A stretch of 64,000 nt of DNA from Adhaeribacter pallidiroseus. GTDB taxonomy: Bacteria; Bacteroidota; Bacteroidia; Cytophagales; Hymenobacteraceae. The position numbers and the translations under genes are program-made. Under the pieces are notes generated by a model that saw only the letters and a program-made list of their open reading frames with translations, did no database searches and was not told the origin of the DNA. Where the stretch lies: NCBI RefSeq assembly GCF_003340495.1, contig NZ_QASA01000001.1, positions 558,001 through 622,000 of the forward strand, in the 5' to 3' direction. Shown here piece by piece: positions 1 through 64,000 of this stretch. Numbering within the stretch: the stretch's first letter is position 1; each line of letters starts with the position of its first letter.

Positions 1-764
1 CGGGCTTGGATGTATTGTATAATTTTTACAAAGTAGGCGACCGTACCGATGCGTATTATTCTTCGTCTTATACCCGGGTAAAAGGCGGCGAGTTCGACGG
101 CCAGATGATCAACGATGCCGGTGGTCGGCCGATTGCTTACCCCCGGTCGCAGTTTTTAGGTAATTCCAACCCGGACTGGGTATGGGGTTTAACCAACCGC
201 TTTAGCTACAAAGGCTTAAATTTTGGCTTCCAGTTCGATGGCCGGGTAGGTGGGGTAATGGTGGATTATGTAAAACGCCAGTCTTTCCGCGGCGGCCGTC
301 ATATTGCTACTACCCAAGGTGCCATGGGCATTGCCCGCGAGCAGGATGTAAAAGGCGTTAAATCGTGGGTAGGCGAGGGCGTGCAGATTGCCAACGGCGC
401 CGATATTAAATACGATCCGGTTACCGGGTTAATCACCAACTACAGTGAACTGCAATTTAAGCGCAACGATACCCCCACCTTTTTGCAGGATTATATCAGC
501 CGGTATCATTCCATCGACGAAGGTGATTTAATCAGTAAAACCTACGCCAAACTACGGGAAGTTACCATTGGCTATTCGCTGCCGGCCAGTATTCTGGGTA
601 AAAGCTTTATTCGCCAGGCGGGCATTACGTTGGTGGGCCGCAACCTGCTGTACTTTGCCAAAGAAAAAGACGTGGATATTGACCAGTACGGCAACAATAA
701 CTACTCTACGCTGCAAACGCCAACCACCCGCCGTTACGGCATTAACCTGAATTTTACTTTTTAA
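1..764 (+). CDS. SusC/RagA-family TonB-linked outer membrane protein, C-terminal part
   Basis: This is the last 250 or so residues of a SusC-type TonB-dependent outer membrane channel; the gene begins before the window and is read in frame from base 3. What is visible is the end of the 22-strand barrel: alternating aromatic strands (NPDWVWGLTNRFSYKGL), the typical late segment LREVTIGYSLPAS, then GRNLLYFAK and a terminal strand ending in NLNFTF with a C-terminal aromatic residue, the usual barrel-end signal. SusC channels import ligands held by a SusD lipoprotein lid, and a SusD-like gene follows after 77 bases on the same strand, so the two form one transcription unit. The ligand cannot be read from this fragment. 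The phosphoesterase gene at 3011 hints at a phosphorylated compound, which is inference. Confidence 0.93.
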   Translation, partial: GLDVLYNFYKVGDRTDAYYSSSYTRVKGGEFDGQMINDAGGRPIAYPRSQFLGNSNPDWVWGLTNRFSYKGLNFGFQFDGRVGGVMVDYVKRQSFRGGRHIATTQGAMGIAREQDVKGVKSWVGEGVQIANGADIKYDPVTGLITNYSELQFKRNDTPTFLQDYISRYHSIDEGDLISKTYAKLREVTIGYSLPASILGKSFIRQAGITLVGRNLLYFAKEKDVDIDQYGNNNYSTLQTPTTRRYGINLNFTF

Positions 765-841
765 ATAAAACAGATAGCTCCCGGACTTCTATCGCCAATT
801 GGTAAAAGTTCGGGAAGCTTTCGGGCTAAAAATTTAAAAAA

Positions 842-2415
842 ATGACACGCTATATCACGAAATCATTTTATTGTTTACTCGCACTAAGCCTGGCACTGTT
901 TACCACCAGCTGTGACGATTTTGAGGAACTGGAGAAAAACCCGAACCGGCCCAGCACGGTACCCGCTTCTTTGGTATTTAACGGCTTACTCAACGATATG
1001 TCCGAAGGAGCCTGGAACAGTACCCAGCAGTATAATCAGTTCTGGGCCAGTAATTACAATTATTACAGCAACCAGGAATACACCTGGACGACCACGGGTT
1101 TAAATTATTTTACCCTGAAAAACGTGGCCAAGATGGAAGAAGAAGCCATTCGCAACGGCGCCGAAGCAATAAATCCGTACGCGGCCTTAGGTAAATTTTT
1201 CCGGGCTTATTTCTTCGTGAACATGACCCAGCGCGTGGGAGATGTTCCTTTAATGGATGCTCTAAAAGGCATTGATAATGTGAGCCCCCGGTACGACTCG
1301 CAAAAAGCCGTGTACCTGCAAGCTTTGCAATGGCTCGAAGAAGCGAATACCGAATTAACCAGCCTGATTGCGGCTGGTAATAACACGTTGAGCGGCGATA
1401 TTTACTTTGGCAACGATTTGCAGAAGTGGCAAAAAGTAGTGAATACCTACAAAATGCGCGTGCTGATCAGTTTGAGTAAAAAGAAAACGACCCCGAACTA
1501 AACATAAAACAAAGATTTGCCGCCACGCTCGCCGACCCGGCCAAGTACCCCCTGATGACGGCCCTGACCGATAACATGCAATACGTGTATAATACGTCGG
1601 TGAATAAATACCCCTTAAACCCCGACGAATTCGGCAAAACGGCTTTGCGCAACAACATGACCGCCGCCATTATTACCCCATTGCGCGAACTCAAAGATCC
1701 GCGCTTATTCGTGTACTCCGAGCCCGCTCCGGCCAAAGTGGCTGCTGGTTTAAGCCCCTTGAATCACCAGGCTTATCAGGGCGCTCCTTCCGACGAAGGT
1801 CTGGATGATATGTCCACGAAAGTACAGGCGGGTCAATATTCGCTTATTAACCGTTACCGCTACTACGGTACCTACATCGGCGAACCTACCATTCAGATTG
1901 GTTACCCCGAACTTTGCTTTAACATTGCCGAAGCATTAAACCGCGGCTGGGCTACCGGCAGCGCCGAAGAATATTACACCAAAGGCATTCAGGCTTCGCA
2001 AAATTTTTACGGGATTAAAGAAGGCGATAACAGCGTGTTTTTTTTAAAAAAAGACGGGAAAATTGGTGAATACGATACGTATGCTTTAAAATTTAACTTC
2101 ACGGATTATTACGCGCAGCCCAGCGTAAAATACGCCGGCAACAACGCAGAAGGCTTAGAGCAGGTGCTCACGCAAAAATACATGGCCTTTTTCCAAAATT
2201 CCGGCTGGGAAGCTTTCTATAATCACCGCCGCACGGGCATTCCTAAATTTGATGTAGGCGGCCCCGGCACCGGTGGAGGCCGCACCAGTTTACCGCTGCG
2301 CTGGCAATATCCCGACAACGAGCGTAGCACTAACGCCGCTAATTATACCGAAGCCATCAAACGCCAGTTCAACGGCCAGGATGACGTAGACGCCGTGATG
2401 TGGTTGCTGCAGTAA
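842..2415 (+). pseudogene. SusD-like lipoprotein (SusD-like_2 type), interrupted by a -1 frameshift
   Basis: The two halves of one SusD homologue lie in different frames: 842-1501 (219 residues) and a second part read open to 2415. The first half has a lipoprotein signal ending TTSC followed by DDFEELEKNPN, typical of the SusD-like_2 family. The reading frame breaks at an A5 run (1478-1482). Adding one A gives a continuous SLSKKENDPELNIKQ, exactly the expected helix, and the product would be about 524 residues. The protein would be the surface lid of the SusC channel just upstream. The second half has the characteristic late segments EALNRGWATG and YMAFFQNSGWEAFYNHRRTG. Either the base is missing from the assembly or the gene is recently broken; I favour the former because the rest is intact. 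Confidence 0.9.
1478..1482 (+). other. Frameshift site (A5 run) in the SusD-like gene
   Basis: Five A residues follow AGT. With six A residues the upstream and downstream frames join without a stop and give conserved SusD sequence. With five, translation ends at TAA 1499-1501. Confidence 0.85.
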
Positions 2416-2420
2416 AATTT

Positions 2421-2459
2421 AAAAATACCTGGTTGCGGCAACGCAACCAGGTATTTTTT
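2421..2459 (+). terminator. Rho-independent terminator after the SusC/SusD pair
   Basis: A near-perfect hairpin, AAAAATACCTGGTTGCG, loop GCAA, then the complementary arm CGCAACCAGGTATTTTT, starts a few bases after the SusD stop codon and ends in a T tract. It closes the SusCD transcription unit before the phosphoesterase gene at 3011. Confidence 0.9.
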
Positions 2460-3010
2460 ATAAGCTAATTTGATAATTCCCGAAACTGATTTACGGGGTT
2501 AGTTATTGGCTTCTTTAAAATTAGGTCAATATCAATTAACTGAGAAATTCTCTCCCTATCTCCTTGCTATAAGTAGTTTTAAGCCTATTATTACGTGGGT
2601 ATACCACTAAGTTATTACAGAGTGAAATACCTCTGCTGCGTAGCTAAATAGGTTCCTCCTGAATGACAACACCTTTGGTAGCTTAAGTTTTTAAAATTAT
2701 TAACAATTCTATAGCTATAGAACAAGCAGCTTAAGCCAGGTGCAGGCATTGACGCTAAACTGTTCGAGCGTTCAGCGAGTTTTTAGCGTCTTGATTTTCG
2801 TTGGTTATTTTTGTATCAAGACAAAAAGAACAAATACTTCAGCAATGAAACAGCTTCACTCGGCAATAAAGCAACGGCTGAAACTATGGAAACAAGAATC
2901 AGCTAGCAATAAAGCATCAGCCACAGCTATACCAACAAGAACCAGCTAGTAAAAACAAAAGCATTTGCAAAAAAGAAATCCTCATACATCTGCAAAACGC
3001 AAATAAAAAC
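2460..3010. other. Intergenic region with a repeat remnant
   Basis: I see no convincing gene here. A 30-base stretch at 2641-2670 (TAGCTAAATAGGTTCCTCCT and on) matches about 25 of 30 bases of the right half of the inverted-repeat element near 31189-31218. Imperfect direct repeats AACAAGAATCAGCTAGCA (2891) and AACAAGAACCAGCTAGTA (2934) lie just before the next gene. A 69-codon frame at 2740-2949 has no recognisable content. Confidence 0.5.
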
Positions 3011-4123
3011 ATGAATAACCGCCTTATATTATTATCACTTCTCTTATTAACCTTAACTGTAAATTCTCAAGCGCAAAAACTTAAAACCGAAAACGTAGTA
3101 CTGATTACCCTGGATGGCATGCGCTGGCAGGAGGTGTTTAACGGGGCCGATTCTACTTTATTTAAGCAGCAAAAAGTTTTCAAAGGACCCAATGGCCAGG
3201 CCGAAGTTTTTGCGAAAAATACGCCGGAAGAACGCCGGCAAGCGTTAATGCCATTTTTGTGGAGCGAAATTGCCACCAAAGGCCAGATTTACGGGAACCG
3301 CAAGTACAACAACAAGGTAAATGTAACCAACGATCAATGGTTTTCTTACCCAGGCTACAACGAGATTTTAACCGGTTTTGCCGATAAGCGGGTAAACAGC
3401 AACGATAAAAATTATAATGCCAATACTACGGTACTGGAGTACATCAATAAGCAACCAAACTTTGCCGGCAAAGTAGCGGCTTTTGCCTCCTGGGAAGTTT
3501 TCCCGTACATCGTTAACGACAAGCGCAGCAACATTCCGGTAAGCGCCGGCATGCAGCCCGCTACCGGAACCAACTTAACCGAAACCGAAAAAACCTTAAA
3601 CGAGTTGATGCCGCGGGTGCCTAATCCGCTCGGCGAAATTCGGCTGGACGCTTTTACCTTTCAATACGCCCTGGCGCACGTAAAAAAAGCTCGGCCGCGG
3701 GTATTATTCCTGGCCTTCGACGAAACCGATGATTTTGCCCACCAGGGTGAATACGGCGCTTACTTGCACGGTGCCCGCAATGCTGATTACTTTATCCAAC
3801 AGCTCTGGCAGTATATGCAAACCGATGAGCAATACCGCAATAAAACTACTTTTATCATTACCACGGACCATGGTCGGGGAGCAGCGGCTAACGGAACCTG
3901 GAAAGATCACGGCCAAAAAGTAAACGGCGCCGACGAAATCTGGCTGGCGGTTCTGGGTCCGGATACGCCGGCAACCGGCGAAGTAAAAGCGGCTAGTCAG
4001 TTGTACCAGAACCAGGTAGCTAGTACTTTGGCTACGCTGTTAGGTCTTTCTTACACCAATACTCCCAAACCCGGCGGCGCCATAAATTCGGCGTTTGCTG
4101 CTCCAATCCGGGCGAACCGGTAA
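3011..4123 (+). CDS. Secreted alkaline-phosphatase-superfamily phosphoesterase
   Basis: A 370-residue enzyme of the alkaline phosphatase / nucleotide pyrophosphatase / sulfatase fold, with a signal peptide (residues 1-21, cut after SQA), so it acts in the periplasm or outside. Visible metal-site residues are D35 in LITLDGM, D237 and D240/H244 in FDETDDFAH, D286-H287 in TTDHGRG and H300 in KDHGQK. S112 in FSYPGYNEIL is at the place of the catalytic nucleophile. The family hydrolyses phosphate mono- or diesters; the exact substrate is not readable and a sulfatase or mutase-like role is less likely. It follows a SusC/SusD pair on the same strand but beyond a terminator and a gap of about 600 bases, so it probably has its own promoter. 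I infer that it releases phosphate from an organic ester imported or captured by that pair. Confidence 0.85.
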   Translation: MNNRLILLSLLLLTLTVNSQAQKLKTENVVLITLDGMRWQEVFNGADSTLFKQQKVFKGPNGQAEVFAKNTPEERRQALMPFLWSEIATKGQIYGNRKYNNKVNVTNDQWFSYPGYNEILTGFADKRVNSNDKNYNANTTVLEYINKQPNFAGKVAAFASWEVFPYIVNDKRSNIPVSAGMQPATGTNLTETEKTLNELMPRVPNPLGEIRLDAFTFQYALAHVKKARPRVLFLAFDETDDFAHQGEYGAYLHGARNADYFIQQLWQYMQTDEQYRNKTTFIITTDHGRGAAANGTWKDHGQKVNGADEIWLAVLGPDTPATGEVKAASQLYQNQVASTLATLLGLSYTNTPKPGGAINSAFAAPIRANR

Positions 4124-4200
4124 GAATATATTAGACTAAATAATAGCTTTAGCGGATTGAGTACAGCAATTATTTTAAATATCTAGTTTAGCCGAGGCAA

Positions 4201-4473
4201 AGAATCAACCACCCCTAACCCCTCCTTATCCAAGGAGGGGAGCTTTTTTTAATTTCTATTTCATTATAGCTTAGACAATTATAAACCAAGGTTACTTCTT
4301 CACCTTTTTACTTATAATTAAAAATTAACGGTTGCTAGATAGATAATCTGGGCAAGTCACGGAAGTAAATCCGCGCCATGGTGTTCAATTATTCACATTA
4401 ATGGTAAAGGGCATTTGGTACCTGGTAAATTCCCAAAAGCTCCCCTCCTGTTTTAGGAGGGGCAGAGGTGGTA
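4201..4473. repeat. Inverted GC-rich hairpin doublet (REP/MITE-like), copy A
   Basis: Two copies of one hairpin repeat face each other. The left unit has CCCCTCCTT, loop, AAGGAGGGG (4219-4240) followed by AGCTTTTTTT. The right unit (4436-4473) has CCCCTCCT, loop, AGGAGGGG (4442-4462) followed by CAGAGGTGGT and is the reverse complement of the left, including the flanking ACCACC and AGCTTTT. About 200 AT-rich bases lie between. The left hairpin plus its T tract may also terminate the phosphoesterase transcript. A second doublet of the same layout lies at 15668-15890. The rest of this 421-base gap shows nothing else. Confidence 0.75.
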
Positions 4474-4544
4474 AAAACACCTTCTGGTAACTAAAGTTTT
4501 AGAGTAACCGAAATACAATGGTTTGAGCTCGCGCAAAGAAAAAT

Positions 4545-5303
4545 TTAAAAATTTACTTCGGCAACGGGCAATTTTACCATCAGATGGTTCTTTTTTAAAT
4601 ATTGGTGCACGGCGGTTAAAGAAGGAAATAAGCCATTGTTAGGATATTGTTGCAGTTGCTGGTGGGTATGGGTGCCGTTCGTAACGCCAAAACTGGCTGC
4701 GCAGTCAGCGTTTAAACCCGAGGCTAAATCCGAAGGGGTATCGCCAATGTTAACTACTCTTTTGGGATCCGAAATGCCCAGAGTGGCCATGGCTTTCTGG
4801 ATCATTAAGGGACTGGGGCGGCCTTGAGCCACTTCGTCGCTGGCAATGGCTATGGCCAGCAAAGAATTACTAGAACCAATGTAATTCTGGTCTAAACCGA
4901 TGTGCCAGCCGAGTTTTTCCAGAATAATATTGGTTACCCGGCGGTAAAAGCCGGTTGTTAAAGCAATTTTAACTTGCTGTTTTTTTAAAAAGTCAAACAG
5001 TTCCAAACAACCTTCCGTTGGTTTTACCGGGTGATTTTGGTAATGGTGTTCCAGAATAGATTTAAAAACCTGGTAGGAGTGTTCTACTTTATCCTGGAGG
5101 GCTGCTGGGTGTTCGTTGGTTTGTTCTTGCCAGAGCATCTCGAAAACCGCTCTTTTGGCCATGCCTTGTACCGCTAATATGCGTTCTTCGGTGGCGAGTA
5201 AGCCGGTTTGCCGGGCAGCCTCGGCAAAGCAGGATTCTACTTCTTTATGATCCTGCACCGTTGTACCGGCCATATCAAACACCAATAATTGGATGGGTTC
5301 CAT
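4545..5303 (-). CDS. Phosphonatase-like (PhnX-like) HAD hydrolase
   Basis: A 252-residue HAD hydrolase of the phosphonatase-like clade (TIGR03351 as I know it). The first motif is FDMAGTTVQD (D10, with the AGT variant in place of DxDxT/V). The cap carries GMAKRAVF, whose K50 sits where phosphonoacetaldehyde hydrolase has its Schiff-base lysine. The later segment GRPSPLMIQKA has the arginine typical of this clade, and the last motif is NIGDTPSDLASG. Such enzymes are expected to cut the C-P bond of a 2-oxoethylphosphonate and release phosphate. The clade is known to sit beside FAD amine oxidoreductases instead of the transaminase PhnW, and that is the case here (6070). It is divergent from the XRE-cupin regulator, 84 bases away, which probably controls it. 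The exact aldehyde (phosphonoacetaldehyde or its 1-hydroxy form) is unknown. Confidence 0.88.
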   Translation of the reverse strand: MEPIQLLVFDMAGTTVQDHKEVESCFAEAARQTGLLATEERILAVQGMAKRAVFEMLWQEQTNEHPAALQDKVEHSYQVFKSILEHHYQNHPVKPTEGCLELFDFLKKQQVKIALTTGFYRRVTNIILEKLGWHIGLDQNYIGSSNSLLAIAIASDEVAQGRPSPLMIQKAMATLGISDPKRVVNIGDTPSDLASGLNADCAASFGVTNGTHTHQQLQQYPNNGLFPSLTAVHQYLKKNHLMVKLPVAEVNF

Positions 5304-5387
5304 GCTGATTTTTTTAAATTTGTTTACTAATATGCACTAAATTTAAGCATAAATTTTATTCACTTTCTGTTATTTAATTATTATCAA
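5304..5387. promoter_or_regulatory. Divergent control region between HAD hydrolase and XRE-cupin regulator
   Basis: An 84-base AT-rich gap separates two divergent start codons. It contains AAATTT-aagcat-AAATTT (5339-5356), a symmetrical pair that could be an operator for the adjacent XRE-family protein, and one copy of the word TTTTTAAATTT (5311-5321). The operator assignment is a guess from position and symmetry only. Confidence 0.35.
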
Positions 5388-5966
5388 ATGATGAAACCCG
5401 ACAAACTTAGCCTGATTGGTATGCGCATTTTGCAGTTAAGAAAAGAAAAAGGTTTGAGTTTACGGGAGCTGGCCCGGCGCAGCAATCTGTCGGCCGGGCT
5501 CATCTCTAAAATAGAAAATTACCGCACTATTCCTTCCTTGCCGGTACTCCTGACCATTGCCGATTCGCTGGAAGTTGATGTAGCCGTTTTGGTTAAAAAT
5601 ATGAATGGCAGCCACCAGTTGCCTTACTTGCTGGTGCGCGAAGGAACTGGGCAAATAGAACCTCGTACCGATTCTAAAGGCTTAATTTATAAATATTTGT
5701 TATCTCAAAACTTAACCAATTTTAATTTGCGGGTTAACGAAGTTATAATAAATGCATACACCCACCGCAAGCCCATATCAACCGATGCCTTGGAGTTAAT
5801 TCACGTACTGGAAGGCCAGGTTACTTATGGGTTAAAAGGCGAAAACGTTACTTTACTGAAAGGCGATACTTTGTATTTCGACGGCATTGTACCGCATTCG
5901 GTTATCAACGAAACCGATTTACCTGCCCGCTTATTTAAAGTTTACCTGATCCGGTCCACGGAGTAA
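5388..5966 (+). CDS. XRE-family transcriptional regulator with C-terminal cupin domain
   Basis: A 192-residue cytoplasmic regulator. Residues about 10-67 form an XRE/Cro helix-turn-helix (LRKEKGLSLRELARRSNLS, then ISKIENYRTIPSLPVLL). Residues about 110-185 form a small cupin barrel (VLEGQVTYGLKGENVTLLKG, then YFDGIVPHSVIN), the usual effector-sensing half of this family. Two ATG codons occur in tandem at 5388 and 5391, so the start is uncertain by one residue. The gene lies between the divergent phosphonatase-like hydrolase and the FAD oxidoreductase it precedes by about 100 bases, so it is the natural local regulator of phosphonate use. Cupin-XRE proteins often sense a small pathway metabolite; the ligand here is not known, and whether it represses or activates cannot be told. 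Confidence 0.88.
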   Translation: MMKPDKLSLIGMRILQLRKEKGLSLRELARRSNLSAGLISKIENYRTIPSLPVLLTIADSLEVDVAVLVKNMNGSHQLPYLLVREGTGQIEPRTDSKGLIYKYLLSQNLTNFNLRVNEVIINAYTHRKPISTDALELIHVLEGQVTYGLKGENVTLLKGDTLYFDGIVPHSVINETDLPARLFKVYLIRSTE

Positions 5967-6069
5967 TTTAACTTACTACACACTAAAATTAACAATAAGA
6001 TAAACGTTTGAAATGTTTACTTATAGGAAACAGTATTAACTTCGTTTTAAAAGAAGCATCCCTATTTAC

Positions 6070-7230
6070 ATGAACCATCAGGCAAAATTTGATTTAATTA
6101 TAGTGGGCGCCGGCGTATTAGGAGCTTTTCACGCGTACTTTGCTTTGCAGCAAGGTTTAAAGGTGTTATTGCTGGAAAAAGATCCACGCCCGACGGAGGC
6201 AACCGTGCGTAATTTCGGGCAAATTGTTCCTTCCGGTATGGCCGATGGGGATTGGTTTACTTACGGTAGAAACAGCCTGGATACGTACAAAAACATTCAG
6301 GCGCAATACGATATTTCTATCAGGCAGAATGGCTCCACGTACGTAGCTTCTTCGGAAATGGAAATGCAGGTACTTCTGGAAAAGCAGCAACAATATCAAG
6401 AGCAGGATTATTCTTGCCAGATATTGACTGCGGCGCAATGCCGGGAGCGCTTGCCGGTTTTAAAAGCAAGCTACTGCGCAGGCGGGTTATTTTTTCCGCA
6501 GGAGGTTACCGCGGAGCCCACTACTTTAATACATCGTTTACTGGAGTTTATGGTAACCCGGTTGAGTTTAGATTACCGGCCCGCTACTCCCATCATAGGC
6601 TGCACCGCCAATGATTCAATTTGCGAAGTGCGGGATGTTTTTAACAATAGTTATACCGCAACGCGGGTAATTATTTGCAGCGGTCGCGATTTTAAATTTT
6701 TGTTCCCCGACGTATTCCGGACGAGTGATTTACAGATTTGTAAACTACAGATGCTGGCTACTTATCCTTTGCCGCAAGTGGTGTTACCCGGTTCTATTTT
6801 AACGGGTTTATCTATCCGGCGGTACTATGCTTTTAAAAGTTGTCCGTCGTACGCGAACCTCAAGCTCGCGGAAGTAGCAGCAGATTTGCAACAATGGGGC
6901 ATTCATATTTTGTTTAAGCAAGCCCAGGATGGTTCTATCATTATTGGCGATTCGCACGAATACGCCGACACAACGGCTTCTCAGGAGTTAGATTACAGCG
7001 TAGAAGATGAAATTAATTCCGCTATTTTGCGGGAGGCGCAGCAAATTTTAGATTTACCGGACTGGCGCATGAAGCGCAGCTGGAACGGGTATTACTCGCA
7101 ATCTAAATCCGCCGAAATCTTTGAACATGTGATTGACCAGAAGATTCATATAGTTACGGGCATCGGGGGCAAAGGCATGACCACTGCCGCTGGCTATGCC
7201 CAGTACCATCTGCAAAGATTAGGATACTAG
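6070..7230 (+). CDS. FAD-dependent amine oxidoreductase of phosphonate loci (TIGR03364-like)
   Basis: A 386-residue DAO-fold flavoprotein. The FAD-binding GAGVLG is at residues 13-18, followed by the acidic end of the second strand, LLLEKDPRP. The segment ATVRNFGQIVPSG and the late GIGGKGMTTAAGYAQ are the hallmarks I associate with the TIGR03364 family, which is known to co-occur with the phosphonatase-like HAD family found at 4545. The expected reaction is oxidative deamination (or demethylation) of an aminophosphonate such as 1-hydroxy-2-aminoethylphosphonate or an N-methyl form, giving a phosphono-aldehyde for the HAD enzyme. No signal peptide is seen, so it is cytoplasmic. It follows the regulator and precedes the PHP gene by 66 bases. 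The substrate remains inferred from context. Confidence 0.85.
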   Translation: MNHQAKFDLIIVGAGVLGAFHAYFALQQGLKVLLLEKDPRPTEATVRNFGQIVPSGMADGDWFTYGRNSLDTYKNIQAQYDISIRQNGSTYVASSEMEMQVLLEKQQQYQEQDYSCQILTAAQCRERLPVLKASYCAGGLFFPQEVTAEPTTLIHRLLEFMVTRLSLDYRPATPIIGCTANDSICEVRDVFNNSYTATRVIICSGRDFKFLFPDVFRTSDLQICKLQMLATYPLPQVVLPGSILTGLSIRRYYAFKSCPSYANLKLAEVAADLQQWGIHILFKQAQDGSIIIGDSHEYADTTASQELDYSVEDEINSAILREAQQILDLPDWRMKRSWNGYYSQSKSAEIFEHVIDQKIHIVTGIGGKGMTTAAGYAQYHLQRLGY

Positions 7231-7296
7231 AGCTAAGCTGGGCAATAATAATTTCCGTAATTTCAACCTTCCGATTTTTAAATTTTTAGAATTTTT

Positions 7297-8160
7297 ATGT
7301 CCTGGACTAATTACCACAGCCATTGTGCGTACTGCGATGGCTCCGACCTGCCGGTAGTTTATGTAGCAGAAGCCATTGCGCAAGGGTTTGCGGCTTATGG
7401 TTTTTCGTCGCATGCACCCATCCCGTTCCCGACTACCTGGAATATGCAAATGGATAAATTGCCTGCTTATGTGGCGGAGATCAAGGCTTTGCGAAACCAG
7501 TATCAAGCACAAATTCAGATTTACGTGGGCCTGGAAGTAGATTTTATTCCGGGGTTAATCGGGCCCAGAAGTAAGTTTATACAAGAGGCCGGTTTAGATT
7601 ACACGGTAGGTTCGGTGCATTTTGTGGATGTTCTGCCGGATGGCCGCCACTGGGAAATAGACAACAAGCCGGCAGTATTTGCGGAAGGTTGGGAGCAAAT
7701 TTTTAAAAAAGACACTCGGGCAGCGGTTACGCGTTATTTTGAATTAACCCGGCAAATGGTGCGCGAGCAATGCCCTACCATTGTGGGCCACCTGGATAAA
7801 ATAAAAATGCAGAATACCAACAGGTTTTATTTTGCCGAAACCGAAGATTGGTACCAGGAAGAAGTTTTAAAAACCCTTCGGGAAATTGCCGCGGCCGGGG
7901 CTATTGTGGAAGTAAATACCCGCGGGCTGTACCAAAACAAAACCACCGAAGTGTACCCCGGCCGGTGGATTTTAGCACAAATGAAGGCGCTGCAAATTCC
8001 GGTAACCATCAATTCGGATGCGCATAAGCCCCGCGAAATAGCGGGTAAGTTTGATTATGCCGCCCAGTTACTCCTGGAAACCGGCTACCAACAAGTACAG
8101 GTATTGCTGAACGGAACCTGGCAGCCAATTAAATTAACTACCGCGGGTATAGGCCGGTAA
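7297..8160 (+). CDS. PHP-domain phosphoesterase (HisK-type histidinol-phosphatase-like)
   Basis: A 287-residue PHP-fold metal-dependent phosphoesterase. Metal ligands are visible at H7 and H9 (YHSHCAYCDG), D14, H39 (SSHAP), in YTVGSVHFV, in GHLDKI and in the final NSDAHKP. This set is typical of HisJ/HisK histidinol-phosphate phosphatases. No other histidine-biosynthesis gene is nearby; instead the gene follows the FAD oxidoreductase by 66 bases on the same strand and faces the PhnZ-like gene. I therefore suspect a phosphate-ester hydrolase that either serves the phosphonate locus or is simply a neighbour. A genuine histidinol phosphatase cannot be excluded. It ends in a TAA beside the small convergent region with palindromes. 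Confidence 0.8.
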   Translation: MSWTNYHSHCAYCDGSDLPVVYVAEAIAQGFAAYGFSSHAPIPFPTTWNMQMDKLPAYVAEIKALRNQYQAQIQIYVGLEVDFIPGLIGPRSKFIQEAGLDYTVGSVHFVDVLPDGRHWEIDNKPAVFAEGWEQIFKKDTRAAVTRYFELTRQMVREQCPTIVGHLDKIKMQNTNRFYFAETEDWYQEEVLKTLREIAAAGAIVEVNTRGLYQNKTTEVYPGRWILAQMKALQIPVTINSDAHKPREIAGKFDYAAQLLLETGYQQVQVLLNGTWQPIKLTTAGIGR

Positions 8161-8335
8161 AATATTAAAATCCATTATTTTTTTGAATGTAGCGCTTGCG
8201 CAAAGTAGCCTTGGAAATTGTTTGTGAAGACACAAACAATGGCGCCGGAATGTTGGTGACGATTACCAAACCCACGGCTCCGCCAATTGCTCATGAGCAA
8301 TGTTTTCCATGCTAACTTTAGCGCAATTTTTTAAA
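8161..8335. terminator. Convergent region with hairpin 8217-8240 and palindrome 8286-8301
   Basis: Two symmetrical elements sit between the convergent PHP and PhnZ-like genes. One is ATTGTTTGTG, loop AAGA, CACAAACAAT (8217-8240), a perfect 10-base stem. The other is the perfect 16-base palindrome ATTGCTCATGAGCAAT (8286-8301). Neither has a strong T tract, so a bidirectional terminator is plausible but not certain. Confidence 0.5.
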
Positions 8336-8911
8336 TTATTGGTTGGCCAGGTGGCGGATAAACATTTCTTTTATTTGCGCTAATTCTACCACTGGCTGAT
8401 CTGTTTCTTTGCCAAGTTCGTCCCAGCGGCGCATCCGGATACTAAGGTTAAACAAGTCATCTTGCTCAAAGGCAGTAGCTTCGGCAGCGGTCATACGGCC
8501 GCCCTGAAACTCCAGGGTTTGCTTGCTGGCTTCGGATAGCTGATTGTAGTATTCCGGGTCTTTAAAGGTAAGGTAGCGTTTGGCGGGCACGTGGCTTTCT
8601 ACTAAGCGCGCTACCCGCTCCGAGAACCCTTTCGAACGCAGAAAATCGGCGCCCACTTTTTCGTGACGGATTACTCCAAAACCATCCATGCTTTCTTCGG
8701 CGCGTTTTTGCTGGCTGCAAATGTGCCCAATGTCGTGTAAGAAAGCGGCCAGAATTACGTCATCGGCGTAGCCTTCCTGCTGCGCCAGCACCGCGCATTG
8801 CGACATGTGTTCGAGTTGCGATACTGGTTCGCCCACGTAATCATCGGCTCCGTGCTGCACGTATAGTTGGATAATTTCTTCGGCAATCGTATTAATTTGT
8901 TCCGGATTCAT
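8336..8911 (-). CDS. phnZ: PhnZ-like HD-domain mixed-valence diiron oxygenase (C-P bond cleavage)
   Basis: A 191-residue HD protein that matches PhnZ almost throughout. The family cleaves (R)-1-hydroxy-2-aminoethylphosphonate with oxygen to glycine and phosphate. All ligands and substrate residues I remember for PhnZ are present at corresponding places: Y25 and E28 (DYVGE), H35 (SQLEH), H59-D60 (LHDIGH), H63, H83 (RHEKVGADFLR), H107 and K111 (SHVPAKRYL), and D164 (RRWDELGK). Length also fits. It is cytoplasmic. It lies 70 bases behind the phospholipase gene on the same strand and converges with the FAD/PHP genes. No PhnY hydroxylase is in the window, so the hydroxylated phosphonate must come from elsewhere or from the environment. 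TmpB-like use of the trimethylated analogue is the main alternative. Confidence 0.88.
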   Translation of the reverse strand: MNPEQINTIAEEIIQLYVQHGADDYVGEPVSQLEHMSQCAVLAQQEGYADDVILAAFLHDIGHICSQQKRAEESMDGFGVIRHEKVGADFLRSKGFSERVARLVESHVPAKRYLTFKDPEYYNQLSEASKQTLEFQGGRMTAAEATAFEQDDLFNLSIRMRRWDELGKETDQPVVELAQIKEMFIRHLANQ

Positions 8912-8981
8912 ATACCTGAGTTTTACTGCGGAATGACTAATAATAAGATTTAGAGGGTTAAAGCAGATTTTTTTAAATTTT

Positions 8982-10133
8982 TCACTTTTTTACGGTCACC
9001 GGATTCAGCCGGCAGTACGATTGATCCGGGAAACTAATCTGGTAATCGGATTTAAAATGGGTGCTGGGTAGGTAATAATCGGTGGAAATAATTTGGGCAC
9101 CCGATTTACAGGCGGCCTCGAAAGTCGATTTGTCGTTGCTACGGGCTTCCACGGTATTAGCGTCGGCACGGGTCCGGATTAAATACCCTTTTTTGGCCAA
9201 CTCCTGAATCTTAGCTAAATCTTTCTTCGGATCGTTCAGGATCAGGAAAGCTGCTTCGGGTGTGCCGGGTTCGGCATTGGCAAATAAAACACGGCCTTGT
9301 AAACTTGGGTGGTTTTGAATATAAGTGGCACGTTTGGGACCAGTTTCGTCCAGGATAAAAACAAACTTGCCTTTAGCAGTGCCTACCTTAGGCCAACCTT
9401 TTTGCAGGATAGCAGTTTCCAGCGTCTTACTTTTTCCTCTTACCATATCCGGTGTAAGCAATTTTTCGCTTCCTAAATTATCCTGAATGGTTTTATCCAG
9501 TAAGTCGTACACCTCCGCCGTAAATTTTTCGGGAATGGTAAAACCAGGTTTGCTCAGCGCTTCGTCTTTGGCGTTTACGGTAATAAAAACGGGTAAATGG
9601 TTCGGGTGCTTTTCTGACCAGCTTTTGAGTTCCTGCAAACAGTTTTTAAAGGTTAAGCAATTACTCCGGAAATCAATATCCTGAATGTGCATTACTTTAA
9701 AGCCCGGTTCTCTCATTATTCCTTCTGGATCAAAGGGTTTTACTTGTCCAGCCGTTGACCATTCCAAACCTTTCGGATTGGCGTATTTGCTGCCTTTCAC
9801 ATCTGCGTAAATATCAATTTCCAGGTTCAGCAAACCGCGGTCGAGTTGCTCCGATAAACTTAAATGGCTGTAATCAATGGCTTTTACCAGCGTAGAATCT
9901 GCTTTTTTGAGCATTTGGTAAACCGGCGGATCTAAGGGCTGTTTGTAGCTGTTGTGCGAGCCAATCACCTGAATTTGATTTAACGGCAGGTTATCCGCAG
10001 AAGGAACATCTACTAAATATTTTTTGTGATTTACAAGGGAAGTGGCTTGTATTAAGTGGTTTTCTTTTGGTGGAGTTAAGCCAAAGCTCCCAATAGCACT
10101 AGTAAGAATTAGCGACCAAGCAATATTTTTCAT
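8982..10133 (-). CDS. Secreted phosphatidylinositol-specific phospholipase C (Ca2+-dependent PI-PLC-C1 type)
   Basis: A 383-residue exported enzyme; residues 1-20 look like a signal peptide. The core is a PI-PLC TIM barrel of the bacterial Ca2+-dependent type. H60 lies in QVIGSHNSYK; E105 and D107 lie in LNLEIDIYAD, the presumed calcium site; H149 lies in KVMHIQDIDF; and FVFILDETG follows. The predicted action is removal of the head group from a phospholipid outside the inner membrane. It stands downstream of a SusC/SusD pair and 70 bases upstream of the PhnZ-like gene, all on one strand. A phosphonolipid or sphingophosphonolipid substrate is therefore an attractive but unproven idea. A weak hairpin terminator lies between SusD and this gene. 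Confidence 0.87.
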   Translation of the reverse strand: MKNIAWSLILTSAIGSFGLTPPKENHLIQATSLVNHKKYLVDVPSADNLPLNQIQVIGSHNSYKQPLDPPVYQMLKKADSTLVKAIDYSHLSLSEQLDRGLLNLEIDIYADVKGSKYANPKGLEWSTAGQVKPFDPEGIMREPGFKVMHIQDIDFRSNCLTFKNCLQELKSWSEKHPNHLPVFITVNAKDEALSKPGFTIPEKFTAEVYDLLDKTIQDNLGSEKLLTPDMVRGKSKTLETAILQKGWPKVGTAKGKFVFILDETGPKRATYIQNHPSLQGRVLFANAEPGTPEAAFLILNDPKKDLAKIQELAKKGYLIRTRADANTVEARSNDKSTFEAACKSGAQIISTDYYLPSTHFKSDYQISFPDQSYCRLNPVTVKK

Positions 10134-10282
10134 TCGAATAAGTCTTGAGAGTAAAGGTTTTTGTTTAACTGATTTTTAAAAAAAGTATTAAGACAGCGAC
10201 CCTGTTTTGGGTAAGGTAATCTAATTTTTCACTTGGAGTAAACCTGATTTTACTGATGTGATAACTAAATTAAAAAAGAAAC

Positions 10283-10315
10283 AAACCCGGCAAGTTTCCA
10301 AAATCTGCCGGGTTT
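10283..10315 (-). terminator. Terminator after the second SusD gene
   Basis: AAACCCGGCA (10283-10292) pairs with TGCCGGGTTT (10306-10315). Read on the minus strand it is followed by GTTTCTTTTTTAATT, a T-rich tail. It lies 26 bases past the SusD stop and may attenuate, not abolish, reading into the phospholipase gene. The remaining bases 10134-10282 look plain. Confidence 0.8.
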
Positions 10316-10340
10316 AAGCCACGATTAAAGCACTTTAGGA

Positions 10341-12107
10341 TTAATATCCTTGGTTTTGCACTAAGAAATCTTCTTCGCTGGAAGCGCCATCAACTGCTCG
10401 TTGCGGAAGCGGGAACAATCTTTTATGGACATCGCCATCGGTCTTCCCGGTCCAGCCGCCTTCGTATTTGCCAAACCGGATTTGATAGTTTCTTCTGAAC
10501 CCTTCCCAGTACAGCTCAAATCCCGATTCCCGGAACAGTACATCCAGGTCAATAGTAGTTAAGGCATCCGGCGTTTGATCCGGGCGGGCATTCCGGGCAG
10601 TTCTTAAGGTATTCACATCCGCTAAAGCCCCGGCATTGTCGCCATTTCTTAACTTGGCTTCTGCCCGCATTAAATAAATTTCTCCCAGGCGAACCAACAC
10701 CAGATCCACACTACTGTAGCTGCAACAATTGGTGGCAGTATGGCTGAACTGGTATTTGGAAAACCGGTAACCGGTATTATGTAAACTTCCCTCCGTAGTA
10801 AAATCAACCTGGCGGGTATGATTAACATATTGGAGGTTGGCGCCACTGGTTCTTCTGTTGATAACGGGATAGATTCTTACTTTACCGTCATCGCATTTGA
10901 GAATATTACCGTTGGCATCTTTTCTAGGACCCCAAATAACACCCCGCAGGATTCCCCGATCCTGTTCAAACGCGGTAGCATCCACGCAGTAGTAATGCTC
11001 CGCATCATTTAAAGGAGTCATGCCGGTAAGATCTTTCAGGTTATCCGGCACCATGGTATTTTTTTTAAAAAAACGGGCATCGGCATCGGCCGGGTCGGTA
11101 TTACCATAAGCATCTACCCAAGTCTGGTAAAAATCAGGAGTAACTGCTACGGCATCTGTGCCCCGGGTATTCGGGAATTCCGGTCGGGGAACCTGATCAC
11201 CGGATATGGACCAATAAGCCCACCGTTGGTGCTCGGTTTCCAATACGCCTCTTTGATCCAGGGCAAAGATAAGTTCCGGATTCGTGTGGTTATTATCACT
11301 AAACAAATCAAAATACTCCGGCGATAAGGCATATGGTCCGGAAATAATATCGTTGGTATATTGGATTACCTTATCCATGTCCGCTTTTCTAAAATCAGGT
11401 TTACCGTAGGGATCGCGGTAAACCGCTGCATTTAAATACAAACGGGCCAAAAAAGCCTTCACCGCTGCCTGGTTTAACCGGGCTGGGTCTTTATCGTTTT
11501 TAATAACATCCACTACCGACAAAAGCTCGCTTTCGAGGTAATCCACGGCTTCTTGCCTTCGAAGAATTTGGGATCTTTCGCTGGAAAGCTCTTTTTTGAA
11601 AACCAGGCCCCAGTTGTCCAGGGCCAGCATATTCAGGTAAGCTTTCATGGCTACCATTTCGTAATAAGCATCCTGCGCACCGGCATTACCCTTTTTAGCT
11701 TCCTGACTTAATCTTTCCGCCGCAATTTGGGCTCTGGATAAAGTTAAGGTTATTTGGGTCCAGGTATCGGTTACCAAACCATTGCTGGGAGTCATTAAAT
11801 GTTGGTGAACCGCAATGAACTTGCCGCCATCGTACCAGTCGGTACCGCCCCGGTAGGGAAGAATGCCTTCATCTGAAGCTACCTCTTGCAAGCCAAAATT
11901 AACCGTGTGCATCCATACCCCCGCCCGGAGAAGACCGTAAACCGGCGCTATGGACCCGCTTACAATTTCCGCCTGGCCGGTTCCGGTTAGTGACTCATCC
12001 AGAACCTCTTCTTCTAAATCAGTACAACCTAAAAAAGTAAATAAAATTACAATTAGAGGTAAGGTTTTATTTAGTCTTATATTTTTCATTTTATTTAAAG
12101 TATTCAC
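10341..12107 (-). CDS. RagB/SusD-family outer membrane lipoprotein
   Basis: A SusD homologue of up to 588 residues. The better start is the second ATG (minus-strand position 12089, residue 7), which places the positive end MKNIRLNK directly before the hydrophobic stretch and the lipobox FTFLGC. TPR-like helices and the usual family segments are visible: WTQITLTLSRAQIAAERL, AYLNMLALDNWG, AFLARLYLNAAVY, and near the C terminus LVLVRLGEIYLMRAEA and RESGFELYWEGFRR. It is the surface-exposed ligand lid for the SusC channel encoded immediately upstream (29-47 bases). The phospholipase and PhnZ-like genes follow downstream, so the cargo may be a phosphorus compound and not a glycan; no glycoside hydrolase is in the window. 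Confidence 0.93.
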   Translation of the reverse strand: MNTLNKMKNIRLNKTLPLIVILFTFLGCTDLEEEVLDESLTGTGQAEIVSGSIAPVYGLLRAGVWMHTVNFGLQEVASDEGILPYRGGTDWYDGGKFIAVHQHLMTPSNGLVTDTWTQITLTLSRAQIAAERLSQEAKKGNAGAQDAYYEMVAMKAYLNMLALDNWGLVFKKELSSERSQILRRQEAVDYLESELLSVVDVIKNDKDPARLNQAAVKAFLARLYLNAAVYRDPYGKPDFRKADMDKVIQYTNDIISGPYALSPEYFDLFSDNNHTNPELIFALDQRGVLETEHQRWAYWSISGDQVPRPEFPNTRGTDAVAVTPDFYQTWVDAYGNTDPADADARFFKKNTMVPDNLKDLTGMTPLNDAEHYYCVDATAFEQDRGILRGVIWGPRKDANGNILKCDDGKVRIYPVINRRTSGANLQYVNHTRQVDFTTEGSLHNTGYRFSKYQFSHTATNCCSYSSVDLVLVRLGEIYLMRAEAKLRNGDNAGALADVNTLRTARNARPDQTPDALTTIDLDVLFRESGFELYWEGFRRNYQIRFGKYEGGWTGKTDGDVHKRLFPLPQRAVDGASSEEDFLVQNQGY

Positions 12108-12136
12108 GGAATAGTAACTGAATCGTTTGTTTTCTT

Positions 12137-15100
12137 TTAGAAAGTTAGATTAACACCCAGCAGAAAGGTTCTGGATCTTGGGTAGGTAAACCGGTCGATA
12201 CCAAAGGTTTGGATACCTCCAGCAGCCGATCCAGTATTCACTTCCGGGTCGAAGCCGGTATAATCGGTAAGCACAAACAAGTTTTGGCCGGTTAGGTTAA
12301 GACTGATGCGCTGGAAAACATTGGCCAGTTTAGTACCGGCTAATTTTACATTATAAGCCAGCGTAGCGTTGTTCAATCGTAAGAATGAGCCATTCTCCAG
12401 ATAACGGGTCGAGACAATATTGGCATTGCTCAACACCTCGTTGGGATACTGCACGGCAAAATCGGTGGCGTTATTGGATTTGGCCAGCAGGGCTTTACTG
12501 AACAGGGTCATGTTCGTGTGATTGTACACCTTATTGCCGGCTACCCCATTAAAGTTTAAACCTAGGTCAAAAGCTTTGTACTTTAGGTTTAGATTATACC
12601 CATAAATAAATTTAGGAATCGCACTGCCTACTACCACGCGGTCATTGTCCAGGATGGCGCCATCGTTATTGGTATCCCGGAAAATGTTTTGGCCCGTTTC
12701 ATTAATGCCATCAAATTGGTACATATAGAAGGCGCCTAGCGGCTCGTTGTTAATATAGCCGTTAATGGTGGCGCCTGTTTGGCCAGCTCCTTGGGCAGCC
12801 CCCGTTGCCAAAACCGAATACGGTGATTCTTTTACCTGATTTTTAATATAAGTGATATTTCCTCCCAAGCTATAAGAAAAGTCGCCTTGGGGATCGCTGC
12901 TGTAATTCAAAGATAACTCGGCTCCATTGTTCTGGATTTTCATGTCCGGAATATTGGTCCAGTAGGTAGAGGTAGGCTGCACCGGATCGGCCGGAACAAC
13001 TTCTAATAATATATTGGATGATTGTTTATTAAAATAATCCAGCGTACCAGACAACCGGGAATTAAAAAGGCAAAATCAATTCCTACATCTACCTGGGTGG
13101 AAACCTCCCATTGTAAATCCGGATTGGCCAGGCGGGTAAAAATAATGCCGTAAGGATAACCTTCTAATGAGGTAGCATTCGGGGCAATAGGATAGGTACT
13201 GGTACTGCCGGTTCCCGTTAATAATCGTTGCTCTAAATAACTGGCTTTGGTGATTTTAGAGGGAATTTCCTGGTTACCGGTCTGGCCCCAGCTGGCCCGC
13301 AGCTTTAAGTTGTTGAAAATGGAATTAGTCATAAAATCTTCGTTGCTGATGTTCCAGCCAGCCGCAAAAGAAGGAAAGTACCCGTACCGGTTATTCTGGC
13401 CAAACTTAGATGAACCATCGGCTCGCAGCGTAGCGGTAAACATGTATTTATTGGCGTAAACGTAGTTTAAGCGGCCGAAGAAAGATTGCAACTCGTTTTT
13501 AATGGCTTCGGAATTTACCGCTGTTGGGAATTGAACGGTACTGGTATGGTCCTGGTAAATAGGATCGATGTTATTATTGGCAAAGCCGCGGTAAGTAGAA
13601 ATCCGGGTTTCATCCATAAATTTCTGGAAAGAATGGCCGGCCAAAACCGTTACGTTGTGCGCATCCTGGTTCCAGTTATAATTAAGCGTATTCTCGATTA
13701 GTTGATTGGTATTCGCGTTTACGCCCGCATCCAGCACCCCATTGGAAATATCGGACTCGTTAATAACGCCCAGAAAAGGTTTGTACTGCTGGTTCCGGTT
13801 AGTAGCCGAATAATCAAGCCCGAAATTTAATTTATAAGTCAGGCCTTTTACTATCTCCAGGGAGGGGGAAACATTGGCCAGAATACGGTTGTTAATAGCA
13901 TTGTCGCTATATAAATTATACCGGGTCAGTGGATTTAAGGCGTTAGTAGGTAATAGGGATGGCACCCCATTCGTATACGCCGGAACCGTGGGGTTCAAAC
14001 TCAGCATATCACTGATGGTGGAGGTAATCTCGGGACGTAAATTCTCGGTGTGGGAGGCCGTAATATTATAATCTATATTTAAGCGGCCATTGAACGCCCG
14101 TTGGTTCATGTTTAATTTTCCGGAATACCGTTTCAGCCGGCTGTTTTTTAAAATTCCTTCCTGATCCTGATAGCCGGCGGATGCGTAGTAGGAGAAATTA
14201 TCCGTGCTGGCGCCGCTCATAGATAAATTATAGTTTTGGGAGATACCTTTTTGAGTCAATTCCTCTTGCCAGTTGGTATTGCCTCCTAAGTCTTGCAAGG
14301 TTCCTCCCACGGCTGCCACTTGTTGGCGAAAAGCGTCCGCATCGAAAACGTCTATTTTTCTGGCTATCGACGACACTGCGGCGGAAGCGGAAAAATTAAC
14401 TTGCGGTTTTCCCTTGCCTTTTTTAGTGGTAATTACAACCACCCCATTGGAGGCTCGGGAACCATATACGGCCGTGGCACTGGCATCCTTCAGCACATCA
14501 ATGCTTTCAATATCGTTGGGGTTGATAAAGTTCAGGGGATTGGTGGGAACTCCCGTGGCAGAATTGTCCAATACAAATCCATCGACTACGTAAAGCGGCT
14601 GCGTTCCGGACCGTAAGCTACCAATACCCCGGATAACGATATCCTGGGTGGCTCCTGGCTCCCCACTATTGGCGGCAATGGAGACACCGGCCAGTTTACC
14701 CTGCAACAATTCGCCGGGGTTGGTTACCACGCCTTTATTAAAACTTTCGCTGTTAACCGAAGCAATGGCCCCCGTAACATCGGACCTTTTTTGGGTACCG
14801 TAACCCACTACCACCACTTCGTTTAATTGCTTGGTATCGGCTTTTAAAGTAATAGCTATTTGGCCGCTGCCTACCACTTGTTCCTGGGCCTGATAACCGA
14901 TCATGCTAAATACCAGCACATCGCCCCGATTCGCCTGTAACCGGAAACTGCCGTTGGCATCGGTGGTGGTGCCTTTGTTGGTATTTTTAATTAAGATAGA
15001 AGCCCCGGGCAAAGCTCCCTGATCATCCCGCACCGTACCAGTAACGGTAATTTCGTCGGTTGTCTGGTACAATGCCGTTGCTGCTTGTTTTGCTAATGCG

Positions 15101-15198
15101 TGGGCTTGCAAGGGAGCCGTGGGCGGCAAACTCAGCAGAAACGCCGTAATAATGGATACGGGAGGTAAGATTTTTACCGGGTAAAGTTTAATCTTCAT
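12137..15198 (-). pseudogene. SusC/RagA-family TonB-linked outer membrane protein, interrupted by a -1 frameshift
   Basis: A full SusC split into 13003-15198 (731 residues) and a C-terminal frame, 12137-13054. Signal peptide, CarboxypepD_reg-like domain (EITVTGTVRDDQGALPGASI), plug (SDVTGAIASVNSESF, then SIDVLKDASATAVYGSRASN) and most of the barrel are intact. The break is at a T5 run on the coding strand (13064-13068). With one more T the sequence reads through as IDFAFFNSRLSGTLDYFN, the standard SusC segment. The repaired protein would be about 1,000 residues and ends with LLGVNLTF. It pairs with the SusD gene that follows. The rest of the gene shows no decay, so a missing base in the assembly is as likely as a real null allele or phase variant. 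Confidence 0.9.
13064..13068 (-). other. Frameshift site (T5 run) in the SusC gene
   Basis: On the coding strand GCC-TTTTT-AATTCC puts the second part out of frame. Six T residues restore a continuous, conserved SusC sequence. Confidence 0.85.
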
Positions 15199-15892
15199 AT
15201 TTTTAAATTAAAGTCTTTGTTTGGGTATTCTGAAGCAGTTTTCGCACAGCTAAAAATGGCTGATCGGTCAGGTGGTTAGAGGTTATCCCTTCATGGTAAG
15301 GGCAGCACAAGTAGAACCCCATGAAAGGCTCCTTTGCGAGAAAAATCAGCACCAGGGCATTCTTAAACGAAGCGGATTACTTGTTTTTAACCTTACCTGA
15401 ATAATTTTTAAAAATTACCCGGGATAACACTGTGTTCTGGGGCTTTTGCGTTTGGGGCAAATCCGTGGAAAAATGAGCTACTCTTACTAAAATCATAGAG
15501 GTTTATTTTCTGAGTGCAAAGAGAGCATTTCTGTGTTAAACCAACTTTAGCTAAAAGTTATGATTGTGTTAAGAAGGGTGGATTGGTATTAAGTAATTGT
15601 TACAGGTGAAGAGTAGCAGTAAAAGAAAATTTTAAAAATTTCATGCAGGTGAGTAAAACTTAGGAAGAAATCAACCACTCCCAATCCCTCCTTATACAAG
15701 GAGGGAAGCTTTCTGCAAGTACCATTTACCAAGAACCAGTTATCATAGAATTAGGGACAAAAGATCATTAGCGTCAATTCTTTACTGCAAGCTAAAGTTA
15801 TCAGTTCCGCTTAGTATGGTAAATGGTAAATGCAAAAAGCCACATCTCCTTCCCTGTTTTTAGGGAAGGTGCCCGGAGGGCGGAAGGGTTCT
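15199..15892. repeat. Intergenic region with hairpin doublet copy B (15668-15890)
   Basis: The 694-base gap serves as the leader of the SusC operon. I could not find a clear TAnnTTTG box on the minus strand. It holds a second inverted hairpin doublet: CCCTCCTT, loop, AAGGAGGG (15686-15705) preceded by TCAACCACTCCC, and facing it CCTTCCCT, loop, AGGGAAGG (15848-15869). The space between contains TACCATTTACC and its approximate complement GGTAAATGGTA. The layout matches the doublet at 4201-4473. Confidence 0.65.
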
Positions 15893-17677
15893 CTATTCTT
15901 CCAGGGTAATGCGGTCGAGTAACAACTGCGTGGCGCTGGATATATCTTTTACATTCATAATCAGCAAACCATCCAGGGAGTTTGAAAATTTAGGATCGAT
16001 GTTAAAGCCGATAATCTTGGCGTTTTGTTTGAGATATTTTTTCAGTAAAACCGGTAGGCGCAAATGTCGGGGTTCAATTTCCGCAATAAGTTCGTCGAGG
16101 GATTTTACGGAGTGAATGTTCTTCTTCAAAATATTTTCGGAATAATAAGAGGAACTTCGGTACCGAAACTTTTTCCGGGGAGTTACCAACGTGGCTAAAT
16201 CGTGATCGAAGTAGTGTTCCCGGATAAATTCGACAATTAAGCTTTTAGAAGTAGCGGAAAAATAATCGCTGATGCTTACCGGACCCAGTAAGTATTGACA
16301 ATGTTTTTTGCCGGTTAAAAATACCGCAATGCCTTTCCAAAGCAGCAGCAAAGGCAAGGTTTTTTTCTGGTATTCGGCGCGCACAAAAGAGCGGCCCAAC
16401 TCCAGCGATCGCTCCAGGATAGGAATAAAATGTTTTTTTAACTTAAATAAAGAGTGCAGATAAAAACCGCTTCGGCCAAATTGCTGAAATATTTCTTTGC
16501 CGATGCCTAACCGGTATGCCCCCACTATTAATTGAGCGCGGGTATCATACATAAACAGATGTTCGTAATGTTGATCAAACACATCCAGATCGGTTTCGTG
16601 GTGGGTGCCTTCGCCTACTTCCCGGAAAGTAATTTCGCGCAACCGGCCTATTTCCCGTAAAATGTTTGGAATCTGGGAACTGGCTGCTACATAAACCTGG
16701 TAATGCTGGTGGGTAAAAAGCAAATTTTCAGTTGAGAGCTGGGCTAGTTCTTGTTGCAAAAGTAAGGCATCGGTTTCCGGAATAATAGGTTTATTGGCGG
16801 GGGAAGTTAGTTTAGAAGGCCAATAATAATTATTTTTTAAAAAACGGGTACCTAAAGCGTATGTTTTCGCGCGTAAATAGGGGAGCAGTTCCGGGGCTGG
16901 CAGCTGGCTTAACTCGGAGTACGGAATTGGTTTGCCAATCCGGATTTTTACGCACAAGCCTTCTTTGTTTAATAATTCGGCCGGCAAACGCAAGGTTCGC
17001 AAAAACGGATGAAAAATGCCTAATACATTAAAATAAATACTGTTGCCACCGCTAAAATAAATAGGTACCACCGGTACACCGGCTTTATGAATGAGCCCGG
17101 CTAAGCCCGCGTGCCACTCCGGATCCATTACTTTATGGCTTTTTTTTTGCCAACTAGATACTTCGCCGGCCGGAAATAAGCCTACCGGCACGTCATCCTG
17201 GAGCAAGCGTAACGCTTTGCGAACCCCCGGTACCTGGTTCTGGGTGGGCGTTTTAAAAGGATTAATCGGAATTAGAAAATCTTCAATATTTGGTAATTTT
17301 TTGAGGATAGGGTTGGCGAGCATCTTAAATTCGGGCCGGAGAGCCGCCAGAATCTTCAGCATCAGTAAGCCATCCAGGCCACCGTAGGGGTGGTTGGCAA
17401 TAGCTATAAATGCACCTTTAGCGGGTATTTTTGCGAGTTCCTGAGCGTCTATTTCGTATTTTACCTGTAGTTGCTCCAGAATGTTGTCGATAAAAGGCAA
17501 GCCATGTAACGTGTGGGATTGTTGGTAGATTTGATTTAATTGGTCTAGTTGAAGCAGGCGCATGAGCCAGGGCGCTAAGAACCCGAGGTTTTTTTTAAAA
17601 AAAGCAGGTGTTTTGGCAAATTCTTCGCGGGAAATAATGTCCATAGGCGCCTGGTTGCTTAGGTGGTGTTTTTCCAA
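15893..17677 (-). CDS. Bifunctional PlsC-like / GNAT-like acyltransferase, OlsF-type ornithine lipid synthase candidate
   Basis: A 594-residue, two-domain cytoplasmic-face enzyme. The N-terminal half is a lysophospholipid-acyltransferase fold with NHPYGGLDG (H96, D102), followed by FLIPINPFKT and GLFPAGEVSSW. The C-terminal half (about residues 310-590) resembles the OlsB/hemolysin-type N-acyltransferase (LREITFREVGEGTH, then YEHLFMYDTRAQLIVGAYRLG). This domain order is that of OlsF, which makes ornithine lipids, membrane lipids without phosphorus, in Flavobacteria and some proteobacteria. A second in-frame ATG at minus-strand 17644 (MDIISREEF) is an alternative start. Lying between phosphorus-scavenging genes, it would suit a lipid switch during phosphate shortage, but that is inferred. 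A general acyltransferase role is the alternative. Confidence 0.78.
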   Translation of the reverse strand: MEKHHLSNQAPMDIISREEFAKTPAFFKKNLGFLAPWLMRLLQLDQLNQIYQQSHTLHGLPFIDNILEQLQVKYEIDAQELAKIPAKGAFIAIANHPYGGLDGLLMLKILAALRPEFKMLANPILKKLPNIEDFLIPINPFKTPTQNQVPGVRKALRLLQDDVPVGLFPAGEVSSWQKKSHKVMDPEWHAGLAGLIHKAGVPVVPIYFSGGNSIYFNVLGIFHPFLRTLRLPAELLNKEGLCVKIRIGKPIPYSELSQLPAPELLPYLRAKTYALGTRFLKNNYYWPSKLTSPANKPIIPETDALLLQQELAQLSTENLLFTHQHYQVYVAASSQIPNILREIGRLREITFREVGEGTHHETDLDVFDQHYEHLFMYDTRAQLIVGAYRLGIGKEIFQQFGRSGFYLHSLFKLKKHFIPILERSLELGRSFVRAEYQKKTLPLLLLWKGIAVFLTGKKHCQYLLGPVSISDYFSATSKSLIVEFIREHYFDHDLATLVTPRKKFRYRSSSYYSENILKKNIHSVKSLDELIAEIEPRHLRLPVLLKKYLKQNAKIIGFNIDPKFSNSLDGLLIMNVKDISSATQLLLDRITLEE

Positions 17678-18336
17678 ATGATAATCCTTTCGGGCCCAAT
17701 TTGCTTTATCAATATTATTTGATTATTACCGCTATATTAATCTTAGATTATATTCCTTTATTAGTAGCTAGCTTGCCTTGAGGCAAATCTGGAAGCCTGT
17801 TCGTTAGTCAGCATTAATCCCGGAAAACGGAAAAACTCCGCAAAACAACCATGTAAGGACTAAGTTTTGCCCATTGCGCTCCACTAAATGGTGGTGGCTT
17901 ATTTAAGAGATTTGAAATAAAACAAGACTTACGCAGAAATTGACCGGGAAGACAGTAATAACGGGCCTGCGCTTTTGGTTGTTTCTTCACAACCAGCTTT
18001 AAAGATCTTTGGCCCAAGTCCTGTAAAATTCCTTTTTTCAAACAACTATTCTTAACATAGGCGCAATTAAGTAGTTGGTTGTTTTTAGTTGTTCGTTGTT
18101 AGATCGTTAATAAATTAATAATCAAATACTTAAACTCAGGTTTTTATCAACTTAATTTTGTCCTGTTACTTACAATTAAGAAAGTAGGCCGGTATTAGTA
18201 AAATGAGGCGCATAAGCCATTTAAAAAGCATTTTTTTAAATTTGGCGAAACCTTAATTATTTCTTAACCCTGCTAAATAAGAGGGGCGTGTTCCGATATA
18301 CTATCTTGAGGGTGTTTTTAACAACCCGCAGGCCGT
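17678..18336. other. Intergenic region upstream of the Na/Pi cotransporter
   Basis: About 660 AT-rich bases between divergent genes. The clear content is repeat copy 1 (18071-18172, listed separately). A short stretch near 17927-17950 (AAGACTTACGCAGAAATT) looks like the end of an insertion sequence, but I see no transposase or partner end. TTTTTAAATTT is at 18233-18243. A 75-codon minus-strand frame at 17814-18041 is not convincing. Confidence 0.45.
18071..18172 (+). repeat. 102-bp dispersed repeat, copy 1
   Basis: It starts GTAGTTGGTTGTTTTTAG and ends AATTTTGTCCTGTTACTTA. It aligns without gaps to 27434-27535 with about 8 mismatches in 102. The right end contains TAATTTTG, which fits the Bacteroidota -7 box TAnnTTTG. 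Confidence 0.85.
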
Positions 18337-19314
18337 ATGTTCGAGTCCATTATTCTTTCGTTAATTGGCGGTTTAACTTTGTTTTTGTACGCGCTGCATT
18401 ATCTGTCCGAGAGCTTAAAATCGGTGGCAGGCGGTAAACTGCAATTTTACCTGAATAAGTTTACGGGCAATTTATTTACCGGCATCGCTTCGGGCACTAT
18501 CATCACAATTTTATTAGATTCTTCTTCGGCCGTGATTATCATGACCATTGCCTTGGTTAAATCGCGGGCGCTTACCTTCCGGCAAGCCATGGGCATTGTA
18601 ATGGGAGCCAATATTGGTACCACTATCTCCAGCCAGATAATTGCTTTAGATGTCGGTAAATATTCGTCGGTGTTAATGGCTATTGGTTTTTTGTTACTAA
18701 TGTTGGCTAAAAAGCGTTTGCCTAAAAACATCGGCCGGGTTTTACTGGGTTTTGGATTAATCTTTTTCGGCTTGTACGTGATAGAAGATTCCGTGGCACC
18801 TCTGCGCCAAAGTCCTGAATTTGCCGGTTGGATGCTGGCTTTGGAAAAGCCGTTAAAAGGAGTAGGAATAGGAGCACTAGTTACCTTAATTATTCAGTCT
18901 TCTTCGGCTACGGTGGGCATGGTAATAGCCTTGGGTGCTAAAAAACTCATTACTATTACTGCTGGCATTGCCGTAATGTTGGGTGCCGAATTAGGTACTT
19001 GCTCCGATACCCTACTGGCCTCTATTGGCCGGAGCCGCCAAGCCGTTAAAACAGGTATATTTCACTTATTTTTTAATATTACTACCATTATCCTGGCCTT
19101 AATTCTCTTTACGCCGTTTGGGCAGTTAGTGCATTACTTATCCGGTGAAGCGCCACTAGAGCGGCAGATTGCGAATGCACATGTGTTATTTAATTGTTTG
19201 GGTGTTTTTATTTATATACCGTTCGTGCCTTTAACCGAACGATTAATTAATTTTGTTATCCCGGAGCAACACCCAACTACGTCGCCAGCCCATCTGGCTA
19301 ATCCCGAGAAATAA
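18337..19314 (+). CDS. Na+/phosphate cotransporter family protein (NptA/PF02690 type)
   Basis: A 325-residue inner membrane protein with two inverted repeats, each carrying the signature of sodium-phosphate cotransporters. First comes TIITILLDSSSAVIIMTIAL with MGANIGTTISSQ, and then LVTLIIQSSSATVGMVIAL with MLGAELGTCSDT. The family moves inorganic phosphate with sodium. Many homologues carry a C-terminal PhoU-like domain of about 200 residues; this one stops after the membrane part, so it is the short form. In the first repeat D replaces the usual Q before SSSA. It stands alone on its strand, downstream of a copy of the 102-base repeat. Together with nearby phosphatases it fits uptake of the phosphate they release. 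Confidence 0.88.
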   Translation: MFESIILSLIGGLTLFLYALHYLSESLKSVAGGKLQFYLNKFTGNLFTGIASGTIITILLDSSSAVIIMTIALVKSRALTFRQAMGIVMGANIGTTISSQIIALDVGKYSSVLMAIGFLLLMLAKKRLPKNIGRVLLGFGLIFFGLYVIEDSVAPLRQSPEFAGWMLALEKPLKGVGIGALVTLIIQSSSATVGMVIALGAKKLITITAGIAVMLGAELGTCSDTLLASIGRSRQAVKTGIFHLFFNITTIILALILFTPFGQLVHYLSGEAPLERQIANAHVLFNCLGVFIYIPFVPLTERLINFVIPEQHPTTSPAHLANPEK

Positions 19315-19696
19315 TTAAAAACCAACAGCAAGCTTACTGTTGGGCTGGGCAGCAACTATAGCTTTGCTTATTGGCGCAACGGGCAACAATAGAATAGAAT
19401 TACTTACGCCACAACAAATATTTAATACAAAAACCTTAGCAAGTTCGTCATTTAAGTTTAAGCAAATGCTCCTGGAACTGCAGCAATTTATTTCCTGGGC
19501 TATCCTGGCTTGTACTAGTAATGCAATCTTTATCGAAGGGTAACTTTAAAGAAATACGCTCTTGAGTTGTTTTGTATACCTTTGCCATATTTTAAATGCT
19601 TTTTTGATTTCTCCGCATCGTACCAAAGGTTTTTTAGTAAGATCTAAATCAAAGCAGTATCAATGCGCCGTGTATTTTGAATTTATAGAATTCTGA
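19315..19696. other. Intergenic region after the Na/Pi cotransporter
   Basis: A weak hairpin, CCAACAG, loop, CTGTTGG, lies near 19322-19345 just past the stop codon and may end the transcript. Nothing else is recognisable; a 67-codon frame at 19340-19543 starts in this hairpin and is probably accidental. Confidence 0.4.
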
Positions 19697-19909
19697 ATGG
19701 AAGGATTACTATTTACCATCTTTGAAGACTTGGATATTCCGGCTCTTAGCCACGAGGAATGCCAGGATAGCCTTTATTACCTCGAATTTTTACTGGAACA
19801 GGAAGATAATCCGGAGAGTTTTATCAAATACCAAATGTTAAAAATAAACCTGATAGACCGATTAAGCGAAATCAGTAAACCAAATAAACTAAGAAATAAA
19901 AGAGTTTAA
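19697..19909 (+). CDS. Small hypothetical acidic protein
   Basis: A 70-residue frame that I do not recognise. It is acidic and helical in appearance (FEDLDIPALSHEECQDSLYYLEFLLEQ), ending in a basic tail (KPNKLRNKRV), with no signal peptide or membrane segment. The composition looks protein-like and unlike the random frames around it, and the start follows an AT-rich stretch. It stands alone between the Na/Pi cotransporter and a long non-coding gap. A real small gene is likely but unproven. Confidence 0.5.
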   Translation: MEGLLFTIFEDLDIPALSHEECQDSLYYLEFLLEQEDNPESFIKYQMLKINLIDRLSEISKPNKLRNKRV

Positions 19910-20583
19910 GTTTTCTTTACATGTTTAAGCAATAAGGCAAACAGCCCGAAAAATTTAAAAATTTGCCCTTCGCAAACACTCACTGCTATTGGTATAATGT
20001 CTCTTGCATATTTAAACCCTTAAATATTACTATTTAATATAAAATAGGCCTTATTTAATTAACAAATTGATAACAGTGAAATTGCATTTGAGTAAGGGAG
20101 AACTCCGTACATTTAACCAGAAATAAACCGCTGTCTACTTGTATTTCTTTGAATTGAAAGCCAATGTACAGTTTAGAGGAGCCAGATCATTTTGGTTCAT
20201 TGCGGTTTTAGCCAGAATATCCAAAGCAATTTAAATTTTTCCGGAAGTAAATAAACCTGTTAAACCGAGTCTAATACTATTATAAATATTGTTTTTGAGA
20301 TTGCCGAATGCATAAACATCTTATTGGTAGATAATACTTTATCAGCAAAATTAAAAAATTATTAACTGATAAATAAAACAAGAACAGTTAACATCTATTT
20401 TAAGTGCGTACGTCGTGGGATAGTTTAAACGGATAAATTAGTTTTAAACTAGCATTTCGTAAAAAATCAGGACCTAGCCTTTACTACTTTTTTAAAAAAT
20501 TGCTTCTACAAGCAGAGTGGAAATTTATTGTCTTTATCCAATAGTACTTTATCAAGAATGCATTAAAAGCGTTGGATTAGTTT
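19910..20583. other. Long AT-rich leader before the TonB-dependent receptor
   Basis: About 670 bases without a convincing gene. TTTTTAAATTT's complement is at 19951-19961. The sequence is AT-rich with no strong hairpin and no clear TAnnTTTG box close to 20584. It may hold the control region of the receptor operon, but I cannot name an element. Confidence 0.4.
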
Positions 20584-23500
20584 ATGAAACAAACTTTACC
20601 AGGTAAAATTAATTGTTACCCGATTAACATAAATAAGAGCTCTTATTTTTGTTTAACCACTTTATTTATTTTATCGGGCTTTTTCACCCTTGCTACTTCC
20701 CGGCCGGTTATTTTACCGGAAAAATTCTTAGTTACTAAAAAGGTAGTGCTGGCCGGCACCATTGCCGGCTCTTTACGCGATTACGAAACTAACGAAGCTT
20801 TAATTGGCGCTACCGCTGTAATAGAAGGTACCCAAATTGGCGCCTCTGTTAATACCGATGGCACCTTTACCATTAAAAACGTTCCCGAAGGACTGCATAC
20901 GTTGGTTTTTTCTTTTATTGGTTATAAATCGGCGAAAGTACCCAACGTGCAGGTAAAAGGCGGCACCATTACCCGCGTCGATTACAAACTGGTAACGGAC
21001 AACAGTACCTTAGCCGAAGTAGTAATCCGCGCGAAAGTAGTGCCGGAAAACACCACCGAACGTTTGTTAATCGACGAAATCCGCAATTCCCGGAGTATTC
21101 TGTCGGGTATTTCGAACGAGCAAATTACCAAGAGTTTGGACCGCGATGCGGGCGAAGTGGTGCGGCGCGTATCGGGGGTTACTTTGGTGAGCGACCGGTT
21201 CGTAATTATTCGGGGCCTGGACCCGCGCTATACTTTAACGCTACTCAACGATTTGCCGGCACCTAGCTCCGAAAGTGACCGCCGCGCTTTTTCCTACGAT
21301 ATGCTTAATAGCTCGGTGATTGACCGGGTAGTAATTGCTAAAACGCCGGCTCCGGAACTACAAGGCGATTTCTCGGGCGGGGTGGTTAAGGTGTATACGA
21401 AAAGCTTCGCGAATGCCCGCCAGTTGCAAATACAGCTCTCCGGCCAATTTCGACCGGGTTCGAGCTTCATGGATTATTACACCTCGCAAAGTGGTAAGTA
21501 CGATCGTTTAGGTTTCGATGATGGCACCCGGAAACTACCGGCCAACTTACCCGATATTAAAAACTTTCCGGATGTAGAGCGCCAGAATAATGTGGATCAG
21601 GCCGCCGTGCAGGCAGCCAATGCGCAAATTGCCAAGTCTTTTCCGAACACCTGGAAATTACTGCGCCGCTACCAGGATTTCGACAAACGGGCCGTGGTGA
21701 ACTATTACGATTCGTGGCATTTCGGGCAGCAGCGTTTAAACAGCCTCACTTCGTTGAGTTACACGCTCACCAACGAGTTTAACCGCATTAACCGACAATA
21801 CGGCGAAATCCGGCGCTACAACGATCCGAACGTGCGAAGTTATCCTTTGCAAAGCAGCTTAGATTCTACGTACGTGCAGAGTGCCCGCATCGGGGCTATG
21901 CAAAATTTTCGCTGGAATTTTAACGAGCAGCATTCTATTGAATTTAAAAATTTGTTTAATCAACTCGGCCGCAACCAAACCTTAGTGCGCGAATACCGCA
22001 CCGATGACGATGGTACCTACGAAAAAGAACTGCGCCGTAATATTCAATACAACTTCCGCAGCCGGGGCTTGTACAACGGCTTGCTGGCCGGCGATCACAC
22101 CTGGGGAAAAACCAATCCTACCAAGCTAACCTGGCGTTTAGGTTACGCCCATACCACCGAGCAGCAACCCGACGTGCGGCGGTTTAATTTAGCGCGTCGC
22201 GAAAACTTACCCGGCGTTATGGATTCGAGTAATGCGCCGCAACCACCCGGCTATTACCGGCTCTTTTTAGCCGACCGCTTAAATTTACTCAATTCCCGGT
22301 TTTACTCCACTCTTCACGAAAATGGCTATACCGCCGCGGCCGACGCCGAACGTACCCTGGGTAAAAACAACCTAACCGTAAAAGCCGGCTTTTTCAGCGA
22401 TTACCGCAAACGTAATTACGATACTAAGTTATACACCTATTACCTAACTAATACCAATATTACTGGCCCTTTAGCCGAGGACTTGGTTACGTTTAAAGAA
22501 AACAGTTTCCGGCCCGATTTAAACGGCCAGCGGATGTTTGCGCCCCGCAACTTCCGGGCCGATGGTTCCGGCTTTGGTTTTAACGATTACACCGGTTTGC
22601 GCGAAGCGCCGGGTTATACAGCTTCGAACGAGCAGCACGCCGGTTACGCTGCGTTAAATATTCCCTTACTGGGGCAATTAATCAATGTATACGGGGGCAT
22701 TCGCCTGGAATACAATAAATTGGACGTGAGCGGCAATGCTTTTCCGTTTGGCTTGGTGCGGCGTGGCGAAGAAATGGTAGTGGATACGGTAGTACTGGCG
22801 GCCAAAGAAAAACTATACGCATTGCCATCGTTGAACATCAGCTACCGTTTTGTGCCGAAAATGTTGGTACGGGCGGCTTACGGCAAAACCCTGAACCGGC
22901 AAGAATTTCGCGAGGTATCGCCCACGGTGTATTACGACCTCGACCGGCTGGCTTATATCCGGGGCAATCCTTTCCTGGAAAATGCTACTATCCAAAACCT
23001 AGACTTACGCTGGGAATATTACCCGCAGGATGATGAAATAATATCGGTAGGAGCATTCTATAAACACCTCAAAAATCCCATTGAGTACGTTTCGCAGGCC
23101 ATTTCGGGCTTTGCTAACGACGATATCACTTTTTTAAATACTTCTAAATCTACTGCTTACGGCCTGGAAGTGGAGTTTCGCAAGCGGTTAGCTTTTATTC
23201 CGGTTCCGTTTATGCAATACGTATCCGTAATTGCCAATGCTAGTTTACTAAAGACCCAAGTGGTTTTTCCGGATTCCCTTTTTACTAACAGCGCCGGCGA
23301 TCCGCGTCGTTCCATCCGGCCTTTGCAAGGTTCTTCGCCTTACGCGATTAACGCGGGTATTTATTACGATAATACCAACGCCGGCACCCAGGTTACGGCC
23401 CAGTACAACGTAATTGGCCAACGGCTTACCACGGCGGGTAATTCTTTTACCGCCGAGCAATACGAACTGGCCCGCCATGTAATCGACTTAACCATTACCC

Positions 23501-23718
23501 AGCGGATAACACGTTTTCTGCAAGTAAAATTAGGCGTTCAGGATTTATTAAATCAACCTTTCCGGATTTACCGCGATGTGGTGCCGGATCAGAAATATAA
23601 ACCTAATAAACTAGCCGAAATTCCCAGGTCGGACCAACCTACTTTTACATCTGACTACCTGGAAGCCACTTATAAGCCAGGTAGTTATTATTCTTTCGGG
23701 GTGCAGCTTACTTTTTAA
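20584..23718 (+). CDS. TonB-dependent receptor with N-terminal carboxypeptidase-regulatory-like domain
   Basis: A 1044-residue outer membrane receptor that is not of SusC type. After a signal segment (about residues 20-40) comes a CarboxypepD_reg-like Ig domain (IAGSLRDYETNEALIGA, then FSFIGYKSA). The plug follows (EVVRRVSGVTLVSDRFVIIRG, then PAPELQGDFSGGVVKVYT) and a 22-strand barrel ends GSYYSFGVQLTF. It would take up a ligand using TonB energy. Two predicted surface lipoproteins follow on the same strand (124 and 182 bases apart), forming a plausible receptor-plus-lipoprotein system, and a PhoA-type phosphatase converges on them. The ligand is unknown; phosphate esters are a contextual guess. 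Confidence 0.92.
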   Translation: MKQTLPGKINCYPININKSSYFCLTTLFILSGFFTLATSRPVILPEKFLVTKKVVLAGTIAGSLRDYETNEALIGATAVIEGTQIGASVNTDGTFTIKNVPEGLHTLVFSFIGYKSAKVPNVQVKGGTITRVDYKLVTDNSTLAEVVIRAKVVPENTTERLLIDEIRNSRSILSGISNEQITKSLDRDAGEVVRRVSGVTLVSDRFVIIRGLDPRYTLTLLNDLPAPSSESDRRAFSYDMLNSSVIDRVVIAKTPAPELQGDFSGGVVKVYTKSFANARQLQIQLSGQFRPGSSFMDYYTSQSGKYDRLGFDDGTRKLPANLPDIKNFPDVERQNNVDQAAVQAANAQIAKSFPNTWKLLRRYQDFDKRAVVNYYDSWHFGQQRLNSLTSLSYTLTNEFNRINRQYGEIRRYNDPNVRSYPLQSSLDSTYVQSARIGAMQNFRWNFNEQHSIEFKNLFNQLGRNQTLVREYRTDDDGTYEKELRRNIQYNFRSRGLYNGLLAGDHTWGKTNPTKLTWRLGYAHTTEQQPDVRRFNLARRENLPGVMDSSNAPQPPGYYRLFLADRLNLLNSRFYSTLHENGYTAAADAERTLGKNNLTVKAGFFSDYRKRNYDTKLYTYYLTNTNITGPLAEDLVTFKENSFRPDLNGQRMFAPRNFRADGSGFGFNDYTGLREAPGYTASNEQHAGYAALNIPLLGQLINVYGGIRLEYNKLDVSGNAFPFGLVRRGEEMVVDTVVLAAKEKLYALPSLNISYRFVPKMLVRAAYGKTLNRQEFREVSPTVYYDLDRLAYIRGNPFLENATIQNLDLRWEYYPQDDEIISVGAFYKHLKNPIEYVSQAISGFANDDITFLNTSKSTAYGLEVEFRKRLAFIPVPFMQYVSVIANASLLKTQVVFPDSLFTNSAGDPRRSIRPLQGSSPYAINAGIYYDNTNAGTQVTAQYNVIGQRLTTAGNSFTAEQYELARHVIDLTITQRITRFLQVKLGVQDLLNQPFRIYRDVVPDQKYKPNKLAEIPRSDQPTFTSDYLEATYKPGSYYSFGVQLTF

Positions 23719-23842
23719 GTTTGAATACCAACTCCCTACTAAAACAACGCTTTAGCTCTAATTTTTTAAAATATTTATCCCAGCCCTCCCTCTTACTTTA
23801 TAAAACCACCAAAAATTTAAAAAATCTAAACTTTTTTCACTG

Positions 23843-25234
23843 ATGAAAAACAATTTTCGCTTATTAAAGCTGTCTGCTTTTTGCGGATTAGCAATGGCTT
23901 TTGGCCTAAACTCTTGTAAAAACGAGCTGGAAACTCCCAAGTCAGCAGCCACTGAAGGTACCAGTGATGCCACGCTGGCTGTAGTAACCGTTGGAACCTG
24001 CGGCGCTAATACTTTAATTTCGAGTAACACTACCTGGTCCAGTGGCAATACCTACGTAATCCGGGGAAATATACGGGTTGTTAATTCTTCTACTTTAACT
24101 ATTGAAAAAGGCACAGTGATTAAAGGTGAATGCGGAGCTAACTTAATTATTGAACGGAACGCGAATATTAATGCGGCGGGTACACCTTCTTTCCCGATTG
24201 TATTTACCTCTAACCAACCAGCTAACAAAAAGACCCGGGGTTATTGGGGTGGTGTTATTATTTTGGGTAACGGTATCACCAATCAAGGCACTAAAGTACC
24301 CATTGAAGGGCTAACCTCTACCTCCGGCACCGATTATGGTTTTTATGGCGGCACCAACAATGCCGATAACTCTGGTAAACTACAGTACGTGCGCATTGAG
24401 TACCCCGGTACCGAAGTATCGGAAGGCAATGAGATTAACGGTTTAACTTTAGGTGGGGTGGGTAATGGTACCATCATCGACCACGTACAAGTTCTATACA
24501 GCCAGGACGATGCTTTTGAATTTTTCGGTGGCGCAGTAAATCCGCGTTACTTATACGCTTACGGTAACTCCGATGATGATTTTGATACGGACTTTGGCTA
24601 CGTAGGTAAAGTACAGTTTGCCGTTGGCGTAAAAACTGTTTCTTCGGAACCGGGAACCGGCGCGTCTAACGGTTTTGAATCCGATAACGATGCTACCGGC
24701 ACTACCGCAACTCCCCGCACGAACCCCCGTTTTGCCAACGTAACTTTAGTAGGTCCTTGCTCTTCACCCGGCGACCCAGCGGTATTTGGTCAGGCTTTAT
24801 TACTGCGTCGGAATTCGCAATTAGATCTTTACAATTCCGTTATCTCTCACTGGAACAATGCCATTACGGTGCAGGCTCCTTCTGCCATTGGCAACCCAGG
24901 GGTAGATTTAAAATCGATCTACGTGTATAACAACGGCAATCTGTCTCCTTCACCGTTGGCGGGGGTATATCGTTCTGGTAACGAACCTCGTTTCAGTCCG
25001 TGCCCAATCCCTTGCTACAGCACTGCTTCGGCTATTGCCTCTGGTTCTGGTCCGAAGTTAATTCCTTACTCTGATGTTACCGGCACCACCCCTCCGGGTA
25101 TTGGTTTTGTGGCCACTAACTACCGGGGAGCTTTCAGTGCTAGTGCTGCTAACAACGACAACTGGAATTTACGTTCAGAAAACGCGAATTTTAAATGGTT
25201 AAGCTTTCCTTGCGAAGGTTATGCGCAATATTAA
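23843..25234 (+). CDS. Surface lipoprotein with predicted right-handed beta-helix
   Basis: A 463-residue lipoprotein: the lipobox GLNSCKN is at about residue 25. Most of the remainder is rich in short beta rungs: TLTIEKGTVIKGECGANLII, then GVIILGNGITNQG, NADNSGKLQYVRIEYPGTEV and VQVLYSQDDAFEFFGGAVN, suggesting a parallel beta-helix. I recognise the type as a common Bacteroidota partner of TonB-dependent receptors, but no function is established. An acidic segment, YGNSDDDFDTDFGYVGK, may bind calcium. It sits 124 bases after the receptor and 182 bases before the TIG-domain lipoprotein. I infer a role in capturing or holding the receptor's substrate at the cell surface. Confidence 0.7.
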   Translation: MKNNFRLLKLSAFCGLAMAFGLNSCKNELETPKSAATEGTSDATLAVVTVGTCGANTLISSNTTWSSGNTYVIRGNIRVVNSSTLTIEKGTVIKGECGANLIIERNANINAAGTPSFPIVFTSNQPANKKTRGYWGGVIILGNGITNQGTKVPIEGLTSTSGTDYGFYGGTNNADNSGKLQYVRIEYPGTEVSEGNEINGLTLGGVGNGTIIDHVQVLYSQDDAFEFFGGAVNPRYLYAYGNSDDDFDTDFGYVGKVQFAVGVKTVSSEPGTGASNGFESDNDATGTTATPRTNPRFANVTLVGPCSSPGDPAVFGQALLLRRNSQLDLYNSVISHWNNAITVQAPSAIGNPGVDLKSIYVYNNGNLSPSPLAGVYRSGNEPRFSPCPIPCYSTASAIASGSGPKLIPYSDVTGTTPPGIGFVATNYRGAFSASAANNDNWNLRSENANFKWLSFPCEGYAQY

Positions 25235-25310
25235 TTTATAATAAGTAGCCGGTAGTTTTTCAGCCATAAGGCTTAAGATTGCTGGTACTTAACAAGTAGG
25301 TGGAAGGGTT

Positions 25311-25350
25311 ACAAGCGGTTTTGGCATCGGCAGGTACCAAAACCGCTTGT
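25311..25350 (+). terminator. Hairpin between the two lipoprotein genes
   Basis: ACAAGCGGTTTTGG (25311-25324) pairs perfectly with CCAAAACCGCTTGT (25337-25350), followed by AGTTTAATCT, a weak T tract. It could reduce transcription of the TIG-domain gene relative to the receptor. Confidence 0.65.
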
Positions 25351-25416
25351 AGTTTAATCTAATCCTGGCTACTCTTTTGTTTTTCTATTTATTCCAATCT
25401 GTTTTTCTTTTATATT

Positions 25417-27195
25417 ATGCGAAATAAATTACTCTTAATGGCGGTAAAGCAGCCAATCCACTGGCGGATTGCCCTGGGAATGGTACTGCTGGTATTTTTT
25501 TCGGCCTGTAAAGACGACGAACCAGAATCCAAGCCGCTGCCGCCCACCATTACTTCTATTATGCCGGACAGCGCTTACGTAAACGACACGATCACTATTA
25601 CCGGAACCAACTTCGACCCGGATCCTTTTAACATGTCGGTGCAATTTAGCGGCGTAGAAGCTTTTAACATTGTGGCGGCCAGTACCACGGCCATGCGGGT
25701 AAAAGTACCAAAAGGCGCTACCTCGGGTTTAGTTACCGTAACCATTGCCGAACAGACCAGCCCGGGAGTTAATTTTAAAATTTTAACGGTAATTCCTACT
25801 ACTATTACTAGTATTTCGCCGCAGAGTGGTTACTACGGCGATACGGTTACCATTGCGGGCACCGGCATTGTGCCGGCTGATTTTACGGCGGGTACTTCTA
25901 CGGTACTTTTTAACGGAGCTACGGCTTTACCAGCCGCTGCTATTATAAATCCCACGGCCAAACAATTGCAAGTAATTGTGCCCGACGACGCGCAAACCGG
26001 CCCCATTGGTTTAAATTTAAAAAACGGGACGGTATTGGAAACCGATACGTTTCGGCTCACCCCACCTTTGCCCACTGTTACAACTTTTACCCCAACCAGC
26101 GGGCCCGAAGGCACGCCGGTAACTATTACAGGGGCTAATTTAGGCGTGAGTTCGGCCAACGAAATTCAGGTTACTTTAAACGGAATAAATGCTGTTATTA
26201 CCAGCCGTACTGCTACACAATTAAAAATAACCGTGCCAGCCGGCATGAAGCCTGGTAAATATCCATTTATAGTGAAAGTACGCAATCACGCCGCTACCAG
26301 CCCAACGGCCTTCACGGTAACTGCGCCGCCGGTGGCCAGCCAATACCTGTACTTTGCGCAAGGCAGCGAAATCCGGCGAGCCAGCATCACCGAAAAAGAT
26401 GGTAAAGTAACGGTAACCCATGCGCCGCTTTTCACCGATTTAGGCGATGTATCCGATATTGTTATTGATAAAGCCGGCAACAAATTATACTGGTCCAGTA
26501 TTGCTACCAACCAAATTATGGTGGGAAATTTAAATGGCAGTGGCAACCCGCAACTGGTATTTGAAGGCAACGACAACGTAGAAGTAAATTACCCAACGGG
26601 CCTGGCTATGGCGAACGGCAAAGTTTACTGGGCAAATCAAGGTTCTTCTTCCATTGCCCGGGCTAATCCGGATGGCAGCAGTCCCGAAATCCTTTTTGAT
26701 GCCCAAGATAATGTTAACTACGCCCAGGATATCGAAATGGAAGTAGTAGGAAATAAATTGTACTGGACCAACGTAGGCACCGCGCAGATTTTACGGGGCA
26801 ACGTAAACGGCAGCGGTACCACCGAGGAAGTTTTTGGCCCGGATGATAATTTACAATATCCCTTAGGTTTGAAACTCGATGCCAACTCGGGTAAACTATA
26901 CGTGGCAGATAGCCCTACGGCGGGCGGAGTAGCGCCCACCGACCGTCTTTTATCTGGTAATTTAAATGGTACGGGCGGATTGACTGCTTTATTTGAATCC
27001 GGAGAAGGAGTGGAAGCCGTATTTGCCGTAGCAATTGATACCAAAGGCGGTTATATTTATTGGATTACCAATAATTACAGTGGCAACTCTAAGAACAGGC
27101 TCCTGCGTGGTAAGTTGGATGGTTCCGGCAAACCGCAAATTTTAATTGACAACTTAGAAAGTTTCGGCAACGCCATTGCGGTGCAAGTAGAATAG
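25417..27195 (+). CDS. Lipoprotein with three IPT/TIG domains and a YWTD-type beta-propeller
   Basis: A 592-residue lipoprotein (lipobox VFFSACKDDE). Three IPT/TIG immunoglobulin-like domains follow one another (residues about 40-125, 125-215, 215-300), each starting with a PTxTSI/TFxPxSG pattern such as TSISPQSGYYGDTVTI and TFTPTSGPEGTPVTI. The C-terminal 290 residues form a propeller of LDL-receptor YWTD-like repeats: KLYWSSIATNQIMVGNLNGSG, then KVYWANQGSSSIARANPDGSS and KLYWTNVGTAQILRGNVNGSG. Such proteins are adhesive or ligand-binding surface proteins. It is the last gene of the receptor / beta-helix lipoprotein group and converges with alkaline phosphatase. Substrate not known. Confidence 0.82.
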   Translation: MRNKLLLMAVKQPIHWRIALGMVLLVFFSACKDDEPESKPLPPTITSIMPDSAYVNDTITITGTNFDPDPFNMSVQFSGVEAFNIVAASTTAMRVKVPKGATSGLVTVTIAEQTSPGVNFKILTVIPTTITSISPQSGYYGDTVTIAGTGIVPADFTAGTSTVLFNGATALPAAAIINPTAKQLQVIVPDDAQTGPIGLNLKNGTVLETDTFRLTPPLPTVTTFTPTSGPEGTPVTITGANLGVSSANEIQVTLNGINAVITSRTATQLKITVPAGMKPGKYPFIVKVRNHAATSPTAFTVTAPPVASQYLYFAQGSEIRRASITEKDGKVTVTHAPLFTDLGDVSDIVIDKAGNKLYWSSIATNQIMVGNLNGSGNPQLVFEGNDNVEVNYPTGLAMANGKVYWANQGSSSIARANPDGSSPEILFDAQDNVNYAQDIEMEVVGNKLYWTNVGTAQILRGNVNGSGTTEEVFGPDDNLQYPLGLKLDANSGKLYVADSPTAGGVAPTDRLLSGNLNGTGGLTALFESGEGVEAVFAVAIDTKGGYIYWITNNYSGNSKNRLLRGKLDGSGKPQILIDNLESFGNAIAVQVE

Positions 27196-27376
27196 TAAAG
27201 CTCTCGTTATTGTTTTAAGTAAACAGACAAAAGTATTAAGATATTAGACACAAGACTTTTTTGATTTTAAATCATTAACGATCAATTATTTTAATAAATA
27301 TAGACGAAACATTTTATGTAAGTTTAATTTTGTCCTTTTACTTAATATTATCAAATCTGTAATTAAAAAATAGTAG

Positions 27377-27421
27377 GTACAATAAAAAAGGAGCAGAATT
27401 TCTGCTCCTTTTTTATTGTAC
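27377..27421. terminator. Bidirectional terminator between the TIG lipoprotein and alkaline phosphatase
   Basis: A perfect palindrome centred near 27399 has stem ACAATAAAAAAGGAGCAGA and its complement, with A and T tracts at both sides. It serves both convergent genes. Confidence 0.92.
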
Positions 27422-27433
27422 CAGTTAAGGTAA

Positions 27434-27535
27434 GTAGTTGTTCGTTTTTAGTTGTTCGTTGTTCGATCGTTAAGAAATTAATGATTAAGTACTTAAACGC
27501 AGGTTTTTATCAACTTAATTTTGTCCTGTTACTTA
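27434..27535 (+). repeat. 102-bp dispersed repeat, copy 2
   Basis: It is gap-free with 18071-18172 and about 92% identical by eye. It lies 12 bases from the 3' end of the alkaline phosphatase gene. TAATTTTG in its right end matches the -7 consensus, here pointing antisense into the phosphatase gene. Confidence 0.85.
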
Positions 27536-27547
27536 ATTGCTTTTTTA

Positions 27548-29629
27548 TTACTGTACTTTAATTATTTTCTTAGATTGAATAACCCCATCAATATTTACTA
27601 CCACCACGTACATACCGGCTTTCAACTCAGAGCCATTAATAGGTAAAGAATGTTGCCCGGTAGTATACTTTTGAGCCCCAGCAACGGTCTTAATTTTGGT
27701 GCCGGATAGGTCAAAAAGTTCTACACTTACTTGCGATGGATTTTTTACTTCGAAGGAAATACTGCTTTGGTTTGCTACCGGCACGGGGCTAACGTTTATA
27801 CCAACCGCATCGGTTGCTTTCCGGTAAGCGGGTTTGCCTAAATTATTTTTAAATGCGCTTAATTTTAAAAAATCGGCCATAATAGGGGTAAGCGCAGTGT
27901 TATCTAACAAGCCCCGACCCGTTATTTGTACCGCATGGCTGCCAGTGTTATCTTCGGCCCCCACCCAAATGTCTTGGGGCGTATGATTACCCGGAGTACC
28001 GCCCGCTTTGGTGCTATTTCCATTGGTTAACGGGTTAGAACCGTAAGCCACTACTATTCTCCGGCCGGTTGGAGAACTCGGCTCCGGATAGTATTTATTC
28101 TGGAACATTTTAAGCGTATATTCCGGAAACCAACCTTCGTCACCGCCATCGCCGCGTACCAAATTAGTAGGAGTCGCGTAGCTGGCTTCCAAAGCGTTGG
28201 ACTTTTTAATCTGGCCCGCATAGGTTCTTATTTTAGTAGCATTACCCTGGGCATCTGCTTCGTCGTGCAAACCAGTTACGGCAAACCCACCGCACTCGTG
28301 GTCAGAAGTAGTAAAAAGTAACGTTTTGCCATTTACCGGAACGTTCATAAAGGATCTTCCTTCGGCTACGGCATAATCAAAGGCTAATACTTCTTTAATC
28401 ATGTAATCAGAAGCGTACACGTTGGCCGTACGAGCCGTGCTGGGAGTAGCGGTGTAATTAGCTTCACCACCACCCTCGTAAGTTGGCTTATCGGCATCTA
28501 CCTGGTACTGGTTGCCCCCTGCACCAGCTACCACCGAAATACCCCCGGTGTTGGCGTGCTCCAAATGGTCGATCCGGCCAGCTTCCACGATCAAAAAGAA
28601 ACCTTTGGCTCCTCCTTTGGCTTTTAGTACCTTAATAGCTGTTTCGGTCATGTCGGCTAAAGAAGGTTCCCAAGGAGCGCTTGTTTGGCGGTCTTGTTCG
28701 TAATTCATGTGCGAATTATTAAACAGACCTAATAATTTATTTTCACTACCCGACGAAAACTGCGACATATCTAATTTCATTAGGGCATCGCGACTATTGA
28801 CATAAGCATATTTCTTTTGTTTTTTAGCAAAGTCAACTAAGTCTACATCATCGGCCCGGCGACCGGAACCTAAGGTTACGTCAGTGCCCGTTTTTGGATC
28901 TTTAATCGGATTACCCTGGGCATCCACCACTGTGGCATAAGGGCTGTTTACTTTGGCTGGCATAAAGAACCGGGAGCCGCCCCCTAAAATTACGTCTAAC
29001 TCTACGCCTACTTTCGGTTCGGGCAAAATCCAGTCGCGGCTGGCATTATACCGGTAAGCTTCGGTCGGGCTCGCGTTAAATATAGCTTTGTATTCATCCT
29101 GAGACGAAGCCAGGTACTGGGCGGCAATGTAGCTTTCCAAATCGCGGTACCAAATATGACTGGCAAAAGCGGCCGGCGTAGCGTGGGTTATGCGAGCAGT
29201 ACTTACCAGCCCCACGGCATAACCTTGCTTTTTGGCGCTTTCCAAAATAGTTTCAATGGATTCCCCGCTGGAAGGGTCCAGCGAAATTACTTCGTTATCC
29301 TGCTTCCCACTTTTACCGGCAGCGTACACTGATGCTCCGGGGGCCGAATCGGTAATCCAGGAATTAAGGGAATGCGTGGTTACCGTAGCGCTGTATTTTA
29401 AATTGTCTAACGCTAATTTTTTAAAATTTGGATCAGAAGTAAACCGTTGACCTTCCCGGCCCTGGCCAAGAGCCATGCGGGTTGCTGTTTTGGGCGCAAT
29501 CCCAAAGCCATCGCCAATGTAAATAATAACGTTGCGGGAATCCGTGCCGGCATTCTTTGCGTTTTTTTGGGCAAATACCCCTCCGCCCGAAAGCAGAAGC
29601 AAGCTTACGAGTAATAGTTTCTTTTTCAT
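27548..29629 (-). CDS. Alkaline phosphatase (PhoA type) with C-terminal T9SS sorting domain
   Basis: A 693-residue exported enzyme, signal peptide MKKKLLLVSLLLLSGGGVFA. The PhoA-family (PF00245) core is plain: VIIYIGDGFG, the nucleophile serine in ITDSAPGAS, STARITHATPAAFASH, VEAGRIDHLEHANT and TTSDHECGGF, giving the two-zinc and magnesium sites. The last 80 or so residues (VGINVSPVPVANQSSISFEV to the terminal SKKIIKVQ) are a type A T9SS sorting domain, so the enzyme is probably secreted or attached to the surface through type IX secretion. It releases phosphate from monoesters. It converges with the receptor/lipoprotein genes and diverges from the Reg_prop protein. Confidence 0.95.
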   Translation of the reverse strand: MKKKLLLVSLLLLSGGGVFAQKNAKNAGTDSRNVIIYIGDGFGIAPKTATRMALGQGREGQRFTSDPNFKKLALDNLKYSATVTTHSLNSWITDSAPGASVYAAGKSGKQDNEVISLDPSSGESIETILESAKKQGYAVGLVSTARITHATPAAFASHIWYRDLESYIAAQYLASSQDEYKAIFNASPTEAYRYNASRDWILPEPKVGVELDVILGGGSRFFMPAKVNSPYATVVDAQGNPIKDPKTGTDVTLGSGRRADDVDLVDFAKKQKKYAYVNSRDALMKLDMSQFSSGSENKLLGLFNNSHMNYEQDRQTSAPWEPSLADMTETAIKVLKAKGGAKGFFLIVEAGRIDHLEHANTGGISVVAGAGGNQYQVDADKPTYEGGGEANYTATPSTARTANVYASDYMIKEVLAFDYAVAEGRSFMNVPVNGKTLLFTTSDHECGGFAVTGLHDEADAQGNATKIRTYAGQIKKSNALEASYATPTNLVRGDGGDEGWFPEYTLKMFQNKYYPEPSSPTGRRIVVAYGSNPLTNGNSTKAGGTPGNHTPQDIWVGAEDNTGSHAVQITGRGLLDNTALTPIMADFLKLSAFKNNLGKPAYRKATDAVGINVSPVPVANQSSISFEVKNPSQVSVELFDLSGTKIKTVAGAQKYTTGQHSLPINGSELKAGMYVVVVNIDGVIQSKKIIKVQ

Positions 29630-29926
29630 TAGAATTCAGTTAAGAGTTAAAGTTTGTAAAAGTTAGATCGTTTTAAACCAGAGAAAGCTGACATTGTAGA
29701 TGCTACTATGGGGTAATAAAAAAAGTACAAGGAGATAAGAAGTAGTTGCTGAAAGAGTTGTACTAGTTTTATTCGAACTTACGTACTTGCCTAAGTTCAA
29801 TCAACATTTAGATGTTATTAAATTGTGTTTTTTAATGAAATTTCTTAACAATAACTTTATATAGAATTTTAAATGAAGGCTTTATCTTGCACTTTATTTA
29901 TTGATTTTTGTACACTTTGCTCTTAG
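29630..29926. promoter_or_regulatory. Divergent region between alkaline phosphatase and Reg_prop gene
   Basis: About 297 AT-rich bases should hold two promoters. GTACACTTTG at 29911-29920 resembles TAnnTTTG but with three spacer bases. Minus-strand TTTACA and TTAACT words occur before the phosphatase start, but I cannot claim a Pho box. Confidence 0.35.
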
Positions 29927-31036
29927 ATGGCTACTATATCTATTCCCAGTTTTTACCACGCAACCTTTTCCGCATACCGCTTTACTTTACTCTTGGGTTT
30001 AATTTGTTTTTTTGAAATATTGTCGCTGTCTGTATGCGGGCAAAGAGGTGAAAAAATAAAGGCAAATTATTATACACTAGAAAACACCGGGAATCCTATT
30101 GATTTGTATTTCTCTGCTAAAAAGACCTTTTTAATTACAACCAACGGTATTTATGAACGGGAGGAGAAAAAATTTTTAAAAAAATATACGGCTAGGGGAG
30201 CTATCATTTGTGCTTTAGAAGACGACTCCGTGTTCTGGATAGGCACCCCAACGGGGTTGTTACGGGTAAATAAAAAAACATTCAAAAGCACACCCGTGCA
30301 ACTTCCTTTCGACGACAGGCAACCACAGATTACTACTATTCTAAAAGATTATGCGGGAACAATTTGGGTAGGAGCAGAAGCCTACGGTGTGTATAAATTG
30401 CAAAAAGGTACGTTCGAAAAAGTATTAGGTGTTTTTCCGGTTAACGCCGGTGCAGTTACTTCCGACAGTTCCGTTTGGATAGGCACCAATACTGGTTTGC
30501 ATCAATGGAAGAATAATCAATGGGTGCGGTATAACGAAGAAGGCGTTACTAATTTTGAAATACCGGATAATGTGGTTGATAAATTAAAGGTAGATAACAA
30601 AAATAATTTGTGGGCGGTCCTTTCGGAAGGAGTTACGGTATTTGAAGCCAAGTCGCGAGCATTCACGCAGGAGGGGCATATTCCTGCTGTAAAGTTTATC
30701 GGGAAGCCCAATAATACTATTTACAGCATTATTTATGTAGAAAACCAAGGCTATGTATTTGCCACAGCCATGGGATTATTACTCTTGCCTGAAAACAAGG
30801 GTCAATTGCCTCCTTTAGAACAATCTTCCACATCGGATATAGTGGCTGATAACCAGTTATTATATTCCATTAAAATGCCTGGTAGTAACAGCGCTTTAAA
30901 TTCTTCGGCTCATCCTTTGTTACTCAAAACCGCAAAAAGAAGTAAGATTTGGCTCATTGATAATCAAGGAATACAAGTATTCACAAACAAGGATTTTATT
31001 AAAGTACTGCAAGAATTTAAAAAGATAAAGCCTTGA
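29927..31036 (+). CDS. Secreted two-component-regulator propeller (Reg_prop) repeat protein
   Basis: A 369-residue protein with an N-terminal hydrophobic segment (about residues 17-38, RFTLLLGLICFFEILSLSVC), either a signal peptide or an anchor. The rest is built of propeller repeats of the Reg_prop kind: VFWIGTPTGLLRVNKKTFK, then TIWVGAEAYGVYKLQKGTFE, SVWIGTNTGLHQWKNNQWV and NLWAVLSEGVTVFEAKS. In Bacteroidota such propellers are usually the sensor half of hybrid histidine kinases. Here no histidine kinase, HAMP or DNA-binding domain follows, so it is a free propeller. It diverges from alkaline phosphatase. Role unknown; sensing or adhesion are possible. Confidence 0.75.
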   Translation: MATISIPSFYHATFSAYRFTLLLGLICFFEILSLSVCGQRGEKIKANYYTLENTGNPIDLYFSAKKTFLITTNGIYEREEKKFLKKYTARGAIICALEDDSVFWIGTPTGLLRVNKKTFKSTPVQLPFDDRQPQITTILKDYAGTIWVGAEAYGVYKLQKGTFEKVLGVFPVNAGAVTSDSSVWIGTNTGLHQWKNNQWVRYNEEGVTNFEIPDNVVDKLKVDNKNNLWAVLSEGVTVFEAKSRAFTQEGHIPAVKFIGKPNNTIYSIIYVENQGYVFATAMGLLLLPENKGQLPPLEQSSTSDIVADNQLLYSIKMPGSNSALNSSAHPLLLKTAKRSKIWLIDNQGIQVFTNKDFIKVLQEFKKIKP

Positions 31037-31628
31037 GTAAATCAATAAATATAAAATAGTTATTGTTTTAGCGTCAAGTACAAGAGGGCAGGGATAAATA
31101 ACGTGCGTTCGACCCAATAAAAGTAAAATTAAAAACAGAGCTTTTTCTCCTCTGGATTTGTCCTTCAGGAGAAAATTCTTTTACTTTTTAGCGAAATAGA
31201 TTCCTCCCGAAGGACAAATTCAGAGGAGAAAAAGCCAGATAGCAAACGTTTATTCTTCTAGCAAATACTTCTATTGGGTTTTTGTACCAGCCAGGGTTTA
31301 TCTCGAACTTCCGTTAAATATAGCTTCCTGAAAATGGATATGAATTACTTAACGTGTTTTAGTTTGCTGCGTCCGGAAGATGTTAAATAAACCGCGAATG
31401 CCAGATCTTGATTCCTGAAACTGTAAGAGTTGCCGCTAATTAAGGCAATCTACCCTTGGAAAGCTCGGATGTAAGCGTTTTTTAAAAGTAATTTATAATA
31501 CTTTCAGCGGCTTAGCTTAATCTTTTGCGTCTTCGGGCAAAAGTTTTGCCTATTATTTAAAAAAACTAAATTTACCCTATGCAAATTGCTGAGGCCCGAC
31601 ATCTTGTTTTAAATAACCATAAAATTGC
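31037..31628. other. Intergenic region containing a 31-bp inverted repeat
   Basis: No gene seen in this 592-base gap. Its main feature is the large inverted repeat at 31141-31234 (separate entry). The rest is AT-rich, with a stretch of A and T before the next gene. Confidence 0.5.
31141..31234. repeat. Inverted repeat element with 31-base arms
   Basis: The left arm 31141-31171 begins CTTTTTCTCCTCTGGATTTG. The right arm 31204-31234 is its reverse complement with two mismatches. A 32-base loop separates them. Bases 31189-31218 resemble a single remnant at 2641-2670, so this is a member of a dispersed family, possibly a small non-autonomous element. Confidence 0.85.
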
Positions 31629-32119
31629 ATGAAAAAGGCCCGGCTACTTGTCTTATTGTTCGTTATTTTCGGTAATTTTTGTTTTGGGCAACTATTACCT
31701 GACCCTCGAACTAAAACCATTATAGCTACTGTAGACCTACCGTTAGTTTAATCGATTCTCTGGATACAAATTCAAACTCTTTAATCATTCATCCGGATAA
31801 TTTAAAAATTGTAAAAACCTATACCGATTCGCTGGGCCAGTTATCTTTCGGCGAAAAAGGGAAAAATGGCGTGGTGCTAGCCGCGTTAAAAAGTAAAACT
31901 AACTTATGGCGCCTGCCGACCGTGCTCGATTATTTTAAAATTTCGACCCGCGACCGGTCCTTAAAAGTACTGGTTGATCAAGCTTTGATTCATGCGCAGT
32001 TGTTTTTAGCAGATGTAACCTTAATCGAACGGATAGAAGTAACTAAACAAGAGGCATTTGCCCCGTACCGGTACAGCTTTAATCCCGATGAACGGTATTT
32101 AAATATTGTAACCCGCTAG
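31629..32119 (+). pseudogene. Small exported plug-domain-like protein, frameshifted
   Basis: The first part (31629 to a TAA at 31749-31751) reads as a signal peptide, MKKARLLVLLFVIFGNFCFG, then QLLPDPRTKTIIATVD. The second part, in the -1 frame and open to 32119, reads SLIDSLDTNSNSLIIHPDNL, then GEKGKNGVVLAALKSK and VLVDQALIHAQLFLADVTLI. The segment DNLKIVKTYTDS then GKNGVVLAALKSK looks like the plug motif of SusC proteins (DIESIDVLKDAS then SNGVVVITTKK). The joined protein would be about 163 residues. The frame change lies between about 31715 and 31750, and no homopolymer is there, so true decay or a simple base error are both possible. Function unknown; some Bacteroidota encode stand-alone plug-like secreted proteins. 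Confidence 0.65.
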
Positions 32120-32276
32120 GCAATCACAAAATAGCTGCTAACTTTCGCAATAAGTTTTTTGAATTAAACTCTTTTTTTGCTTCTGTAATTGTAAATCTGA
32201 TTCCTGATTCCGGCTGGGTTCTTATACCTCCTTTTTGTTTTCTGCGTAAACAGAAGCCAATTTTAAATCAGAACTT

Positions 32277-33227
32277 ATGGAAAAAAGACCAATAGGAAAC
32301 TCCGGACTAACAGTAGCGCCCTTGGCATTTGGCGGCAATGTGTTTGGCTGGACCATCGACCCAGCTACTTCTTTTACTTTGCTGGATGCTTTTACCGCTG
32401 CCGGCTTTAACTTAATTGATACCGCCGATGTGTACTCGAATTGGGTGCCGGGCAACCAGGGCGGTGAGTCCGAAACCATTATTGGTAACTGGCTGAAACA
32501 ATCGGGTAAACGCGATCAGGTAATTATTGCTACCAAGGTGGGCGGCGAAATGAGTCCGGGTAAAAAAGGGCTTTCTCCGAAACATATCCGGCAATCCGTA
32601 GAAGACTCTTTGCAAAGGCTGCAAACCGACTACATCGATTTGTACCAGTCGCACTACGACGACCCGGCCACGCCCTTGGAAGAAACGCTGGGAACTTACG
32701 GCGAGCTCATAAAAGAAGGTAAAATACGGGCCATCGGGGCTTCTAATTACACGGCCGAGCGGCTCGCCGAAGCTTTGCAAATAAGTAAACAAAACAACCT
32801 GCCGCGCTACGATAGCCTGCAACCCGAATACAACCTCTACGAACGTCAGGGTTACGAAAAAGAACTCGAGCCGCTTTGCCGGGAAAATAACATTGGCGTC
32901 ATTAATTATTTTGCCTTAGCCAGTGGTTTTTTAACCGGTAAATATCGCTCCGAAGCCGATTTGGCCAAAAGCAAACGCGGACAAGGCAACAAAAAGTATT
33001 TAAATGAACGCGGCTTCCGTATTTTAGCGGCTTTAGACGAAGTAGCCCAAAGGTACCAAACCAATGCGGCCAGCATTGCCATAGCCTGGCTTCTTGCCCG
33101 GCCGGGCATTACGGCACCCATTGCCAGCGCCACCAGCCCGGAACAGTTACAAGCACTTACCAAAGCCGCTACGCTGCAACTGGATAAAGAAGCGGTGGAA
33201 ATGCTGGATAAAGCCAGTGCAACCTAA
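32277..33227 (+). CDS. Aldo/keto reductase
   Basis: A 316-residue NADPH-dependent TIM-barrel reductase. The catalytic tetrad can be read: D in LIDTADVYSNW, the following Y, K in IATKVGGEM and H in LYQSHYDDP. Further family features are IGASNYTAERL, the helix with LQPEYNLYERQGYEKEL, and the cofactor segment ITAPIASATSPEQL. No signal peptide, so it is cytoplasmic. The substrate cannot be told from sequence; relatives reduce sugars, quinones or aldehydes. It is a single gene convergent with UvsE, ending in a shared hairpin terminator. Confidence 0.93.
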   Translation: MEKRPIGNSGLTVAPLAFGGNVFGWTIDPATSFTLLDAFTAAGFNLIDTADVYSNWVPGNQGGESETIIGNWLKQSGKRDQVIIATKVGGEMSPGKKGLSPKHIRQSVEDSLQRLQTDYIDLYQSHYDDPATPLEETLGTYGELIKEGKIRAIGASNYTAERLAEALQISKQNNLPRYDSLQPEYNLYERQGYEKELEPLCRENNIGVINYFALASGFLTGKYRSEADLAKSKRGQGNKKYLNERGFRILAALDEVAQRYQTNAASIAIAWLLARPGITAPIASATSPEQLQALTKAATLQLDKEAVEMLDKASAT

Positions 33228-33241
33228 GTAAAATTAGTATT

Positions 33242-33303
33242 TGCCGGTTGTGCGCCACCCGTATTACAATTGCTGCGGGTTGGCGCAACAACCGGTATTT
33301 TTT
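33242..33303. terminator. Convergent terminator between aldo/keto reductase and UvsE genes
   Basis: TGCCGGTTGTGCGCCACCCG (33242-33261) pairs, with two single-base bulges, with CGGGTTGGCGCAACAACCGG (33275-33294), then a T run. Confidence 0.82.
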
Positions 33304-33308
33304 AAATT

Positions 33309-34202
33309 TTATACCTTAAGCATGCCCATTTCTTCCAAAATTTCTACGGCGCGTAAGGCACTTAGCTCTTTGTCTTTAATTTCCAGCATAATATCCACGT
33401 CTAAGCCATCGAGTTGCTGCAAGAAGTCCCGAAATAAGTCATCTACAATGCTGGCGGTGTGTTTGCCTTTGCGCTCTCCCGGCGACTGCGACGAGTAGTC
33501 CATCATCATTACCCCGTCTTTTTCCTGCCAGGTGGCGGCGGCCAGGTGCAAGGCTTCTGTCATAGTTTCGCCGTTGTTCAAACACTCATGATGAAAATTA
33601 TCGAATAAAATCGGGATGCCGGTTTGCTCGTGTATTTCCAAACAATCGCTTAAGCTGTAAGACCGATCGTCGTTTTCAATTACCAAACGTTTCCGCACGT
33701 TTTCGGGTAGCAGGAAATAGCTATCTACAAATCGCTTAATAGCTTCGGCTTTATCGCCGTACACGCCGCCCCCGTGAATTTGTAATTTAGCGCTTTCATC
33801 CAATTCCATAATGTCCATGATGGCGCATTGGTATTCGAGTTCGGCAAAGCTGTTGTTTAAAGTATTCTGGTTGGGCGAGTTCAATACCACAAACTGATCC
33901 GGGTGCATGCTAATCCGCATTTGGTGGTTTTTAATGTATCGTCCTAAAGCGCGTAGAGTCCCCTTAAAATGGTTTTGCCAATTATACTGGTTTACCGGAT
34001 GCGAGGCAAAAGGTACCATATCCGAGCTCATTCTTAAAAAGAGCAGGTTGTGTTTTACATTAAACTCCAGTAGTTTTTTGAGGCAGGCAAAATTATTGGC
34101 CGTAGTTGTAATCAGGCGTTCTTCGGAGTAAGAAGCCAGCCGGAAAGTGGTGGCCGGTGTACAGTCCATTCCATTGTTAATGCACGGATACCCAATTTTC
34201 AT
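33309..34202 (-). CDS. uvsE: UV DNA damage endonuclease UvsE
   Basis: A 297-residue UVDE-family TIM-barrel nuclease, which nicks DNA 5' of UV photoproducts and starts an alternative excision repair. Metal-binding and family segments include MKIGYPCINNGM at the start, RMSSDMVPFASHP, RISMHPDQFVVLNSP, QIHGGGVYGDKAEA, LVIENDDRSYSL, DNFHHECLNNGE and DYSSQSPGERKGKHTASI. Length agrees with bacterial relatives. It is a single gene; its stop codon overlaps one TTTTTAAATTT word (33299-33309). UV repair by UvsE is frequent in pigmented surface-living Bacteroidota. Confidence 0.95.
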   Translation of the reverse strand: MKIGYPCINNGMDCTPATTFRLASYSEERLITTTANNFACLKKLLEFNVKHNLLFLRMSSDMVPFASHPVNQYNWQNHFKGTLRALGRYIKNHQMRISMHPDQFVVLNSPNQNTLNNSFAELEYQCAIMDIMELDESAKLQIHGGGVYGDKAEAIKRFVDSYFLLPENVRKRLVIENDDRSYSLSDCLEIHEQTGIPILFDNFHHECLNNGETMTEALHLAAATWQEKDGVMMMDYSSQSPGERKGKHTASIVDDLFRDFLQQLDGLDVDIMLEIKDKELSALRAVEILEEMGMLKV

Positions 34203-34301
34203 AAATGCGTTTTTTAAAGAAAGCTTAGCTTCTTTACAAACGCACTTTACTGGTTTTGGTTAGTTTTTCTGGGAGATATACCCTAACGTGTTTCCTTGCT
34301 T

Positions 34302-34697
34302 TTACCAGATAACAATCTCAACAAACACTTGATCCTGATAATCGTTGAAGTCCCTGATTTTCTTATATTCGAGTGTCTTTATGTCTAACTCCCAAATTGA
34401 AGAATTCTCGCTCCAAGGGTCATTCAATAATTCTATGGTCTGATTGTCTTTTGGCCTAAGATCGTGTCTCCATCTTAAATTCTTATCTTCTATCTTTTTT
34501 GTTTCTTCTGAAGTCCAGATTATTATTTTTTCTCCTGTTATTACAGCCCATTCATTATTTGTGTCTATCAGTCCACAAGTTGGGTCGCCATAAAACTCTT
34601 CTTCAACAAGCACCTGATTTGTTTCCTTATCAATAAGAAAGACTACTTCATATTCATTTTTAATTAGTAGCTTATCTGTTTCGTAAAGAATGTTCAT
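34302..34697 (-). CDS. Hypothetical protein, AT-rich orphan
   Basis: A 131-residue cytosolic-looking protein I do not recognise. It is acidic and rich in E, I, W and N (EYEVVFLIDKETNQVLVEEE, then WAVITGEKIIIWTSEETKK and FNDYQDQVFVEIVIW), suggesting a beta-rich fold such as a small propeller fragment. Base composition is clearly more AT-rich than neighbouring genes and codon use differs (many AAA, ATA, TTA), pointing to recent acquisition. It lies beside another AT-rich orphan (34759). Similar lone proteins are sometimes immunity proteins, but nothing here shows that. Confidence 0.65.
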   Translation of the reverse strand: MNILYETDKLLIKNEYEVVFLIDKETNQVLVEEEFYGDPTCGLIDTNNEWAVITGEKIIIWTSEETKKIEDKNLRWRHDLRPKDNQTIELLNDPWSENSSIWELDIKTLEYKKIRDFNDYQDQVFVEIVIW

Positions 34698-34758
34698 GTT
34701 TTCCTAAGATTTTACATGCCGCGCAACGGGCCTTTGTTTAAAAGTGCTGTGGTAGTTT

Positions 34759-35190
34759 TTAACTGTTTTTGGTAGTTAATTTACTTCTATTAACGTCTTT
34801 CTTATGGGATATACTCCAAAAACTTAAACCAAAAACTAGTCCGATAGCCCCAGCATCTAGGAATACCACATAAAAGTTACTATACAAGAAAAAAGCCCAT
34901 CCAATCATTAATGTAAAAACAGTTAATGCATAGAAGGTCGAACAAATGGAAAATGTAATTAGATTATATTTATATAATGCCTTGGTAATTAATTTTTCGG
35001 GGAGTTGAATGAATAATCCATAAGCAATTAACAAGAAGAAAAAAGACCAAAATCCAACTGTTAAAGTGTCACTACTTATCAGGCTCCCATGTTTAAAAAA
35101 TCCCCAAATGGAATGAGTTACCAAAGAAACTAACCATCCTAATAGCAAGGATATAAGAGAATGGGAAGAATAATTTTTTAAATATTCCAT
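34759..35190 (-). CDS. Hypothetical four-helix membrane protein, AT-rich orphan
   Basis: A 143-residue inner membrane protein with four hydrophobic segments, about residues 12-30 (LISLLLGWLVSLVTHSIWGF), 40-62, 75-100 and 105-128, ending in a basic tail (SHKKDVNRSKLTTKNS). No family is recognised. It is AT-rich like its neighbour 34302-34697, and the two, on the same strand and 61 bases apart, may have arrived together. It is 32 bases downstream of the 35223 gene on the same strand. Function unknown. Confidence 0.65.
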   Translation of the reverse strand: MEYLKNYSSHSLISLLLGWLVSLVTHSIWGFFKHGSLISSDTLTVGFWSFFFLLIAYGLFIQLPEKLITKALYKYNLITFSICSTFYALTVFTLMIGWAFFLYSNFYVVFLDAGAIGLVFGLSFWSISHKKDVNRSKLTTKNS

Positions 35191-35222
35191 TTGTAATTTA
35201 CTGTCAACTCGCAGCTAAGCAT

Positions 35223-35891
35223 TTAAGGACGACGGAAGCCTTGGTTGCGGTCCAGGAACAGGCTGTCGTATTTTTGGCGGGCGGCTTGGTCGCGTTTCAG
35301 CTTCTCGGCGGCGGCTTTTTCGTCCAGAATAGCTTGGAGTTTGCGGCGGTCGCGGCCTTCTTTGGAGAGCTGGTCGTAAATAAAACTGATGGGGTTGGCG
35401 ATAGAAGCCGGCGGTGGCGTAAATACTTTTTCTTCGTACAACGGCTTCGGTTCGGCGGGTTTCACAGCTACCCGTGGTTCGGGTTTTTTCTTTTGGTTGC
35501 GTAAATACCGGTTTACCTTTTCGTAATCCGGACCAATCGTTACCTGAATTTCTTCCAGTACCACGTTGCCTTCTTCCAGGCTAATCTGAATAGTGGATTC
35601 GTCGGGAGTGTTGCTGGTAACCGGAAAAAGCTTGGTTTTATAACCCACCGAGCGGAAGTAAATGGTATCGCCTAATTGCGTAGTAATCCGAAACTTGCCA
35701 ACCTCGTTGGTTACCGTGCCGCGCCAAAGCCGTTTACTGATTACCGTAATATTGACAAGTGGTTTTTTGGAAACTGCATCGAGTACGGTTCCATTAATTT
35801 GAATATCGGTGCTTTGTTGTGCCTGCGCTTGTATGGTGAACAATAACCACAAAATCGGAACTACCAGTAAAAAAATAAGTTTACGCTGCAT
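35223..35891 (-). CDS. Exported protein with carboxypeptidase-regulatory-like domain
   Basis: A 222-residue protein with a signal peptide (about residues 1-24, ending AQAQ). Residues about 28-115 form one CarboxypepD_reg-like (transthyretin-fold) domain (IQINGTVLDAVSKKPLVNITVI, then TVTNEVGKFRI, DTIYFRSVGYKTK). The last 100 residues are a proline-rich linker (KPAEPKPLYEEKVFTPPP) and a basic helical tail (KLQAILDEKAAAEKLKRDQA). This architecture, the domain without a TonB barrel, is common in Bacteroidota and its function is not established. It likely sits in the periplasm. Confidence 0.8.
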   Translation of the reverse strand: MQRKLIFLLVVPILWLLFTIQAQAQQSTDIQINGTVLDAVSKKPLVNITVISKRLWRGTVTNEVGKFRITTQLGDTIYFRSVGYKTKLFPVTSNTPDESTIQISLEEGNVVLEEIQVTIGPDYEKVNRYLRNQKKKPEPRVAVKPAEPKPLYEEKVFTPPPASIANPISFIYDQLSKEGRDRRKLQAILDEKAAAEKLKRDQAARQKYDSLFLDRNQGFRRP

Positions 35892-36245
35892 ACAAACTAC
35901 AAAATAACCGCTCTTTTGATTAGACGCAAAAAGATACGGTTATGTCACTCCCCGAATTAAATATTTTTTAAATATCTGATTTTACCGGAATAAAACCAAG
36001 TGCTGCAATCGGGTTTATCCTTGAAAAATGAGCAGCCATTTCTGGTTTGGTAAAGTGTAACGAAATTCTATTCATGGATTTAATAACGCGTTTAACCGTT
36101 GTTAGGAACAAACTTTTAGTTGAAATAAGCGCAGGTTTCGATGATTTTAGGCTGGAGAAATAAAAAAATTTAAAAAACCTTGGGGTTTAAAACAGAAAAG
36201 GCTTGTACAACATCTGTACAAGCCTCTTCTGTTTATTAAATTTTT
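35892..36245. other. Intergenic region with one terminator
   Basis: It contains the control region of the 35223 gene (unremarkable), the complement of TTTTTAAATTT at 36166-36176 and the terminator at 36191-36233. Confidence 0.5.
36191..36233 (-). terminator. Terminator after the repeat lipoprotein
   Basis: AACAGAAAAGGCTTGTACA pairs with TGTACAAGCCTCTTCTGTT with one mismatch; read on the minus strand it follows the stop codon at 36246 and ends in TTTAAAACC-like sequence. A and T tracts flank both sides. Confidence 0.88.
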
Positions 36246-36710
36246 TTAGTTTGAACCAGTAGTGCCACCACCAGTAGTTCCGCCGGTAGAACCACCAGAT
36301 GTAGTACCACCACCTGCTGTGGAGCCACCAGCAGTAGAGCCACCAGCGGTTGTACCAGTACCACTACCGCTGCCGGTAGAACCAGTAGTAGTGCCAGCGG
36401 TAGTACCGCTAGTAGTGCCGCTGGTAGAGCCTCCGGCGGTTGATCCTCCGGTTGTAGTACCACTAGTTGACCCGCTAGTAGATGTACCAGAAGTAGTAGC
36501 TGCATCGCCAGAAGTAGAAGCTCCTTGGTCGGTGCCCATATCGGAGCCAGCTCCCATACTGGAGTCCGCGCTCATGGCTCCGCTTTCGGTACTTTCGGTA
36601 GAGCCGGTACCAGAGCCACCGCTTTCAGAACCCGAACCGCTACCAGAGCCGCCACATGATGTAAACGTTAAAACGCCTGCACAGCCCAATAACATTATTA
36701 CCTTTTTCAT
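36246..36710 (-). CDS. Low-complexity Gly/Ser/Thr-rich lipoprotein
   Basis: A 154-residue lipoprotein: MKKVIMLLGCAGVLTFTSC is a full lipobox signal. Everything after the cysteine is made of G, S, T with a few A, E, D and M (GGSGSGSGSESGGSG, then GTTTGGSTAGGSTSGTTSG), ending GGTTGGGTTGSN. No globular domain is present, and it is likely a flexible surface linker or spacer. The DNA is a degenerate microsatellite of GGT/AGT/ACT-like triplets, so copy number may vary between strains. The opposite strand is also open for 154 codons as proline/valine/glutamate repeats; that is a shadow of the repeat. A strong terminator follows. Confidence 0.8.
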   Translation of the reverse strand: MKKVIMLLGCAGVLTFTSCGGSGSGSGSESGGSGTGSTESTESGAMSADSSMGAGSDMGTDQGASTSGDAATTSGTSTSGSTSGTTTGGSTAGGSTSGTTSGTTAGTTTGSTGSGSGTGTTAGGSTAGGSTAGGGTTSGGSTGGTTGGGTTGSN

Positions 36711-37087
36711 AGTTGTTAAGTTTTAAGTTTAGTATTTAATTAAGAAGTAATCTTTTTTTAAGTTCAAGGCTTCTTACGGAATTTAGGCTAGTGGGTAAAT
36801 GAAAAAAACATAAAAATCTAATTTTTGCGTATTAATACGGATGCTTTCTCTCGTGAAATAGCATTTTTACTAGCTAATTTTTACTATTATTAAAAGATTT
36901 CCGGCAGCTTATTAAATGATTTACGGGTTTATTGGTGAAAAATTTTAAATAATTACAATATAAGTGCTCAGCCGTTTTCTAAAGCTATCCGCTATAAATA
37001 CAATATAAAAGCTTGTTCCGGCAACTTGCCGGAACAAGCTTTTACTTATCCTTAGTTAAATAATAATTTGTATAAAAGAGAGTTTGA
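36711..37087. other. AT-rich intergenic region with one terminator
   Basis: Apart from the perfect hairpin at 37007-37043, I see only AT-rich sequence that should contain the promoter of the repeat lipoprotein gene. Confidence 0.45.
37007..37043 (-). terminator. Terminator after the metallophosphoesterase gene
   Basis: A perfect 16-base stem, AAAAGCTTGTTCCGGC, loop AACTT, GCCGGAACAAGCTTTT, lies 45 bases past the stop codon with T residues on the minus strand. Confidence 0.9.
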
Positions 37088-38338
37088 TTAGGTTTTCTGA
37101 AGTTCAAACACCGTAATTTCCGGCAGAAAACCAACGCGGCCCGGGTAGCCTAAAAATCCTAAGCCGGTGTTTACGTAGAGGTGTTGCATGCCTTTTTGGT
37201 ATAAACCGGCCCATTGCTCATACACGTATTGCACCGGGCTCCATTTTATGCCCGGTAAATTAATCCCAAACTGCATGCCGTGCGTGTGGCCCGAGAGCAT
37301 CAAATCAATATCGGAGTATTTCTGGTTTACCTCACCGTCCCAGTGCGAAGGGTCGTGCGAAAGTAAAACCTTGAACGGCGACTGCTCGGAGCCGGCGTAA
37401 GCTTTGGCCAGATTGCCGTACCGCGGAAAGTTCATGCGGGTGCTCCAGTTTTCCACGCCCAGTACCGCAATGTGCTGCCCGTTTCTCTGGATAGCCACGT
37501 TCTCGTTTAAAAGTAATCGCCAGCCTATTTCGGCATGGTGCTTGGCCAAAGTTTGTAAGTTCTGCGTTTTGGCCTCCCCGCTTTCCCAAGTTACATAATC
37601 GCCGTAGTCATGGTTGCCAAAAATAGAAAACTTGCCGTCTTTGGCCTGGATTTGTTGCAAAGCCGGTATATGCGGTACTACTTCTGAGGCAATGTTGTTT
37701 ACTAAATCACCGGTAAAAAACACTAAATCAGCATTTTGTTTATTAATTAAAGCTACGGCTTTCTGGAGCGGGTGCGTGGAGTTGAAACTGCCCGTGTGCA
37801 AATCCGAAATTTGTAAAATTTTATATCCGCTAAAAGCATCGGGTAAGTTAGGAAAGCGTAGGGTAACCCGTTTTACCTGGTATTGGTAAGCGCCCCGTAC
37901 CATGCCATAAATAAACGCCGTTAAAGGAATAGCTCCGGCCATTAAAGCTAGTTTGTTAATAAATTCGCTACGGGTAATTTTTACGGCTTCGCTGGTTTCG
38001 GTGTCGGGGCCATTAAAGAAGTAACTCGCGATGTACTTCATTAGCCGCATGGCATCATCCAACACTAAAAACAATACTACCGCCAGTTTGCTGGCAAATA
38101 AAATAAATACGGTGCTTACCAGGTACGTGCGAAAAGCCGTGGGCGGCGTGCCGCGCGTCAGACTAAAAAAGATAATGGTACCGGAAGTAAGTAAGAAAAA
38201 ACACCAGTAAATAATAAAAATTATTTTTTGTGACCGGGGGGATATATGTTGCGTAACCGTCCGGATTGCCTGAAAAACGTACCAGTCAACTACAAAAACT
38301 AATAAAATAGCAGTGGCTATAAATAAGAAACGTTGCAT
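37088..38338 (-). CDS. Membrane-anchored metallophosphoesterase (YkuE/YaeI-like)
   Basis: A 416-residue protein with about four hydrophobic N-terminal helices (residues 5-25, 40-62, 72-95, 130-150) and a C-terminal calcineurin-like phosphoesterase domain. The metal motifs are in order: LQISDLHTGSF, FFTGDLVNN, IFGNHDYGD and LMLSGHTHGMQFG, giving the di-metal site. The catalytic part most likely faces the periplasm. Relatives hydrolyse lipid-linked or other phosphate mono/diesters, including UDP-diacylglucosamine-like substrates; the exact one is unknown. It is divergent from the RadC-family gene. It adds another phosphoesterase to the window but is widespread and may have nothing to do with the phosphorus cluster. 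Confidence 0.9.
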   Translation of the reverse strand: MQRFLFIATAILLVFVVDWYVFQAIRTVTQHISPRSQKIIFIIYWCFFLLTSGTIIFFSLTRGTPPTAFRTYLVSTVFILFASKLAVVLFLVLDDAMRLMKYIASYFFNGPDTETSEAVKITRSEFINKLALMAGAIPLTAFIYGMVRGAYQYQVKRVTLRFPNLPDAFSGYKILQISDLHTGSFNSTHPLQKAVALINKQNADLVFFTGDLVNNIASEVVPHIPALQQIQAKDGKFSIFGNHDYGDYVTWESGEAKTQNLQTLAKHHAEIGWRLLLNENVAIQRNGQHIAVLGVENWSTRMNFPRYGNLAKAYAGSEQSPFKVLLSHDPSHWDGEVNQKYSDIDLMLSGHTHGMQFGINLPGIKWSPVQYVYEQWAGLYQKGMQHLYVNTGLGFLGYPGRVGFLPEITVFELQKT

Positions 38339-38468
38339 CGATTGTGGAAATAATAAATGTAAGTGTATGATTTAACTAAGTACCGGCCGAAAAGTTGAGA
38401 TTTTACCAGTTTATTATTATCAGGTGCGGACAGGATGGTGTAAATTTAAATTTCTTTCATTTACACAC

Positions 38469-39191
38469 ATGTTGATTTCCGAAACATCTCATAACTACGG
38501 TCAAGTACCATCCCTGGCCATCAAAAGCTGGGCCGAAGAAGACCGGCCCCGCGAAAAACTACTGCTTAAGGGCAAAGCAGCCTTGAGCGATGCTGAATTA
38601 ATTGCTATTCTAATTGGTTCGGGCACGCCGAAGCTAACGGCCGTAGATGTAGCTAAACTAATTCTGGCAGCTGTCAGTAACGACCTGAACGAACTGGCCA
38701 AATTGTCGGTAAAAGATTTAATGAAGCATAAAGGTATTGGCGAAGCCAAAGCTATCACTATTGTTAGCGCCCTGGAGTTAGGCCGCCGGCGAAAAGAAAC
38801 CGCCGCTGCCGCCCGCACAACTATTACCTGCTCCACCGATATTTACAATTATATGAAGCCGCACTTGCTGGATTTACCCCACGAAGAATTCTGGGTGATT
38901 TTGCTTAACCGGGCCAACGTAGTGATGAAAAAAATACCCGTGAGCATTGGGGGAGTAGCCGGCACCGTGGCCGACCCGAAAATTATATTTAAGCACGCGA
39001 TTGAACACCTGGCCAGCGCTATTATTTTGGTGCACAATCATCCTTCCGGCAATTTAAAACCCAGCGCCGCCGATATAGCGCTTACCAAAAAAGTAAAAGA
39101 AGCCGGGGCTCTGCTCGATTTACCAATTCTGGATCACCTCATTTTTGCCGATCAATCGTACCACAGCTTCGCCGACGAAGGGATTTTGTAA
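38469..39191 (+). CDS. radC: RadC-family JAB1/MPN domain protein
   Basis: The frame is open from 38424, but the likely start is the ATG at 38469 (MLISETSHN), giving 240 residues. The N-terminal UPF0758 helix-hairpin part has IKSWAEEDRPREKLLLKG, SDAELIAILIGSGTP and LMKHKGIGEAKAITIVSALELGRR. The C-terminal JAMM metal site reads LVHNHPSGNLKPSAADIALTK. RadC was named for DNA repair, but its role is uncertain; the JAB domain is a predicted metal-dependent deubiquitinase-type or nuclease-like fold. A T-tailed hairpin follows. Confidence 0.93.
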   Translation: MLISETSHNYGQVPSLAIKSWAEEDRPREKLLLKGKAALSDAELIAILIGSGTPKLTAVDVAKLILAAVSNDLNELAKLSVKDLMKHKGIGEAKAITIVSALELGRRRKETAAAARTTITCSTDIYNYMKPHLLDLPHEEFWVILLNRANVVMKKIPVSIGGVAGTVADPKIIFKHAIEHLASAIILVHNHPSGNLKPSAADIALTKKVKEAGALLDLPILDHLIFADQSYHSFADEGIL

Positions 39192-39288
39192 TGGTTACAG
39201 GTTGCAAGTTGCAGGTTGAAAAGTTGTAAGGTTGTAAGGTTGGAAGATTAAAAAGTTGAAATTTTAAATTTTTTAGGTTTTTATCCGG

Positions 39289-39317
39289 AAGGCGCGAGTA
39301 ATTGCGCCTTTTTTTTT
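39289..39317 (+). terminator. Terminator after radC
   Basis: AAGGCGC, loop GAGTAATT, GCGCCTT followed by about eight T. Confidence 0.9.
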
Positions 39318-39506
39318 GTTGCTGGCAGGATGATTTTTTTAAATTTTTAATCAGTAACCTGTTTCAATTTATTTTAAATCCGGGGAGATACTTTATGCAA
39401 CTAATCCTCCGGAATATATTTCGTTTACTACGCCGCTACTACTGCATCTTCTCCCTGTTTTTAGGGAAGATGCCCTGCGGGGCAGAGGGGTTTACCAGAT
39501 TCTATT

Positions 39507-39514
39507 TATATTTG
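39507..39514 (+). promoter_or_regulatory. Candidate -7 box before the DUF1684 gene
   Basis: TATATTTG fits the Bacteroidota consensus TAnnTTTG and lies 16 bases before the ATG at 39530. No clear -33 TTTG is at the expected distance, so the call is weak. Confidence 0.35.
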
Positions 39515-39529
39515 TAGCTTTTAAATGGA

Positions 39530-40153
39530 ATGACTATGTCTAAACCGCTGCGGCTTATTGTTTTAATTGGATTAGTGGTGATTATCGGGTATTTTTTAAA
39601 AGAAGCCGTATTTAGCGACGATGCGTACCTGGCAACCATTAAAAAAGAACGGCTGGCGAAAAATCAATCTTTCAAAAGTTCTTCTTCGCCCCTCGCGGAA
39701 GCCAATAGAGCTACTTTCGACAGCCTTTCTTATTACGCCATTAACCGCAAATTTCAGGTAGATGCGGATTACGAGTTGGTGCCGAACCCCGATACGCTTA
39801 AATTACCCATGACTACCGGTACTACCGAGCCTTACTTGCGGTTTGCTAAAGCTACTTTTAACCTCGAAGGGCAGCGGGTCGGCCTCACGTTATTTTTAAA
39901 AGTAGGGGCTGCCGATTCCACTTTCTTCGTGCCTTTTACCGACAAAACCAACAGTTCCGAAACCTACGAAGGGGGCCGCTTCATGGATATACCCAAACCC
40001 GAGCCAGGTGAAAAGTTAATTACCATCGACTTTAACAAAGCGTATAATCCTTTCTGCGTGTTCAATTACGATTACAGTTGCCCCATTCCGCCGGCCGAAA
40101 ACCGTTTGCCTTTGGAAGTGCCGGCCGGTGAAAAATCCTACGCGAAAAAATAA
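39530..40153 (+). CDS. DUF1684 family protein
   Basis: A 207-residue protein with one N-terminal hydrophobic segment (residues 5-23), probably anchored in the inner membrane or exported. The main body is a DUF1684 domain: YEGGRFMDIPKPEPGEKLIT, then DFNKAYNPFCVFNYDYSCPIPPAENRL. The latter is the signature block, with two cysteines and the sequence NPxCxFNxxxxCPxPP. The function of the family is unknown. A start two codons later (ATG 39536) is also possible. It lies alone upstream of pheT. Confidence 0.88.
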   Translation: MTMSKPLRLIVLIGLVVIIGYFLKEAVFSDDAYLATIKKERLAKNQSFKSSSSPLAEANRATFDSLSYYAINRKFQVDADYELVPNPDTLKLPMTTGTTEPYLRFAKATFNLEGQRVGLTLFLKVGAADSTFFVPFTDKTNSSETYEGGRFMDIPKPEPGEKLITIDFNKAYNPFCVFNYDYSCPIPPAENRLPLEVPAGEKSYAKK

Positions 40154-40179
40154 AGTATCCGCCGCATAATCTAAATTCC

Positions 40180-40187
40180 TAAATTTG
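40180..40187 (+). promoter_or_regulatory. Candidate -7 box before pheT
   Basis: TAAATTTG matches TAnnTTTG, 81 bases before the pheT start. A -33 element is not evident. Repeats of the word CTATCGAC (40227-40261) lie between it and the gene. Confidence 0.35.
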
Positions 40188-40268
40188 TTCTTTTAATACA
40201 GTTGATAGTGCAGGGGCTACAGACCACCGCTTATCAACTATCGACCGTGGACTATCGACTAAATTTAT

Positions 40269-42683
40269 ATGCTGATTTCATACAACTGGCTGAAAGACCT
40301 GATTAACCTAGATAAACCCGCCACCGAAGTAGCCGCTTTGCTTACCGGCGCGGGTCTGGAGGTTGAAGGGCTGGAAACCTACGATCTGGTAAAAGGTGGG
40401 CTGCAAGGCATCGTAATCGGCGAAGTGCTCACCTGCGAAAAACACCCGGATGCCGATAAGTTACGGTTAACTACCGTGGCTATTGGCGCCGAAGCTCCCA
40501 AGCAAATTGTTTGCGGTGCCCCGAACGTAGCCGCCGGCCAAAAAGTAATTGTAGCCACCGAAGGTGCAACCTTGTATCCCGCTACCGGCGAACCGTTCCA
40601 GATTAAAAAATCAAAAATCCGTGGAGTTGCTTCCGAAGGCATGATTTGCGCCGAAGATGAAATTGGCCTGGGTAGTTCGCACGCGGGCATCATGGTCCTC
40701 GATACTGATTTACCTAACGGTGCGCCTGCGGCTCAGTATTTTAATTTGCAATCCGATGAAGTGTTCGAAATAGGCTTAACTCCCAACCGGGCCGATGCTG
40801 CTTCGCATTTAGGGGTAGCCCGCGATTTACAGGCGCTTTTAAAAATCCCTTACAATTTACCAAACGTCGAAAAATTTAAAATTTCGAATAACAATCGCCC
40901 CATTGCGGTAGAAGTACAGGATAACGAAGCTTGCCCCCGATACGCGGGTTTAACTATTTCGGGCATTAAAGTAGCCGATTCGCCGGATTGGCTCAAACAC
41001 CGATTGCGGGCTATTGGCTTATCGCCAATTAACAACGTGGTGGATATTACCAACTACGTACTGCACGAGTTGGGCCAACCCATGCACGCGTTTGATGCCG
41101 ATAAAATTACCGGTGATAAAATTATTGTAAAGAAAGCCGAAGAAGGTACCAAGTTTATTACCCTTGATGGCGTGGAACGCACCCTACGGGCTACTGATTT
41201 GATGATTTGCAATACGCAGGAACCTATGGTCATTGCCGGGGTTTTTGGCGGTAAAAATTCGGGTGTAACATCCCAGACTACTACTATTTTCCTGGAATCC
41301 GCTTACTTCCAACCGGCTTCTATCCGCAAGTCGTCGCAGGTACACGGTATTAAAACCGATTCGTCGTTCCGGTTTGAGCGCGGTACCGACCCCAATATGG
41401 TGCTGCTGGCCCTGAAACGAGCGGCCTTGTTGGTGCAGGAAATTGCCGGAGGAGAAGTCAGTTCCGAAATAGTAGACGTTTACCCGCAACCTATACAGCC
41501 TTATAGCATTAGAATTAACCTGGCCCGGGTAAACCGTTTAATCGGGCAAGCGATTGAAACTGCCCGCATCAAAGAAATAATTACCGACTTAGGCATTACT
41601 ATTACCGAAGAATCCGAAACGGATTTAGTGTTGGCGGTGCCGCCGTTTAAAGTAGATGTGCAACGCGAAGCCGATATAATCGAAGAAATTCTCCGGATTT
41701 ACGGTTATAACAACATTGCGCTTAGCCCTAACCTGGCCACCAGTTACCTGGCCAAGTTCCCGAAGCCGGATCCGGAAGTATTGAAGCAGAGCATCGGGCA
41801 AATGTTGGCGGGAACTGGCTTTAGCGAGATTATTACCAACTCTCTAACGAACTCCCAATACTACGATGCGCCGGGTGCGGAAGCAGATGCCTCGCTGGTG
41901 CGGATTGTAAATTACAACAGTGCCGATTTAGACGTAATGCGGCAAACCCTGGTATATTCGGGTCTGGAAGTTTTGCGGCACAACATCAACCGCCGCCAGA
42001 AAGATTTAAAGTTGTACGAATGGGGCAAGGTGTATACCAAAGCAGGGGAGAAGTATCAGGAACAAACGCAGTTAGCCTTGTTTGTAACGGGCAATGCTGT
42101 AGGCGAAACCTGGCAGCAAGCTTCGCAGAAAGCTACTTTTCACCAATTGGCCGGAGCAGTACAGAATATTCTTACCAAACTTACCCGCGCTACTTTGAAC
42201 GTACAACCCGTGCAGCATCGTTACATTAAAAATGGCGTGGCGTATTGGAGCAATAACGTGCCAGTGGCGCAAATGGGTCAGTTACCGGAAGCAGTAAGTA
42301 AGAAAGTGGATGTAAAAGAGCCGGTTTGGTACGCCGAGTTAAACTGGGATTATTTAGTTCAGCATTATACCAACCAGTTAGAAGCCGAAGAATTAGCTAA
42401 ATTCCCGGAAGTACGCCGCGATTTATCGTTGGTGATCGATAAAAATGTTACCTTCGATCAGATTAAAACCATTGCCTGGCGCACCGAGCGCAAATTGCTG
42501 CAGCAGCTAAATGTGTTTGACGTGTACGAAGGCGATAAAATAGATACCGGTAAAAAGGCCTATGCGCTCAGTTTTATCTTGCAGGACAAACAACAAACCC
42601 TGACCGATAAAGTGATTGATAGTACCATGAACCGGTTAATGCAACAGTTTGAACGCCAATTAGGAGCTGTAATTCGTAAATAA
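40269..42683 (+). CDS. pheT: Phenylalanine--tRNA ligase beta subunit
   Basis: An 804-residue subunit of the alpha2-beta2 synthetase that charges tRNA-Phe. Domains in order: tRNA-binding OB domain (residues about 40-150, with GEVLTCEKHPDADKLRLTTV and IVCGAPNVAAGQKVIVA), B3/B4 editing domain (about 210-380, HELGQPMHAFDADKI), B5 domain (about 400-475), the catalytic-like core and a C-terminal FDX-ACB domain (about 710-804, ELAKFPEVRRDLSLVIDKNV). Length is normal. A small coiled-coil gene starts 2 bases after the stop, then zapA and rny follow on the same strand, a conserved housekeeping order in Bacteroidota. pheS is not in the window. Confidence 0.98.
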   Translation: MLISYNWLKDLINLDKPATEVAALLTGAGLEVEGLETYDLVKGGLQGIVIGEVLTCEKHPDADKLRLTTVAIGAEAPKQIVCGAPNVAAGQKVIVATEGATLYPATGEPFQIKKSKIRGVASEGMICAEDEIGLGSSHAGIMVLDTDLPNGAPAAQYFNLQSDEVFEIGLTPNRADAASHLGVARDLQALLKIPYNLPNVEKFKISNNNRPIAVEVQDNEACPRYAGLTISGIKVADSPDWLKHRLRAIGLSPINNVVDITNYVLHELGQPMHAFDADKITGDKIIVKKAEEGTKFITLDGVERTLRATDLMICNTQEPMVIAGVFGGKNSGVTSQTTTIFLESAYFQPASIRKSSQVHGIKTDSSFRFERGTDPNMVLLALKRAALLVQEIAGGEVSSEIVDVYPQPIQPYSIRINLARVNRLIGQAIETARIKEIITDLGITITEESETDLVLAVPPFKVDVQREADIIEEILRIYGYNNIALSPNLATSYLAKFPKPDPEVLKQSIGQMLAGTGFSEIITNSLTNSQYYDAPGAEADASLVRIVNYNSADLDVMRQTLVYSGLEVLRHNINRRQKDLKLYEWGKVYTKAGEKYQEQTQLALFVTGNAVGETWQQASQKATFHQLAGAVQNILTKLTRATLNVQPVQHRYIKNGVAYWSNNVPVAQMGQLPEAVSKKVDVKEPVWYAELNWDYLVQHYTNQLEAEELAKFPEVRRDLSLVIDKNVTFDQIKTIAWRTERKLLQQLNVFDVYEGDKIDTGKKAYALSFILQDKQQTLTDKVIDSTMNRLMQQFERQLGAVIRK

Positions 42684-42685
42684 CT

Positions 42686-42982
42686 ATGAGTACCGGCCGC
42701 GAGTTAGAACAAATGGCAATTTTAGAAAAACGGGTAACCCAACTAATTGCCAGTTACCACGAAGTACGGGAAAGCCTGGACCAGGCCCGGTACGTTATTC
42801 ATAATTTACAGTCCATCATTGACGCGAAAGACGAGGAAATAAAAAATTTTCAAAATAGAGATAATATTTCTAAAATTGTAAACACGATAGCAGCAGAGCC
42901 TGCCCATTCAACAGAATTAAAACTGAAGATAAACGAGTATATTAGAGAGATTGATAAGTGTATTGCTTATCTGAGAGATTAA
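42686..42982 (+). CDS. Small coiled-coil protein between pheT and zapA
   Basis: A 98-residue protein beginning 2 bases after the pheT stop, so surely translated from the same message. It is mostly helical with a coiled coil over residues about 8-55 (LEKRVTQLIASYHEVRESL, then YVIHNLQSIIDAKDEEIKN), a linker and a second helix (LKLKINEYIREIDKCIAYL). No enzyme motif. Its place before zapA suggests a ZapB-like or other divisome-associated coiled coil, which is inference from position only. Confidence 0.8.
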   Translation: MSTGRELEQMAILEKRVTQLIASYHEVRESLDQARYVIHNLQSIIDAKDEEIKNFQNRDNISKIVNTIAAEPAHSTELKLKINEYIREIDKCIAYLRD

Positions 42983-43123
42983 ACCTGGTTGTTTAACCGG
43001 CATAAATAAATTGTTTGTTGTTAAATATAAAGAAAGTATTATTCCATTTTAACTAAACCTTTGCCCTGACTGACGGGCGAAAAAGAACAGGCAACCCAAA
43101 AACAACCAGAAATACGCAGCGGA

Positions 43124-43414
43124 ATGAGTGAATTGTCTATAAAAATCAGGATAGCTGATCGCGATTATCCAATGCGGGTAAATGAGGAAGAAGAAGAAAG
43201 GCTGCGGGCTGCCGGCCGACTACTGAACGAACGCATGAAAGCGTTCCGGGAACAGTTTGGTACGGCCGATAAGCAGGATTTGCTGGCGATGGTGGCTTTA
43301 GAAACCCTAGCCGATAAATTGCTCACGGCCCAGAGTAAAGCCGAAAGCGAGAATACCCTGGCCGATAAACTCACTCATTTAAATAAGCTTTTAGCCTCTC
43401 TTAAATTAGAATAG
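43124..43414 (+). CDS. zapA: Cell division protein ZapA
   Basis: A 96-residue FtsZ-associated protein. The N-terminal beta part reads LSIKIRIADRDYPMRVNEEEE and is followed by the long helix RLRAAGRLLNERMKAFREQ. The conserved QDLLAMVALETLADKLL precedes a C-terminal coiled coil. ZapA tetramers bundle FtsZ filaments at the Z ring. It is 141 bases behind the coiled-coil gene and 98 bases ahead of rny, in a common Bacteroidota neighbourhood. Confidence 0.9.
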   Translation: MSELSIKIRIADRDYPMRVNEEEEERLRAAGRLLNERMKAFREQFGTADKQDLLAMVALETLADKLLTAQSKAESENTLADKLTHLNKLLASLKLE

Positions 43415-43512
43415 CGGATAAAACAACGCTATATTCTTGTTTATTCTTTGGTTGTCGTCTGTTACAGCGGCCTATTGCTATAGTTTTTACCTAAACCCTA
43501 AAAATTATAGTT

Positions 43513-45078
43513 ATGTCTACCACTCTTTATATTATCATCACGGCTTTAGTGGCGCTCGGCGTGGGCGTCTACATCGGCCGGGTGTTATTAAACCAGGTGT
43601 TCCGGAAACAACAGGACGCCGCCCGCGAAAAAGCCAAACTCATTATTAAAGAAGCCGAACTCGATGCCGAAAGCATCAAGAAAAACCGCATCCACGAAGC
43701 CAAAGAAAAATTCCTGAGCCTGAAAGCCGAATTTGAAGAAGATTCTAACAAAAAGAAACAAATTATTATTCAGAACGAAGCCAAAGTAAAGCAGCGGGAA
43801 CAACAGGTAATTACCCAACTAGAGCAAGTAAAACGTAAGGAAACCGAATTAAATACTTTAAAAGAACAATTAACGGTTCAGGCCGAAAATTTAAAAAAAC
43901 GCAAAGAAGAAGTCGAAAAAGAACACCAGTCCATTATTGGGCAACTGGAGCACATTGCTAATTTATCGGCTTCCGAGGCGCGGGAGCAACTCGTAGAAAC
44001 TTTAAAAAACGAAGCCCAGATTCAGGCATCTTCTTACGTGAAAGACGTGGTAGCCCAGGCCAAACTAACCGCTACCAAAGATGCCAAAAAAGTAGTGTTG
44101 GAAACCATTCAGCGTACGGCCGCCGAGCACGCTATCGAGAACTGCGTATCAGTATTCAACATCGAATCGGATGATGTTAAAGGTAAAATTATTGGTCGCG
44201 AAGGCCGCAATATCCGGGCTTTAGAAGCCGCTACCGGCGTAGAAATTATCGTGGATGATACCCCGGAGGCCATTATCATATCGGGTTTTGATCCGGTACG
44301 TCGCGAAATTGCCCGTTTAGCTTTGCACCGCTTAGTATCCGATGGACGCATTCACCCGGCCCGCATTGAAGAAGTAGTAGCTAAAACCAAGAAAAACATC
44401 GAAGAAGAAATTGTGGAAATTGGCGAACGGACCATTATTGATTTAGGTATTCACGGCTTGCACCCCGAATTAATTAAAATGGTGGGCCGCATGCGTTTCC
44501 GGTCGTCGTATGGCCAAAACTTACTGCAACACTCCCGCGAAGTAGCTAACCTGTGTGCCACCATGGCCGCCGAACTAGGCTTAAACGTGAAACACGCGAA
44601 ACGCGCCGGCTTGCTGCACGATATAGGTAAAGTAACTCCTGACGAACCGGAATTGCCGCACGCTATCTTGGGGATGGAATTAGCCAAAAAATACAAAGAA
44701 CATCCGGATGTAGTAAACGCCATTGGTGCGCACCACGACGAAATGGAAATGACCGCTATGATTTCGCCGATTGTGCAAGCTTGCGACGCTATTTCGGGAT
44801 CACGGCCGGGTGCCCGTCGCGAGATTATGGAATCGTACATTAAACGTTTAAAAGAACTGGAAGAAACCGCCATTGGCTTTGAAGGCGTAAACCAATGCTA
44901 CGCCATTCAGGCCGGTCGCGAACTGCGCGTAATGGTAGATGCCGATAATGTTACCGACGAACGCGCGCAACAACTTTCGTTTGATATTTCGCAGAAAATC
45001 GAAAAAGAAATGCAATACCCCGGCCAGATTAAAATTACGGTTATCCGGGAAATGCGCTCGGTAAGCTACGCCAAGTAA
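43513..45078 (+). CDS. rny: Ribonuclease Y
   Basis: A 521-residue membrane-anchored endoribonuclease that begins mRNA decay. The anchor helix is residues 3-25 ([18 protein letters not shown]), then a long charged coiled coil to about residue 195, a KH domain ([21 protein letters not shown]) and an HD domain ([20 protein letters not shown], then [16 protein letters not shown] and [10 protein letters not shown]). The C terminus is the usual [16 protein letters not shown]. Length equals the family standard. It follows zapA; a hairpin terminator follows. Confidence 0.97.
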
Positions 45079-45120
45079 TAGGGGCCACAGTTAACAAAAT
45101 GTAGAAAGGCCGGAAAATTT

Positions 45121-45190
45121 AAAAAACGGCATTCACAAGAGACCTTTTTTGCTTTCGGGCAATCAAGTTTTCTGCTGAATGCCGTTTTTT
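45121..45190 (+). terminator. Terminator after rny
   Basis: AAAAAACGGCATTCA (45121-45135) pairs perfectly with TGAATGCCGTTTTTT (45176-45190); the loop is about 40 bases. The remainder of this 303-base gap before 45382 shows nothing notable. Confidence 0.8.
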
Positions 45191-45381
45191 TATGTGGTTT
45201 TTGTAACGTCATCGGTGCGAAGAGGAGGGCTTTATTTTTAAAATTACCAATGTCCTACCTGCCTCCTTACTCTTGTACAAAGCCTTCTATTAGCGATTGG
45301 TACCAGTACAATCTTCGTTATTTTACTCCTGGATTGCTTGGATTCGTTAGGCGGGCATCGTAATATTGTGCAGCCTAGAAA

Positions 45382-46359
45382 ATGAACATAACCTTAGACG
45401 AGATACAAGTCCCCATCGCTTCGGAAATGCGTGAGTTTGAAACCAAATTCCGCCAGTCGATGCGCTCCAAAGTATTGTTGCTCGATAAGATTATGAGTTA
45501 CATTGTGAAGCGCAAGGGCAAGCAAATGCGGCCCATGTTCGTTTTCTTTTCGGCCAACCTGTTTGCCGGTGGCATATCCGAAGCTACCTATCGTGGCGCC
45601 GCCCTCATCGAATTACTACATACTGCTACCCTGGTCCACGACGATGTGGTAGATGATGCCAATTACCGGCGCGGCTTTTTTTCGGTAAATGCGCTCTGGA
45701 AAAACAAAATTGCGGTTTTGGTAGGTGATTATCTTCTTTCCAAAGGCTTACTGCTTTCGTTGCATAACAATGATTTTGAGTTGCTCAAAATAGTGTCGAA
45801 CGCGGTGCGGGAAATGAGCGAAGGCGAACTGATGCAAATGGAGAAAGCCCGTAGTTTAGATATCACCGAAGAAGTTTATTTCGAAATTATCCGGCAGAAA
45901 ACCGCCTCCCTGATTGCTTCTTGTTGCGCGGTCGGTGCCGCTTCGGCGGGTGCTGATCTGGCCAGCATTGAAAAAGCGCGTTTATTCGGCGAAAAAGTGG
46001 GCATTGCTTTCCAGATTAAAGACGATTTATTTGATTACGGCACCGCGGAAATCGGCAAACCGGTGGGCATTGATATTAAAGAAAAGAAAATGACTTTGCC
46101 CCTCATCTATGCCTTGCAAAAAGCCAGTTGGCTTACTAAGCGGCAGATGATTTACAACGTTAAAAACAACAATGGTAAAAACCAGGTAGTGGCTAAAGTA
46201 ATAGACTTTGTGAAAAGCTCCGGGGGCCTGGATTACGCCATTACCTTAATGAACCGCTTTGCTAATGAGGCTCTGGAAATCCTGCACACCTTTGAACCTT
46301 CGCCATCGCGTACCTCCCTGGAGCAATTGATCCGGTTTACCATTGAACGGAATAAGTAA
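45382..46359 (+). CDS. Polyprenyl (octaprenyl-type) diphosphate synthase
   Basis: A 325-residue all-helical trans-prenyltransferase that extends farnesyl or geranylgeranyl diphosphate with isopentenyl diphosphate to make the quinone side chain. The first aspartate-rich motif is LVHDDVVDDANYRRG, the second is FQIKDDLFDYG, and KGKQMRPMFV holds the IPP-binding residues. Chain length cannot be fixed by eye; in this phylum it is usually the menaquinone tail. It is monocistronic, convergent with the acyltransferase gene. Confidence 0.95.
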   Translation: MNITLDEIQVPIASEMREFETKFRQSMRSKVLLLDKIMSYIVKRKGKQMRPMFVFFSANLFAGGISEATYRGAALIELLHTATLVHDDVVDDANYRRGFFSVNALWKNKIAVLVGDYLLSKGLLLSLHNNDFELLKIVSNAVREMSEGELMQMEKARSLDITEEVYFEIIRQKTASLIASCCAVGAASAGADLASIEKARLFGEKVGIAFQIKDDLFDYGTAEIGKPVGIDIKEKKMTLPLIYALQKASWLTKRQMIYNVKNNNGKNQVVAKVIDFVKSSGGLDYAITLMNRFANEALEILHTFEPSPSRTSLEQLIRFTIERNK

Positions 46360-46407
46360 AAAGCGCCAGTTGCACTATAAAAATTTAAAAAAACCGGGTG
46401 TTTAGGC

Positions 46408-47475
46408 TTAAGTAAGGGCTTTTTTAGTTATCCAGAAATACAAGGGCCTCTCTACCGCATAATATAACAAAATAGCCAAAGCATTCAGCGCTAAAAAAAT
46501 AATCCATTTATTGGGCAACAGATGGAAATAAAATACTTCATAGGCTATCCCGCTGTGAATCAGGAAAAAAGCATACGAGCTTTTACCTACTATTTGAAAA
46601 AAATTAGTGCTTAGCAGCCGCGACAAAATGGTATTTTCAGTAATTAAGCCAAATAATAAAAGACCAATAACTACGGGCAGACAAAAATTATTGATCCCTA
46701 TACTGTACATAATAGCTTTATTATTTTCTACAAACCAAACCTGATCGCTGGTCCAGGCAATTAGTCCAAAACCCAAAAGGGTGAGTAAAAAGCCAGCCGT
46801 GGTATAGTAGTTTTTCTGAGGCAAAGTGGCCAACTCCCGATAATAGTGGGCCACCAAATAGCCGCAGTAGAATTCAAAACAATGGCCAAAAAAGGTAAAA
46901 TCTAACATGAAGCCGAGAGAATCCACAAAAGAAGTGGCGTAATAGGCTTTGGCAAAAACCACTAAGGTACTGCCAGTTAGAATTAACATAGTTATGGTTA
47001 CGAAGCCATTCCGGCGAAACATAATAAAAAGAATGGGAGCCAGAATGTAAAAACACGCTTCTACTGTTAAAGACCAACCCGGCCCAATGCCGCTAAATTT
47101 ATAAGCATCAAAAAATCCTTTTAGTAAGGTGATATTTAAAAACCAGTGCAGCAGTTCAAAATCTTTTTGCCACAACAAAATAAGAAGTGTCCATAAAAAA
47201 TAAAGCGGGTAGATGCGGGCAAATCTTTTTACTAAATAGGTATTATAACTGGTTGAACCGGAAAATTTATTGTACTGGTAGGTAATCAAAAAGCCACTCA
47301 ACACAAAAAATAAAGTTACGCCAGTGTAACCAGCAAAAACCATTTTGTGCCAAAAAACCGAGCTATTCGGATATGGAAGCGCGTGATGGAAAAAAACGAG
47401 ATAAGCGGCAATGGCCCGTAAACCAGTAAGTGCCGGGAAATATTTTTTTAAATTTATCACGGCTTTATCCTGCAA
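46408..47475 (-). CDS. Acyltransferase family 3 (OafA/YrhL-like) membrane protein
   Basis: A 355-residue integral membrane protein with about ten helices. The N-terminal LTGLRAIAAYLVFFHHALP carries the conserved arginine and histidines of acyltransferase-3 proteins, followed by FFVLSGFLITYQY and FARIYPLYFLWTLLIL. Such enzymes transfer acyl groups, often acetyl, onto sugars of surface polysaccharides, peptidoglycan or lipids. No glycosylation genes are beside it, so the acceptor is unknown. It converges with the prenyl synthase gene. Confidence 0.92.
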   Translation of the reverse strand: MQDKAVINLKKYFPALTGLRAIAAYLVFFHHALPYPNSSVFWHKMVFAGYTGVTLFFVLSGFLITYQYNKFSGSTSYNTYLVKRFARIYPLYFLWTLLILLWQKDFELLHWFLNITLLKGFFDAYKFSGIGPGWSLTVEACFYILAPILFIMFRRNGFVTITMLILTGSTLVVFAKAYYATSFVDSLGFMLDFTFFGHCFEFYCGYLVAHYYRELATLPQKNYYTTAGFLLTLLGFGLIAWTSDQVWFVENNKAIMYSIGINNFCLPVVIGLLLFGLITENTILSRLLSTNFFQIVGKSSYAFFLIHSGIAYEVFYFHLLPNKWIIFLALNALAILLYYAVERPLYFWITKKALT

Positions 47476-47586
47476 AAAACCTGAAACTCTTGCTTTAAGC
47501 AGATAAGTCTTTAAATTTTTTAAAGACTTATCCGGTGAAAAGACTAAAACCAGCCAACATTCATTAAATGGCAGTAAGGTAAGTCT

Positions 47587-48840
47587 TTACTCTTTTACCA
47601 ATTTATCGATGGTTTGGTTAAAATCCTGCACAAACTCGTCGTAGTATTTGCCGGTGCCAGGTCCGGAAAAGCCCGTGTGAATTTTTCGAACGTCGCCTTT
47701 TTTATCGATGAAAATAGTGGTCGGAAAACCCAGCACGTGGTTGAGCATGGGTAAGGTTTTGGCGGCTTCGTCTTTGTCGCGGCTGCCGGCAATTAACAAG
47801 TCGTAGCCCACTTGCAGGCGGTCGCGCATTCTTTCTACGCGCGGTTTAGCCTGGTTAAATTCCGGACTTTGCTCGTAAGCCAAGCCAATTATTTCGAGGC
47901 CGCGGTTTTTGTTTTTTTCGTAGAAAGGCGCTAGAAACTTGGTTTCATCCATGCAATTCGGGCACCAGGAACCCAGTAATTGCACCACTACTACTTTGTT
48001 GCGGTACTTTTCGTCGGTGAGCGATACTTTCTTGCCGTTTAAATCCGGAAACGCAAAACTGATCTTGCGGTAGCCTTTTTTCAAATAAGTTAAAGTATCT
48101 GCCGAAGGTAACTCGGCTTTCTCGTTGCGGATGCCCTTCCAGGAAGCGTAGCCTGATTTACCCGCCCAGAAATCGCCTTTTAACTTTTCGGTGCCGTCGG
48201 GTTTGGCTTTAAACAAATAAGCGTGCGTGCCATCAAAAGTAGAGAGGCGTAGCTCTTCGTTGTCTACTTCGCCGGCCAGGTAGCGGTAGTCGCCGGTGGT
48301 ACTTAAAAAAGTACCTTTCAGCTGGTTGCCTTGTTGTTCAAACACGCCAATGGCTTGGTCTTCGCTGCCATCGCTGTTTTTAAAAACCACATCCCATTTG
48401 CCGGTGTAGTTATAAGTCGCTTCTTTCGGTTTCTTCGAGAATCGGTAATCTTTGCCCAGTTCGGCACTAAAAGAAACCTGGTAAGGCTCTTTTAAGTGGT
48501 AACGCGTCCATTTTCCTTTTAGTCCGTCCTGCTGGTCGTTGATGTGGGCTTGTAAATCAGCATCAAAAATATGCAGCGGAATGTTAACGGAATCGCCGGT
48601 GATGGTAATTTCGTTGAGTAATATTTTTTCTTCACCGTTAATTAAATAAGCGATGGTTTTACCAGCATCGTTCTGACTAACCTGCATTAAAAAAGGTAGT
48701 TCCTGGTCCGAAACATTGAGTATTCCCCGCCACATGCCCGGCTTTAAAACTTTCGGCTCGGGTTTGCACGCAAAAGCCAATAGCAGAACCAGTAGTACTA
48801 AAGATTTATAGTAAAATTTAAAAAAAGCAGAAAATTTCAT
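47587..48840 (-). CDS. TlpA-like thioredoxin-fold lipoprotein
   Basis: The frame is open from 48864, but the ATG at 48840 (MKFSAFFKF) is the better start, giving 417 residues with lipobox LAFACKP. The first 250 residues are a beta-rich domain (GMWRGILNVSDQELPFLMQV and following) common to Bacteroidota TlpA relatives. The last 160 form a thioredoxin/TlpA domain with the redox pair in LLGSWCPNCMDETKF and the cis-proline loop FPTTIFIDKKGD. It likely acts in the periplasm as a thiol-disulfide reductase, for example in cytochrome maturation or cysteine repair. It is a single gene with a long upstream gap. Confidence 0.88.
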   Translation of the reverse strand: MKFSAFFKFYYKSLVLLVLLLAFACKPEPKVLKPGMWRGILNVSDQELPFLMQVSQNDAGKTIAYLINGEEKILLNEITITGDSVNIPLHIFDADLQAHINDQQDGLKGKWTRYHLKEPYQVSFSAELGKDYRFSKKPKEATYNYTGKWDVVFKNSDGSEDQAIGVFEQQGNQLKGTFLSTTGDYRYLAGEVDNEELRLSTFDGTHAYLFKAKPDGTEKLKGDFWAGKSGYASWKGIRNEKAELPSADTLTYLKKGYRKISFAFPDLNGKKVSLTDEKYRNKVVVVQLLGSWCPNCMDETKFLAPFYEKNKNRGLEIIGLAYEQSPEFNQAKPRVERMRDRLQVGYDLLIAGSRDKDEAAKTLPMLNHVLGFPTTIFIDKKGDVRKIHTGFSGPGTGKYYDEFVQDFNQTIDKLVKE

Positions 48841-49347
48841 AATGCGGAAATGAAAATTAAGCATTTACAACAAAGTAATGGGGTATTTGTTGTAAAAGTA
48901 AAAAAGAAATAATCCGTATTTTATAATTGTCTACTAAGTTACTAGAATTAAAATTCTCCGGTTATAATAACAAAATTTGCGCGAGTCCATAAGTGCGGAA
49001 CCAGAACATTGGTTTTGTTTAATCTGGTTTATATGGGTTAAAATTTAAATAAGTTTAAAATCAAGGACTTAAGTTGAGTGGTATTTAAAACCAGAAACTA
49101 AATCGCACGTTTTAATTAAACCAATAAATTCCGGCGTGGCCTAACCAAACCGCTCGTCCGGAACACGAGGTACTGAATCAAAATACGTTTGTTATTTGTT
49201 ATGATTTTAAATAGTAAAATAGGTACGGCTTAAATAGTACTTTTATTTGGGGTTATATATATTTGCGCCAATTTAATGGGCATTGGTCCTAAATAAGTTC
49301 CGGCCGAGATAAAACAATTTTCACATCAGTAACCAATAATTATAAAT
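48841..49347. promoter_or_regulatory. Divergent intergenic region with candidate acn promoter
   Basis: An AT-rich gap of about 500 bases. TATATTTG at 49258-49265 fits TAnnTTTG exactly and lies 82 bases before the aconitase start; TTTG occurs at 49246 but too near to be the -33 box. Nothing else is recognisable. Confidence 0.45.
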
Positions 49348-51636
49348 ATGGCTTTTGATATAGATATGATTAAGGCAGTGTATGCCGGCTTAGGGGATAA
49401 GATTGCGGCTGCCCGCCAGGCAGTTGGCCGTCCGCTTACCCAAACAGAAAAAATATTATACGCTCATTTATACAACAGTCCGGCTACCCAGGCCTACGAA
49501 CGGGGCAAGTCGTACGTTGATTTTGCGCCCGATCGGGTAGCGATGCAGGATGCTACGGCCCAGATGGCTTTATTGCAGTTTATGCAAGCGGGTAAACCGC
49601 AGGCCGCGGTTCCTTCTACGGTACACTGCGACCACTTAATTCAGGCGCGGGTAGGGGCTAACGAAGACTTAGCGATTGCCAATAACGAAAATAAAGAAGT
49701 TTACGATTTCTTAGCTTCGGTTTCTAATAAATACGGCATTGGTTTCTGGAAACCCGGTGCCGGTATTATTCACCAGGTAGTACTGGAAAATTACGCGTTT
49801 CCGGGTGGTATGATGATTGGTACCGACTCGCATACACCTAACGCGGGTGGTTTAGGTATGATTGCCATTGGGGTAGGAGGGGCTGACGCCGTAGACGTTA
49901 TGGCCGGGATGGCCTGGGAATTAAAATTTCCGAAAGTAATCGGCGTAAAGTTAACCGGTAAATTAAACGGCTGGACGGCTGCTAAAGACGTAATTTTAAA
50001 AGTAGCGGGTATTCTTACCGTTAAAGGTGGTACCGGCGCTATTGTGGAATATTTTGGCGAAGGGGCCAATAACCTATCGTGTACCGGTAAAGCTACCATT
50101 TGTAACATGGGGGCGGAAATTGGGGCCACTACGTCGGTTTTTGCCTACGATGAAAAAATGAAAGCGTACCTGGAAGGTACCGAGCGGGCCGATGTAGCCG
50201 CCTTAGCCGACCAGGTGGCTGAACACTTACGTGCCGATGACGAAGTTTACGCTGATCCGGAAAGCTTCTACGATCAGTTAATTGAAATTAATTTATCCGA
50301 ACTGGAGCCGCACGTGAACGGTCCGTTTACCCCGGATGCGGCCTGGCCGATTTCGGAATTTGCTGCGGCGGTAAAAGAACACAATTGGCCCGCTAAATTA
50401 GAAGTAGGTTTAATTGGTTCGTGTACTAACTCTTCTTACGAAGATATTACCCGCGCTGCTTCCATCGCCAAACAAGCGGTTTCTAAAAATTTAACTGTTA
50501 ATGCCGAATATACCGTTACGCCGGGTTCGGAATTAGTGCGCTACACCGTAGAGCGCGATGGTTTGCTGGATACTTTTGCCGAAATGGGCGGGGTAGTATT
50601 AGCGAATGCCTGTGGACCGTGTATTGGCCAATGGGCGCGCCACACCGACGATCCGAAACGCAAAAACTCCATTATTACTTCTTTTAACCGGAACTTTGCC
50701 AAGCGGAACGATGGTAACCCCAACACGCACGCGTTTGTGGCTTCCCCGGAAATTGTAACGGCTTTTGCCATTGCCGGTGATTTAACTTTCAACCCCTTAA
50801 CCGATACCCTTACCAATAAAAACGGCGAAGCCGTGAAGTTAGATGAGCCTACCGGGATTGAGTTGCCGCCCCAAGGTTTCGACGTGGAAGATGCCGGCTA
50901 CCAGGCCCCAGCCGCCGACCCGAGCCAGGTACAAGTTATCGTGGATCCAAATTCGGATCGTTTGCAATTACTCGAAGGCTTTGCCCCGTGGCCGGGTACC
51001 GATTTAACGGGTTTACGGTTATTAATCAAAGCCCAGGGTAAATGTACCACCGACCATATTTCGATGGCTGGTCCTTGGTTGAAATACCGCGGTCACCTGG
51101 ATAATATTTCCAATAACATGTTAATTGGCGCGATCAACGCTTATAATGGCGAAGCCAACAACGTGAACAACCAACTGGATGGTACATCCGGCGAAGTGCC
51201 GGCCGTAGCGCGCGCCTACAAAGCAGCCGGTATTGGTACGGTAGTAGTCGGTGACGAAAATTACGGCGAAGGATCTTCGCGGGAACACGCGGCCATGGAG
51301 CCACGGCACTTAGGCGTTGTAGCGGTACTGGTAAAATCATTTGCCCGTATCCACGAAACCAACCTGAAAAAACAAGGTATGCTGGCCTTAACTTTCGCGA
51401 ACAAAGAAGATTACGACCAAATCCGGGAAGATGATACGCTGGATATTGTGGGTTTAACCGAGTTTGCGCCGGGTAGTCCCTTACACGTAGTATTGCACCA
51501 CGCCGATGGTACCACGCATACTTTTGAAGTATTGCATACGTACAACGAAGGGCAGATTGCCTGGTTTAAAGCCGGCTCGGCGCTTAACTTAATCCGGATG
51601 CAGGAGCAAACCACTTCTGGTCCGATGCAAGGTTAA
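49348..51636 (+). CDS. acn: Aconitate hydratase
   Basis: A 762-residue [4Fe-4S] enzyme of the TCA cycle that interconverts citrate and isocitrate. Cluster cysteines are visible in [12 protein letters not shown] and in [11 protein letters not shown]; substrate-binding segments include [39 protein letters not shown] and [18 protein letters not shown]. Length and organisation agree with the mitochondrial-type aconitase found in Bacteroidota. It stands alone with its own promoter region and a strong terminator. Confidence 0.97.
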
Positions 51637-51660
51637 TAATGTTAAATACATAAGTAAATA

Positions 51661-51687
51661 AAAAAGGCCCTCCCGGAGGGCCTTTTT
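51661..51687 (+). terminator. Terminator after aconitase
   Basis: AAAAAGGCCCTCC, CG, GGAGGGCCTTTTTT, a textbook hairpin with T tail. It may serve the convergent subtilase gene too. Confidence 0.93.
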
Positions 51688-51758
51688 TATTTTTATACTT
51701 CGTCGTTTTTTTAAATTTTTGGTTACAAGCGAGTTGAAATTTTAAAAAAGACGCAAAA

Positions 51759-54700
51759 TTACTTGATCAACTCTATTCGTCGGGTAACCATCCCATTTTG
51801 GCCGCTCACCCGCAGGTAATAGATGCCACTAGCCAAACTGGTTAAATCATACAGATTAAGTCCGGTTTGATAACTTACTTTTTCATAGACTCTTCTGCCG
51901 AGAGCATCGGTTAAAGTTACGGTTAATCCCTGGGTAGCGTTAATGCCTTCCGATACCGCAATGGTTAAAGTTTGCGGCGTGGGTATGGGATAAATTTTAA
52001 AATCGGAGGCTTGCCATGGCTGTATGTAATCCACGTACTTTATTTTAATTATTTTGGTAAGAGAATCCACGCAACCATACTGGTTCGTAACCCGCAGGGT
52101 TACCGAATAATCTCCCGGCTGGGTATACTGAACGGTTGGGTTCTGTTCCCGGCTTTGCGTGCCGTTGCCAAAATCCCAGTGCCATTCTTTGGCCTGCCGC
52201 GAGGCGTCGGTAAACTGCACTTGCCCTTTAGCACTGGCAGGTACAGGATCGGGGGTAAAAGTAAAATTAACCGGGGTGTTGGCCGGAACAATAGTTACAG
52301 GAGTTAAAGCGCTTTCGTAAAGCGAATCAACGTTGCTGATGTAATACCTGGCGGCGGTGGTAATCGGTGGGGTAGTAAAAGCAGCTCCGGTTCCCAAGAG
52401 ATTTGTCTTTTCTAAATCGGCGTAAAACCGGAACCGTTGACCGCCCGACGGACGAATGGTAGCAGTTGCGCCGATACAAACCGAATCGGTTTGCAGCACC
52501 ACCACGTTACCGGTTTTTATTTGCTGGTATTTACTTAAAGCAGCTTGGGCTTGTTGTTTTAAATTGGGTAATGATTCCGCGCCTAATACAGCGAAGGCCA
52601 AGGTGGTACTTTCGCCCGGAGCTAATTTGTTTAAGGCGGCTCCTACTACCTGGGCAACATCGCTGCCTAAGTTTCCCGAATTTTGATAAAGGCGATCTGT
52701 ATTCCGGAGCGCCGTAAATTTTTCGGCATCCGTAAAACCATCCCGTAAATTAAGTGCCTGGGCATCCTGCGCCGGATTATTAATGGCGTAAGTGGTAACG
52801 GCTTGCGGCGTGAGCAAACTTACTCCGGCGTATACGTTGGGCAGGTTCGGCTGATAGGTGTATCCCGTGCGCGTAACCGAATCCCAGGCGGCCGTGTTGT
52901 TGGTGTAATTGGCAATATCCCAGTCGGCAAACAGGCCGGCGTGCAAGTTGGTCAGCGAATCCTGGGTTGTATTGGTAATCTGATATTCCAGAATAACATA
53001 CTGATTATCCGGGGCATCTTGCCAGGCAAAAGCTCGTTGTTTTACTTTAACCCCTACCATACCCGCAGCCGAGGATTTATCCTGAAATACTCCGGTCGCT
53101 TCTTCGTCGGCGCGCTTGCCTTCCTTTACAAACTGAATACCCGCTACTACCTGAAAGTCGTCATCTGATTTTAAAGCTTCGTTGCGGAGATTATCGGCTA
53201 CTTTTTCGGGCGAAGTACCAATCATTAATCCGCCTTCGCTAAGCAGAGGACCAAAATTTTTAAATTTTACGCCTTCTCCATTCCCGGTATCCAGGTCGTT
53301 AAAACCAAAGTTACCGTTACTCGTCACCGTGGCATCTAAATCGTTTACAGTCAGTGTAATATAATTAGGATTCAGCGTAAGGGTGAAATACTGATAATCG
53401 GTGTACACGCCATCTGAAAACCCGTAACGGAAAACTACCGGCTGGTTAAAAGGAATATCGGGCCGGATAAGTACCTGAAAGGGCAATTCCAGATTCGTTT
53501 TGGAAGCTAGAGTAGCCATACTGCCGGCTGCAAAGGTACTCCGGATAATGGAAACGTAAGGTGAGGGAGAACTAAGCGTAACAAATAAATCTTCGGTGGG
53601 TGCCAGTATATTTTGGAAGGTACCACTAACGGACATCGTTCTACTCGCAAAAGCCCGCTGATAATCAACAATATTGTGGGTGTTTCGCACGGATTTGGGG
53701 GCACTAGCTGCTAATGCCCGGTATGCATTTACCCGGCCGTAGCCAAGCTTTTCCAGAAAATTTAGGTTATTGCCGGCACCGTAGTTGTTGTCGGCGGTTA
53801 CCCGGAGCCGTTCCGCAATTTGCCGCGCGGTGTAGTCTGGAAAATGGTGCCGGAGTAAACCCGCTGCTCCCGCTACCACCGGCGAAGCAAAAGAAGAACC
53901 GCCCACCGCGGCGTAGGTATTTGTGCCATTGTTGCTGGTAGTGGTTACCTCAATACCCGGCGCGGTTAAATCTATTTGGTAGTTAAAGGTTTGGCTCGGG
54001 TCTTTTACATCGTTTTTATTAACCGCGCTTACCGCGAGTACATTTTCGTAAGAAGCCGGGTAAAAGGACGTTTCTTTGGGTGTGTTACCAGCCGCGGCCA
54101 CCACAACCACATTTTTATTAATAGCGGCATAATTAATTACATCCTGCTCATACTGCGAGTACGGGTTATCGCCGCCCCAGGATAAATTAATTACCTGGCA
54201 ACCACGATCAGCGGCGTACACGATACCTTCGTAGCCTTTAAAATTGCCATTGACCTGCGACGAGAAAACTTTAACTGGCAAATACCGGCAATTAAAGCCA
54301 ATGCCGGCAATGCCTTTGTTATTATCCGGATCACCGGCTGTCATGCCGGTTACAAAAGTACCGTGACTATTCGGTCCCGATGGGTCATTATCGTTATCGG
54401 CCAGGTCCCAGCCCGAGAAGTTATCCGTAAATCCATCCTGGTCGTTATCCCGGCCATCCACGGGGTCGGCGTAGTTGTGCTTAATGGTGTTTTTTAAATC
54501 TTCATGATCGAGGCGGGTGCCAGTGTCCAGTATGCCAATTACTACAGAAGAATCTCCTTTTTCAATGTCCCAAGCCCGGTAAGCCTGCACTTGCTTTAAA
54601 TAAAACTGCTTACCCGTTACCGAGTCGGCCAAAGGATCCGTTGGCTGATAAAGCAACTGGGGCTGGTATACGGGCTCTACGAAATCTACAAAGCCGGTTG

Positions 54701-55070
54701 CCAGCAGCATTTGGCGCAACTGGGTAAAAGAAAGATCGGGCCGTTGGTGTTGGATTTCGTACCACAGTGTTAAATCTACCTGCCCTGGTTTTAAACGGGG
54801 AAACGTTGCGGCTTTTGGAAATTTCGGCTGAAAAGAACGGGCTTTAAGCTGGGTTAGTACTAATTGTAAAGGGTCAGCCACCTGGCTGCCTTGTCGGCTA
54901 CGATTTGCTGCTGCGGCATACTGGGGCTTTAATTTAAGGTATAAAGTATTGGATTGTATTTGCCCCGAAATAGGAGCTGAATCCGGAGACAGTATTTTTT
55001 GAGCAACAACACGTAGGCTAATAACCCACAAGTTTACTATTAAAATAAGAATAAGCAAACGAGTAATCAT
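51759..55070 (-). CDS. Secreted subtilisin-like (S8) protease with PKD and T9SS sorting domains
   Basis: The start is best placed at 55070 (MITRLLILILIVNLWV, a signal peptide), giving 1103 residues though the frame is open to 55103. A propeptide-like part precedes the S8 catalytic domain: Asp in VIGILDTGTRLDHEDL, His in NSHGTFVTGM and Ser in GGSSFASPVVAGAAGL. It also has the calcium-like loop DPVDGRDNDQDGFTDN. Beta-sandwich domains follow, then a PKD domain (FTDASRQAKEWHWDFGNGTQ) and the terminal T9SS sorting domain (KIYPIPTPQTLTIAV to RRIELIK). It is likely exported by type IX secretion and digests proteins outside the cell. Single gene. Confidence 0.95.
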   Translation of the reverse strand: MITRLLILILIVNLWVISLRVVAQKILSPDSAPISGQIQSNTLYLKLKPQYAAAANRSRQGSQVADPLQLVLTQLKARSFQPKFPKAATFPRLKPGQVDLTLWYEIQHQRPDLSFTQLRQMLLATGFVDFVEPVYQPQLLYQPTDPLADSVTGKQFYLKQVQAYRAWDIEKGDSSVVIGILDTGTRLDHEDLKNTIKHNYADPVDGRDNDQDGFTDNFSGWDLADNDNDPSGPNSHGTFVTGMTAGDPDNNKGIAGIGFNCRYLPVKVFSSQVNGNFKGYEGIVYAADRGCQVINLSWGGDNPYSQYEQDVINYAAINKNVVVVAAAGNTPKETSFYPASYENVLAVSAVNKNDVKDPSQTFNYQIDLTAPGIEVTTTSNNGTNTYAAVGGSSFASPVVAGAAGLLRHHFPDYTARQIAERLRVTADNNYGAGNNLNFLEKLGYGRVNAYRALAASAPKSVRNTHNIVDYQRAFASRTMSVSGTFQNILAPTEDLFVTLSSPSPYVSIIRSTFAAGSMATLASKTNLELPFQVLIRPDIPFNQPVVFRYGFSDGVYTDYQYFTLTLNPNYITLTVNDLDATVTSNGNFGFNDLDTGNGEGVKFKNFGPLLSEGGLMIGTSPEKVADNLRNEALKSDDDFQVVAGIQFVKEGKRADEEATGVFQDKSSAAGMVGVKVKQRAFAWQDAPDNQYVILEYQITNTTQDSLTNLHAGLFADWDIANYTNNTAAWDSVTRTGYTYQPNLPNVYAGVSLLTPQAVTTYAINNPAQDAQALNLRDGFTDAEKFTALRNTDRLYQNSGNLGSDVAQVVGAALNKLAPGESTTLAFAVLGAESLPNLKQQAQAALSKYQQIKTGNVVVLQTDSVCIGATATIRPSGGQRFRFYADLEKTNLLGTGAAFTTPPITTAARYYISNVDSLYESALTPVTIVPANTPVNFTFTPDPVPASAKGQVQFTDASRQAKEWHWDFGNGTQSREQNPTVQYTQPGDYSVTLRVTNQYGCVDSLTKIIKIKYVDYIQPWQASDFKIYPIPTPQTLTIAVSEGINATQGLTVTLTDALGRRVYEKVSYQTGLNLYDLTSLASGIYYLRVSGQNGMVTRRIELIK

Positions 55071-55633
55071 GCAAATATATAAGAAAACGAAATAACGAAA
55101 CAACCCAGAGCAGCCGTAAAAATAGCGCGATAGTAAGTTAACGTAAATACAAATTAGAAGCTTCTTAAAATTAACAACCGTTTAGGATGTATCTAAGAAT
55201 TGTTTTGGACCTAACTGGTAAATCAATACTCTTGTTCGTAATTCTTCTCAGGTACGTATTTTAATTTTTGAGAAGAGATTCTGGCTATTAGCGGTTCGTT
55301 TAAAAGTTACAATTTAAATAGCCTTCATTTCCGGCCAAATAACTTTGATTTTTTAAAAAGAGCAGTACAATGAAGCTGGTGTTCTTTCGAAAACGAAAAG
55401 AAGGTTTTTATTTATTTAAAATTTTCCTTTTTAAGGATTATAAAATTGTTGGTACCAAAGTATGCTGTAGAATTACTCCCCATAAAGCTGATCATTGGTC
55501 CCTTTTTAAGGCGCCAATGATCAGCCGCAATAGCTAGTAATCTTCTTTTTTACCCCAAAAAAGCAACAAGTTAGGATAAGTTGTTACCATTTATAAACTC
55601 AAATCCGGAGTAGCAGACAAAATTTTTAAAAAA
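55071..55633. other. Intergenic region with a 12-base-stem hairpin
   Basis: The gap holds the subtilase leader and an isolated hairpin, GCTGATCATTGG (55487-55498) pairing perfectly with CCAATGATCAGC (55514-55525), with no T tract. It may be a structured RNA or protein site; nothing else stands out. Confidence 0.5.
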
Positions 55634-55876
55634 TTAGTTATCCGACGGGTTTAAATCAATATTCTCCAGTTCATCTATATTTTCTTCCATCAACTGCTTT
55701 AACTCTACATCTACGTCATTCATTACCAACAAGGCAAAGAAAATAGCTTCGTCGCTTTCTAAACCTTGTTGTGCTAAATTAGCGGCTATTACTTTCCAGC
55801 CCGCCTGGGCCAGAGAGTTCAAACCATTCTCGAAAGATTCGGCCGAGATGGTTTTTAAAACTTTATATTTCTTCAT
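55634..55876 (-). CDS. Small DUF4177-like protein
   Basis: An 80-residue cytoplasmic protein. Its first 36 residues, MKKYKVLKTISAESFENGLN then LAQAGWKVIAANL, resemble DUF4177 proteins (a short beta-alpha-beta unit with the GWKV/GWELV signature). The remainder is very acidic (VDVELKQLMEENIDELENID), unlike typical members. Function of the family is unknown. It lies alone between two non-coding gaps, and its stop is within an AT-rich stretch. Confidence 0.68.
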   Translation of the reverse strand: MKKYKVLKTISAESFENGLNSLAQAGWKVIAANLAQQGLESDEAIFFALLVMNDVDVELKQLMEENIDELENIDLNPSDN

Positions 55877-56391
55877 ATAAGACGTTTGGTTTTGTTTGGA
55901 GGTTTTAAAGATTGCTTACGAGAATTTAATTCAAGAAGTCTATTTAAAGTGGCTTGTTATAGAATCATGGAAATGGTAGTATGCATAAAAATATAATCAG
56001 GTAATCCTTTTTAGGTATTGCAAACATGTTTTTAATTGATTTTGCCGCGGCTATTATATAATTAAAGATTCTTTGCTGTTTTGTTCTGCTTCGGTTAACC
56101 AAGTTCCTGATTGCTAATTTTCTACTTTTAATTTGAACTAAATATCATGTATGGAGCAGGTTCTGTTTACACGCAAAGCAACTGGTAATCCGGCATAAGT
56201 TCTAAAATATACTGGTTGATTCAGGAATAATTGTGATTTGTGCTTTTTACTTAGTAGCTTTAAAAGTTGAGCATATTTTAAAAAATTCATTTAATATTGG
56301 AATTTTACAGTTAAATTTTAAACTATAATTCTAAAAATTTAGTAAATTATTGCTTTGTGGGTATAATTAATAAACAAAAACTTTCTAGCGT
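55877..56391. other. AT-rich intergenic region before the ATP-grasp gene
   Basis: I see no gene or strong hairpin in these 515 bases. A sigma70-like TATAAT occurs at about 56362-56367 (GGGTATAATTAAT), shortly before the start at 56392; it is unusual for this phylum and may be chance. Confidence 0.35.
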
Positions 56392-57873
56392 ATGAGTGAT
56401 GTTCGGAATTATGAAATGTACAAAGGAGTTTTTCAGGGCTACAACTTAAATCCGGCTTATTTGGACGAAGTGTTTAGTCCGGCAGGGGAAGTGCTGCCGC
56501 ATTATAGTTTAGTGCTCGACCAATTTCAGCACTTTACCGCCGAAGATTTTAAAGAATTAAACGAGCTGGCTAAAGTTTCGTTTTTTAACCAGGGGGTAAC
56601 TTTCGCGGTTTACTCCGATAAAGCCCGGGGAGTAGAACGTATTTTTCCTTTTGATTTATTTCCGCGCATTATATCGGCCCAGGACTGGAACCATTTAGAA
56701 CGGGGAGTCATCCAGCGCAATATGGCTATAAACCTGTTTATTCAGGATATTTATCATAAAAAGCAAATTTTGCGGGATGGCATTGTACCTCCGGAGCTTA
56801 TTTTTAGTTCGAGCCATTATACCAAAGCCATGCTGGGGTTCAGCCCGATTGGTAACATTTATAACCATATTTCGGGCACCGATTTAATTAAACACAGCGA
56901 CGGCGAATATTACGTGCTCGAAGATAATGTACGCTGCCCATCGGGGGTGAGCTACGTACTTTCGAACCGGGAAGCCATGAAAAAAACGCTGTTCAACCTT
57001 TTCCGGAAGCATAATATTTTGTCGGTGCAGGATTATCCCCAGCAATTATTAGCCATGATGCAGTCGGTGGCGCCCGAAACAGACAACGAACCAACGTGCG
57101 TGGTGTTAACGCCGGGCGTATATAATTCAGCTTACTACGAACATGCTTTTCTGGCCCTGAACATGGGAATTCCGTTGGTAGAAGGCCGTGACTTATTCGT
57201 GGACCGGAATTACGTGTACATGAAAACCATTTACGGCCCGCAAAAAGTAGATGTGATTTATCGCCGGATCGACGATCCGTTTATTGATCCTTTAGCTTTT
57301 AATCCCAATTCGGTGTTGGGAATACCCGGGGTTCTGGGCGCTTACCGCGAAGGAAATGTAACGCTGTTAAATGCTCCCGGCACCGGGGCCGCCGACGATA
57401 AAGCCGTTTACAGCTACGTGCCCGATATTATTAAATATTATCTGGCCGAAGAACCAATTTTAAATAATGTGCATACTTACCGCTGCGAACTGGAATCGGA
57501 TTATAACTACGTGCTGGAACACATGGAAGAACTGGTGGTAAAACCCGTGGATGAATCAGGGGGGTACGGCATTCTGGTGGGCAGTTGTTCGACGCGCGAG
57601 CAACGCGAAGAATTAAAAAAAGCCATTAAAGCCAACCGCCGGAAATACATTGCCCAACCCATTATGTCGCTGTCGCTGCATTCTACTTTTATCGAAGACG
57701 AAAACAAGTTTGAAGGCCGGCACATTGATTTGCGCACCTATACCTTACTCGGTAAAGACAAGCAATTTGTATTAAAAGGCGGTTTATCGCGGGTGGCCCT
57801 TACCAAAGGCAGTTTAGTTGTCAACTCGTCGCAAGGCGGCGGCTCCAAAGATACCTGGGTATTATCTAAATAG
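56392..57873 (+). CDS. Circularly permuted ATP-grasp protein
   Basis: A 493-residue cytoplasmic enzyme of the circularly permuted ATP-grasp family (COG2308, DUF404/407). Typical segments are FNQGVTFAVYSDKARGVERI, FPFDLFPRIISAQDWNHLE, HSDGEYYVLEDNVRCPSGV, VVLTPGVYNSAYYEHAFLA, VDVIYRRIDDPFIDPLAF, VVKPVDESGGYGILVG and RHIDLRTYTLLG. It probably forms an amide or peptide bond using ATP; the product is unknown. It is followed, after 279 bases, by the alpha-E protein and then a transglutaminase, the standard companions. In other genomes the trio often accompanies the proteasome-like Anbu peptidase, which is not in this window. Confidence 0.93.
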   Translation: MSDVRNYEMYKGVFQGYNLNPAYLDEVFSPAGEVLPHYSLVLDQFQHFTAEDFKELNELAKVSFFNQGVTFAVYSDKARGVERIFPFDLFPRIISAQDWNHLERGVIQRNMAINLFIQDIYHKKQILRDGIVPPELIFSSSHYTKAMLGFSPIGNIYNHISGTDLIKHSDGEYYVLEDNVRCPSGVSYVLSNREAMKKTLFNLFRKHNILSVQDYPQQLLAMMQSVAPETDNEPTCVVLTPGVYNSAYYEHAFLALNMGIPLVEGRDLFVDRNYVYMKTIYGPQKVDVIYRRIDDPFIDPLAFNPNSVLGIPGVLGAYREGNVTLLNAPGTGAADDKAVYSYVPDIIKYYLAEEPILNNVHTYRCELESDYNYVLEHMEELVVKPVDESGGYGILVGSCSTREQREELKKAIKANRRKYIAQPIMSLSLHSTFIEDENKFEGRHIDLRTYTLLGKDKQFVLKGGLSRVALTKGSLVVNSSQGGGSKDTWVLSK

Positions 57874-58152
57874 TCCATAGTCGACGGACCCTAGACCACG
57901 GATTTTTTAACTGGGTGGTTAGATTGTTGAAGTGTTGGATTGTTGAATTGATGAATTGTTGAATTGATGAATTGTTGAATTGATTACTTGTTGAATCAGC
58001 AGTAAACCAAGAAAATCCGAAAAATTTAAATTTATGCGGCCTTTCAACTTGCCAACCATACAACTTTTTAACTTTTCAACCTGCAACCTGTAACTTTTAA
58101 ACCTTACAACTTTAAAACCTTTCAACTTTACAACCAACCTGCAACTCTGATT
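57874..58152. repeat. Short tandem and degenerate word repeats between ATP-grasp and alpha-E genes
   Basis: Three tandem copies of the 16-base unit GAATTGATGAATTGTT (57945-57992, last copy degenerate), preceded by TAGTCCATAGTCGAC (57871-57885). They are followed by a chain of CAACTTT/CAACCTGCAAC words (58063-58147) that is the approximate reverse complement of 39196-39262. The repeats separate two genes that are tightly coupled in other genomes. Confidence 0.75.
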
Positions 58153-59100
58153 ATGTTATCAAGAATTGGTAATAGTTTATTCTGGATGGGGCGCTACATA
58201 GAGCGAGCCGAACACGTGGCCCGGTACACGAAAGTACATTACGTGTCGTCGTTGGATGCGCCGTTGGCCCAAAACAAGGAAATTGCGCTGGAATCTATCC
58301 TGGATATGGTGGGGGTGCAAGCCGCGTATTACCAAAAGCATGCCCAGCTTACCGACGATGATATTCTGTACTACATTACCCTTGACGATAGCAATCCTTT
58401 CTCGATTGCGGCGAATATCAACGGCATCCGGGAAAATGCCCGGGGTACCCGCGACAGCATTTCGATTGAGTTATGGGAAATTGTGAACCGGTTTTACCAC
58501 AACGTAAACAATTACAACGCTGCTAAATTGCAACACAAAGGCATTTTTAATTTTTCGCGCGAAGTAGAAGAGTTTTGCACCTTGGCCAAAGGCTACGTTT
58601 CCAATACCTTAATCCGCAACGAAGTGTGGATGTTAATTTCGTTGGGCATTCACCTGGAACGCGCCATTCAGATTTCTAAAATTATTCTGAATAAATTATA
58701 CGATGTAGCCAAGATTGACCCGTCGCAACAAGGTGGTACCCTTTATAGTTACCAATGGACCATGCTACTGAAAAGCGCCGAATCGTTCGATATGTTTCAG
58801 CGCCATTATAAAAACAATGCCACACGCCGCAATATCCTGGATTTTTTAATTTTTAATCCGTCTTTCCCCAAAGCGCTTACTTATAATTTAAATTATTTGC
58901 AGAATAACATTCAGGCGATTGGCTTTCAGGAAGAAAAAACCAAAGGTTCGCTTACTTTTAAGATAGGAAAATTAGCTACGCAACTGCAATTTTTAACGAT
59001 AGAAGAAGTAGAGGAAAATGCCATCGAGTTTATGAACAAAACGCTGGAGAAACTTTTTAATCTGGCCCGGCTCCTGGAAGAAAAATACCTGATTTTTTAA
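58153..59100 (+). CDS. Alpha-E domain protein (DUF403)
   Basis: A 315-residue all-helical protein of the alpha-E family (COG2307). It begins with the family hallmark MLSRIGNSLFWMGRYIERAE, then HVARYTKVHY, LDDSNPFSIAANINGIRENA and RGTRDSISIELWEIVN. Further on come IRNEVWMLISLGIHLERAIQ and LLKSAESFDMFQRHY. The biochemical role is not known, but it nearly always co-occurs with the circularly permuted ATP-grasp enzyme and a transglutaminase, as here. It probably acts in the same peptide-modification system. Confidence 0.92.
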   Translation: MLSRIGNSLFWMGRYIERAEHVARYTKVHYVSSLDAPLAQNKEIALESILDMVGVQAAYYQKHAQLTDDDILYYITLDDSNPFSIAANINGIRENARGTRDSISIELWEIVNRFYHNVNNYNAAKLQHKGIFNFSREVEEFCTLAKGYVSNTLIRNEVWMLISLGIHLERAIQISKIILNKLYDVAKIDPSQQGGTLYSYQWTMLLKSAESFDMFQRHYKNNATRRNILDFLIFNPSFPKALTYNLNYLQNNIQAIGFQEEKTKGSLTFKIGKLATQLQFLTIEEVEENAIEFMNKTLEKLFNLARLLEEKYLIF

Positions 59101-59306
59101 AAAAAACGCTGCTACCGTTCTGTTCTAAGTACTTGGGCAAAAGTAACTAGTGCTTCACCAATTTAGTTTGTAGAAACAGGGGTAGCCTTTCTGCTAGCCG
59201 GAAACCTCTTTTTAGCCTAAATTTTTAATTCATAATTTCTGATTTTTAATTCGGCGGAGCACTGGCTGAATGTTTTAGAATAAGCGTCTGGTTTGAAAGA
59301 ATTATA

Positions 59307-59341
59307 AATCGAACAACGAACAACTAATAACGACCAACTAC
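59307..59341 (-). repeat. Inverted partial copy of the 102-bp repeat's left end
   Basis: The reverse complement, GTAGTTGGTCGTTATTAG and on, matches the first 35 bases of the repeats at 18071 and 27434. It ends 2 bases before the transglutaminase start codon. Confidence 0.65.
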
Positions 59342-59343
59342 TT

Positions 59344-60216
59344 ATGGCTACCGAATACCACATTAACTATCATACGCACAATAGATACGATGCTCCGGTT
59401 ACCGAAGCTTTTTTCGAGTTTTTAGTAGCGCCTTGCCAAGACAATACGCAGAAAGTAAGCAGTCTTACGTTTAGCAATTCGCTGGGGCAGGAGTTATACA
59501 CGCACGGCAATCCTTTTAATTTTAACATTCATTGCCTGCGGTCTACGAAACACTTTAGCGATTTTAAATTTTCGATGAAGGCGACCGTGGAAAAAAGCCA
59601 ACCCTGGTTTGCGGTAAACTCTTTGCCTTTTGCGGAGGAGCAAGCTATTTTGGCCGATCGTAAATTTTACATCGATCACCACCTGTACCTGGGCTTTACC
59701 CGTTTCACGAGTATTTTAGAATCTTACCACAGTCGACTTTTAAATCGTCCATTAAAACAACCGGTGTTTGACTATCTCACAAAATTAAACCAATATGTAT
59801 ACGAGTTGCTGGAGTTTGATCCGGTACCTACCAATGTACATACTACGGCCAGCGAAGTGTTTCATTTAGGAAAAGGCGTTTGCCAGGATTACACCCATTT
59901 GTTCTTGTCTATTGCCCGGCTCAACCGCATTCCTTGCCGCTATGTGTCGGGTTATTTAAACCAGGGCGGTAACCTGGTGGGCTCGGCGGTGATGCACGCC
60001 TGGGTAGAAGCCTTTATCCCGGGTTACGGTTGGTTTGGCTTCGACCCCACCAATAACCTTTTAGCCGGCATCGACCATATAAAAGCCGCGCACGGGGTAG
60101 ATTACAGCGATTGTAGTCCAATTCGGGGAATTCTCAAAACCCAGGGCCAAAACCATACCTCGTACTACGTAGATGTGTTGGTCAATCAAATGCAGGAATC
60201 GGCGCAGCAGCAGTAA
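59344..60216 (+). CDS. Transglutaminase-like protein of the ATP-grasp/alpha-E group
   Basis: A 290-residue protein: an N-terminal beta-rich transglutaminase_N domain (YHINYHTHNRYDAPVTEAFF) and a papain-like transglutaminase core. The catalytic cysteine is in GKGVCQDYTHLFLSIAR, the histidine in AVMHAWVEAFIPGYGW and the aspartate in FGFDPTNN. Such proteins are peptidases or amide-bond enzymes. It is the third member of the cluster, 243 bases after the alpha-E gene. No signal peptide. Its start region overlaps an inverted repeat fragment. Confidence 0.93.
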   Translation: MATEYHINYHTHNRYDAPVTEAFFEFLVAPCQDNTQKVSSLTFSNSLGQELYTHGNPFNFNIHCLRSTKHFSDFKFSMKATVEKSQPWFAVNSLPFAEEQAILADRKFYIDHHLYLGFTRFTSILESYHSRLLNRPLKQPVFDYLTKLNQYVYELLEFDPVPTNVHTTASEVFHLGKGVCQDYTHLFLSIARLNRIPCRYVSGYLNQGGNLVGSAVMHAWVEAFIPGYGWFGFDPTNNLLAGIDHIKAAHGVDYSDCSPIRGILKTQGQNHTSYYVDVLVNQMQESAQQQ

Positions 60217-60299
60217 AATGAGATTAAAATGATTATTGTTCGCATAGCTAGGTTTCTAATTTCGATGCAACCCAGCTGATTCCTTAAAATTTAAAAAAA

Positions 60300-60680
60300 C
60301 TACTTTTTTACTTTCAAAGATTCTTTCCAAACAGGTACAAAATCATACGTCGGGTAAAACTCGGTGGTAAAGGCTCCCCAGGCGCCTTGTTCAATAGCCA
60401 GGTTTAAGGTTCTGAGCTGTGATGCCGGAATTTTAACTGTTACTACCTGCCCAATGCCCATCATTACGTACCACGAAATTACCCGTGCCGATTTGGGCGG
60501 AAACTTTTCCCGGAATTTATTTACCGCCTGAATTTTATTCAACGAGTCCAGATTTTTATCCTGCTGGTGTTTCAGGAAAATAGAAATTAAAATACTATCG
60601 TTGGGAGTGGTCGGCGGCTTTTGAGCAGATGCAGTAAAAGCAAATAAACAGAAAAGGGAACAAGTTATAAACACGTTCAT
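60300..60680 (-). CDS. Small exported hypothetical protein
   Basis: Open from 60728, but ATG 60680 (MNVFITCSLFCLFAFTASAQ) gives a clean signal peptide and a 126-residue precursor. The mature part has KPPTTPNDSILISIFLKHQQ, a helical middle and a hydrophobic WYVMMGIGQVVTVKIPASQL. No family is recognised. It is convergent with the transglutaminase gene and 197 bases from the divergent LEA-2 gene. Likely periplasmic; function unknown. Confidence 0.7.
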   Translation of the reverse strand: MNVFITCSLFCLFAFTASAQKPPTTPNDSILISIFLKHQQDKNLDSLNKIQAVNKFREKFPPKSARVISWYVMMGIGQVVTVKIPASQLRTLNLAIEQGAWGAFTTEFYPTYDFVPVWKESLKVKK

Positions 60681-60877
60681 TTTTTTAAAATTAAAGAAGA
60701 AAAAGCACTGTATAGTAGGTAGAAGCATTGGGTTTTTAAAATTATACTGCGTTGTTAGCGCTTAATTTTCAAGTTTTTATTCAGCTAAAACCAAAAAAAA
60801 ACGTAGGCAAGTACATGCTTTGGTGTCCGGCAAGTGGCCTGTACCAATAAGCTGATAATGCTATAACGTTTACGAAA

Positions 60878-61900
60878 ATGAATGATAAAAAAAGAGCCAT
60901 TTCCTGGGTAATTGGTTTAATTATACTGGCGGTAATACTAGGCGTTGGTTTTGCGGTTTTTAAATTTAAACAATCTGGTAAAGAAGTGGCTGATTATGTT
61001 GTGCCCAAAATATCCTTCCAACAGATGCAGCTAACCAACTTAACGCCCGAGCGCGCCGACGTAAAGATGCGGATGATTATCGATAATCCGGGACCCATTG
61101 GTTTTAAGATAGATAGTCTGTTTTACATTGTATCCATTGCCGACCAGGAGGTGGCCCGTACTACTTACCCGGATACCCTACGTTTAAAAGCCAAGGATAG
61201 TACCGAGCTTACCTTGCCACTCACTTTATATTACGACAAACTGAAAGACCTGACCGACCGGTTGGCCAACCAGGGCCAGGATAGCGTAATGTACCGCGTA
61301 AATGCAACTATATTTTCGGCCACCAAATTGCTTCCGAAAGATAAATTTGATTTAAAAGTCGAGAAAAAGCTGCCGTTAGTTACCGTACCCGACGTAAAAA
61401 TAACGAACCTGAAAGTTAAGGATTTAAAGCTGAAGGGAGCCACGATGGAGGTAGAGGCAGCTGTGCGCAATCGCAACGTTTTTCCAATCAGTTTCAAAAA
61501 TCTGGCCTATACCGTGCAAATCGAAGACAACGAAGCCGTGGAAGGCAACAAACCCGGTATTGTTAAAATACCGGCCAAAGGTTCTTCCAGCTTTACTATT
61601 CCGGTGCAGCTTACATTTAAAGAAATGGGTAAAACCGTACTCGATATCATCCGGGAAGGCAAAGATGTAAACTACAACGTCAAGCTAAAAACCGAGCTAA
61701 CTTCCGAGTCGGATATAATCAAGAATAGCCAGATTAATATGAATACCACCGGTAAGTTAAAAACCATCACCGATGCCATAAAAGAAAAGGTAGAGGAGAA
61801 AAAAGCGGAGAAGAAAGAAGAAAGAAAAGAACGTAGAGAAGAACGCAAAGAGGAACGCCGCGAAGAAAGACAGGAGAAACGGGAAGCAGCGAAAAGTTAA
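60878..61900 (+). CDS. LEA type 2 family protein with charged C-terminal tail
   Basis: A 340-residue protein with one N-terminal membrane helix (residues about 8-28, ISWVIGLIILAVILGVGFAV). Two LEA-2 (water stress and hypersensitive response) Ig-like domains follow (residues about 45-155 and 165-275), recognised by MQLTNLTPERADVKMRMIID then NPGPIGFKID and the repeat KITNLKVKDLKLKGATMEVE then AAVRNRNVFPISFK. The last 55 residues are almost only E, K and R (EEKKAEKKEERKERREERKE), a charged single helix. LEA-2 domains are linked to desiccation and stress tolerance; the tail is unusual. The protein is anchored with its bulk in the periplasm or cytoplasm, orientation uncertain. Confidence 0.85.
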   Translation: MNDKKRAISWVIGLIILAVILGVGFAVFKFKQSGKEVADYVVPKISFQQMQLTNLTPERADVKMRMIIDNPGPIGFKIDSLFYIVSIADQEVARTTYPDTLRLKAKDSTELTLPLTLYYDKLKDLTDRLANQGQDSVMYRVNATIFSATKLLPKDKFDLKVEKKLPLVTVPDVKITNLKVKDLKLKGATMEVEAAVRNRNVFPISFKNLAYTVQIEDNEAVEGNKPGIVKIPAKGSSSFTIPVQLTFKEMGKTVLDIIREGKDVNYNVKLKTELTSESDIIKNSQINMNTTGKLKTITDAIKEKVEEKKAEKKEERKERREERKEERREERQEKREAAKS

Positions 61901-62216
61901 ATTAGAGTGAGAAAATAATAGTTGTTAGTCTATGAAAAGCAATTAACCAAAAGCCGGTAAATGGTAGGTTTACTAACCCTATATGTTACAGGTTGCCGAA
62001 GGTATAGGGGATTGTGTTGTAAGACATGTCGAAAAAATGCAGAACCGGCTTAGTAATCCGCATGCTGCTGGTTTATACTTGTACTAACCACCATTTTTTA
62101 ATGTGTAACTAAGAGGAACTTTTAAATTTAAAAAACACAAAGACAGATTTATTTAAAACCAAAAGCCGGCTCATATAAGCCGGCTTTTGGTTTATTTTTT
62201 AAAAAAAATCAAAAAT
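61901..62216. other. Intergenic region between LEA-2 and PAP2 genes
   Basis: Contains the complement of TTTTTAAATTT at 62124-62134 and the terminator at 62156-62194; otherwise plain. Confidence 0.5.
62156..62194. terminator. Terminator for the convergent LEA-2 and PAP2 genes
   Basis: AAACCAAAAGCCGGCT, loop, AAGCCGGCTTTTGGTTT, flanked by A/T tracts on both sides. Confidence 0.9.
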
Positions 62217-63761
62217 TTAATCAGCTCCATCGGTTTTAGCCCGGTTAATGGCATAGTTGCCGATTTTGTTGCCAGTTTCTAAGCCCGCCTGGCAATCGGC
62301 CCGGTAATGGATACCGCCGTACATGCGGGAATTCGACGCTTCCTGGGCCATCGCTGTAAAATCGGCGGCTTTTTCCGGCACTAAATAACCCAGTACCGTA
62401 GCCGCCGCGCCGCTAAAAGTAGAATGCCCCGAAATATACGCCGGGAAGTTAGGTACCCCGGTTAAAGTTTTAATTTTCGGATTTAACTGGCACGGCCGGG
62501 CGTTGAAGTAGTAATATTTCGTGTTCCAGCACATAATAGCCGCGTCCATTAACGAGGCGTTGAGTAAAGCGTAATTACGAGCCCAACGTACTTCGCTGTA
62601 GCCTTTTTTAACAAATTCTTCGGTAGCAATGGCATTCCAGTGACCGGGTGGGGTATAAGTGCCAACCCCATCGGCCCAATAATTAACAATGCGCATGCGG
62701 TCGCGGGTTGGATTTTCCGTATAGTTTAATATCTCATCCAGCTCTTTTTTCATTTGTTCGGAAGTGGCCGATGGGGGAGGACCGGGCCGTAAAGTGGCTA
62801 CCGTTTCGGTACCGAAAAGCAAAGGTTTTACATTCCCGAAAAACGGTAACATCGGCGGGCGTTTAGGCGTTTCTAACGAATACCACGGCGTTTCGCCCTT
62901 GGCTTTGCAGTCATCTTCCAGTTTGGTCCACAAGGTTGGGTTACCGCCAGCTGTACCCATGCCATCGGTTTTAGCACGCTGAATAATTTTGCGGGCCACC
63001 CACCGACCTAAGGAATCGCCGGCTACTATATCGCTTTTTACGTTGGCGCCACTCCATAAACGGTAATTTTTTTCTTCTTCCGCCATCTTCTTCAGATATT
63101 CCAAATCCGCCGGAAATAATAATTTCATCATTTCTACGGAAGCTCCGGCTATTACAGCGTCTTCGGAAGGATAAGCTGCTAATTCACTCTTGGGGATAGC
63201 CGTTTGAATAGAATTATCTACCTGGTAAGGAGCCGGACGATTAAATTCACTTTTAAAATGGTGCGCCATTACCAAGGCATCGTACTGCGCAACGCTCACG
63301 TAAGCATAAGCGCGAGCCGCATACGGCGGATTAGAAAAAGGAAAAATAGGATAAGCAAAAGGGTTAGCGGCACTGGGTACCGGGTAGGTGTTATCTTCTT
63401 TTTGGTAGGGCGGTAAATTATGCTTGGCTACTAATTCCCGCATAATTTCATTCCACCGCAATACACTTCCAGCTTTCCAGTAGTTTATAATCCGTTTTTG
63501 TTCTGCATTTAAATTAGTAGTCATACCTTTTAATTCCTGCAGTTCTTGCTGGTAGGCCGTCGAGTTGGTAGGCTGCGGGGCAGGTACCGGAAAATCAGAT
63601 GGCGAGGTTGCAATCAGGGTGCTCCAGTTGCCGGCGTTAGCATCTGTTTTCTGGGGTTGCAAAGCCGGATATCCTGCATTATTTTCTTCAATTTCTTTAT
63701 CGCAGGACACTAAATGGTACGCGCAAAAACAAGCACTTATGTAAATAAAAAACTTTTTCAT
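62217..63761 (-). CDS. PAP2-family / vanadium-haloperoxidase-like lipoprotein
   Basis: A 514-residue lipoprotein (lipobox YHLVSCDK). It has the vanadium haloperoxidase / PAP2 acid phosphatase fold; the motif blocks are FPAYISGHSTFSGAAATVLG (the SGH core) and SRMYGGIHYRADCQAGLETG (the RxxxGxHYxxD-like core), with an earlier basic block (ENPTRDRMRIVNYWADG). Members use the same site for phosphate-ester hydrolysis or halide oxidation, and the sequence does not say which. It is attached to the periplasmic or outer face. The next gene (63780) follows within 20 bases of its start, on the same strand and upstream, so it probably precedes it in one operon. Confidence 0.88.
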   Translation of the reverse strand: MKKFFIYISACFCAYHLVSCDKEIEENNAGYPALQPQKTDANAGNWSTLIATSPSDFPVPAPQPTNSTAYQQELQELKGMTTNLNAEQKRIINYWKAGSVLRWNEIMRELVAKHNLPPYQKEDNTYPVPSAANPFAYPIFPFSNPPYAARAYAYVSVAQYDALVMAHHFKSEFNRPAPYQVDNSIQTAIPKSELAAYPSEDAVIAGASVEMMKLLFPADLEYLKKMAEEEKNYRLWSGANVKSDIVAGDSLGRWVARKIIQRAKTDGMGTAGGNPTLWTKLEDDCKAKGETPWYSLETPKRPPMLPFFGNVKPLLFGTETVATLRPGPPPSATSEQMKKELDEILNYTENPTRDRMRIVNYWADGVGTYTPPGHWNAIATEEFVKKGYSEVRWARNYALLNASLMDAAIMCWNTKYYYFNARPCQLNPKIKTLTGVPNFPAYISGHSTFSGAAATVLGYLVPEKAADFTAMAQEASNSRMYGGIHYRADCQAGLETGNKIGNYAINRAKTDGAD

Positions 63762-63779
63762 TGGTATTACAGGATTGAT

Positions 63780-64000
63780 TTATTTGGCAGATTTAGGAGA
63801 TAAGTTAAAAATATAATCTACGCCGGCCATAAAACCGGTAGCTTGCCCCACGTTGCGACCAGCCACGGTATGCCAGGCGTTGGCGTGGAAGCCTAAGGCC
63901 GGTATCTTGGCCAAATAATGTTTGGCTTCTACGCCTACTTTGGTGCTGTTCATCTGATTACTCACAAAAGGCATGTCGTTTTTGCGAATATCAAAACCGC
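63780..64000 (-). CDS. C-terminal part of an outer-membrane beta-barrel protein
   Basis: Only the last 73 residues are in the window; the gene continues past base 64000. The segment GFDIRKNDMPFVSNQMNST, then GVEAKHYLAKIPALGFHANA and FMAGVDYIFNLSPKSAK, has alternating strands like a barrel end. It ends 18 bases upstream of the PAP2/haloperoxidase gene on the same strand, so the two are probably co-transcribed. No family can be named from this fragment. Confidence 0.65.
   Translation of the reverse strand, partial: GFDIRKNDMPFVSNQMNSTKVGVEAKHYLAKIPALGFHANAWHTVAGRNVGQATGFMAGVDYIFNLSPKSAK

Follow-up and report, generated by a model that had tools for sequence, protein, structure and literature searches.

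How a bacterium predicted to cut the carbon-phosphorus bond of aminophosphonates in two different ways obtains its substrates, and whether the two ways serve one compound or two, are the questions raised by a locus of Adhaeribacter pallidiroseus that we analyzed in a window of 64,000 nucleotides. A first-pass annotation had placed there a HAD hydrolase, an XRE-cupin regulator, an FAD oxidoreductase, a PHP phosphoesterase and a PhnZ-like protein; all five are found at those positions (Table 1), each open from start to stop. We propose, with a probability of roughly two in three, that the locus is an aminophosphonate utilization island, which combines SusCD uptake, the phosphodiesterases PDE1 and PDE2 and a permease with two parallel C-P cutting routes, namely FAD oxidoreductase plus HAD on the one hand and PhnZ on the other. 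Enzymes of these kinds are familiar, but their linkage to genes for uptake has seldom been described.

Table 1. Features of the locus, numbered from the first letter of the window
Feature	Position	Strand	Remarks
SusC, 3' end (TonB-dependent outer-membrane channel)	1..764	+	homologue in 15/15 sister loci
SusD-like lipoprotein	842..2415	+	PF12771; split into 842-1501 and 1555-2415
PDE1, alkaline-phosphatase-superfamily phosphodiesterase	3011..4123	+	
Terminator-like hairpin with T run	4219..4240	+	3' of PDE1; consensus scan
PhnX-like HAD hydrolase	4545..5303	-	D10 and K50; predicted phosphonoacetaldehyde hydrolase
Operator-like motif GTTTACTAATATGCACTAAAT	5322..5342	+	between HAD and XRE-cupin
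XRE-cupin regulator	5388..5966	+	HTH_3 and Cupin_2 matches
FAD oxidoreductase (PbfD kind)	6070..7230	+	TIGR03364
PHP phosphoesterase	7297..8160	+	HisJ family, TIGR01856
PhnZ-type HD-domain di-iron oxygenase	8336..8911	-	TIGR03276
PI-PLC	8982-10133		

Candidate uptake genes and the conserved neighborhood

The first-pass annotation had asked how the substrate enters, and the flanks of the five genes offer candidate answers in SusC/SusD, a phosphodiesterase and a GlpT-like permease. The genes for SusC, SusD, HAD, XRE-cupin, FAD oxidoreductase, PhnZ and PDE2 occur together in all 15 sister loci; PDE1 is present in 12 of these, and a beta-propeller phosphoesterase is found in the other three and, in one locus, beside PDE1. 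The GlpT-like permease lies 3.2 kb to the left of the window and is present in 14 of the 15 sister pieces, its counterpart in the fifteenth being encoded elsewhere in the genome. The A. pallidiroseus permease shares 62% identity with the Hymenobacter query (from L085), and the permeases of L085 and L077 best match the TIGR00881, UhpC and GlpT models, all below cut-off. The locus displays a PusCD-type layout, with SusC and SusD beside a phosphodiesterase and a candidate organic-phosphorus permease. PI-PLC was rejected as part of the unit, having no match in any of 58 long named loci. The PHP gene, whose product belongs to the HisJ family (159.3 bits on TIGR01856, cut-off 90.2), was rejected as a core enzyme: among the 15 sister loci it is confined to that of the same genus, and it is found in four of the 58 long named loci, although it turns up again in certain phosphonate loci farther afield.

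Bacteroidota commonly carry SusCD genes. The SusC gene here (L092:7513-10764, 1083 aa) starts 2.5 kb left of the window, and of the 34 long named loci that match SusC, 20 and no more do so at 40% identity or better across 70% of its length. The SusD gene is one base shorter than its sister gene, with an alignment gap at 1477, and reads as broken; in the sister locus L075 it forms a single frame of 524 aa. PDE1 is probably exported, to judge by an N-terminal hydrophobic stretch that we took by eye for a signal peptide. We presume catalytic assignments for its residues D35, S112, D240, H244, D286, H287 and H300, and its predicted model is poor at 110-112 (pLDDT < 50), the region of the candidate nucleophile. 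In the loci L290 and L293 PDE1 adjoins a gene for a DUF5690 protein without a visible C-P enzyme, which implies that PDE1 is not phosphonate-specific. The commonness of SusCD, the limited similarity of SusC, the seemingly broken SusD and this lack of specificity all weigh against our main explanation.

The same observation on PDE1 favors the best-surviving alternative, that of general organophosphorus scavenging, under which SusCD, phosphodiesterase and permease would serve phosphodiesters and the C-P enzymes would do no more than detoxify or salvage co-imported aminophosphonates. Farther along the island there are indeed the PI-PLC gene and a second SusD/SusC pair, as well as phytase-like and phosphatase-like genes recognized by eye, and organic phosphorus is given as the target of Flavobacterium PusCD loci (PMC8115612). 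Against this stands the arrangement of the sister loci, where PhnZ directly neighbors SusC, SusD and PDE in the same orientation and the genes for HAD, XRE-cupin and FAD oxidoreductase lie next to this group, and we regard scavenging as rather unlikely.

Two cutting routes and their predicted substrates

The FAD oxidoreductase scores 378.7 bits against TIGR03364 (cut-off 285.1), so that its earlier placement in this family stands. In our tree the clade of the window is far from the other TIGR03364 clade, the separating branches measuring 2.07 and 1.83 changes per column, which counts against the main explanation. To our knowledge no enzyme of this clade has been assayed, and its substrates are for that reason borrowed from without. 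PbfD1, annotated as TIGR03364, yields phosphonoacetaldehyde by oxidation of each of three substrates, N-methyl-AEP, AEP and N,N-dimethyl-AEP (PMC10590968). An N-methylated relative, which had been considered from the outset, is a likely substrate for the FAD oxidoreductase and HAD.

The assignment of the HAD protein as phosphonatase-like holds in part. Its best family is TIGR03351 with an E-value of 1.5e-49, but the family search, set beforehand as a refutation test, leaves it at 168.9 bits, below the cut-off of 218.9, so that it fails by cut-off but not by E-value; against PhnX proper (TIGR01422) it reaches 100.8 bits of the required 220. Falling below both PhnX-type cut-offs speaks against our main explanation, and all nine relatives that we scored likewise remain below both, at 162-212 bits on TIGR03351 (cut-off 218.9). 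The residues named for the family are nevertheless in place: D10, which we take to be the nucleophilic aspartate, and K50, presumably the Schiff-base lysine, do not vary across the 99 HADs from related loci (of which 91 are distinct when the last 150 residues are compared), and K50 aligns with the PhnX lysine column, where 2ioh has arginine.

The PhnZ-like protein passes the TIGR03276 cut-off (218.7 bits against 214.6) and is 49% identical to PhnZ 4MLM over 166 columns. All ten ligand positions previously named in it (Y25, E28, H35, H59-D60, H63, H83, H107, K111 and D164) align with those of 4MLM, by our hand-counted numbering Y24, E27, H34, H58-D59, H62, H80, H104, K108 and D161, and they are retained in 55-57 of 57 proteins from related loci (51 distinct sequences by the last 150 residues). 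The protein thereby displays the di-iron set H...HD...H...H...D and a YxxE loop.

We then examined the co-occurrence of these enzymes. In the GTDB family the identical 22 of 204 genomes carry an FAD oxidoreductase and a PhnZ match (E <= 1e-15; 12 of the 22 above cut-off). Our search of 390 genomes of the order gave a PhnZ match (E <= 1e-25) in 89, of which 41 are above cut-off, and 88 of these 89 also possess the FAD oxidoreductase. The FAD oxidoreductase is encoded in 120 genomes, 32 of which lack PhnZ. Within 25 kb of the FAD gene, PhnZ is found in 70 genomes and PbfA in 20, with no overlap. Two observations run counter to our main explanation. In 18 of the 88 genomes PhnZ is not within 25 kb of the FAD gene, lying on other contigs in 11 and farther away in seven; and PbfA and PhnZ coexist in eight genomes, where they are separated by 39 kb or more or placed on different contigs. 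The PhnZ label changes 17 times on the FAD tree, a number that we do not read as a count of gains and losses because the 10-kb flanks cut off some PhnZ genes.

The first-pass annotation had both routes acting on hydroxy-AEP or an N-methylated form of it: the FAD oxidoreductase would deaminate it, HAD would cut the resulting hydroxy-phosphonoacetaldehyde, and PhnZ would cleave the same compound in parallel. The divergence of the FAD and HAD proteins of this clade and the near absence of PhnZ without the FAD oxidoreductase (88 of 89 genomes) favor this view, and together make related substrates likely. However, PbfD1 is reported to act on N-methyl-AEP, AEP and N,N-dimethyl-AEP (PMC10590968), and the aldehyde from transamination of R-HAEP, tentatively 1-hydroxy-phosphonoacetaldehyde, persisted in the presence of the PhnX assayed (PMC8154272); moreover, more than a quarter of FAD-bearing genomes do without PhnZ, as noted. 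A single shared compound is therefore probably wrong and in our estimate quite improbable, whereas two routes for two compounds, with FAD oxidoreductase and HAD for (N-methyl-)AEP and PhnZ for (R)-hydroxy-AEP, appear more likely. What is upheld is an aminophosphonate locus with both oxidative (PhnZ) and deaminate-then-hydrolyze (FAD oxidoreductase plus HAD) cutting. Action of the PhnZ-like protein on another hydroxyphosphonate, either trimethyl-hydroxy-AEP as in TmpB or hydroxymethylphosphonate as in GmPhnZ1, has little to commend it, since the shared iron motif and YxxE loop of TmpB (PMC8177086) and matches to the TmpB and GmPhnZ1 models at 144 and 119.7 bits are set against a cut-off of 300 that both miss by far, a closest solved relative that is PhnZ (166 bits, TmpB 113), and the alternation near the FAD gene of PhnZ with PbfA, an R-HAEP lyase.

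Missing partners, regulation and known systems

In the whole genome of A. pallidiroseus no PhnW scores above cut-off (TIGR03301 best 49.8 of 360.8), in agreement with its earlier reported absence. That absence had been called unusual, but it is not odd, because PhnW-less PbfD2-PhnX pathways have already been proposed (PMC10590968). The genome likewise has no PbfA at E <= 1e-130, and its single match to PF12974, sought as PhnD, is SsuA-like and was rejected. PhnY* is the dioxygenase that works with PhnZ in the PhnY*-PhnZ pathway, although PhnZ does not itself depend on it. No PhnY* was recognized among its four unlinked PhyH proteins of the genome, three of which have no NCBIfam match at E <= 1e-6, the fourth scoring 43.3 of 500 on a PhnY-type model; the nearest solved structures to the best-scoring one are SnoK, SnoN and MysH.

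The motif GTTTACTAATATGCACTAAAT has one match in the window against 0.03 expected and, of the 14 sister loci in which we sought it, 12 carry it with three mismatches or fewer; the divergent promoter between HAD and XRE-FAD is probably under XRE-cupin control. The five terminator-like hairpins in the stretch compare with 7.5 expected from shuffles, so that their count is itself no evidence, and positions 1-30000 of the window contain no RNA family at the Rfam gathering score.

The PbfD2-PhnX pair of Mariniblastus fucicola (PMC10590968) is likewise proposed to take AEP or N-methyl-AEP to phosphonoacetaldehyde without PhnW, followed by HAD hydrolysis, as predicted here from sequence; our locus differs in a HAD below the PhnX cut-offs, an FAD clade without known assays, and the attached PhnZ and SusCD. 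The same enzyme trio is seen in Achromobacter clusters of PhnX, HpnW (NCBI's name for TIGR03364) and PhnHD (TIGR03276), where HpnW replaces PhnW (PMC11203657). Those clusters are proteobacterial, their PhnHD is 30% identical to PhnZ as compared with 49% here, and SusCD, described for our locus, is not part of their description in the available text of PMC11203657. For the Flavobacterium PusCD loci the available text of PMC8115612 does not name the phosphonate enzymes, whereas our locus has a definite set, linked with PhnZ and an enzyme of the PbfD type. AepP of Pseudomonas putida, a GlpT-related MFS permease, carries AEP and in other strains co-localizes with aminophosphonate genes (PMC8316502); we liken our permease to it by its GlpT-like character, and the substrate of our permease is a prediction.

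A predicted pathway and its bearing on Bacteroidota

In light of these observations, we posit that SusC/SusD would take esterified or free aminophosphonates, such as phosphonoglycan or phosphonolipid head groups, across the outer membrane, that PDE1 and PDE2, presumably periplasmic, would release the aminophosphonate, and that the GlpT/AepP-like MFS permease would deliver the released compound to the cytoplasm. Once inside, N-methyl-AEP and AEP would be oxidized to phosphonoacetaldehyde by the FAD enzyme of PbfD type; the aldehyde would then form a Schiff base with Lys50 of HAD and be split into acetaldehyde and phosphate. PhnZ, acting in parallel, would convert (R)-1-hydroxy-2-aminoethylphosphonate to glycine and phosphate; as no PhnY* was recognized, this compound is likely to be imported rather than made. 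Of this scheme, the genes, their key residues, the conservation of the neighborhood and the co-occurrence are observed, while all substrates, the export of PDE1 and PDE2, the sequence of steps and the regulation are inferred.

DUF5690 is found alongside aminophosphonate enzymes in many other loci, and its predicted model adopts a transporter (MFS) fold. It agrees with the GlpT-like permease in predicted fold only, no sequence kinship being apparent: a comparison with the permease profile (15 rows, one of them, L083, in the wrong frame) gave no match (probability 0.6%), and its profile found nothing among PDB sequences at E <= 0.1. Nor is it strictly bound to phosphonates: we inspected FAD-less loci, 12 in number and drawn from 12 of the 20 such genomes, and eight of them have no adjoining match to our phosphonate or phosphoesterase queries, one of the eight displaying a distant partial SusC match. 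We tentatively suggest, as a possibility we hold at somewhat less than even, that Bacteroidota possess a system devoted to esterified aminophosphonates that runs from the cell surface to the cytoplasm and comprises SusCD, a phosphodiesterase, an MFS permease (GlpT-like in Hymenobacteraceae, DUF5690 in other groups) and, in the cytoplasm, interchangeable C-P cutters. The esterified sources might be phosphonoglycans or phosphonolipids, for example from amoebae or predatory bacteria.

Plant-associated Bacteroidota are said, in the available text of PMC8115612, to be without common organic-phosphorus transporters. The present analysis turns a list of enzymes into a whole pathway that can be tested, offers an argument against one compound serving both enzyme routes, and points to a likely entry route for hydroxy- and N-methyl-aminophosphonates in Bacteroidota. 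It also offers a candidate function for DUF5690, which, if the system outlined above is real, would be a new family of organophosphorus permeases.

Core enzymes and their conserved neighborhood

The five reading frames recognized in the first-pass annotation are each open from start to stop (table). The FAD oxidoreductase, of the PbfD kind, and the HD protein, PhnZ, score above their family cut-offs, whereas the PhnX-like HAD hydrolase, which that annotation had called phosphonatase-like, falls below the cut-off of its best family, an outcome that the annotation had named as counting against its reading; 9/9 HAD relatives scored against the same model also fall short (162-212 bits). Its D10 and K50, invariant in 99/99 HADs (91 distinct by the last 150 residues), align with the PhnX columns that we take to hold the nucleophile and the lysine. 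The HD protein shows 49% identity with PhnZ across 166 columns (166 bits, versus 113 against TmpB) and retains the PhnZ ligands listed at first pass, with the iron motif and YxxE loop described in PMC8177086. Among 57 related proteins (51 distinct sequences by the last 150 residues), six of the ten PhnZ positions are invariant, while H35 and H83 are retained by 56 and Y25 and E28 by 55, the remaining two having gaps. A HisJ-family PHP protein, a predicted phosphoesterase, recurs in loci with phosphonate genes or DUF5690 (L075, L154, L164, L168, L228, L233, L236, L266, L271, L280, L295).

Features of the locus and its surroundings (window coordinates unless a contig or locus is named; L092, own locus with left flank; G000:C1, own contig; core genes from Pfam and NCBIfam scans)
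Feature	Coordinates	Strand	Assignment
PDE1	3011-4123		phosphodiesterase
HAD	4545-5303	-	TIGR03351 best family, 168.9 bits (cut-off 218.9)
Motif GTTTACTAATATGCANNAAAT	5322-5342		between HAD and XRE-cupin
XRE-cupin	5388-5966
FAD	6070-7230		TIGR03364, 378.7 bits (cut-off 285.1)
PHP	7297-8160		HisJ family
HD protein	8336-8911	-	TIGR03276, 218.7 bits (cut-off 214.6)
Na/phosphate-transporter-like	18337-19314		by eye
TonB receptor	20584-23718		by eye
Alkaline-phosphatase-like	27548-29629		by eye
Phytase-like	L092:2181-3293		by eye
Permease counterpart	G000:C1:553485-554753		62% identical to the Hymenobacter permease; 3.2 kb left of window
Beta-propeller phosphoesterase	L079		PF04185, scanned in this sister locus

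The gene unit extends beyond these five genes. Within the same GTDB family, FAD is above cut-off in 22/204 genomes; these 22 are also the ones that match TIGR03276 at E <= 1e-15, with 12 scoring above cut-off. We compared 15 sister loci (L075-L088, L095), drawn from 15 of the 21 other FAD genomes and including one of the same genus: HAD, XRE-cupin, FAD, PhnZ, the outer-membrane channel SusC, the lipoprotein SusD and a second phosphodiesterase, PDE2, are present in all, and PDE1 in 12. A beta-propeller phosphoesterase occurs in the three PDE1-less loci (L079, L083, L084) and together with PDE1 in L095. The typical Hymenobacter order is permease-PhnZ-SusC-SusD-PDE1-PDE2 on one strand, followed by HAD, which runs divergently to XRE-cupin and FAD. 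The permease belongs to the MFS, and its GlpT/UhpC/PgtP-type matches all lie below model cut-offs. Our genome has a permease counterpart, then SusC, a split SusD and PDE1, and thus holds candidate genes for both the outer- and inner-membrane steps, which goes some way toward the question, raised at first pass, of how the substrate enters.

PDE1 begins with a hydrophobic stretch that reads by eye as a signal peptide, and its alkaline-phosphatase-superfamily residues D35, S112, D240, D286, H287 and H300 are kept in 25/25 aligned proteins (H244 in 24/25). Its predicted model (mean pLDDT 87, below 50 at 110-112) has structural matches with TM near 0.5 to YejM, LtaP/LtaS, sulfatases and NPP. Three nearby genes are each read as two frames: SusD (842-2415; one base shorter than that of a sister genome), a second SusC (12137-15198) and L092:537-2029, by eye a purple acid phosphatase; these reflect either assembly base errors or true decay.

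The motif GTTTACTAATATGCANNAAAT is a candidate operator judged from sequence: it matches once in the window against 0.03 expected, and recurs with <=3 mismatches at the HAD/XRE-cupin promoter in 12/14 sister loci tested, a recurrence that is partly circular because the motif was derived from those loci. L092 has no further copy within 3 mismatches, and hence none before SusC.

Surrounding phosphorus-type genes and DUF5690

A possible second phosphorus module, comprising a PI-PLC (PF16670), SusD and SusC, lies on the minus strand at 8982-15198; it resembles PUSI, a Flavobacterium locus for which PMC8115612 tabulates pf16670. By-eye gene readings give 17-30 kb of the window, along with L092:537-3293, the appearance of a phosphorus island. 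Among named loci (80 kept from 449 relatives; counts on the 58 of >=20 kb), HAD is present in 51, PhnZ in 23, SusC in 34 (20 at 40% identity and 70% coverage), SusD in 29 (21), PDE1 in 21 (20), DUF5690 in 46 (38) and a GlpT-like protein in 1 (0), all lower bounds because flanks stop at 10 kb; within those flanks PbfA, the R-HAEP ammonia-lyase, and PI-PLC are found in 0/58.

Where the GlpT-like permease is absent, a PF18943 protein (DUF5690) frequently adjoins the enzymes. It occurs in 119/390 genomes of the order Cytophagales, 99 of them with FAD; in 86 the two genes lie no more than 25 kb apart (median 3.3 kb). No match at E <= 1e-40 is present in our own genome. It adjoins aminophosphonate enzymes in many Bacteroidota (for example L165:6942-8309 and L223:7386-8687). 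The predicted model (mean pLDDT 89.7) has an MFS fold, with human SLC37A4/G6PT supplying the top two PDB matches (TM 0.64-0.72); since many further MFS proteins match at close E-values, the modeling supports the fold but not a substrate. Sequence comparison gave no relation to GlpT-like proteins and no link to PDB sequences, and the term DUF5690 was absent from the literature searched. In genomes that have DUF5690 but lack FAD (12/20 inspected) it adjoins PDE1 twice, and a beta-propeller phosphoesterase and PHP once each, and so is not exclusively a phosphonate gene.

Two proposed enzymatic routes and their probable substrates

Across 390 genomes of the order (PhnZ at E <= 1e-25; FAD and PbfA above cut-off), PhnZ matches occur in 89 (41 above cut-off; two with an internal stop) and FAD in 120; 88 carry both, and a single genome has PhnZ without FAD. 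Of these 88 genomes, 70 have PhnZ no more than 25 kb from FAD, 7 have it farther away and 11 on another contig. PbfA is present in 29 genomes, all with FAD, including 21 of the 32 FAD genomes lacking PhnZ. Within 25 kb of FAD, PhnZ is found in 70 genomes and PbfA in 20, with no overlap. The eight genomes that encode both have them >=39 kb apart or on separate contigs, and genome-wide the two show no mutual exclusion (Fisher p 0.5). As one genus label (g58) covers 19/20 genomes with PbfA near FAD, this alternation represents few independent events. It repeats a pattern in Table 1 of PMC8154272, where no phnWX or phnWAY cluster has both PhnZ and PbfA, and it fits PhnZ acting on hydroxy-AEP, with FAD and HAD acting on something else.

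As a caveat to assigning substrates, we know of no assay for an enzyme of the window's FAD clade, which makes up 76 of 86 rows in the FAD tree, mostly recruited by similarity to the window's protein, and is joined to the other TIGR03364 clade by two very long branches. According to PMC10590968, PbfD1, annotated TIGR03364, converts N-methyl-AEP, AEP and N,N-dimethyl-AEP to phosphonoacetaldehyde, and PbfD2 is proposed to replace PhnW in some bacteria. Section 16 of PMC8154272 reports that transamination of R-HAEP gives an aldehyde, tentatively 1-hydroxy-phosphonoacetaldehyde, which PhnX left in place. Because PbfD1 yields phosphonoacetaldehyde and PhnX left the R-HAEP-derived aldehyde, we read the two routes as probably serving two compounds; these same points speak against the earlier proposal that both act on the same hydroxy-AEP.

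The enzyme trio seen here is already described from Achromobacter (PMC11203657), and SusCD adjoining phosphonate genes, as here, has been noted in Flavobacterium (PMC8115612). A literature search, mostly of titles and abstract openings, recognized no description of a SusCD-PDE-permease-PbfD-PhnZ unit. PMC8154272 reports R-HAEP from a polysaccharide of Acanthamoeba and HAEP from the lipids of Bdellovibrio stolpii, and such bound forms would give sense to the presence of a phosphodiesterase and SusCD in this unit.
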